Made by a program: the position numbers and the translations under genes. Under the pieces are notes generated by a model. The model did no database searches, had not been told where the DNA came from, and was given only the letters and a program-made list of their open reading frames with translations. From NCBI GenBank assembly GCA_030524585.1, contig JAUNGJ010000024.1:10132-42530 (forward strand): a DNA stretch of 32,399 nucleotides, given 5' to 3'. The stretch is from Eubacteriales bacterium (GTDB lineage Bacteria > Bacillota > Clostridia > Lachnospirales > Lachnospiraceae). This document shows positions 1-32,399 of the stretch, in pieces (position 1 is the stretch's first letter; each line of letters opens with the position of its first letter).

Positions 1-894
1 GCGGCAGAGACTATGAGCAGAGAGGATATCCGAAGTATGACCCTTCAGGTAACCGCACAGGATGGAACGAAGAAAGAAGTAAAGCTGGCGGATATTGCAG
101 ACTTTGAGGATGCTTCCGGCCTGCAGGCAATCAGCAGAATCAATCAGAACAGGATCATGTCGGTATCGGCAGAGATTAAAGATGGTGATAACATTGGCCT
201 TGTCAGTAATAAAGTGACCAAGGCGCTGGATAAATATGAGGTGCCGGAGGGCTATGAAATTGAGATGGCCGGGGAGGATGAGACGATTAATGAAGCCATG
301 ATAGAATTGCTGAAGATGCTGGCATTGGCGCTGGTATTTATGTATCTGATCATGGTGGCCCAGTTCCAATCTCTGAAATCGCCATTTATTATCATGTTTA
401 CCGTTCCGCTCGCATTTACCGGTGGATTTTTGGGATTGTGGCTTACTGGTTCGGCGGTCAGCGTAATCTCTATGGTTGGTTTTGTAATGCTGTCAGGTAT
501 TATTGTAAATAATGGTATTGTGTTTGTGGACTATACGAATCAGCTGATCCGAGAAGGAATGCCGCAGCAGGAGGCGCTGGCAGAAGCGGGAAGAACCAGA
601 TTAAGGCCGATTATCATGACAGCGCTTACTACAATCCTTGGTCTGTCTACGATGGCAATCGGTGTAGGAATGGGAGCCGACATGGTACAGCCAATGGCTG
701 TGGTAACTATCGGAGGTCTTCTGTATGGAACGATACTTACCTTGTTTGTAGTGCCCTGTATTTATGATCTGTTTCACAGAAAGAACAAAAAATCTCGTGC
801 TGCCGGGGTTGACGGAGACGAAGATTTGGTTAATAATATGGATGAAGAAATGTCAGAAGAGCTTGTGGACGCAGGAGACGAAGCCGAAGAATAA
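1..894 (+). CDS. RND (AcrB/HAE1-type) efflux transporter, C-terminal part
   Basis: The reading frame is open from the first base, so this is the 3' part of a larger gene whose start lies outside the window. The visible 297 residues hold the end of the second periplasmic porter region, then about five hydrophobic segments including an RND-like 'VAQFQSLKSPFIIMFTVPLA' stretch, the conserved 'SGIIVNNGIVFVDY' segment and the 'RLRPIIMTALTTILG' motif of the AcrB/CzcA superfamily. The tail is acidic (Asp/Glu rich). In the family it is a proton-driven exporter; Gram-positive members usually lack an outer-membrane channel. Substrate cannot be told. The next gene starts 14 bp after the stop, so they are probably co-transcribed. 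The ATG at 13 is internal, not the true start. Confidence 0.93.
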   Translation, partial: AAETMSREDIRSMTLQVTAQDGTKKEVKLADIADFEDASGLQAISRINQNRIMSVSAEIKDGDNIGLVSNKVTKALDKYEVPEGYEIEMAGEDETINEAMIELLKMLALALVFMYLIMVAQFQSLKSPFIIMFTVPLAFTGGFLGLWLTGSAVSVISMVGFVMLSGIIVNNGIVFVDYTNQLIREGMPQQEALAEAGRTRLRPIIMTALTTILGLSTMAIGVGMGADMVQPMAVVTIGGLLYGTILTLFVVPCIYDLFHRKNKKSRAAGVDGDEDLVNNMDEEMSEELVDAGDEAEE

Positions 895-908
895 AGAGAG
901 GTACATTA

Positions 909-1448
909 ATGATAGATAAAGCTATCGAATTTGCTGCCAGAGCCCATTCGGGCCAGGTCCGTAAAGGAACCAGAAGACCGTACATTGTTCATCCAATTGA
1001 AGTTGGAGATATTGTGGCTTCTATGACGGAAGATGTGGAAGTAATCTGTGCAGCCTATCTTCATGATACGATCGAAGATTGCCCGGGAATCACAGAAGAG
1101 ATTCTCGCAAGGGAATTTACACCGCGAATTGCGAAGATGGTTGCCCAGGAGAGTGAGGATAAGACCAAGACATGGATTGAACGCAAGAATCATACGGTGT
1201 GTCATATCAAGGAAGCGAACCCGGATGTACAGAAGATTGCGTTGGCGGATAAGCTGTCCAATATGCGGGATATAGACCGGGATTATCCGGTTTTCGGCGA
1301 AGAGCTGTGGAATCGTTTTCGTATGAAAGATAAGAATAAGATTGGATGGTATTACAAAGGAATCCGAAATGCGCTAAAGGATACATTTGATGGTGTGCCT
1401 GCATATGAGGAGTATTGCAGGCTGATAGCGAAGAATTTTGAAGAATAG
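909..1448 (+). CDS. Small HD-domain phosphohydrolase (SpoT/MESH1-like)
   Basis: A 179-residue protein made almost only of an HD fold. The N-terminus 'AARAHSGQVRKGTRRPYIVHPIEV' and the 'AAYLHDTIED' HD motif match the hydrolase domain of RelA/SpoT and stand-alone MESH1-type (p)ppGpp hydrolases. The second metal/ligand region 'ALADKLSNMRDI' is also present. No synthetase, TGS or ACT domain follows, so it is a single-domain member. A ribosome binding site (AGAGAGG) lies just before the ATG. It sits between the RND pump and the DUF1848 gene with short gaps, suggesting an operon. Hydrolysis of ppGpp or a related nucleotide is inferred from the family; another phosphorylated substrate is possible. 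Confidence 0.85.
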   Translation: MIDKAIEFAARAHSGQVRKGTRRPYIVHPIEVGDIVASMTEDVEVICAAYLHDTIEDCPGITEEILAREFTPRIAKMVAQESEDKTKTWIERKNHTVCHIKEANPDVQKIALADKLSNMRDIDRDYPVFGEELWNRFRMKDKNKIGWYYKGIRNALKDTFDGVPAYEEYCRLIAKNFEE

Positions 1449-1457
1449 AGAATAAAG

Positions 1458-2384
1458 ATGATTATCAGCGCAAGCAGAAGGACAGATATTCCTGCATTGT
1501 ATCCGGAGTGGTTCATGAACCGGCTGCTGGACGGTGAGGTTCTTGTCCCGAATCCGTACAACAGAAAGAAGATCAGCCGAATAGAGCTGTCGCCGGAGAC
1601 GGTGGATTGCTTTGTATTCTGGACCAAGAATCCAGAGCCGATGCTTCCCTATCTGAAGATGATAGATATGCTTGGTTATCCCTATTATTTTGAGATGACT
1701 ATTACAGACTACGGGAAGGATCTGGAGCCGAATTTACCGCCTACAGAGGAGACAATGGCTACCTTTATGCTTTTGAGCGAGCGCATCGGCCGGGAACGTC
1801 TGGATTGGAGATTCGACCCGATTATTCTGAGCGGGAAGTATTCGGCAGAGTATCATCTGGAAAAATTCGAGATGATGTGTGAATGGCTTCATGACTATAC
1901 GGAGCGCTGTATCATCAGCTTTGTAGATAATTATAAGGGAAGTTCGTTTGTGGAACCTGAAGAAGAGGATATGGTGGAGGTGGCAGAAAAGCTGGCCGGA
2001 ATTGCGGACAAATATAGACTGCCTCTGTATACCTGCGCAGAGAATATTAATCTGCGTGGATGTGGAATCCTTCCCGGAAGCTGTATTGACCGGGAGAAGA
2101 TAGAGAGGATTGCGGGATATAAGCTGGATGTCAGGAAGGACAAAGGACAGCGTAAAGAGTGTGGCTGTGTGGAGAGTGTTGACATCGGCATGTACGATAC
2201 CTGTATTCATGGATGTGGTTACTGCTATGCAACCGGAAGTCTGGAGAGCGCCACAAAAAAGCATCAGCAGCATGATCCCAAATCACCGATGCTGCTGGGC
2301 AATCTCCGCGGGGATGAGACTGTCACAGAGCGGAGAATGGTGCTGCAGAGAGATAATCAGATGTCAATCTTTGATTTTATATAG
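1458..2384 (+). CDS. DUF1848 family protein with C-terminal CX3CX2C cluster
   Basis: A 308-residue protein that starts 'MIISASRRTDIPA', the signature opening of DUF1848. It continues with 'DCFVFWTKNP' and 'LDWRFDPI' blocks typical of this family. Near the end are Cys235 and Cys237, then Cys249-x3-Cys253-x2-Cys256, the same spacing as the radical-SAM [4Fe-4S] motif but at the C-terminus. No function is established to my knowledge. An Fe-S enzyme is an inference from the cysteines. It begins 9 bp after the HD gene and ends 9 bp before the AEC carrier gene, so it probably belongs to one transcript. Confidence 0.85.
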   Translation: MIISASRRTDIPALYPEWFMNRLLDGEVLVPNPYNRKKISRIELSPETVDCFVFWTKNPEPMLPYLKMIDMLGYPYYFEMTITDYGKDLEPNLPPTEETMATFMLLSERIGRERLDWRFDPIILSGKYSAEYHLEKFEMMCEWLHDYTERCIISFVDNYKGSSFVEPEEEDMVEVAEKLAGIADKYRLPLYTCAENINLRGCGILPGSCIDREKIERIAGYKLDVRKDKGQRKECGCVESVDIGMYDTCIHGCGYCYATGSLESATKKHQQHDPKSPMLLGNLRGDETVTERRMVLQRDNQMSIFDFI

Positions 2385-2393
2385 GGAGCGCAT

Positions 2394-3338
2394 ATGGAGA
2401 ATTTAATATTTAGTTTAAATGCAACAATCCCAGTATTTCTTATGATGGTACTGGGATATATTTTTCATAAAATAGGCTGGATGGATGATGAATTTGCGGC
2501 GAAGATGAACAAGTTTGTTTTTCTTGTACCGCTGCCTCTGCTGGTATTTAATGATCTTGCAACGGTGGATTTTTCAGAAGTATGGGATATACAATTTGTC
2601 CTGTTCTGCTTTGTGGTCACTGTGATCAGCATTGGGATCGCGTCAGCAGTGTCCTGCATCTGGCGGGATAAAGCAATCAAAGGAGAATTTATCCAGGCAT
2701 CCTACCGAAGCAGCGCGGCGCTACTTGGAATAGCGTTTATCCAGAATATCTATGGGACGGCAGGGATGGCGCCTTTGATGATTATTGGAAGCGTGCCGTT
2801 ATACAATGTGATGGCTGTGCTGGTACTGTCGCTGTTTAAGCCTGGACAGAAGGGGCTGGATAAGGCAGTATTAAAAAAGACGCTGAAAGGAATTGTGACG
2901 AATCCGATTATTATTGGAATTGCAGCCGGGCTTGTGTGGTCGGCGTTTCGGATCCCCATGCCGCCGATTCTTCAGAAGATGGTGTCCAGTATCGGTGGCG
3001 TGGCGACTCCAATGGGGCTGATGGCAATGGGAGCCACCTTTAATTTTGGAAAGGCATTAGACAAGGCAAAACCTACTGTGACCGCAGCGGTTATCAAGCT
3101 GGTGGGGTTCTGCGCCATATTCCTGCCGATTGCGGTACAGATGGGATTCCGGCAGGAGAAGCTGGTGGCGATTCTGGTGATGCTTGGCTCGGCTACCACC
3201 GTATCCAGCTTTGTCATGGCAAAAAATATGGGACATGAAGGCGTACTGTCCTCCGGCGTGGTCATGCTGACAACATTGCTCAGCGCGTTTACGCTGACTA
3301 CATGGCTGTATGTATTGAGAAGTATGGGCTTGATTTAA
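2394..3338 (+). CDS. AEC family transporter (auxin efflux carrier-like)
   Basis: A 314-residue polytopic membrane protein with roughly ten hydrophobic segments. The N-terminal 'LNATIPVFLMMVLGYIFHKIGWMDD' and the 'KMNKFVFLVPLPLLVFNDLA' segment match the AEC/membrane transport protein family (PF03547), as does the repeat-like second half around 'VATPMGLMAMGATF'. Family members move organic acids such as malate or malonate. The substrate here is unknown. The gene follows DUF1848 after 9 bp; the transcript could end at the strong hairpin at 3374-3420. Confidence 0.88.
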   Translation: MENLIFSLNATIPVFLMMVLGYIFHKIGWMDDEFAAKMNKFVFLVPLPLLVFNDLATVDFSEVWDIQFVLFCFVVTVISIGIASAVSCIWRDKAIKGEFIQASYRSSAALLGIAFIQNIYGTAGMAPLMIIGSVPLYNVMAVLVLSLFKPGQKGLDKAVLKKTLKGIVTNPIIIGIAAGLVWSAFRIPMPPILQKMVSSIGGVATPMGLMAMGATFNFGKALDKAKPTVTAAVIKLVGFCAIFLPIAVQMGFRQEKLVAILVMLGSATTVSSFVMAKNMGHEGVLSSGVVMLTTLLSAFTLTTWLYVLRSMGLI

Positions 3339-3373
3339 TATTGGATAATGATATATTTCAATTGACAATCCAA

Positions 3374-3420
3374 CAAAATCCGTCTAAAGTAAAATTATAT
3401 TTTGGTTTAGACGGATTTTG
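3374..3420. repeat. Perfect 15-bp inverted repeat; probable terminator hairpin
   Basis: The left arm CAAAATCCGTCTAAA (3374-3388) and right arm TTTAGACGGATTTTG (3406-3420) are exact reverse complements. The 17-nt loop contains a further AAAAT/ATTTT pairing, so the RNA can fold into one very long hairpin. It follows the AEC gene and may terminate it, with the T-rich right arm in place of a long U-tract. A TTGACA at 3362-3367, with TAAAGT 17 bp later, overlaps the left arm, so a role in control of the downstream ATPase is also possible. Confidence 0.6.
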
Positions 3421-3463
3421 CTTTGGGTAAACTATATATACTTATAAATGGGAGGGATGAGGA

Positions 3464-4717
3464 ATGTATATAAAACGTGCAATTGAAGAAACAGTAATGA
3501 AAGTGTCAAAGATGTTTCCAGTATTGCTGGTGACAGGTCCCCGGCAGGTTGGGAAAACAACTCTTCTGCAAAAGCTGGCGGAAAATGAGAGAAGGTATGT
3601 TACTTTGGATGATCCGGACGTCCGTTATCTTGCGAAGCGCGACCCGGCGCTGTTTTTGCAGCGCTATACACCTCCTGTGCTGATTGATGAGATTCAGTAT
3701 GCGACAGAACTGTTACCTTATATTAAGATGCATGCAGATACTGCGAAGCGAAAAGGAGATATTTGGATAACTGGATCACAGGCATTTCAACTAATGAAGA
3801 ATGTAAGTGAAAGCCTTGTCGGACGTGTTGGAATTATTAATCTGCTTGGATTGTCTGATGCAGAAATTTATGAATATAACAGCGAACCATTTTCTACACA
3901 GCCAGAGCGTTTGTTAAAGCGGAGAAATAACGTCAAAGAAAGAGGTATGAATGAGATATTTGTAAGAATATTCAGAGGTTCTATGCCAGAACTTTACGCG
4001 GATGAAAATGTTGATTGGGAAACTTATTACAGATCTTATGTGAATACTTATCTGCAGAGAGATATTCGTGATCTTGCACAGGTTGCGGATGAGATGAGCT
4101 TTTACAATTTTATGACCGTGGTTGCGGCGCATACATCAAAGCCTGTAGTCTATGAAGAATTAGCAAATGCCGCAGATATAACGGCGCCAACCGCAAAGAA
4201 ATGGTTATCTATTCTGGTATCTTCTCATATTATTGCACTGGTGCAGCCTTATTATAATAATGCATTAAAACGAGTAATCAAAATGCCGCTGATGCATATG
4301 CTTGATACCGGGCTTGCCGCTTATTTGCTGAAGTGGGGAAATCCGGAGGCGCTGGAACGGGGAGCAATGTCAGGCGCTTTCTTTGAAAGCTATGTATTTT
4401 CAGAAATATATAAAAGTTATTTGAACTCTGGAATGGAGCCGCCGATTTTTTATTATCGGGATAAAGATCAAAGAGAAATTGATCTGTTAATCTATCAAAA
4501 TGGTTCTGTTTCACCGATTGAGATTAAAAAGGCAGCGTCTCCGGGAAAGACAGCGATTAAGAATTTTAAAGTTTTGGAACCGATCTTGGAGCCTGAAAAG
4601 TTTGGGAATATAAGTGAGTTGAAAGTGAATATTGAGACCGGAAATGTTATCTGCATGGCGCGGGAGTTACTTCCGCTGGATGAAAAGAATTGGTATGTTC
4701 CGGTCTGGATGATTTGA
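3464..4717 (+). CDS. AAA ATPase with DUF4143 C-terminal domain
   Basis: A 417-residue protein. Residues 20-35 hold a Walker A motif (GPRQVGKTT) and 'PVLIDEIQYA' is the Walker B block, followed by sensor-like 'WITGSQAF'. This is the usual start of AAA_14 plus DUF4143 proteins. The C-terminal third has 'REIDLLIYQNG....IEIKKAAS', resembling a PD-(D/E)XK nuclease-like core as found in DUF4143. A winged-helix-like segment lies between ('YEELANAADITAPTAKKWLSIL'). These genes are common, mobile and often solitary in Lachnospiraceae; the cellular role is not established. The RBS GGGAGGGATGAGG precedes the ATG. It ends at a shared terminator, convergent with the operon on the other strand. Confidence 0.9.
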   Translation: MYIKRAIEETVMKVSKMFPVLLVTGPRQVGKTTLLQKLAENERRYVTLDDPDVRYLAKRDPALFLQRYTPPVLIDEIQYATELLPYIKMHADTAKRKGDIWITGSQAFQLMKNVSESLVGRVGIINLLGLSDAEIYEYNSEPFSTQPERLLKRRNNVKERGMNEIFVRIFRGSMPELYADENVDWETYYRSYVNTYLQRDIRDLAQVADEMSFYNFMTVVAAHTSKPVVYEELANAADITAPTAKKWLSILVSSHIIALVQPYYNNALKRVIKMPLMHMLDTGLAAYLLKWGNPEALERGAMSGAFFESYVFSEIYKSYLNSGMEPPIFYYRDKDQREIDLLIYQNGSVSPIEIKKAASPGKTAIKNFKVLEPILEPEKFGNISELKVNIETGNVICMARELLPLDEKNWYVPVWMI

Positions 4718-4724
4718 AAGAAAT

Positions 4725-4760
4725 AAAAGAGAGCTTCTCAAAAGCGGGAAGCTCTCTTTT
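4725..4760. terminator. Bidirectional rho-independent terminator
   Basis: AAAAGAGAGCTTC (4725-4737) pairs exactly with GAAGCTCTCTTTT (4748-4760) around a 10-nt loop, giving A/U tracts on both sides. It sits between the convergent stops of the ATPase (+) and the SDR gene (-), so it can end both transcripts. Confidence 0.9.
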
Positions 4761-4786
4761 AAAAATTCTCATTGACAGAAATAAAT

Positions 4787-5560
4787 CTAATTGCAGGTTG
4801 TCCAGCCGCCGTCTGTAGGAAGGACTACACCGTTGATGTATTTTGCTTCGTCTGAGCAGAGGTAAACCATTGCCCATGCGGAGTCTTCCGGCTGTCCTAG
4901 TTCCGGGAATGGAGTTACGGCCTTGAACCATCCGAGGGTTCTCTCGTTCTCGTACAGGTAAGAGGTCTTTGGGGTCCATACAAAGTTTGGCGCCAGACAG
5001 TTGAACCGGATTCCTGTAGTGGGGCTAACCTGTTTTACCATATTCAGCGTACCGTTTTTGATGGCAGCCTTGGACATTGGATAGCCCTGGAAGCCTGAGC
5101 CGTTCCATCCCAGTGCTGTGGAAGAGGTGAAGTTCAAAAAGCATCCGCGCACTTTGTTGTCTACCATGTAACGCAGCACGGTCTGGTAAGAATGAAGCAG
5201 TGCGTCCACGTTGGAATCCAGAACATTGTGCAGAGCTTCGTGGGTAATGGTATCCCAGTCGCCGGTGTTTTCTCCGACGGAGAACAGGGCGGCGCCGTTT
5301 ACACAGATATCTATGGTTCCATAGTTGTCAAGGGCAGTTTTCAGAAGCTTGTCCCAGGTCTCTCGTTTAGAAGCATCACCCACGACAGCGATAGCCTCTC
5401 CGCCTTTTTCTCTGATTTCTGCGCACTTTTCCTCTACATGAGGATCGATATCATTCATAACGATCTTAGCGCCCTCCTGGCAGAAAAGCTCGCATGCCTT
5501 TCCGCAGATTCCTCCATCTGCTCCGGTAATAATAGCTACTTTATTTAACAATCGATTCAT
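4787..5560 (-). CDS. Short-chain dehydrogenase/reductase (BaiA-like class)
   Basis: A 257-residue classical SDR and the last gene of the four-gene minus-strand operon. Visible elements: cofactor loop T12-G-A-D-G-G17-I18-C19, where the last glycine of TGxxxGIG is cysteine; Asp37 at the end of the second strand, which favours NAD(H); the 'VNGAA' variant of NNAG at 87-91; Asn117; and the Ser147/Tyr160/Lys164 catalytic set. The C-terminal 'INGVVLPTDGGW' is the normal family ending. It should oxidise a secondary alcohol or reduce a ketone, and in this context a hydroxyl/keto group on the operon's substrate. RBS AAGGAGAT precedes the ATG; the gap to the upstream NTF2-like gene is 45 bp. Family certain, substrate unknown. 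Confidence 0.92.
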   Translation of the reverse strand: MNRLLNKVAIITGADGGICGKACELFCQEGAKIVMNDIDPHVEEKCAEIREKGGEAIAVVGDASKRETWDKLLKTALDNYGTIDICVNGAALFSVGENTGDWDTITHEALHNVLDSNVDALLHSYQTVLRYMVDNKVRGCFLNFTSSTALGWNGSGFQGYPMSKAAIKNGTLNMVKQVSPTTGIRFNCLAPNFVWTPKTSYLYENERTLGWFKAVTPFPELGQPEDSAWAMVYLCSDEAKYINGVVLPTDGGWTTCN

Positions 5561-5605
5561 AATTATATCTCCTTTCCGTTCATTATCTATATTTGTTTTT
5601 ATAAA

Positions 5606-6133
5606 TTAGTTCTCTTTCTTTCTCATGCAGCGCAGGGAGTTGATCAGTACTCCATAGTCCAGACGCAGAGTTTCGATGCGCCATACGCCGTCCTTACACT
5701 TTAAGAGGTCATCTACATACATTCCGAAGCCGGAGTAATTTTCGCCGTTGTCAGTATAGGTGTGGTAATCGTTCATGCGCGTCAGGAGTTGTGCATGGGT
5801 GTCGTCGATGAAACGTACAATCTGATTGTGTCCGAAATGCATCGGTACCATGTCTCCCTGACCGATGGTAAATTTGACAGAGCCAATCTGTGCCTCGATG
5901 CTTGCAGAGCCTGGATTACCATTCCAGAAGGTACGGAAGCCATGCTCGCCTTCTTCTGTAAATACATCGCGCAGAACGTCATAATCATTTAAGTCATTTC
6001 CCCAGAAATAGCGGGCTTTTACATTGAGGATACGGGGGATTTCTTTCATCTGCTCTTCGGTGTACGGCTTTCCTGCCTCCATGAGAATTTCGTGTGCCAG
6101 TCTTTTTACTTCGTCGCTGTAATTAAGAGTCAT
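5606..6133 (-). CDS. NTF2/SnoaL-like protein, probable BaiE-type dehydratase or isomerase
   Basis: A 175-residue protein of the NTF2/SnoaL/scytalone-dehydratase fold. Tyr42 and Asp47 ('RYFWGND') have the same Tyr-x4-Asp spacing as catalytic Tyr30 and Asp35 of the bile acid 7-alpha-dehydratase BaiE. His99 in 'MHFGH' matches BaiE His83 in a 'MHMGH' context (BaiE recalled from memory, not aligned by program). 'WRIETLRLDYG' is the usual last strand. These residues support acid/base elimination of water or a double-bond shift on a cyclic substrate. The gene lies between the OYE and SDR genes, with gaps of 25 and 45 bp, and has an AAGGAAGG RBS. Fold is confident; dehydratase activity is inferred. 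Confidence 0.85.
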   Translation of the reverse strand: MTLNYSDEVKRLAHEILMEAGKPYTEEQMKEIPRILNVKARYFWGNDLNDYDVLRDVFTEEGEHGFRTFWNGNPGSASIEAQIGSVKFTIGQGDMVPMHFGHNQIVRFIDDTHAQLLTRMNDYHTYTDNGENYSGFGMYVDDLLKCKDGVWRIETLRLDYGVLINSLRCMRKKEN

Positions 6134-6158
6134 AGTGTTTCCTTCCTTTCTGTATATG

Positions 6159-8081
6159 TTATTCTTCTATTTTCTGTACCGCCTCATACGCTTCATTTAC
6201 AGCGCTTAAGATGTTGCGGCACTTGTTACTGTCTCCAATTGTGATAACCTTGCAGATATCCTGGAACTCGTTTCCGACACTGGCGGTAGGGGCGCCGCCC
6301 ATTGCAAGAAGAACTGTGTCACATTCGATTAGGCTCTGACCTTCTGCATTTTCTACAGAAACGCCCTTGCTGTTTACTTCCAGAAGCTTTGTGCTGGTCA
6401 TACAAGTAATGTTTTCAGACTTCAGCATGTCGCGCATCATGGTGTCGTTCATGCGGAATGACGGCTGAGGCATCATCTTGTCTGCCATTTCTACCACGGT
6501 TACCTGATGGCCGTTGTGTGCAAAATGAACTGCGGCCTCTGAGCCTACCTGTCCGCCGCCAATAATGGCAAGACGTTCTCCTAACGGAACCAGATTGCAC
6601 AGAGCATCCTCGCAAGCGTATACATTACTTCTGTCTAGTCCAGGGATGGATCGCGGGCGAACTGTGCTGCTGCCTGCTGCCCAGATCAGCACGTCCGGTG
6701 CGAACTCTGCGATGCTTTCCCGCGTAGCCTCCTTGAAAAGACGAACCGGAATGTCAGCTTTCAGAAGCTGGGTCATGTAATACCTCGGGAGACGCTGTGT
6801 ATCGTGTTTCATATACGGAGCTGTCGCGGCAAGCAGTTTTCCGCCAACCTGGGCGTTTCTGTCCCAAAGCTCTACCTCGTGGCCTGCTTCCTTTGCCAGA
6901 AGTGCTGCCGTACATCCGCCGGGGCCGCTTCCGACTACCAGCACTCTCTTTGCTTCCTGTGCTTTCCTCGGACGGCGCTCAAGCTCATAGCCTGTATAGG
7001 GGTTGACTGCACAGGTAACGTGTACGCCCTTCAGTACGTTACCGATACACCCCTCATTGCAGGAGAGGCATGGACGAATATCTTCCGGACGGCCTTCGGT
7101 TACCTTCTTCGGAAGATCCGGGTCTGCCAGCAGACCGCGTCCGATTACGGCAAAATCGCAGATACCATTCTTTAACGCTGCTTCCGCTTTGGATACATCG
7201 GAAAGCCGTCCATGAGTCAGAACCGGGATGGATACGTGTTCCTTTACAGCCTTTGCAACCTTCAACTGCATGACGGTTTCCTGATAGAAAACCGGAGGCA
7301 TAGCAAGCTGCCATTTTTCATGACATCCGGCATCTACGTGGAGTGCGTCAACGCCCTGCTCTTCCAGATATTTCGCAAGTTCCAATCCTTCTTCCAGCTG
7401 CCGGAAGCCGGGATACGGTACTCCGTGATCAGGGCAGAATTTAACAATCAGAGGGAAATCCTGCCCGCCTTCTTCCTTGACGATGGCAGCCTGCTCCAGA
7501 AGGAAGGTTGCTCTTCCTTTCACATCCCCGCCGTATTTGTCCGTGCGTGTGTTCCATGCAGCCGTCAGGAACTGGTCATTTAAATACCCGCCGTAGGCAT
7601 GCAGTTCACAGGCATCGACACCGGCAGCAACCGCAAGCTTCATAGTTCTTCTTATCTCCGAAAGGAAAATATTGATTTCTTCAATTGTAAGTTCATGGCA
7701 TTTTACATTTGGCGCGTAGAGCCATGCACAGTCTGATGCACTGATCGGCACCGGATACATTTTGGCCGGACCTGCCATGCGTCCGCATCCGGGATGAAGC
7801 TGTATACATACCTTACAGCCTTCGGCGTGGGAACGGTCACACAGCTCCTTAAAGGCTGCAAAATTTTCATCTGTCAGCACCAGAGATGCAGAGGTATCTT
7901 CAAAATAGCCGGTCACCATCATGTTGATCATGATCATTGCGGCGCCGCCTTCTGCGCGCCTCACAAAGTATTCCACCGACTCCTGGTTGATATCCTCAAA
8001 ATGAGGTCCCATCGGAGCGAGGATCATACGGTTTTTTAACTCTAATGTTCCTAGTTTTGCAGAGTTTGTAAGCATTGGCAT
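6159..8081 (-). CDS. NADH:flavin oxidoreductase, Old Yellow Enzyme/2,4-dienoyl-CoA reductase type
   Basis: A 640-residue three-part enzyme. Residues 1-330 are an FMN TIM barrel, with the active-site segment H161-A-Y-G-G-Y166 aligning with the Tyr166 region of FadH. Cys338-x2-Cys341-x3-Cys345-x11-Cys357 is the [4Fe-4S] motif of this family. The rest is a pyridine-nucleotide disulfide oxidoreductase-like half with FAD loop VVGSGPGG (382-389) and NAD loop IIGGGQVGSE (506-515). Length and order match FadH, BaiCD, BaiH and daidzein reductase. It should reduce or oxidise a C=C bond next to a carbonyl, passing NADH electrons via FAD, Fe-S and FMN. RBS AGGAGG precedes the ATG. The precise substrate cannot be read from sequence. 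Confidence 0.95.
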   Translation of the reverse strand: MPMLTNSAKLGTLELKNRMILAPMGPHFEDINQESVEYFVRRAEGGAAMIMINMMVTGYFEDTSASLVLTDENFAAFKELCDRSHAEGCKVCIQLHPGCGRMAGPAKMYPVPISASDCAWLYAPNVKCHELTIEEINIFLSEIRRTMKLAVAAGVDACELHAYGGYLNDQFLTAAWNTRTDKYGGDVKGRATFLLEQAAIVKEEGGQDFPLIVKFCPDHGVPYPGFRQLEEGLELAKYLEEQGVDALHVDAGCHEKWQLAMPPVFYQETVMQLKVAKAVKEHVSIPVLTHGRLSDVSKAEAALKNGICDFAVIGRGLLADPDLPKKVTEGRPEDIRPCLSCNEGCIGNVLKGVHVTCAVNPYTGYELERRPRKAQEAKRVLVVGSGPGGCTAALLAKEAGHEVELWDRNAQVGGKLLAATAPYMKHDTQRLPRYYMTQLLKADIPVRLFKEATRESIAEFAPDVLIWAAGSSTVRPRSIPGLDRSNVYACEDALCNLVPLGERLAIIGGGQVGSEAAVHFAHNGHQVTVVEMADKMMPQPSFRMNDTMMRDMLKSENITCMTSTKLLEVNSKGVSVENAEGQSLIECDTVLLAMGGAPTASVGNEFQDICKVITIGDSNKCRNILSAVNEAYEAVQKIEE

Positions 8082-8132
8082 AATATTACCTCCTAAGTAT
8101 TTTTAATTATTTTATTCGTGTTATCCATGCTG

Positions 8133-9389
8133 CTAAGCAGCGGTCTGGAATGTTTTTCCAGATTTGACAGCCAGAGCTGCAGTTCCTGCCAGAGCAAGAA
8201 ATACGATGACAAATACGATCCACGCCATCGTATAGGAGCCAACCGCTGTACGGATACCAGAGGAAAGCATCGGACCGATCATGCAGCCGCCCATGAAAAA
8301 GGTATTTCCCAATCCGTAGATTCCGCCGAATTCCTTATTGCCGAATACCTTGCTGGTCAGAAGCGGCGGTCCGACAGAGGTTATGCTGGTTCCCAGCGGG
8401 ATGATCAACATACTGGTAAATGCAGCCGCGGCGCCCATTCCCGGTACAAGCAGAAGGATGATCAGTCCTATGGCTCCGAACAGACAGGTAATGGCAATTC
8501 CCTTCTGAATGCCAAGCTTGTCAACCAGCGGGCCGGCAATCAGTTTTCCGATAATCATGGCCAGGCTGGCCAGAGCCATAACCGGGGCGTAATCTAATCC
8601 GTTCTCAATTAAGTAGGTAGGAACCTGTGTAAAGATACCTGCGGCAACGATTCCGCAAAAGATCAGGCAGGCTGCATATAGCCAAAATGCCCCCGTCTTA
8701 ATTGCTTCTGCTTTGGATAAGCCGTCCCATCCGGGGCCGGCAGCTGCAGTCTTCTGCTTTTGCTGATTGTTTTTTCCGGAACGGTAGGGCTCCAGACCCA
8801 TTTCTGCAGGACTCTTTCGTATCAGAAAACACACGACCACAATGGTAACAGCGGTAATGAGAGCAGTTAGCCTGAATCCCGCGCGCCAGCCCTGATTCGC
8901 GATGATTCCGGCTATGAAACCAGAGAACAGCATTCCGCCGATTCCGCTTCCGGTAAAGACGATACTGGTTATCAGTCCCTTTTTATCGATAAACCACTGA
9001 GAAATCAGGAAATTAATCGGGACGTAGGTGATTGCGGAAAGCGTAAAGTTTACTATAAAAAATGTAATATAGAGCTGCCATACTGCTGTGATAGAACTCT
9101 GGGCAAGGAGCGCCAGAGCACTGACAAGCCCGCCAAACAGCATATATAGTCTGGTATTGCCCTTGCTGATCTTTCCTGCCAGTGTCAGGCTGAACAGCAT
9201 ACCTGCAATCGTTGATGTACTGTTTGATATGCTGAATTCCACATAACTACAGCCGAATTCCTCACAGATTGGCATTTGGTAATAAGAGTAAAAACTGCTG
9301 ATAAATGTCATGGGCAGCAAACTGATTAAAAATAGACATCCTACAATGACCCAACCATAAAAAAACTTAGTTTCTTTTGTACGTTTCAA
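8133..9389 (-). CDS. Major facilitator superfamily transporter
   Basis: A 418-residue membrane protein with about 12 hydrophobic segments in two six-helix halves, split by a hydrophilic loop near residues 197-222 ('RSGKNNQQKQK'). 'FFYGWVIVGCLF' at the N-terminus and 'FGGIYGLGNTFFMGG' near the end are typical of the OFA/monocarboxylate branch of the MFS. The start is TTG at 9389, set by a strong GGAGGAGG RBS five bases upstream; the next Met is at residue 27. It is the first gene of the minus-strand operon, 51 bp before the OYE gene, and probably imports the operon's substrate, as BaiG does for bile acids. This role is inferred from position. Confidence 0.9.
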   Translation of the reverse strand: MKRTKETKFFYGWVIVGCLFLISLLPMTFISSFYSYYQMPICEEFGCSYVEFSISNSTSTIAGMLFSLTLAGKISKGNTRLYMLFGGLVSALALLAQSSITAVWQLYITFFIVNFTLSAITYVPINFLISQWFIDKKGLITSIVFTGSGIGGMLFSGFIAGIIANQGWRAGFRLTALITAVTIVVVCFLIRKSPAEMGLEPYRSGKNNQQKQKTAAAGPGWDGLSKAEAIKTGAFWLYAACLIFCGIVAAGIFTQVPTYLIENGLDYAPVMALASLAMIIGKLIAGPLVDKLGIQKGIAITCLFGAIGLIILLLVPGMGAAAAFTSMLIIPLGTSITSVGPPLLTSKVFGNKEFGGIYGLGNTFFMGGCMIGPMLSSGIRTAVGSYTMAWIVFVIVFLALAGTAALAVKSGKTFQTAA

Positions 9390-9713
9390 TAGACCTCCTC
9401 CTTTTCCTTAAAGTAAATCTGACCATCTGTCTGTGCACATTTCGTTTGTCTTTCTTTTGTCAAGCTTACCATGAAAGATGAGCTTGCCACAAATGAACCG
9501 TTCTGCATAATTGTGAACAGCAGGCGTTCATCTTTCCGGAATTGCCTGTTTCCGAGTCAAATTGAATCATGTGAATTCATGAAATTCAAAGGAGGATATC
9601 GGGCATTTTTCATAACGTAATATTGAAAGAGCCGAACCGAATATGTTATTATTAATAAATAATTATTTTTTTAACAAGTTATCGGGATTCTGCAACGATT
9701 GCGGGAGGCAATT
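9390..9713. promoter_or_regulatory. Divergent regulatory region between MFS operon and HTH regulator
   Basis: This 324-bp gap carries no gene. For the regulator (+), TTGAAA (9623-9628) lies 18 bp before TATTAT (9647-9652). For the operon (-), a TTGACA is read on the minus strand at 9463-9458 without a good -10 box, as expected of an activator-dependent promoter. Possible operators are an imperfect palindrome at 9562-9589 (TTGAAT...ATTCAA with an inner TGAATTCA) and 9-bp arms GAAAGATGA (9473-9481) and TCATCTTTC (9528-9536). All assignments are by eye. Confidence 0.5.
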
Positions 9714-11153
9714 ATGACTTTTGGACAAACATTAAGACAACTATTAACGATTAGTGGCGTGAAATCAGCCGCTCTTGCCTCCAGATTGGGGTATGATACT
9801 TCTTATATCAGCCGTTGGATCAGTGATATAAAATTACCGTCACTAAAGAACAATAGTCGGCTGTTTTCTCAAATCGCGGAGGGGATTCTGGAAGAGAGCG
9901 ACAGCTCTGCCAGAGAAGAGCTTCGCCAGACCTTTTGCCGGGATGGATCTGATGCCGAACTGGAACAGGCAATTGAATCTGCCCTTTCTCTTGCTTTTAC
10001 CTGCTCTCGTCCTGCGGTACATCAGCAGGCAGCGATGAGCAGGAATGCTATCTGCATTCCTGATGGAATGTATAAGGATGGGTATGATATCTATATAAAT
10101 GCCATGACCCAGTATGCGCAGGAGACCGGAGACAGGGAGATTCCCTGTATCACTGCGACGCCTCTCAAACCTTATAACAATCAGAATGAAGCGTTCTGGG
10201 GGGCAATTCTATCCTCTCCCCAGATTTTCGGCAAATTGCATATCATCCTGCATCAGCTCATTGATTCCTCCGATTTTTCCGCGAATGTGGACAGCTACTG
10301 TGCTGCGATTTGCACGTTTGCTCATTATCATGAAGGGATTAAATACGAATTTTACGAATATAATTCTGTAGCAGATATTCACTCTGTGCAGTTTATATAT
10401 ATTGCAGACAAACTGTCATATCAGATTATAAAGAATCCGTTTACCGGAATTGTGGAGACTGTCATCTGCAATGATGCTGCAGCTCTGTCAAACCGGTGGT
10501 TCTCCATCTGTAAACAGCTGCAGCTTCTTCCCAAGCTGCTGTCTTATCAGAATTGCAGTTCCAAATATTTCCGGCATTTTCTCTATGATTATGTGATGGG
10601 TGGGGAACTGCGCTATCTGCTGAATATTATGCAGCCGTTTTTTATTACAGACGAGCTTGCGGATGAATTTATCGAACAGTATGTTACGGATGGCAAAGAG
10701 GAGATTAGATCTTTTTATATGTATTTTAACAGTTTGTGCTCTAAGGCAGCTAAAGAAGTGATCATCTTCCGATCAGCTCTTCTGGAATATATCTACAGTG
10801 GGACGATTTTATTTTGCGGCAGGCTTCTTAAGGTCGACAGGGAACACCGGATCAGTCACATGAAGCAGCTTCTGGAAAATATGAAGCAGGAACATTGCCG
10901 GCTGACCATATTAAGTGATGCCAATCCGCTGTTGAATTATAATGATATGGAGATGTCCCTGTATTTGAATAAAAGTAATGGGTTTATGGAGCCCTCCGAC
11001 AACAGCGGACATTATATAGTTCAGATCAGTTCCCGGCTTGCGACAGAGTGCTTTCAGCAATTTTTCTGTCATTTGCAGGAGCTTGGCGGTTCCTATGTGA
11101 TGAAAGGGAAGGAAGCCTGTGATTTCATTGAGAAAGGGCTTGGGCTGATTTGA
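9714..11153 (+). CDS. Large helix-turn-helix (XRE-like) regulator, divergent from the bai-like operon
   Basis: A 479-residue protein. The ATG at 9714 is preferred over the TTG at 9699 because GGGAGG (9703-9708) sits 5 bases before it and inside the longer form. Residues 1-55 hold an HTH: 'FGQTLRQLLTISGVKSAALASRLGYDTSYISRW' then 'SDIKLPS', close to the XRE/Cro type. The remaining 420 or so residues match no family I recognise; they contain few charged repeats and no transmembrane stretch, and could be a ligand-sensing or dimerisation region. Its divergent placement next to the MFS-OYE-NTF2-SDR operon suggests that it controls that operon in response to the transported compound. Regulator class is fairly sure; sign and ligand are unknown. 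Confidence 0.8.
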   Translation: MTFGQTLRQLLTISGVKSAALASRLGYDTSYISRWISDIKLPSLKNNSRLFSQIAEGILEESDSSAREELRQTFCRDGSDAELEQAIESALSLAFTCSRPAVHQQAAMSRNAICIPDGMYKDGYDIYINAMTQYAQETGDREIPCITATPLKPYNNQNEAFWGAILSSPQIFGKLHIILHQLIDSSDFSANVDSYCAAICTFAHYHEGIKYEFYEYNSVADIHSVQFIYIADKLSYQIIKNPFTGIVETVICNDAAALSNRWFSICKQLQLLPKLLSYQNCSSKYFRHFLYDYVMGGELRYLLNIMQPFFITDELADEFIEQYVTDGKEEIRSFYMYFNSLCSKAAKEVIIFRSALLEYIYSGTILFCGRLLKVDREHRISHMKQLLENMKQEHCRLTILSDANPLLNYNDMEMSLYLNKSNGFMEPSDNSGHYIVQISSRLATECFQQFFCHLQELGGSYVMKGKEACDFIEKGLGLI

Positions 11154-11465
11154 ATGAATAGATAAAATCGATATGAGATTAATTAAGCTATGGACAGTAT
11201 TCTGTAAGTGGATGCTGTCCATTGCTTATGTTGAAAATAAGAATCATAAGTAGTTAGAAATGGCTTGCATATACCGATACTTTGTGATATTATGTTTCCA
11301 TAAATCAAACATTCTAAGTGTTCTATTATTCAGGACAGTTCGTCATAGAGACTCAGCATTTGAATGTAAATCTGAAATTCAGGAGGGAATAAGCTATGGT
11401 TATCTAAAAAATTCATTATTATCTATTAAGGTATCGGGAATTGTGATAAAATATAGGAGGAATAG
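11154..11465. other. 312-bp gap with inverted repeat, possible promoter and gene relic
   Basis: TAAGCTATGGACAG (11184-11197) and CTGTCCATTGCTTA (11215-11228) form a 14-bp stem with one mismatch and a 17-nt loop; no T-run follows, so it is a weak terminator candidate for the regulator. TTGCAT-N17-TATTAT (about 11270-11298) looks like a promoter. A good RBS (AGGAGGG, 11381-11387) precedes ATG at 11396, but this frame stops after three codons, suggesting a decayed gene start. No intact gene seen. Confidence 0.4.
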
Positions 11466-11774
11466 GTGGATAAAAAACAGAATCGGGCAGCAGCGGCATC
11501 CAATAGTAAACGGATCAAACGGATTCATGAGCGTGTGTGCAGGGTTAAAACCAGCGAAGAAGTAGGTGTAAAATATATGCAGGCATGGGAAGAGAAATAT
11601 TATGAGCGCGAAGAAGGAAGGGAAGAAGGAAGAAGAGAGGGCGCGGACTACAAATTAAAGGAACTGATTAAAAAGAAGCTTGCGAAGGGAAAAAGCGTAG
11701 AGGAGATTGCGGATGCACTGGAGGAGACAGAGGAAGTCATCCGGCAATTAATAAGCGAACTGAAGGAGGAGTAG
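11466..11774 (+). CDS. Stand-alone C-terminal part of an Rpn/PD-(D/E)XK transposase-like nuclease
   Basis: A 102-residue ORF starting at GTG 11466, with AGGAGG (11455-11460) five bases upstream and a TAG directly before it. The content is the usual tail of Rpn family recombination-promoting nucleases: 'VKYMQAWEEKYYER', a Glu/Gly/Arg-rich repeat 'EEGREEGRREG', then a helical 'KGKSVEEIADALEETEEVIRQLI' segment resembling a small HTH. The catalytic N-terminal nuclease domain is missing, so this is either a degraded remnant or a short Rpn-C type product. The RBS supports translation. Family by pattern; the state (gene or remnant) is uncertain. Confidence 0.55.
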   Translation: MDKKQNRAAAASNSKRIKRIHERVCRVKTSEEVGVKYMQAWEEKYYEREEGREEGRREGADYKLKELIKKKLAKGKSVEEIADALEETEEVIRQLISELKEE

Positions 11775-11842
11775 GTTTTACCTATTTATTGCGCGAAGGT
11801 AAAATAAGCTTCTTAAGACTTTCTGAAAATTCCCTAAACTCC

Positions 11843-11871
11843 TTGACAAAAAAGACTGCGATGGCTATTAT
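11843..11871 (+). promoter_or_regulatory. Sigma-A-type promoter of the T-box/valS transcript
   Basis: TTGACA (11843-11848) is followed after 17 bp by TATTAT (11866-11871), overlapping a TATAAT at 11869-11874. It stands just before the T-box leader, the right place for the valS operon start. Confidence 0.7.
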
Positions 11872-11889
11872 AATCAATAGTTTAGGCTT

Positions 11890-12166
11890 GAGTATATTCT
11901 ATTAATATGCAGGCTGATAATGGCTATGATGAAGAGGAGTACACGTAAGGATTCCAACAGAGAGGACGGTTCGGCGGCTGGAAGACGGTTCGGGATGAGA
12001 GATGTGGAAGGTAGCTTCGGAGCTGGATAGCTGAACAGTAAGTAAGCTGTCCCGGAGTCGTTCCCGTTATAGAATAAGATGAGTGTTGCAGAGAAGAATT
12101 TTTCTGTAAAATAAAGGTGGTACCGCGATAGACATCGCCCTTTATGGCTATAAAGGGCGTTTTATT
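11890..12166 (+). ncRNA. T-box riboswitch leader, valine-specific
   Basis: The leader has the expected order. The 5' Stem I motif GATGAAGAGGAGTA (about 11929-11942) is followed by the AGAGAG apical element, then a specifier-loop region with GTA at 12011-12013 in the context GAAG-GTA-GCTTCGGAG, a valine codon. Next come the T-box AAAGGTGGTACCGCG (12113-12127) and the terminator CGCCCTTTAT/ATAAAGGGCG (12136-12159) with TTTTATT. Uncharged tRNA-Val (anticodon UAC) should pair with the specifier and the T-box and allow read-through into valS. Start and end are approximate. Confidence 0.93.
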
Positions 12167-12243
12167 ATGCCCTGAAATGTGAAAAAACTGTGAAGAGAGA
12201 GGGCGCCAAGATACGCGTCTAAGTCTATAGTAAGGGAGAGAGA

Positions 12244-14901
12244 ATGATGAGTCACAATTTAGAGACAACCTACAATCCGAAGGCGATTGAGGACCAGCTG
12301 TACAGTAAGTGGTGTGAGAAGAAATATTTCCATGCCGAGATTGATAAGAGTAAGAAACCGTTTACCATTGTGATGCCGCCGCCGAATATTACCGGTAAGC
12401 TGCACATGGGACATGCACTGGATAACACGATGCAGGATATCCTGATCCGTTATAAGAGAATGCAGGGTTACAATGCGCTGTGGGTTCCGGGAACGGACCA
12501 TGCCGCAATCTCTACGGAGGTTAAGGTTACCAATCAGCTGAAGGATGAAGGAATTGATAAGAAAGAGCTGGGACGCGAGAAGTTTCTGGAGCGCACCTGG
12601 CAGTGGAAGGAAGAATACGGCGGAACGATCACCTCTCAGCTTAAGAAGCTTGGTACTTCCTGCGACTGGGACAGAGAGCGCTTTACAATGGATGAGGGCT
12701 GTTCTAAGGCGGTAGAAGAGGTATTTATCAAGTTGTATGAAGAGGGTTATATTTACAAGGGCTCCAGAATTATCAACTGGTGTCCGGTATGTAAGACTTC
12801 TCTGTCTGATGCTGAGGTAGAGCATGAAGAGCAGGATGGACATTTCTGGCATATCAAATATCCGATTGTTGGAAGCGATAACTATCTGGAAATTGCTACC
12901 ACTCGTCCGGAGACCATGCTTGGAGATACTGCGATTGCGGTACACCCAGATGATGAGCGCTACAAGGATCTGGTAGGAAAAAATGTAATTCTGCCGCTGG
13001 TAAATAAAGAGATCCCGATTGTGGCAGATTATTACGTAGATAAGGAGTTCGGAACCGGAGCAGTTAAGATTACACCTGCGCACGATCCGAATGACTTTGA
13101 GGTGGGAAAACGGCACAATCTGCCGGAGATCAATATTATGAACGATGACGCCACTATTAATGAGAATGGCGGCAAATATGCGGGAATGGACCGTTATGAG
13201 GCGAGAAAGCTGATGGTGAAGGAGCTGGATGAGCAGGGACTTCTGGTGAAGGTGGTTCCTCATTCTCATAATGTTGGTACCCACGACCGCTGTCACACCA
13301 CGGTTGAACCACTGATCAAACAGCAGTGGTTTGTAAGAATGGAAGAGCTTGCGAAACCGGCAATCAATGCCATCAAGACCGGAGAACTGAAGTTCGTTCC
13401 GGAGAGATTTGATAAGATTTATCTGCACTGGCTGGAGAATATTCGTGATTGGTGTATTTCCAGACAGATTTGGTGGGGACACCGGATTCCGGCTTACTAT
13501 TGTGATGAGTGCGGAGAGATGGTGGTTGCAAGAGAGAATCCGGGTGTTTGCCCGAAATGTGGATGCAAACACATGACACAGGACGAGGATACGCTGGATA
13601 CCTGGTTTTCTTCTGCACTGTGGCCGTTCTCAACACTTGGATGGCCGGAGAAGACCGAAGATCTGGAGTATTTCTATCCGACAGACGTACTGGTAACCGG
13701 ATACGACATTATTTTCTTCTGGGTAATCCGTATGGTATTTTCCGGGTATGCACACACCGGCAAATCACCGTTCCATACGGTACTGATCCACGGTCTGGTG
13801 AGAGACTCCCTGGGACGCAAGATGAGTAAATCCCTTGGAAACGGTATCGATCCGCTGGACATTATCGACCAGTATGGTGCGGACGCGCTCCGTATGACGC
13901 TGATCACCGGTAATGCGCCGGGCAATGATATGCGTTTCTACAATGAGAGAGTAGAGGCCAGCCGTAATTTTGCCAATAAGGTATGGAATGCTTCCCGCTT
14001 TATTCTGATGAATATGGAGGGGAAGGAGATTACGGAGCCGGCGATGGAAGATTTGATGCCTGCTGATAAGTGGATTCTGTCCGAGTGTAATGAGATGGTC
14101 AAAGATGTGACCGAGAATATGGACAAATTTGAGCTTGGTATTGCGCTGTCCAAGGTATACGATTTTGTATGGGATGAGTTCTGTGATTGGTATATCGAGA
14201 TCGCAAAATACCGCATGTATCATGCAGATGAGGATGCAAAGGGAGCGAATGCCGCCCTCTGGACACTGAGAGAGGTGCTGAAGAAATCCCTAAAACTCCT
14301 TCATCCATATATCCCGTTTGTTACGGAAGAGATATACAGTAAACTGGTGCCGGAGGAAGAATCACTGATGATTTCTGCATGGCCGGTATATGAAGAGCGA
14401 TACAGCTTCCCGGAAGCAGAGAACATTTTGAACCACTACAAGGAGATTGTCCGCGGAGTACGTAATGTGCGTGCGGAGATGAATGTGCCAAATTCCAGAA
14501 AAGCAACCATTTATGTTGTATGTCAGGATGAAAACTTAAGTGATGGATTAATGAGCCTGAAGGATTCGGTGAAAATGATGGCAGCAGCCAACGATTTCCG
14601 GATTCAGAAGGATAAGGCTGGCATTGCCGAGGACGCAGTGTCTGTTGTAGTGCCGGATGCCACCGTGTATGTTCCGCTTGAAGAGCTGATCGACTTTGCG
14701 CAGGAGACGGAGCGTCTGACCAAGGAAGAGGCGAGATTGAAAAAAGAGATCGCCCGTTCCAATGGAATGCTGAATAACGAGAAGTTTGTAAGCAAAGCGC
14801 CGGCGGCAAAGGTTCAGGAAGAGCGCGAGAAGCTGGAGAAATATCAGCAGATGATGGAGCAGGTTCAGGAAAGATTGGCAGGACTAAAGTCCAGAATGTA
14901 A
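12244..14901 (+). CDS. valS: Valyl-tRNA synthetase
   Basis: An 885-residue class I aminoacyl-tRNA synthetase of normal ValS length. The signature HMGH is at residues 54-57 in '[15 protein letters not shown]', and KMSKS is at 526-530. The editing domain shows '[18 protein letters not shown]'. Zinc-type cysteines occur in '[14 protein letters not shown]' and in 'CDECG....CPKCGC'. The C-terminus is a coiled-coil arm ending '[11 protein letters not shown]', as in bacterial ValS. It charges tRNA-Val in the cytosol. A GGGAGAG RBS precedes tandem ATG codons; either could be the start. Expression is under the T-box upstream, and downstream genes in the same direction may share its transcript. Confidence 0.98.
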
Positions 14902-14973
14902 ATTAGGAAAGTAGATCCGAAGGACAGGCTCCACAGCTGAAGCAATGGATTACATTAGAATCAAGGGGATATT

Positions 14974-17193
14974 ATGAAGAAGATTCATTTAAAAAAGCCG
15001 AAGAAACCGGATGTAAAAGGAACTATTCATAAACTAAAGAATCTGAAAAAAGAGGATGTGATTGCCTGGAGAAAGGCGAAGAAGGAGCGAAGGGAGCGCA
15101 TTCTTGAGGAAAGGCGTAACAGCGCATTTGCAAAGAAGATGCGTCCGGTCTATGTATGGATGAACAGATTGTCTCTGCTCTTCCATGCACTGCTGGCCTG
15201 CCTGATCAACCTTGCGATTGAGGCGATTTCCAGACATTCACTGTTTCAGGCGTGGGATTATATGACAGAGTCGCCGCTGGTGTTTCTGTACAATGCATTT
15301 ATGATATTTGCTACATTTTCTATTGTGTATCTGTTCAAGAGAAGGGTGTTTGTGCGGATCATTATCAGCGTGCTGTGGATGATTCTTGGTGTATGTAACG
15401 GATATATGCTGATGAAGCGTGTTACACCGTTTAATGCACAGGATTTGAAAGTGGCAATGGATGCGGTTTCCCTGATCAATAATTATTTCAGTCCGATGGA
15501 GCTGGTACTGCTGGCAATTGGAATTGTGGCGGTAATTGTATGGGTTATTTCCATGTGGCGAAGAGGCGGACAGTACAAGGGTAAGCCCCACCGCATACTG
15601 GCGGTGGTTGGAATTGTGGTAAGCTTTGGCGCTTATTTGGGACTTACGGAAGCCGCACTGGACCAGCGTGTGATTTCCAACTATTTTGGAAATATCGCTT
15701 TCGCCTATGAAGACTATGGTCTTCCCTACTGCTTTATGGCGAGTCTGTTCAACACCGGAATTGATGAGCCGACAGGCTACGGCGAAGAAACGATGCTGGA
15801 AATCAGTAACAACCGTGAAATTACGGTAAATGAGACATCCAGATCGGAGGATGAGCTGCCGAATATTATTTTTGTACAGCTGGAGTCTTATTTTGATGTT
15901 GATGAAGCTGAATTTTTTACAACATCCGAGGATGCATGCCCAAATCTCCATGAGATGTTTGCAAACTATTCCTCCGGATATTTTAAAGTCCCTTCCGTAG
16001 GCGCCGGTACGGCCAATACGGAGTTTGAAGTTATGACCGGGATGAATATGCGCTTCTTTGGTCCGGGAGAATATCCGTACAAGACCTATCTGAAGGAGCG
16101 GACAGCAGAGAGTGCGGCAACCGCTCTTGGCGCGCTGGGATATGGCACTCACGGCTTGCATAATAACGGCGGTAATTTCTACAGCCGTGCTAAGGTATAT
16201 AACAATACGGGATTTGATTCATTTACCAGTAAGGAGTTCATGAATATTCTGCAGACCACAGAAAATGGCTGGGCCAAGGATGATATTTTGATCAGCCATA
16301 TTCTGGAGGCGATGGATACTACAGAGCAGCAGGATTTTGTGATGGCGATCAGTGTACAGGGACATGGGGATTATCCGGAAGAGCAGATTATTGAGGACCC
16401 GAAGATTAAGATAGAAGGAATCGAGGACGAGGGCCTGAAAAATAAGTGGGAATACTATGTGAATCAGGTCTACGAGATGGATGAATTTGCAGGGAATCTG
16501 GTAAAGGCCATAGAAGAGCGTGGAGAGCCGGCGGTCATTGTATTCTACGGCGATCATCTGCCGACGATGGGACTTCAGGCCGAAGATTTAAAGAGCCGCT
16601 ATCTGTACAATACCAATTATGTGATCTGGGATAATATCGGGCTTGAGAAGAAGGATCGCAACATCCCTGCTTACCAGATTATGGCAGATGTGTTTGAACG
16701 TCTGGATATTCATTCCGGAACTGTATTCAACTATCATCAGGAGCGCCGCGAGACCAAGGATTATCTGGCGGATCTGGAGCTTTTGCAGTATGATATTCTG
16801 TATGGGAAACAGTACGTGTACAATGGAAATCCTCCGATTACAGAAGGTCATATGCAGATGGGCGTGAAGGATGTGACGGTAACGGATCTCGTGGCACATC
16901 TGGATAAGGGATATAGTCTGTATGGACAGAATTTCACCAAGAGCAGCAAGGTCTATGTAAATGGTGAGAAGCAGAAGAGCAGTTTCCTGAATAATACAAG
17001 AATTGAGCTTCCGGAGACGGCGCTTCAGGAAGGAGACGTGCTGACAGTCAGCCAGGTAGGCTCAAGTAACACGGTCTTTAGAAGCTCCTGTGAGTATATT
17101 TACCAGGAAGGAAAGCTTGTGGAGCAGCCGGGAACCGGATCTGGAATCTGGGGCGAATCCTGGCTTACGACTACAAAGAAGGATGAAGAATAG
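14974..17193 (+). CDS. LTA synthase family membrane sulfatase
   Basis: A 739-residue protein. A very basic cytoplasmic start (residues 1-58) is followed by about five transmembrane segments (65-225), then an extracellular sulfatase-like domain. Metal and catalytic residues are visible: Glu304 in 'FVQLESYFD', a probable nucleophile Thr346 in 'SVGAGTANTEFE', and Asp527-His528 in 'VIVFYGDHLPTMG'. This is the LtaS/alkaline phosphatase superfamily, which transfers glycerol phosphate from phosphatidylglycerol to lipoteichoic acid or related polymers. A C-terminal beta-rich extension (about 645-725, 'YGQNFTKSSKVYVNGEKQ') resembles an Ig/IPT-like module. It lies between valS and folC; the folC ATG begins 3 bp after the stop. 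Exact polymer is inferred only. Confidence 0.9.
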   Translation: MKKIHLKKPKKPDVKGTIHKLKNLKKEDVIAWRKAKKERRERILEERRNSAFAKKMRPVYVWMNRLSLLFHALLACLINLAIEAISRHSLFQAWDYMTESPLVFLYNAFMIFATFSIVYLFKRRVFVRIIISVLWMILGVCNGYMLMKRVTPFNAQDLKVAMDAVSLINNYFSPMELVLLAIGIVAVIVWVISMWRRGGQYKGKPHRILAVVGIVVSFGAYLGLTEAALDQRVISNYFGNIAFAYEDYGLPYCFMASLFNTGIDEPTGYGEETMLEISNNREITVNETSRSEDELPNIIFVQLESYFDVDEAEFFTTSEDACPNLHEMFANYSSGYFKVPSVGAGTANTEFEVMTGMNMRFFGPGEYPYKTYLKERTAESAATALGALGYGTHGLHNNGGNFYSRAKVYNNTGFDSFTSKEFMNILQTTENGWAKDDILISHILEAMDTTEQQDFVMAISVQGHGDYPEEQIIEDPKIKIEGIEDEGLKNKWEYYVNQVYEMDEFAGNLVKAIEERGEPAVIVFYGDHLPTMGLQAEDLKSRYLYNTNYVIWDNIGLEKKDRNIPAYQIMADVFERLDIHSGTVFNYHQERRETKDYLADLELLQYDILYGKQYVYNGNPPITEGHMQMGVKDVTVTDLVAHLDKGYSLYGQNFTKSSKVYVNGEKQKSSFLNNTRIELPETALQEGDVLTVSQVGSSNTVFRSSCEYIYQEGKLVEQPGTGSGIWGESWLTTTKKDEE

Positions 17194-17195
17194 CT

Positions 17196-18521
17196 ATGAT
17201 GACATACCGGGAAGCGGTGGATTATATAGAAGAGATCCCTAAATTTACCAAAAAGCATACACTGGATCATACAAAAGAGTTTTTAAAGGCTCTTGGAAGT
17301 CCGGAAAAGGGACAGAAGATTATCCATGTGGCAGGAACCAATGGCAAGGGCTCCGTCTGCGCCTATATGCAGGCAATGCTGATGGCAGAGGGAAAGAGGG
17401 TGGGCTTCTTTACCTCGCCGCACCTGGTAAAGATCAATGAGCGTATTAGTCTGAATGGAACTCCCATTGATGACGATATGTTTCTGGATATATTTTGCAA
17501 AGTAAAGAGCAGAGTTGATGAGATGGGCGAAGCAGGCTTCGCTCATCCGTCCTATTTTGAATTTTTATTTGGAATGGGAATGGCGGCATTCCGGGAAATG
17601 AATCCGGATTATATTATTCTGGAAACCGGACTTGGAGGAAGGCTTGATGCTACCAACGCGGTGGAAGAACCGGTGCTGACCGTTATTACCTCCATTAGCC
17701 TTGACCACACCCAGTATTTGGGGAATACCATCGCTGACATTGCCGGGGAGAAGGCGGGAATCATAAAATCAGGGGTTCCGCTGATTTTCGACGGCAGCAG
17801 TAAGGAAGCTTCAGAAGTCCTGAAAAAACAGACGGAGATTCGGGGATCACACTGTAGAGAAATCACGAATCGCGCGTTCGAAATCCGGGAAATTACGGAC
17901 AAACATATTGCTTTTTCCAGGGTAAATGCGTATGATGATAATATCGTCTGGAACCTTAAAGGCGCAGGCATCTATCAGGCGATGAATGCTTCCATTGCCA
18001 TCGGGGCGATGGAGCAGCTGGCGGATTGGCCTGTAGAAAGGAAACGGTATGAGCTGTGGCGTGAAGCACTCTCTGCCGTTACCTGGGAGGGACGTATGGA
18101 GGAGGTTCTTTCAGGAGTGTATCTGGACGGAGCCCACAATCCGGGAGCGATTGAGGTCTTCTGTGAAAGTGTGAGGGCATTGGGAGAATCCCAGAAGGAA
18201 GAAGAACTGCCGGTAATTCTTTTTTCGGCAGTTGCAGATAAGGAATACGAATCCATGATCGCGTACCTGTGCAGTCATATACCTGCAAAGGCATACGTGG
18301 TCACAGAGGTTGAGGATAAACGGAGAGTACCTGCCGGGAGATTAAAAGAGGTATTTGAACAGTATACGAATCAGCCGGTATTTGCAGGGAGAGATCTTGC
18401 AGAGGCATGGGAAACGGCCATTTCCCTGAAAGAAGCGCAGGGACGGATGTACTGTCTGGGATCGCTGTATCTGGTGGGGATGGTGAAGAACAGAATACTT
18501 GGAAACGGGGAGGGCGTATAG
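17196..18521 (+). CDS. folC: Folylpolyglutamate synthase / dihydrofolate synthase
   Basis: A 441-residue Mur-ligase-type enzyme. The P-loop VAGTNGKGSV sits near residue 45, followed by the 'FFTSPHLVKINERI' block that is diagnostic of FolC, 'ILETGLGGRLDATN', and 'ITSISLDHTQYLGNT'. The C-terminal Mur ligase domain carries 'LDGAHNPGA'. It adds glutamate to folates, and in many bacteria also makes dihydrofolate from dihydropteroate, in the cytosol. It starts two bases after the stop of the LTA synthase gene, and a 45-codon ORF begins directly after its stop codon, so translation is likely coupled across all three. Confidence 0.96.
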   Translation: MMTYREAVDYIEEIPKFTKKHTLDHTKEFLKALGSPEKGQKIIHVAGTNGKGSVCAYMQAMLMAEGKRVGFFTSPHLVKINERISLNGTPIDDDMFLDIFCKVKSRVDEMGEAGFAHPSYFEFLFGMGMAAFREMNPDYIILETGLGGRLDATNAVEEPVLTVITSISLDHTQYLGNTIADIAGEKAGIIKSGVPLIFDGSSKEASEVLKKQTEIRGSHCREITNRAFEIREITDKHIAFSRVNAYDDNIVWNLKGAGIYQAMNASIAIGAMEQLADWPVERKRYELWREALSAVTWEGRMEEVLSGVYLDGAHNPGAIEVFCESVRALGESQKEEELPVILFSAVADKEYESMIAYLCSHIPAKAYVVTEVEDKRRVPAGRLKEVFEQYTNQPVFAGRDLAEAWETAISLKEAQGRMYCLGSLYLVGMVKNRILGNGEGV

Positions 18522-18659
18522 ATGCTGAATTTCGAAGAGGAATTAAAGAAATTCCAGCCATGTCTGGAAGTAGAGGACATTGAGGATGCAGTATATCAGG
18601 AGGATCTTTCTGATATGACAGACCTGTTAAGAGAGGTTATTGAGCAGACAAACAAGTAA
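18522..18659 (+). CDS. 45-residue acidic hypothetical protein
   Basis: The ATG at 18522 immediately follows the folC stop (TAG 18519-18521), and the ORF ends with TAA at 18657-18659. The product is 45 residues, acidic and probably helical ('EDIEDAVYQEDLSDMTDLL'), with one cysteine and no membrane segment. The next gene could start inside it (TTG 18640) or just after it (ATG 18685). Tight packing between folC and the TPR gene, plus a clean frame, supports a real small gene. No function recognised. Confidence 0.6.
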   Translation: MLNFEEELKKFQPCLEVEDIEDAVYQEDLSDMTDLLREVIEQTNK

Positions 18660-18684
18660 AGTTAAGAAGGATTACGGGGATTAT

Positions 18685-20013
18685 ATGGAATATACACAGA
18701 AACTGGTCTATCAGTCCAATTACTGGTACAATGACGGGCTGAAGAAGGCGAAGATCCGCGATATGACGGGAGCGGTTACGTCTTTGAAAAAGAGCCTGCA
18801 GTTTAACAGGGAGAATATTGCGGCAAGGAATCTCCTTGGTCTGGTTTACTATGGACGGGGAGAGGTGGGAGAAGCCCTGGTGGAGTGGATTCTCAGCAAG
18901 AATTTAAAGTCCCACGATAATATTGCAGGTTATTATATACAGAAGATACAGAGGAGTCCGGCTGATCTGGATACGATCAACCAGGCTATCCGCAAATACA
19001 ATCAGAGTCTGATCTACTGCGAGCAGGGAGGGGAGGATCTGGCGATCATTCAGCTTAAGAAGGTGGTAGCCGCTTTTCCAAATTTCCTGCGGGCGTATCA
19101 GCTGCTTGCGCTTCTTTACCTGCATACCGAGCAGTACAGCAAAGCGAGACAGGCGCTGAAGGAAGCAAATAAGCTGGATACTACCAATGAGATCACGCTC
19201 CGGTATATGCATGAGCTGACTCAGAACCGACGAATCAGAAGGGAGAGCGCCAGAAAGGAAGAGAAGCCTCAGACCGTTACATACACCATTGGTAATGAGA
19301 CGATCATTCAGCCGGCGTCTGCCGTAATGAAGGACAATACCAGCAGGATGACGATTATCAATATTCTGATTGGTCTGGCGGTGGGGATCGCATTCATGTG
19401 GTTTTTAGTCATGCCTGCGGTGAATAAATCTACAGCAGCCAAGACCAATAAGCAGGTGGTGGAGTTCAGTGATAAGATTGCGGAGGAAGAAGCACAGATC
19501 AGCGCTCTTAAGACAGAGCTTGAGAGCTACCGCGCTGCCAGCGAAGAGACAGAGAATGCTCAGCAGACTGCCGCGGCGACCAAGGACAGCTATGAGATCG
19601 TCATAGAGATGTATTCCCACTTCTTAAATGACGATATGAGCGACGGAGCGATGGTGGAGCAGCTGCTGAATGTGAATCCGGACGCCCTGGGAACTCTGGG
19701 AAGAGAGCGTTATGAGGAGATGAAAGACACGCTGTTTTCACGCTACGGAGAGACCCTTTATTATACAGCTGTAGAAAATTTCGATGTGGCGAATTATACA
19801 GATGCAATTGCCAATCTGACGACTCTGATGCAGTTTAATGAAGGATATAACGACGGCGAGGCCATGTATCTGCTGTCCAGAGCCTATGAGGCCAATGGCG
19901 ATGCAGATAACGCCAAGCAGTGGAAGGATAAGGTGGAAAAGAACTATCCGAATGTGGACACATCACAGAAGAATACGGATGATGATGGCTACGATGATGA
20001 GGAAGATTACTAG
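18685..20013 (+). CDS. Bitopic tetratricopeptide-repeat protein
   Basis: A 442-residue protein from the ATG at 18685; a TTG at 18640 would add 15 residues and overlap the preceding small ORF, and both have weak RBSs. The N-terminal half (to about 190) has TPR-like helical repeats ('AARNLLGLVYYGRGEVGEAL', 'AYQLLALLYLHTEQYSKA'). One transmembrane helix follows at about 223-245 ('IINILIGLAVGIAFMWFLVM'), then a coiled coil (about 253-295), and a second TPR-like region near the C-terminus ('YTDAIANLTTLMQFNEGYNDGEA'), ending in an acidic tail. It thus places TPR scaffolds on both sides of the membrane. No partner is known from sequence; its place between folC and spoIIA gives only a hint. Confidence 0.85.
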   Translation: MEYTQKLVYQSNYWYNDGLKKAKIRDMTGAVTSLKKSLQFNRENIAARNLLGLVYYGRGEVGEALVEWILSKNLKSHDNIAGYYIQKIQRSPADLDTINQAIRKYNQSLIYCEQGGEDLAIIQLKKVVAAFPNFLRAYQLLALLYLHTEQYSKARQALKEANKLDTTNEITLRYMHELTQNRRIRRESARKEEKPQTVTYTIGNETIIQPASAVMKDNTSRMTIINILIGLAVGIAFMWFLVMPAVNKSTAAKTNKQVVEFSDKIAEEEAQISALKTELESYRAASEETENAQQTAAATKDSYEIVIEMYSHFLNDDMSDGAMVEQLLNVNPDALGTLGRERYEEMKDTLFSRYGETLYYTAVENFDVANYTDAIANLTTLMQFNEGYNDGEAMYLLSRAYEANGDADNAKQWKDKVEKNYPNVDTSQKNTDDDGYDDEEDY

Positions 20014-20026
20014 AAATACGAAAGAG

Positions 20027-20055
20027 AAGGATATGCGAATGGGCATATCCTTTTT
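20027..20055 (+). terminator. Rho-independent terminator after TPR gene
   Basis: AAGGATATGC (20027-20036) pairs with GCATATCCTT (20043-20052) around a six-base loop, followed by a T-run. It separates the valS-folC-TPR transcript from the spoIIA genes. Confidence 0.85.
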
Positions 20056-20116
20056 CTTTGCGCAAAAAAGTGCAGAGAATGATTTGGGGGAAATAAAAAG
20101 AAAAGGGGACGATGTT

Positions 20117-20428
20117 ATGAAGTATGAAGTGCAGGAGAACTGCCTGACAATCTATTTGCCGGGGGATCTGGATCATCACAACGCCGAGGAAATCAAGCGG
20201 GAGGCAGACCGGCTGATTGAACGGGGACATATTCGCTATGTGATCTTTGATTTTAAGGAGACAGAATTCTGCGACAGTTCCGGCATAGGAGTAATTATGG
20301 GAAGATATAAAAAGGTGTGCATGTTCGGCGGGGAGGTCTGGGCGGCTCACACTAATGAGCGGATCAAAAAGATACTGAAGATGTCCGGAGCGACTAAGAT
20401 TATGCAGATTTATGAGGAGGAAAATTAA
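20117..20428 (+). CDS. spoIIAA: Anti-sigma F factor antagonist SpoIIAA
   Basis: A 103-residue STAS-domain protein. 'LPGDLDHHNAEEIKREAD' and 'EFCDSSGIGVIMGRYK' match SpoIIAA closely; Ser54, the first serine of DSS, corresponds to Ser58 of B. subtilis, which SpoIIAB phosphorylates. The unphosphorylated form frees sigma F from SpoIIAB in the forespore. The ATG at 20117 is chosen over in-frame upstream starts because those would run through the terminator and the preceding gene. It is the first gene of the spoIIA operon, and the spoIIAB start follows one base after its stop. Confidence 0.97.
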   Translation: MKYEVQENCLTIYLPGDLDHHNAEEIKREADRLIERGHIRYVIFDFKETEFCDSSGIGVIMGRYKKVCMFGGEVWAAHTNERIKKILKMSGATKIMQIYEEEN

Positions 20429-20429
20429 G

Positions 20430-20900
20430 ATGAGAGAGATTGTTAACGGCATGACCAATGAGATGAAGCTGGAATTTGACAGCCGCTCCGCCAACGAGGC
20501 ATTTGCAAGAGTGACGGTTGCGTCCTTTATGACACAGCTAAACCCAACTCTGGAAGAGGTCTCGGATGTGAAAACAGCAGTTTCCGAGGCGGTGACCAAT
20601 GCGATTATTCACGGCTATGAAAATCATGTGAATAAGATCCGGATTTTTGCCGGAATTGAGGGAAGAACGCTGCGGCTGGAGATATCGGACCGGGGCGTTG
20701 GGATTCCGGACGTAAAGAAGGCTATGGAGCCGCTGTTTACCACAAAACCGGAGATGGAACGGTCCGGCATGGGCTTTTCCTTTATGGAAGCATTTATGGA
20801 CGAGGTGACGGTTGAGTCTGAACCCGGAAAGGGAACGATTGTCAGAATGAAGAAGGTTATCGGGAAGGGCAGGGAATTATGGACCACACAATCGCTCTGA
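20430..20900 (+). CDS. spoIIAB: Anti-sigma F factor / serine kinase SpoIIAB
   Basis: A 156-residue GHKL ATPase. The N box reads 'VSEAVTNAIIHGYENH', the G1 box 'ISDRGVGIPD', and the lid/G2 region 'MERSGMGFSFMEAFMDEV'. It binds sigma F with ATP and phosphorylates SpoIIAA. The start at 20430 is set by GAGGAGG (20414-20420) lying within the end of spoIIAA; the ATG at 20412 would include this RBS and is less likely. The 3' end overlaps sigF by 22 bp, a sign of translational coupling that is usual for this operon. Confidence 0.97.
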   Translation: MREIVNGMTNEMKLEFDSRSANEAFARVTVASFMTQLNPTLEEVSDVKTAVSEAVTNAIIHGYENHVNKIRIFAGIEGRTLRLEISDRGVGIPDVKKAMEPLFTTKPEMERSGMGFSFMEAFMDEVTVESEPGKGTIVRMKKVIGKGRELWTTQSL

Positions 20901-21598
20901 TTCAGAAGTCTCACGAAGGGGATGAGCGGGCGAAGGCACAGCTGGTGGAAGAAAATGTGGGGCTGGTCTGGTGTGTCGTGAAGCGCTTCTATAACCGGGG
21001 AGCAGAGCCGGAGGATCTGTTTCAGATCGGCAGTATCGGTCTTCTGAAAGCGATTGATAAATTTGATCTGAGCTATGATGTGAAATTCAGTACCTACGCT
21101 GTGCCGATGATATCTGGGGAAATCAAGCGTTTTCTGCGGGATGACGGGATGATCAAGGTGAGTCGGTCTCTGAAGGAGATGGCCTACAAGGCATTTGGAT
21201 GTCAGGAAGAGCTCAGAAAGAAATGGGGCAGGGAGCCTACGCTTGGGGAAATTGCCGAGAAGCTGGCGGTAGACAAGGAAGAGCTGGCCGCGGCTCTTGA
21301 AGCAAATTCGGAGGTGGAGTCTCTGCACAAAACCATATACCAGAAGGACGGACATGAGATTCAGCTGATGGACAGGCTGGAAGAAAAGGAAGAACGGGAG
21401 GAGCAGGTGCTGAATCATATGCTTCTGGGAGAGCTTCTGAAGCATCTGGAAAAGGAAGAACGCCAGCTGATTTATCTGAGATATTTTGGAAATAAAACCC
21501 AGGCGGAGGTTGGCCGGCTGATGGGGATTTCCCAGGTTCAGGTCTCAAGAACCGAAAAACGAATCCTAAAGCGTATGCGGGAAGCTGTATATTTTTAA
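20879..21598 (+). CDS. sigF: RNA polymerase sigma-F factor (forespore)
   Basis: A 239-residue sigma-70 family protein. Region 2 includes 'AEPEDLFQIGSIGLLKAIDKFD' and 'FSTYAVPMISGEIKRFLRDDG'. Region 3 is 'REPTLGEIAEKLAVDKEEL' and region 4 ends 'TQAEVGRLMGISQVQVSRTEKRILKRM', an HTH. Order and gene context (spoIIAA-spoIIAB-sigF) identify it as SpoIIAC/sigma F, the first forespore-specific sigma factor. It overlaps spoIIAB by 22 bp. Its last codons contain the -35-like GTATA of a forespore-type promoter that points at the spoVA genes. Confidence 0.97.
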   Translation: MDHTIALIQKSHEGDERAKAQLVEENVGLVWCVVKRFYNRGAEPEDLFQIGSIGLLKAIDKFDLSYDVKFSTYAVPMISGEIKRFLRDDGMIKVSRSLKEMAYKAFGCQEELRKKWGREPTLGEIAEKLAVDKEELAAALEANSEVESLHKTIYQKDGHEIQLMDRLEEKEEREEQVLNHMLLGELLKHLEKEERQLIYLRYFGNKTQAEVGRLMGISQVQVSRTEKRILKRMREAVYF

Positions 21599-21615
21599 AG
21601 ATAACAGCCATACTA
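21587..21615 (+). promoter_or_regulatory. Putative sigma-G/F forespore promoter before spoVA genes
   Basis: GTATA (21587-21591), 17 bp, then CATACTA (21609-21615). This fits the known sigma-G/sigma-F pattern of a GNATR-type -35 and a CATNNTA-type -10. It lies at the end of sigF and reads into the 53-residue ORF and spoVAA. The same two boxes and spacing recur before spoVAD. Confidence 0.65.
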
Positions 21616-21642
21616 ACCGTAGACAGAGAGGAGGAAACCAAC

Positions 21643-21804
21643 ATGGAAGAGGCCAGAAGAAAATTAAGAGCATGTCTGATCCTTGTGGTGACCGCTGCAG
21701 TGATTATGGGCATGGTGTATTACTTTCATGATGTGCAGGGAGGTACGCAGGTCAGTGACGGCACGCTGATTACCATATCGGAGGGCAGTATGCTATGGCG
21801 GTAG
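21643..21804 (+). CDS. 53-residue single-span membrane protein between sigF and spoVAA
   Basis: The ATG at 21643 has an ideal RBS (GAGAGGAGG, nine bases upstream). The product has a short basic start ('MEEARRKLRA'), one hydrophobic helix ('CLILVVTAAVIMGMVYYF') and about 25 residues outside ending 'ISEGSMLWR'. The stop lies 10 bp inside spoVAA, so translation is probably coupled. It would be made in the forespore if the promoter at 21587-21615 is real. I do not recognise a named family. A role with SpoVA proteins is inferred from location only. Confidence 0.65.
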   Translation: MEEARRKLRACLILVVTAAVIMGMVYYFHDVQGGTQVSDGTLITISEGSMLWR

Positions 21805-22481
21805 TAAACGAGACCATATACATCAAAGGAGATTCTAATGTGGAGGTGACAAAGCCAAATGTCACCCTTGGCGATCTGGTACAGATGGAATGCGCCAATC
21901 CTGTGGTAGTACCCAAACTGAAAACAGTAAAGGTTTTGAAATTTTCCGAATCGTCCAGTAAACATTCCCATCATGGAAACAGCCGGACGGTGGTTTCGGT
22001 TCTGAAGCTGATAGAGTGCATCCATGAAAAATACCCGGGAATTAATGTGCAGAACCTGGGGGAGCAGGATATTATTGTAACCTATGAAAATCAGCAGACA
22101 GCGAGTCAGTTTGTTCACTGGCTGAAAATCGCAGTTGTAGTACTAATATCATTTGCCGGTTCTGCATTTTCTATTATGGCATTTAACAATGATGTGGATA
22201 CCAGTAAATTATTTGACCAGATCTATGAGCTGCTGATGGGCAGACCATCGGATGGTTTCACTCTTCTTGAGGTTACCTATAGTATCGGAATATTGATCGG
22301 AATCCTGGTATTCTTTAATCATTTCGGCAAAAAGCGTTTCTCAGTGGACCCGACGCCAATGGAAGTAGAAATGCGTCTGTACGAGAACGATATTCAGACT
22401 ACTCTGGTAGAGAACTATTCCAGAAAGGGGAAAGAGATTGATGTGGGCACGACAGATATTGTTAATAATCATCGGTCTTAG
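21795..22481 (+). CDS. spoVAA: Stage V sporulation protein AA
   Basis: A 228-residue protein with a soluble N-terminal region of about 110 residues ('VTLGDLVQMECANP', 'NLGEQDIIVTYENQ') followed by two hydrophobic segments ('WLKIAVVVLISFAGSAFSIM' and 'YSIGILIGILVFF'). This domain order and the position after sigF match SpoVAA. SpoVA proteins form the dipicolinic acid transport apparatus of the developing spore inner membrane. The start overlaps the preceding small ORF by 10 bp; the end overlaps spoVAB by 41 bp. Confidence 0.93.
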   Translation: MAVVNETIYIKGDSNVEVTKPNVTLGDLVQMECANPVVVPKLKTVKVLKFSESSSKHSHHGNSRTVVSVLKLIECIHEKYPGINVQNLGEQDIIVTYENQQTASQFVHWLKIAVVVLISFAGSAFSIMAFNNDVDTSKLFDQIYELLMGRPSDGFTLLEVTYSIGILIGILVFFNHFGKKRFSVDPTPMEVEMRLYENDIQTTLVENYSRKGKEIDVGTTDIVNNHRS

Positions 22482-22863
22482 CTCTGGGATGATCGTGGCC
22501 GGAGGGCTGTTTTCTTTTATCTCTGGGCTTGGCGTTGTGTCCGATCTGGCGGACCGGACACATACCGGAGAACATGTAATGCTTTATGAGGATGCGATTA
22601 CGTTAGGAGGAATCCTTGGCAATGCTTTCTGGATTTTTCAGGTTTCTATTCCGAAAGCCGGGTGGCTTTTGCCGGTATTCGGTCTGCTGGCAGGTATATT
22701 TACAGGCTGCTGGGCGATGGCGCTGGCAGAAATGCTGGATGTGTTTCCAATATTTGTGAGACGGACGAAAGTGCTCCGGTGTATTCCGTGGGCCATTCTG
22801 GGAACGGCAATCGGAAAATGCCTTGGATCATTTTTATTTTTTTACCAGAGATGGGGCAGATAA
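22441..22863 (+). CDS. spoVAB: Stage V sporulation protein AB
   Basis: A 140-residue membrane protein with about four hydrophobic segments and the 'ISGLGVVSDLADRTHT' block characteristic of SpoVAB. The ATG at 22441 is used; a TTG directly before it is in frame but less likely. It overlaps the 3' end of spoVAA and ends 12 bp before spoVAC. It is assumed to act with SpoVAA in the SpoVA complex at the inner forespore membrane. Confidence 0.92.
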   Translation: MWARQILLIIIGLSSGMIVAGGLFSFISGLGVVSDLADRTHTGEHVMLYEDAITLGGILGNAFWIFQVSIPKAGWLLPVFGLLAGIFTGCWAMALAEMLDVFPIFVRRTKVLRCIPWAILGTAIGKCLGSFLFFYQRWGR

Positions 22864-22875
22864 GGAGGAAAGAAA

Positions 22876-23340
22876 ATGGCTGCAATGAGTGAAGAGCAGA
22901 AGAAAGCATATCAGGACTATGTGAAACAGAAGACGCCGGTGCATAATTTGCCAATGAACATGGCGAAGGCTTTTGTGACCGGAGGCGTCATCTGCGTCAT
23001 CGGGCAGGGAATTTTGAACTACTGTGAGAAGCTGGGATTGGATAAGGATATCAGCGCCGGGTGGTGCGCTATGATACTGGTATTTTTATCAGCGCTGTTT
23101 ACCGGACTTAACATCTACCCGAGGATTGCCAAATGGGGCGGCGCCGGAGCGCTGGTTCCGATTACAGGATTTGCCAATTCTGTAACGGCTCCTGCGATTG
23201 AGTATAAGAAGGAAGGACAGGTTATGGGAATTGGCTGTAAGATATTTACTATTGCAGGACCTGTGATTTTGTACGGAATCTTTACCAGCTGGGTGCTGGG
23301 ACTAATTTACTGGGTGCTTACAAAGGTTGGAGTGATGTGA
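22876..23340 (+). CDS. spoVAC: Stage V sporulation protein AC
   Basis: A 154-residue membrane protein with four hydrophobic spans. 'KTPVHNLPMNMAKAFVTGGVICVIGQ' and 'KWGGAGALVPITGFANSVTAPAIEYKKEGQVMGIG' are highly typical of SpoVAC, which in B. subtilis acts as a mechanosensitive channel for dipicolinic acid. RBS AAGGAGG precedes the ATG. In most genomes I know of, spoVAD follows directly; here the next gene is an unrelated HAD phosphatase, and spoVAD appears 7.7 kb downstream. Confidence 0.95.
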   Translation: MAAMSEEQKKAYQDYVKQKTPVHNLPMNMAKAFVTGGVICVIGQGILNYCEKLGLDKDISAGWCAMILVFLSALFTGLNIYPRIAKWGGAGALVPITGFANSVTAPAIEYKKEGQVMGIGCKIFTIAGPVILYGIFTSWVLGLIYWVLTKVGVM

Positions 23341-23351
23341 ATCACTCCTTT
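23329..23351 (+). terminator. Weak hairpin at the end of spoVAC
   Basis: GGAGTGAT (23329-23336) and ATCACTCC (23341-23348) form an 8-bp stem with a four-base loop that includes the spoVAC stop codon; only TTT follows. It could end or slow the spoVA transcript here. Confidence 0.45.
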
Positions 23352-23400
23352 ACCGGAGGAGATTTTGATTGGATTTGATCAACATTTTACCCTATAGGGA

Positions 23401-23429
23401 TTGATTCTTTTTTCAAAGACGTATAAGAT
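23401..23429 (+). promoter_or_regulatory. Putative sigma-A promoter of the HAD phosphatase gene
   Basis: TTGATT (23401-23406), 17 bp, TAAGAT (23424-23429), about 35 bp before the start codon. It is a moderate match and suggests vegetative expression, separate from spoVAC. Confidence 0.45.
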
Positions 23430-23466
23430 ACTATGGTAAACATTTGAAAAGAGGAGTAGGGATGAA

Positions 23467-24240
23467 ATGGAACAATTAAGAAGCAAGAAGGGCTTTATTT
23501 GCGATATGGACGGCGTGATTTATCATGGGAACCAGCTGCTGGACGGCGTGAAGGAATTTGTGGAATGGCTGTATAGGGAGAATAAGCAGTTCCTTTTTCT
23601 TACTAATGCCAGCCACAGATCACCAAAGGAGCTGCAGAAGAAGCTGGCAAGGCTGGGAGTCGATATCGGGGAAGAACATTTTTATACAAGCGCCCAGGCA
23701 ACAGCCAAGTTCCTTCAGAGTCAGAATCCAGGGTGCAGCGCCTACGTGATCGGGGAACATGGCCTGTATAATGCCCTATATGATGCAGGAATTACCATCA
23801 ATGATGTAGACCCGGAATATGTAGTTGTCGGAGAGACGGAAGCCTATGGCTACGAACATATTCAGAAGGCTATGAATCTGGTGAATAATGGGGCGAAGCT
23901 GATTGCTACCAATACCGATATTACAGGGCCGATCGAAGGCGGGATTGCCCCGGCGTGCCGGGCTTTTGTTGCGCCGATCGAAGCGACGACCGGAAAACAG
24001 GCATATTATGTAGGGAAACCAAATCCACTGATGATGCGGACCGGGCTTCAGCTTCTGGGAGTACATTCTTCGGAAGCAGCTATGATCGGAGACCGGATGG
24101 ATACGGATATTGTTGCAGGAATCGAGACGGGATTGGATACCGCGCTGGTCTTAAGCGGAGTATCTACAAGGGAAACCATAGAAGAATTTCCCTATCGTCC
24201 GCGGCTGATTTTAAAAGGCGTTGGGGATATTCCGGGCTAG
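23467..24240 (+). CDS. HAD-IIA family phosphatase (NagD-like)
   Basis: A 257-residue HAD-superfamily hydrolase. The nucleophile motif is 'FICDMDGVIYHG' (Asp13, Asp15); motif II 'FLTNASHRSPKEL' is the NagD/AraL form with Asn after Thr; motif IV is 'MIGDRMDTDIVAGIETG'. The large C2-type cap lies between motifs II and III, which places it in HAD-IIA (NagD, AraL, p-nitrophenyl phosphatase). Such enzymes hydrolyse sugar or nucleotide monophosphates. RBS GAGGAGTAGGG. The gene has its own promoter and terminator, so it is probably monocistronic. Confidence 0.92.
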   Translation: MEQLRSKKGFICDMDGVIYHGNQLLDGVKEFVEWLYRENKQFLFLTNASHRSPKELQKKLARLGVDIGEEHFYTSAQATAKFLQSQNPGCSAYVIGEHGLYNALYDAGITINDVDPEYVVVGETEAYGYEHIQKAMNLVNNGAKLIATNTDITGPIEGGIAPACRAFVAPIEATTGKQAYYVGKPNPLMMRTGLQLLGVHSSEAAMIGDRMDTDIVAGIETGLDTALVLSGVSTRETIEEFPYRPRLILKGVGDIPG

Positions 24241-24277
24241 AAGCCTGTTTCATAGCGAAGTGATAGAAAAAAGATGA

Positions 24278-24307
24278 GAGCTGTCCTGAAAATGGGACAG
24301 CTCTTTT
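24278..24307 (+). terminator. Rho-independent terminator after HAD gene
   Basis: GAGCTGTCC (24278-24286) pairs with GGACAGCTC (24295-24303) around eight bases, then TTTT. Confidence 0.85.
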
Positions 24308-24380
24308 GTTATCCTTACTATATCAAAAGGAACACAGATATCGCGTGTTGAGAATAAAAGATATAGAAAGGGTGAACGTT

Positions 24381-24485
24381 ATGAAAGGTTATGTAGTACA
24401 CGACGGATATATGGGATATGTGAATGGAAGATATATGTTATTCTCCTGTGAAGAGGATTATCGGGATTATATGAGTGAAGAGTAA
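24381..24485 (+). CDS. 34-residue tyrosine-rich hypothetical protein
   Basis: ATG at 24381, with GAAAGGGTGA about six bases upstream, and TAA at 24483-24485. The product has six tyrosines in 34 residues and an acidic end, with parallel 'DGYMGYV' and 'NGRYMLF' strand-like segments, suggesting a tiny beta-hairpin followed by an acidic helix ('EEDYRDYMSEE'). It is bounded by terminators on both sides, so it is its own unit. Function unknown. Confidence 0.55.
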   Translation: MKGYVVHDGYMGYVNGRYMLFSCEEDYRDYMSEE

Positions 24486-24487
24486 AA

Positions 24488-24527
24488 GAAATGTCAGGTC
24501 TCAGGGTTATGGAGGCCTGACATTTTT
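24488..24527. terminator. Bidirectional terminator between small ORF and regulator
   Basis: ATGTCAGGTCTC (24491-24502) pairs with GAGGCCTGACAT (24512-24523) with one G-U pair; A- and T-runs flank it. It lies between convergent stops. Confidence 0.8.
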
Positions 24528-24528
24528 A

Positions 24529-25215
24529 TTACTTTATGTTTCGCAGATGAAGATATACGGTATTTTTGGATATGTTTAACTCCTCTGCAACCAATTGTAC
24601 GGCATCCTTAAAATGAAATACGCCTTTGTCGTGCAGTGTCTGAATGATAGCTTTATTCTTGTTGGCGGATGAAACAGAGTTATCTGCGTATATCTGCTCC
24701 CGCGCCGTATTGACCAGATGATGAATTAAGTCCGTAGAATTTTCACTGAATTCTTCGGCAACGACCTGTGCCGGGGCAGCTACCCTGTCTTCCATGGCCG
24801 AGTTGTCCCGGCGGTGAGAAGTAAAGTCATCCAGAATTGCTGAAAACGGTACATCAAGATAGAAATTAATACACAGCAGGCCAATGACTTTGTTCTGTTC
24901 ACCGCGGATCGCAATGGTAGTTGATTTCATTGGCTTGCCGTCACGGTTTGTAGTGAAATATGTAATGCTGTCATTGGAACTGTTTTTCTTAATGGATTCT
25001 AACATGTCCAGAGCCATATTTGTGATAGGAGCGCCGATTTTTCTTCCGGTATAATGTCCGTTCTGGATAGCAATGACTGAATGGTCATAGGAACCAAGAT
25101 TATGCAGGATGATTTCATATCCGGTTCCCAGATATTCGCCCAATCCATCGATCATCTGTCTATAGGATTCTAAAATTAAAAGGTCTGTTTCCGTTAATGT
25201 GATTTCCGATTTCAT
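24529..25215 (-). CDS. YheO/DauR-like transcriptional regulator (PAS-like plus HTH)
   Basis: A 228-residue protein from the ATG at 25215, preferred over an upstream in-frame start because GGGGGAA precedes it. Residues 8-115 form the YheO/PAS-like domain ('LESYRQMIDGLGEYLGTGYEIILHNL', 'GRKIGAPITNMAL', 'TTIAIRGEQNKVIGLLCINF'). The C-terminal 45 residues hold an HTH ('DAVQLVAEELNISKNTVYLHLRNI'). Relatives such as DauR control D-amino-acid use genes. It is divergent from ridA-PLP enzyme-nhaC, and an 11-bp-arm palindrome lies between, so it probably controls that operon and perhaps itself. Ligand unknown. Confidence 0.9.
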   Translation of the reverse strand: MKSEITLTETDLLILESYRQMIDGLGEYLGTGYEIILHNLGSYDHSVIAIQNGHYTGRKIGAPITNMALDMLESIKKNSSNDSITYFTTNRDGKPMKSTTIAIRGEQNKVIGLLCINFYLDVPFSAILDDFTSHRRDNSAMEDRVAAPAQVVAEEFSENSTDLIHHLVNTAREQIYADNSVSSANKNKAIIQTLHDKGVFHFKDAVQLVAEELNISKNTVYLHLRNIK

Positions 25216-25298
25216 AATATTCCCCCTGTGCTTCGTATTACTTACCCATAGTAGCATATTCAAAAAGGTTCTGTAAATAAATTCCCAGGAGAAAAAAC

Positions 25299-25321
25299 TA
25301 TTTTTCATTCAATGAAAAATA
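25299..25321. promoter_or_regulatory. Perfect palindrome, probable operator
   Basis: TATTTTTCATT (25299-25309), a central C, then AATGAAAAATA (25311-25321), exact reverse complements. It ends one base before the -35 box of the ridA promoter and lies upstream of the divergent regulator, the place expected for that regulator's binding site. Confidence 0.65.
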
Positions 25322-25322
25322 A

Positions 25323-25351
25323 TTGACAAATATTAAACTATTTTATATAAT
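25323..25351 (+). promoter_or_regulatory. Consensus sigma-A promoter of the ridA operon
   Basis: TTGACA (25323-25328), exactly 17 bp, TATAAT (25346-25351): a full match to the vegetative consensus in both boxes. Such a strong promoter next to an operator suggests repression rather than activation. Confidence 0.85.
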
Positions 25352-25403
25352 AAAATAAATTACAGTTAATAAAATAAATTTAATTCTATAGGAGGTGTAA
25401 AAA

Positions 25404-25778
25404 ATGAAAAAAATTAACACAGACAAGGCTCCTGCCGCAATCGGACCGTATTCACAGGCTATTGAACATGAGGGGATGATTTATGTATCCGGTCAGCTCC
25501 CGATTGATCCGGCAACCGGAACATTTCCGGAGGGCGGCGTGGCAGAATTGACCAGACAGTCAATGAATAATATTTCAGCGATTCTTGAGGCTGCCGGAAG
25601 CGGCATGGATAAGGTTGTAAAGACGACGATTTTTGTTCAGGATCTGGGAGATTTTGGCGTAGTTAATGAAGCGTATGCAGCATTCTTTGGCGAAACTGCA
25701 CCGGCAAGAGCATGTGTACAGGTAGCGGCATTGCCGAAAGGAGCAAAACTGGAAATCGAAGCGATTGCGTACAAGTAG
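25404..25778 (+). CDS. ridA: RidA family enamine/imine deaminase
   Basis: A 124-residue YjgF/YER057c/UK114 protein of normal length. 'APAAIGPYSQAI', 'YVSGQLPIDPATG', 'TTIFVQDLGDFGVVNEAYAAFF' and 'PARACVQVAALPKGAKLEIEAIA' are all family blocks; Arg102 matches the substrate carboxylate-binding arginine. RidA hydrolyses reactive 2-aminoacrylate-type enamines released by PLP enzymes. It is the first gene of the operon (RBS AGGAGGTG) and is followed after 27 bp by a PLP enzyme gene, so the pairing is functional sense: the PLP enzyme may release an enamine. Confidence 0.95.
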   Translation: MKKINTDKAPAAIGPYSQAIEHEGMIYVSGQLPIDPATGTFPEGGVAELTRQSMNNISAILEAAGSGMDKVVKTTIFVQDLGDFGVVNEAYAAFFGETAPARACVQVAALPKGAKLEIEAIAYK

Positions 25779-25805
25779 AATTCCCCAAAGATAGGAGGAA
25801 AAAGA

Positions 25806-27056
25806 ATGAGCAACTATAAGAAGGTGAGATGTGCCAGATGCGGGAAGCCGATGGAGACGGCATATTACGATTCGTGTCCACACTGTAAAAGAGAGGGATA
25901 CAATGTGAATTATGAAACGGTATATGACTGTGTGGGCAGGACGCTTCCTGAAAGGGCGGATGAGAGTACAGGTATCTACAGATACCGGGATTTCTATTCT
26001 CTTGGGGAAAATGATACCTGTGTAAGTCTGGGTGAGGGAAATACACCATTACATAAGCTGAGCAGAATTGGCAGGGAAATGGGGCTTAACAACCTTTACA
26101 TGAAGGATGAGTCAAAGAATCCGACCATGTCGCATAAGGACAGAATGTGTTCGCTGATCGTAGCGAAAGCTCTGGCAGACAATGCGCCGGGAGTCGTAAT
26201 TTCTTCGACCGGAAACCAGGGAGCGGCTACCGCAGCCTATGCGGCTGTTGCAGGGCTTCCATGTGTTGTATTTACTACGCCAAATGTTTCGGACACCATG
26301 AAGACATTAATGCAGGCATACGGCGCCCAGGTCTTTGTTACTCCCACAATGGCTGACCGTGGAATTATTATGGAGAAGCTGGTTCGGGAATTGGGCTACT
26401 ACCCTGCAAGCGGTCTGGCAAGTCCGCCGATCGGGAGCAGCTGTTTTGGCGTGGATGGCTATAAAAGCATTGCGTTTGAAGTCTTTGAGCAGCTGGGAAA
26501 TCAGGCGCCGGACTGGTTTGTGATCCCGATTTCCTACGGAGATACTTTATATGGCATTTCCAAGGGAATGAAGGATTTGAAGGAAATGGGCTATATTGAC
26601 AGGCTGCCCCGGTTAGTGGCGGCAGAAGTATTCCATGCGGCGGAAGAAAATTTGAACCAGGGGAATGAGATTCCGGTTGAGCAGCCAAGTAAACCGTCCA
26701 TTCAGACCTCGATCGCCACCGGCTGGGTAACATATCAGACGGTGAGAGCCCTGAGAGACTGTGAGGGTACGGCGAGAACGAGTAATGACGACGAAGCGCT
26801 TGCCATGCAGAAACGTCTGGCAAAGACAGAAGGGGTCTACGCAGAGACCGCGTCCTGTGCTTCGCTGGTGGCATTGGAAAAACTGGTAAAAGAAGAAATG
26901 ATAAAACCGGATGACAAAGTGGTGGTGCTCATCACATCGACCGGACTGAAAGATCCGGGGACTACCAGCCTTTATCTGCCGGAGGTTCCCTGTATTGAAC
27001 CGACACTGGAGGCATTTAAAAAGGCAATGAAGGACAGCTATGGTCTGGAAGTATAG
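25806..27056 (+). CDS. Threonine synthase-like PLP-dependent enzyme with N-terminal zinc ribbon
   Basis: A 416-residue fold type II PLP protein. Cys9, Cys12, Cys24 and Cys27 form a zinc-ribbon-like start. 'GEGNTPLHKL' and 'KDESKNPTMSHKDR' with Lys111 as the Schiff-base lysine follow, then the phosphate-binding loop 'SSTGNQGAATAAYAA'. This layout is that of threonine synthase and its relatives. The neighbours (RidA, an NhaC carrier, a DauR-like regulator) fit an amino-acid dehydratase or ammonia-lyase better than threonine biosynthesis, for which no hom or thrB is nearby. That reassignment is inference. It could still be a true threonine synthase. Confidence 0.88.
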   Translation: MSNYKKVRCARCGKPMETAYYDSCPHCKREGYNVNYETVYDCVGRTLPERADESTGIYRYRDFYSLGENDTCVSLGEGNTPLHKLSRIGREMGLNNLYMKDESKNPTMSHKDRMCSLIVAKALADNAPGVVISSTGNQGAATAAYAAVAGLPCVVFTTPNVSDTMKTLMQAYGAQVFVTPTMADRGIIMEKLVRELGYYPASGLASPPIGSSCFGVDGYKSIAFEVFEQLGNQAPDWFVIPISYGDTLYGISKGMKDLKEMGYIDRLPRLVAAEVFHAAEENLNQGNEIPVEQPSKPSIQTSIATGWVTYQTVRALRDCEGTARTSNDDEALAMQKRLAKTEGVYAETASCASLVALEKLVKEEMIKPDDKVVVLITSTGLKDPGTTSLYLPEVPCIEPTLEAFKKAMKDSYGLEV

Positions 27057-27080
27057 AGAGAATGAGAAGGAGGGAATGAT

Positions 27081-28535
27081 ATGTCAGTTAATGAAAAGAA
27101 ATTGGAACACAGAAAGCCGACGACCGCGTATGGTATTTTTTCGCTTGCACTGGTACTGATTGTTTGTCTGGGAGCAAGTAATTTCCTGAATGCGCCGATT
27201 AAGGGAATGTTCTTTATTGCGTGGTTAGTCATTATTCCTTTGTGTATGAATCTGGGATATTCATACAGTGAAATCTGGGAAGGAATGATGGAATATTGTA
27301 AAAAGGGGTTGGGATCGATCATTATTCTGCTGGCTGTTGGCGCCATTGTAGGTACATGGACCGCCTGTGGAGCAGTACCAAGCGTTATTTATTTTGGACT
27401 CAGTGTAATCAGCCCGAAGGTATTCCTGTTGACAACATTTATCCTTTGTAGCTGTGTTTCCCTTGCGTGCGGCACATCCTGGGGAACCCTGGGAACTGCC
27501 GGAATTGCAATGTTTGCCATTGGAGAGAGTATGGGCATTCCGGCTCCGATGACGGTTGGGGCAATCGTATCCGGTTCCTATCTGGGAGATATGGTGTCTC
27601 CGATGTCAGACAGTACCAATGTTGCTGCCGCATCTGTAGAGACAGACCTGATCACACACTGTAAAGAGCTTGTGCGGCTTGTAGTACCGATTTTCCTGAT
27701 CTCTTCCGCAATTTATTATGTACTTGGCATTCGTTTTGCAACGATGAGCTATGATTCCTCCTATGTAAAGGAGATCATGGGCGCGATGTCCCAGCATTTC
27801 CATATGAATATTATTGCACTGCTTCCGATGATTCTGCTGTTCGTGCTGCTGTTTTTGAAGAAGCCTGCAATTCCAAGTATGCTGATATCAGCGCTGGCCG
27901 GCTGTGTAGTTGCTCTCTATCAGGGCGCAGAGGCTACGAGTGTATTGGGATATTTCTGGAACGGCTATTCCATTGAGACGGGACAGGAATTTTTGGATAC
28001 GCTGCTGAACCGCGGCGGCGTGACCAGCATGTTTGAGACCGGTTCCTTCATGTTATTCTGCTTTGCGATGGTTGGAGCCTTTAATACCGTGGGAATTCTG
28101 GAAGCGATTATTAATCCTATTTCAAACAAGGCAAAGAATGTAATCCAGTTGACGGGTATTACGCAGATTATTGCCATTGTCGGTAACTTTATGGGAACAA
28201 ACTGCTTTACTCTTATGATGACAGGCACGCTTATGGCGCCTGCATACAAGAAAATGAACCTTCATCCGACCAACTGCTCCAAAGTAATGAACTGTACATC
28301 AACGGTGATTGTTTCGCTGATTCCGTGGAGTGCAGATGGAATATTTATTACCGGTCTGTTTGGCATCAGCACGTTATACTATGGACCGTATTCCGTATAT
28401 GCATATGTTGCTCCAATTCTGGCATTTGTGATTACCTGTTTGGGACTTCGTATTATCCCGGCGGACGTTTACATTGAAAAGGGAGAAAAGTATAATAAAA
28501 AAGAATATCAGAAACGACTTGCAGAGAACAAATAG
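27081..28535 (+). CDS. NhaC family antiporter
   Basis: A 484-residue protein with about 12 hydrophobic segments. 'LLAVGAIVGTWTACGAVPSVIYFGL', 'CGTSWGTLGTAGIA' and 'GDMVSPMSDSTNVAA' are the conserved NhaC blocks. Characterised relatives include Na+/H+ antiporters and the malate/lactate antiporter MleN. As the third gene of the ridA operon (RBS GAAGGAGGG), it more likely moves the substrate or product of the PLP enzyme than serves general sodium balance; this is inferred from context. A terminator follows it. Confidence 0.92.
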   Translation: MSVNEKKLEHRKPTTAYGIFSLALVLIVCLGASNFLNAPIKGMFFIAWLVIIPLCMNLGYSYSEIWEGMMEYCKKGLGSIIILLAVGAIVGTWTACGAVPSVIYFGLSVISPKVFLLTTFILCSCVSLACGTSWGTLGTAGIAMFAIGESMGIPAPMTVGAIVSGSYLGDMVSPMSDSTNVAAASVETDLITHCKELVRLVVPIFLISSAIYYVLGIRFATMSYDSSYVKEIMGAMSQHFHMNIIALLPMILLFVLLFLKKPAIPSMLISALAGCVVALYQGAEATSVLGYFWNGYSIETGQEFLDTLLNRGGVTSMFETGSFMLFCFAMVGAFNTVGILEAIINPISNKAKNVIQLTGITQIIAIVGNFMGTNCFTLMMTGTLMAPAYKKMNLHPTNCSKVMNCTSTVIVSLIPWSADGIFITGLFGISTLYYGPYSVYAYVAPILAFVITCLGLRIIPADVYIEKGEKYNKKEYQKRLAENK

Positions 28536-28562
28536 TATCTGTGATAAATATATGAAATAAAG

Positions 28563-28600
28563 AAAAGTCAGGCCTCTGGATATAGAGGCTTGGCTTTTTT
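28563..28600 (+). terminator. Rho-independent terminator after nhaC-type gene
   Basis: AAGTCAGGCCTC (28565-28576) pairs with GAGGCTTGGCTT (28585-28596) allowing two G-U pairs, followed by TTTT. It closes the ridA operon. Confidence 0.8.
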
Positions 28601-28646
28601 CAGATTGTATTTTAATATATAAGAGAGAAATGCGAGGTGAGACATT

Positions 28647-29618
28647 ATGATTGACGGACATATCCACTATATTGAATATATGGGAGCGGACAGACTGAAT
28701 AAGGTCATTGAGGAATACGGCTATGAAGCGGTTGCTCTTCAGTGCATTCCCGATGTGTCGGGAAAACCGACGGAAGAAGACGCTTTCCGTTTTAAAGCAC
28801 ATTGTAAGGTGCCTGTCTATGTTTTTGGAGGGCTGGACAGAGGGGTGTACAGTCTGCCGGAGAAGAACTTAAAAGGGGCCCTTGTGGGAGAAGTAGATCG
28901 TCTGATGAATATGGGCTGCACCGGAGTTAAGATGCTGGAAGCGAAGCCGAATATCAGAAAGCAGTGGAGAATACCGGACTTTGATCTGGATGTGTGGGAA
29001 GACTACTGGAATCTCCTTGAGCAGAAACAGATACCGATCTATATGCATGTCAATGACCCGGAAGATTTCTGGGATGAGAGTAAGGTTTCGGAATTTGCCA
29101 AAAAGGCCGGGTGGTTTTACGACGAAAGCTACGTCAATAATGAAGATCAGTACAGGCAGGTATTTGCGGTACTTGACAGGCATCCGGGACTGCGGGTGTT
29201 ATTTCCGCACTTTTTCTTTTTCTCAGAACAAATGCGTCGATTGGGCGATGTCCTCGACCGCTATCCGAATGTTTATATAGATATTACACCGGGGAGTGAG
29301 CTTTATTATAATTTGTCGGAGCGCCGGGAAGAAGCGCTTTGCTTTTTTGAGAAGTATCAGGATCGTATTTGTTTTGGGACTGACATTGGAGCGAGGGTTC
29401 TGGTTGCGGAAGAAAAAAAGAAGCTGTGTATGGAGGAATGTGATTCGCGTCTGCGGCTGATTCGGACATTTCTGGAGGCAGAAGGGGATTATCCGCTCCG
29501 GCCGGATGGCTACTATATTACGGGAGAGGACCGGACGATGCACGGGCTGGGATTATCGGAGGAAATACTGGACAAGATCTACCGGAAGAATTTTTTAAAT
29601 TTTATCAGGAAAGAATAA
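28647..29618 (+). CDS. Amidohydrolase-type metal-dependent hydrolase
   Basis: A 323-residue protein that opens 'MIDGHIHYIEY', with the HxH metal motif (His5, His7) of the amidohydrolase TIM-barrel superfamily. Later signatures are 'PIYMHVND' (third histidine), 'VLFPHFFFF' (fourth) and 'ICFGTDIGA' (catalytic Asp). This order fits the amidohydrolase-2 (PF04909) class of decarboxylases and lactone or amide hydrolases. RBS GAGGTGA precedes the ATG. TTGGCT-N17-TAATAT (28590-28618) overlaps the preceding terminator and could be its promoter. It probably forms an operon with the alpha/beta hydrolase 13 bp downstream. Substrate unknown. Confidence 0.85.
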   Translation: MIDGHIHYIEYMGADRLNKVIEEYGYEAVALQCIPDVSGKPTEEDAFRFKAHCKVPVYVFGGLDRGVYSLPEKNLKGALVGEVDRLMNMGCTGVKMLEAKPNIRKQWRIPDFDLDVWEDYWNLLEQKQIPIYMHVNDPEDFWDESKVSEFAKKAGWFYDESYVNNEDQYRQVFAVLDRHPGLRVLFPHFFFFSEQMRRLGDVLDRYPNVYIDITPGSELYYNLSERREEALCFFEKYQDRICFGTDIGARVLVAEEKKKLCMEECDSRLRLIRTFLEAEGDYPLRPDGYYITGEDRTMHGLGLSEEILDKIYRKNFLNFIRKE

Positions 29619-29631
29619 AGGATATATACGT

Positions 29632-30321
29632 ATGGACATTCAATTATTTTATGTAGATGAAGGAAGTGGTTTTCCGATCATTCTTTTACATGGGAATGGG
29701 GAGAGCAGCGACTACTTTGTACATCAGATCGATTATTTCTCCGGAAACTACCGGGTGATTGCAGTGGACACCAGAGGCCACGGCAGATCGCCGAGGGGAA
29801 TGGCGGAGTTCTCTATTGGGCAGTTTGCGGAGGATCTAAAGGCTTTCATGGATCAGCTGAGCATTCCGAGAGCTGTGATTCTTGGCTTTTCGGACGGGGC
29901 AAATATTGCCATGAAATTTGCCCTTAAGTATCAGGAACGGGTAGCGGCGCTGATTTTGAACGGCGGCAATCTGGATTCTGGGGGTGTAAAGGTGTCGGTG
30001 CAGATCCCGATTGAGATCGGCTACAGAATTTCCGGATTATTTGCCGGAAAATCAGAAGAGGCCAAGCGCCATATGGAGCTGCTCGGCCTGATGGTAAAGG
30101 ATCCCAATATAGCTGCGGAGGAACTGAAGGGAATCCGTGTGCCCACGCTGGTGATTGCAGGAACGAAGGATATGATCAGGGAAGACCATACGAGACGGAT
30201 TGCAGAAGGAATCGCAGAGTCAGAACTAAAAATTATTCCCGGTTCTCATTTTGTCGCAAACAAAGAACCAGAGGCCTTTAATGAGGCGGTAAATGCGTTT
30301 TTGAATAAGCTTGATTTATAG
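29632..30321 (+). CDS. Alpha/beta hydrolase
   Basis: A 229-residue single-domain hydrolase. The oxyanion segment is 'ILLHGNGESSDYF', the nucleophile elbow is G85-F-S87-D-G89, and Asp180 ('AGTKDMI') and His206 ('IPGSHFVA') complete the catalytic triad. The 'VDTRGHGRSP' block is typical of this family. No signal peptide, so cytoplasmic. It lies 13 bp after the amidohydrolase and 15 bp before the HD protein. Both neighbouring hydrolases suggest stepwise breakdown of an ester, lactone or amide, but this is only context. Confidence 0.92.
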   Translation: MDIQLFYVDEGSGFPIILLHGNGESSDYFVHQIDYFSGNYRVIAVDTRGHGRSPRGMAEFSIGQFAEDLKAFMDQLSIPRAVILGFSDGANIAMKFALKYQERVAALILNGGNLDSGGVKVSVQIPIEIGYRISGLFAGKSEEAKRHMELLGLMVKDPNIAAEELKGIRVPTLVIAGTKDMIREDHTRRIAEGIAESELKIIPGSHFVANKEPEAFNEAVNAFLNKLDL

Positions 30322-30336
30322 ATTGGAGGAACCCAT

Positions 30337-30903
30337 ATGCAGGCGAAAGAATTATTGAATGTGATGCATCTTGCGGAACGGCTGAAGGACACTACAAGAC
30401 ATTGCTATACATCCGGAGGGCGGCATGAGAGCGTTGCGGAGCATAGCTGGCGGATTGCGCTGATGGCCTATTTCGTCAGGGATGAATTTCCGGAAGCGGA
30501 TATGGATAAGGTTATCAGGATGTGTCTGATCCATGATCTTGGAGAGATCTTTACCGGGGATATTCCAACGTTTTTAAAAACAAAAGAGGATGAGCGTAAG
30601 GAAGAAGAACAGCTGTATGCCTGGGTGGAATCGCTCCCGGAACCATACAATAAAGAAATGCTGGAGCTGTATGGAGAGATGACGGAACTAAAGACAGCAG
30701 AAGCCCGGATTTACAAGGCGATGGACAGCCTGGAAGCAGTGATACAGCACAATGAGTCGGATATTGGCACCTGGGCTGAAAACGAATATGATCTGAATCT
30801 TACATATGCAAATAATAGAGTAGAGTTTTCGCCTTATCTGAAGAAGCTGAGGCAATTGATCCGGGAGGAAACGACAGATAAGATTGAACAATCAGAAAAA
30901 TAA
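30337..30903 (+). CDS. HD-domain phosphohydrolase (YfbR/5'-nucleotidase-like)
   Basis: A 188-residue HD_3-type protein. The metal motif elements are 'RHESVAEHSWRIAL' (His), 'MCLIHDLGEIFTGDIP' (His-Asp) and 'KAMDSLEAVIQHNE' (Asp), as in E. coli 5'-deoxynucleotidase YfbR and its relatives. It should remove phosphate from deoxynucleoside monophosphates or similar in the cytosol. RBS TTGGAGG precedes the ATG; it is 15 bp from the alpha/beta hydrolase gene, so co-transcribed. No clear terminator separates it from the spoVAD promoter region. Confidence 0.9.
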   Translation: MQAKELLNVMHLAERLKDTTRHCYTSGGRHESVAEHSWRIALMAYFVRDEFPEADMDKVIRMCLIHDLGEIFTGDIPTFLKTKEDERKEEEQLYAWVESLPEPYNKEMLELYGEMTELKTAEARIYKAMDSLEAVIQHNESDIGTWAENEYDLNLTYANNRVEFSPYLKKLRQLIREETTDKIEQSEK

Positions 30904-30934
30904 GTATACCGTGTTATCATCAGAAGCTTCACAG

Positions 30935-30963
30935 GTATAAAATACGAAAAATCTTCCATACTA
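30935..30963 (+). promoter_or_regulatory. Putative sigma-G/F forespore promoter before spoVAD
   Basis: GTATA (30935-30939), 17 bp, CATACTA (30957-30963), identical in boxes and spacing to the site before the spoVAA block. It lies 42 bp before the spoVAD start codon. Confidence 0.7.
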
Positions 30964-31005
30964 ATCCACAGGAAGCAATCAAAGCTGGTATGGAAGGTGA
31001 GATCT

Positions 31006-32019
31006 ATGATTCAGAAAACAAAAGGAGCGCAGAGCATAGCGTTTGCGGAAGCTCCGTATATTATGAGCAGCGCGTCTGTGGTGGGAAAGAAGGAGAGCGA
31101 GGGACCGCTGGGAAAATATTTTGATATGGCAGATCCGGAGAATCTTTTTGGAGAGAAGACCTGGGAAGCGGCGGAAGGAACCATGCAGAAGGAGGCCTGC
31201 ACACTTGCTCTTGGCAAGGCAGGGCTTTCCCCGGAGAAGGTCAGGTATCTGTTCGGCGGTGATTTGCTGAGGCAGGGAATTGCGACCTCTATGGGCTTGG
31301 AGACACTGCAGATTCCGTTGTTTGGATTGTTTGGCGCCTGTTCTACTTCCGGAGAGGCGCTTGCGCTTGCGTCCATGAGTGTGGCTGCCGGATATGGAGA
31401 ACATATGCTGGCGGTGACTTCCAGTCATTTTGGAACAGCTGAAAAAGAGTTCCGGTTTCCGCTTAGCTACGCGAATCAGAGACCGTTGTCGGCCCATTGG
31501 ACGGTGACCGGAAGCGGAGCCTTTCTGGTGGGAAATAAAAAGAGCCATGTGAGAATTACGGGGATTACCGTTGGAAAGATCGTGGATTATGGGCTGAAGG
31601 ATTCCCAGAACATGGGAGCCTGCATGGCTCCGGCAGCAGCGGATACCATAGAGATGAATCTGAAGGACTTCGGAAGAGAGCCGTCGGATTATGACCGTAT
31701 CATTACCGGTGATCTGGGCTATGTAGGGCAGAGCATTCTTTTTGACCTGATGCGGAAGAAGGGCGTGGATATTATCAAGAACCATATGGATTGCGGGATG
31801 ACAATTTTTGATCAGCAGACTCAGGATACCCATGCCGGAGGAAGCGGCTGCGGATGTGCGGCCACAACGCTGGCGGCGTATATTCTGCCGAAGATTGAGC
31901 GGGGCGAATGGAAGAGAGTGCTGTTTGTACCGACGGGGGCTCTTATGTCTACGGTAAGCTTTAATGAGGGCGAGAGCGTGCCGGGGATCGCTCACGGAAT
32001 TGTGATGGAACACTGTTAA
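31006..32019 (+). CDS. spoVAD: Stage V sporulation protein AD
   Basis: A 337-residue thiolase-fold protein. 'AYIMSSASVVGKKESEGPLG'-type N-terminus, 'GDLLRQGIATSMG', 'LFGACSTSGEALALAS' with Cys112, and 'THAGGSGCGCAATTL' are characteristic of SpoVAD, the soluble SpoVA component that binds dipicolinic acid at the outer face of the spore inner membrane. The ATG at 31006 is chosen (RBS GGAAGGTGA); an in-frame GTG at 30997 lies within that RBS. It is separated from spoVAC by eight unrelated genes plus a small ORF and has its own forespore-type promoter. Confidence 0.97.
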   Translation: MIQKTKGAQSIAFAEAPYIMSSASVVGKKESEGPLGKYFDMADPENLFGEKTWEAAEGTMQKEACTLALGKAGLSPEKVRYLFGGDLLRQGIATSMGLETLQIPLFGLFGACSTSGEALALASMSVAAGYGEHMLAVTSSHFGTAEKEFRFPLSYANQRPLSAHWTVTGSGAFLVGNKKSHVRITGITVGKIVDYGLKDSQNMGACMAPAAADTIEMNLKDFGREPSDYDRIITGDLGYVGQSILFDLMRKKGVDIIKNHMDCGMTIFDQQTQDTHAGGSGCGCAATTLAAYILPKIERGEWKRVLFVPTGALMSTVSFNEGESVPGIAHGIVMEHC

Positions 32020-32032
32020 GGGGGAATCGGTT

Positions 32033-32389
32033 ATGGATTATATCAATGCATTCTGGGTAGGAGGCCTGATCTGCGCGCTGGTACAGATATTACTGGACCG
32101 GACCAAACTGATGCCTGGAAGAGTTATGGTACTTCTGGTCTGTACGGGAGCTGTACTGGGATTTTTAGGCATTTATCAGCCTTTTCAGGATTTTGCGGGA
32201 GCGGGGGCGAGCGTGCCGCTGCTGGGATTTGGCAATACACTGTTCAAGGGTGTGAAGGAAGCTATAAAGGACGAGGGCTTTATCGGGATCTTTATGGGCG
32301 GTTTCAAAGCCGGTGCGGTAGGGATTGCGGCAGCGCTGGTATTTGGGTATCTGGCGTCCTGGATTTTTGAGCCGAAGATGAAGAAATAA
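32033..32389 (+). CDS. spoVAE: Stage V sporulation protein AE
   Basis: A 118-residue membrane protein with about four hydrophobic segments. 'AFWVGGLICALVQILLDRTKLMPGRVMV', 'FAGAGASVPLLGFGNTLFKGV' and 'GFKAGAVGIAAALVFGYLA' are diagnostic of SpoVAE (the SpoVAEB type), a homologue of SpoVAC. AGGGGGAA precedes the ATG and the gap to spoVAD is 13 bp, so the two form an operon. The gene is complete and ends 10 bases before the window end. Confidence 0.96.
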   Translation: MDYINAFWVGGLICALVQILLDRTKLMPGRVMVLLVCTGAVLGFLGIYQPFQDFAGAGASVPLLGFGNTLFKGVKEAIKDEGFIGIFMGGFKAGAVGIAAALVFGYLASWIFEPKMKK

Positions 32390-32399
32390 GAATATTAAG

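Follow-up and report, generated by a model that had tools for sequence, protein, structure and literature searches.

Gene organization and regulatory elements of the locus

The window, i.e., the whole 32,399-nucleotide stretch analyzed here from a contig of a Lachnospiraceae draft genome, carries a genuine four-gene operon on the minus strand and a divergently oriented regulator gene. In the direction of transcription, the operon encodes an MFS transporter (positions 8133–9389, TTG start), which is a predicted importer, an OYE/Fe-S flavoenzyme (6159–8081), a predicted ene-reductase, a SnoaL_4/NTF2-fold protein (5606–6133), a predicted dehydratase, and an SDR (4787–5560), predicted to be a NAD-dependent hydroxysteroid-type dehydrogenase. 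The respective Pfam matches are MFS_1, Oxidored_FMN together with Pyr_redox_2, SnoaL_4 (PF13577) and PF13561. The gaps between the genes measure 51, 25 and 45 nt, and a purine-rich site can be read from the sequence before the start of each, in agreement with the tight packing and the strong ribosome-binding sites described in an earlier, sequence-only reading of this DNA. The spacing suggests that the four genes are co-transcribed. The single end proposed in the same reading corresponds to a hairpin with a 13-bp stem and a U-rich end on the 3' side of the SDR gene (4725–4760, minus strand; −20 kcal/mol, z −3.07, with 1 of 200 shuffled sequences equally good), although this hairpin is not among the matches of a simple terminator pattern scan. 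Its position is 3' of the convergent ATPase gene as well, and it is probably a terminator common to both transcription units.

The divergent gene (REG, 9699–11153, plus strand) has 484 codons, confirming that the operon is accompanied by a large regulator of its own. Alignments identify the inner ATG at 9714 as the conserved start, and this is probably the true one. The protein has no match in Pfam or NCBIfam. Its architecture combines an XRE-type HTH (residues ~4–104) with two lobes of a likely PLD fold (~114–281 and ~277–478); the archaeal regulators TrmB/TrmBL2 are among the closest known systems, a PLD-like sensor lobe being the possible common feature. The divergent promoter region contains the conserved site TTGTGGCAAG (9483–9492, minus strand). 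Its consensus, TTGYGGCAAG, is matched at 9 or more of the 10 positions in seven of eight regulator-bearing regions versus none of seven control regions, with one locus (L016) excluded from the count as a near copy of another (L015). We consider this site a putative REG operator. Distant relatives of the regulator occur in 12 of 391 genomes of the class, with scores of 67 bits or less, and none of the nine that were inspected adjoins a SnoaL gene or a full-length OYE gene. Two of the distant relatives adjoin genes which, by eye, resemble subunits of 2-hydroxyacyl-CoA dehydratase.

Relationships of the encoded proteins to the bai enzymes

The SnoaL protein belongs to the SnoaL_4 family (53.2 bits against PF13577, cut-off 24). 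It has the NTF2 fold and the Tyr-Asp-His site of NTF2-fold dehydratases, such as BaiE and scytalone dehydratase, and its conserved residues include Y42, D47, H99, D122 and R157; a dehydratase function is predicted. Eight invariant residues are common to the SnoaL proteins of the module (the operon and regulator together, here and in relatives), BaiI and BaiE. The protein had been read as BaiE-type, but this assignment was dropped since both tree and scores put it nearer to BaiI. Specifically, the window protein shares 25% identity (38 bits) with a BaiE of the same genus versus 29% (75.5 bits) with the BaiI of the same genome as that BaiE. Overall, identity to BaiI is 26–30%, compared to 23–26% for two BaiE proteins, and no BaiE orthologue is present. 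In the phylogeny, BaiE forms a separate clade (support 100/100), whereas the SnoaL proteins of the module, including the one from genome G1112 described below, form a clade (96/94) that is sister to the BaiI sequences (98/96) and lies outside the BaiI clade. The gene contexts also differ: the BaiI gene follows baiH, whereas the module gene stands next to an OYE gene of its own and, at the majority of loci, also near SDR and regulator genes. BaiI is given in the available text of PMC10382948 as the sole bai operon protein without an assigned function, and has been hypothesized to be a 7beta-dehydratase (available portions of PMC10382948 and PMC12175502). BaiI is annotated as ketosteroid isomerase-like, and a SnoaL protein acting as a double-bond isomerase would let the module isomerize and reduce an unsaturated steroid with the hydroxyl group kept. 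We regard this alternative as improbable.

The flavoenzyme has the FMN barrel, the four Fe-S cysteines (CX2CX3CX11C at residues 338–357) and the dinucleotide domain of the FadH/BaiCD type of OYE/Fe-S flavoenzymes, as well as the family signature HxYGGYL. The proposal that it is a BaiCD/BaiH ene-reductase did not hold. It scores 369 bits against the BaiCD model NF041087 (cut-off 825), and it branches separately from both BaiCD and BaiH, the latter forming a clade of its own (100/100), in trees covering 15 of the host's 18 OYE paralogues. A bilirubin reductase identity was likewise rejected, the long bilirubin reductase model NF045599 giving 417.8 bits with a cut-off of 750. The SDR displays the motifs TGADGGICG (at 12) and YPMSK (at 160) and an Asp after beta-2. 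For the MFS transporter, previously likened to the BaiG importer, the bile salt MFS model NF038246 remains the best named model, but the score of 130.5 bits is far below the cut-off of 400; the L-lactate MFS model gives 119.5 bits (cut-off 320). None of the scanned operon proteins reaches the cut-off of any named model marking a bai enzyme.

Conservation of the module and its association with bai genes

When the SnoaL alignment was used as a profile against 84,980 species genomes, 13 named loci were obtained, in which the SnoaL gene has an OYE gene as a neighbor in 11, an SDR gene in nine, the divergent regulator in eight and an MFS gene in three. The operon is thus kept as a unit, with varying gene order. 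Some counts are bounded by the available sequence: L016 stops directly after the SnoaL gene, which limits the SDR count there, and the regulator can hardly be assessed at L018, which starts inside the OYE gene, or at L027, with only 1.2 kb upstream. Two arrangements recur, MFS-OYE-SnoaL-SDR in the window, L015 and L017 (and in L016 up to its contig end) and SnoaL-SDR-OYE in L019, L022–L024, L026 and L027. L025 retains only the SnoaL-OYE pair; at L020 and L021, OYE, SDR and regulator are all missing from beside the SnoaL gene. At an E-value of 1e-10, no gene is common to the flanks of the window and those of L015 or L017. Indirect matching of genomes by identical length of the longest contig links the same components: SnoaL and OYE have 14 in common (shifted controls 0–2), OYE and REG have 8 (controls 0–1), both with the OYE list being the best 120 of 833, and SnoaL and REG have 6 (shifted controls 0–1). 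The module is rare. Among 299 genomes of the window's family, profile scores identify it only in the window's own genome, two further matches being of the BaiI and BaiE types, and in the family of genome G716 it is found in 8 of 400 genomes at an E-value of 1e-40 or lower, seven of these being already known carriers.

In genome G1112, one contig (C2) encodes, in order, barB, barA, baiB, baiCD, a second baiCD, baiE, two baiA-like SDRs, baiF, a third SDR, ~2.4 kb matching none of the references used, baiH and baiG. Approximately 60 nt past baiG, on the same strand, lies a SnoaL gene with 44% identity to that of the window, directly followed by an OYE gene (57%); a GC-rich hairpin is located between baiG and this pair. 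Beyond the OYE gene, the contig extends for 209 nt. In G717, a bai set and the SnoaL-OYE pair of the module are found on one contig, 24 kb apart, and G718, the genome of L026, which represents Firmicutes CAG:103, contains, in addition to the module, baiH, baiCD, baiE and a BaiI-type gene. The BaiE cluster of Firmicutes CAG:103 is reported, in the accessible text of PMC9426597, as the most abundant one in human gut metagenomes. Out of 15 carriers of the module, three encode a BaiE scoring at least 320 bits, carriers G714–G716 encode a BaiE-like protein of 128–142 bits without a surrounding bai operon, and nine, including the window's genome, have no BaiE match apart from the module's own SnoaL. 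In 400 genomes of one family, where related genomes are not independent, the overlap of module and BaiE exceeds chance for BaiE proper (P = 0.007) and when BaiE-like proteins are included (P = 1.6e-7). Because the SnoaL tree makes BaiI the sister and the gene order of G1112 joins the pair to a bai cluster, the tie to the bai genes is stronger than analogy; judged from these sequences, it is one of descent.

L020 and L021 represent a distinct, exported branch. A MerR-type gene is followed by a SnoaL gene whose product carries a twin-arginine signal and a lipobox, and then by an exported FAD_binding_2 flavoprotein. The L020 flavoprotein matches flavocytochrome c3 fumarate reductase (9.6e-36) and urocanate reductase (9.3e-27), with the proteins of the two loci scoring 211 and 218 bits, both below the flavocytochrome c cut-off of 285. 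A Tat-like start is present in 5 of 81 SnoaL homologues; in addition, P0058 has a lipobox without the RR and P0011 has a plain hydrophobic start. The exported SnoaL proteins form a clade (98/80) within the module family in a tree built without P0055, P0056, P0072 and P0074 and without homologues of up to 150 residues. As CoA esters should not occur extracellularly, these two loci argue for free rather than CoA-bound substrates.

Predicted pathway, its alternatives and known counterparts

The bai operon of the Clostridium scindens type likewise combines an MFS transporter, OYE/Fe-S flavoenzymes, a SnoaL_4 protein and SDRs in an oxidize-eliminate-reduce logic. The module differs in having a single OYE, no baiB or baiF, no orthologues of BaiE, BaiCD and BaiH, and an XRE/PLD-like regulator instead of barA/barB. 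The earlier remark that BaiB and BaiF are missing from the window is corroborated, as no CoA ligase or CoA transferase was found among the 31 ORFs scanned of the 82 listed, the remainder being mostly overlapping shadow ORFs. In the host draft genome (2.8 Mb, 91.8% complete), CoA_transf_3 is absent, matches to BaiB are partial only (28–32%), and neither bai genes nor a bile salt hydrolase were found; four genomes of the same genus (G001, G004, G007 and G010) do carry bai genes, with loci L077 and L012 among the evidence. A canonical bai operon was ruled out by the failed orthology tests for BaiE, BaiCD and BaiH. A divergent version of the ordinary pathway, in which bile acyl-CoA would undergo 7alpha-dehydroxylation and genes at other sites would supply the CoA steps, would account for the enzyme types, which are those of the bai core. 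However, the lack of these orthologues, the absence of CoA_transf_3 and the partial BaiB matches in the host speak against it, as do carriers such as G718 with true bai genes besides the module, making this version highly improbable.

Our preferred reading, which we give about an even chance, is that the five genes form a self-contained, CoA-free module, drawn from a common stock with BaiI, for dehydroxylating a compound that resembles a steroid or bile acid. We infer that the MFS transporter would import the compound and that the SDR would oxidize an alcohol to a ketone. The Tyr-Asp-His site of the SnoaL protein would then eliminate the hydroxyl group beta (or vinylogous) to the ketone, the flavoenzyme would reduce the new C=C bond with electrons from NAD(P)H, and the SDR may re-reduce the ketone at the end. 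The net result would be the loss of one hydroxyl group and an electron sink for the anaerobe. The divergent HTH/PLD-like regulator would respond to the compound through the TTGYGGCAAG site. What survives of the sequence-only reading is thus a bai-like set without CoA genes, with its own regulator and a reductive or dehydrating pathway for a steroid-like enone; the identities as BaiE, BaiCD/BaiH and a bile salt MFS do not.

The main rival to a steroid-like substrate is a plant compound from the diet, such as a flavonoid, terpenoid, cyclitol or other hydroxy-enone, dehydroxylated or reduced by the same chemistry, with only ancestry in common with the bai genes. We rate it as less probable but a serious contender. 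Goat reticulum and water deer rectum appear as labels of MAGs among the named relatives. With 19 Oxidored_FMN genes, the host ranks first of 61 related genomes (the next have 15, 13 and 11, some being fragments), and some of the host's paralogues are clustered with SDR and MFS genes. The host's lack of bai genes, bile salt hydrolase and CoA_transf_3, the pairing of the exported branch with a fumarate/urocanate reductase-like flavoprotein and a regulator unrelated to barA point in the same direction. By contrast, the SnoaL-OYE pair that ends the bai cluster of G1112, the sister relationship to BaiI and the co-occurrence with bai genes favor the steroid-like substrate.

A more far-reaching form of the dehydroxylation reading appears somewhat unlikely at present. 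According to it, uncultured Clostridia would possess a second route for dehydroxylating hydroxysteroids, independent of CoA, in which a BaiI-sister dehydratase, a dedicated ene-reductase and an SDR act on free bile acids or steroid hormones at the 7beta, 12, 16 or another position without a known gut gene. The route would be intracellular and, in the derived branch, extracytoplasmic, with a Tat lipoprotein and a flavocytochrome c-like reductase. We know of no gene for bacterial 16-dehydroxylation of progestins, and a literature search on this activity found nothing. If the module does act on free steroids or bile acids, it would constitute a second gut dehydroxylation route, missed by searches for baiE or CoA genes; such a route would also be present in Firmicutes CAG:103, and kinship would give the function of BaiI. 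In any case, a stand-alone operon with a BaiI sister offers a small system for testing the function of BaiI apart from the other bai enzymes.

A search of the literature by title found none describing this MFS/OYE/SnoaL/SDR operon. Aerobic degraders use NTF2-like dehydratases on steroid rings, as described for Hsh2 and SteC in the available text of PMC12175502 and PMC13101464, respectively. Hsh2 of Sphingobium, a BaiE homologue and 7alpha-hydroxysteroid dehydratase, is likened to the module SnoaL by description, as an NTF2-like dehydratase in a bile salt pathway, in this case of aerobic degradation. The assays of this pathway used 3-keto bile salts lacking CoA (PMC12175502, same portions), and we read this as suggesting that Hsh2 itself accepts free substrates. 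The gut 5beta- and delta6-3-ketosteroid reductases are, in the accessible part of PMC12238238, OYE/Fe-S flavoenzymes and kin of BaiCD/BaiH. Residues Asn166, Tyr167 and Ser171 are reported there for ci2350; compared by description, the motif of the module flavoenzyme at this place is HxYGGYL.

Bai-type genes and OYE paralogues

Paired genes for an OYE and a BaiI-type SnoaL protein are located outside the bai operon in genome G010 (L011:8312-10899), where the OYE scores at the BaiCD-equivalog level (974 bits versus a cut-off of 825). The same pairing outside the bai operon is found in genome G007. Stand-alone BaiE-like proteins (38-41% to BaiE) are encoded at loci L103, L104 and L105 of genomes G714-G716, with no bai genes neighbouring the BaiE-like gene at any of the three. 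Locus L106 encodes a further BaiE-like protein; two SDRs that resemble BaiA and an OYE that resembles BaiH are encoded close by. The window's own genome, a 2.8-Mb draft, contains 19 Oxidored_FMN genes (e.g., loci L068-L076), the highest count among 61 relatives; several of them are clustered with SDR and MFS genes (L069, L072), and the L070 region carries four in a row.

Relatives of the SnoaL protein and the regulator

At two loci (L020:9863-12042 and L021:4260-6632), a Tat-lipoprotein SnoaL is encoded beside a flavoprotein that is exported and flavocytochrome-c-like; a gene for a MerR-type regulator accompanies them. The SnoaL protein and the flavoprotein may form an extracytoplasmic dehydratase-reductase pair. 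One homologue of the module SnoaL (P0022, 65%) is filed under an unexpected host, Paenibacillus polymyxa, a label that is possibly wrong. Distant relatives of the module regulator occur in other Clostridia (L059, L060-L067); the regulator would then belong to a broader family in which an HTH is combined with PLD-like lobes. Two of them adjoin genes resembling 2-hydroxyacyl-CoA dehydratase subunits.

Other features of the window

The features listed here are on the plus strand. An AAA_14/DUF4143 ATPase gene (3464-4717) is convergent with the operon, a hairpin region being common to both. A T-box leader (RF00230, 124.8 bits; 11917-12145) lies upstream of a valyl-tRNA synthetase gene. Sporulation genes (20412-32389) encode an anti-sigma-factor-type kinase, a sigma-70 factor, SpoVAA, SpoVAB and SpoVAC, followed, after approximately 7 kb of other genes, by SpoVAD and SpoVAE.
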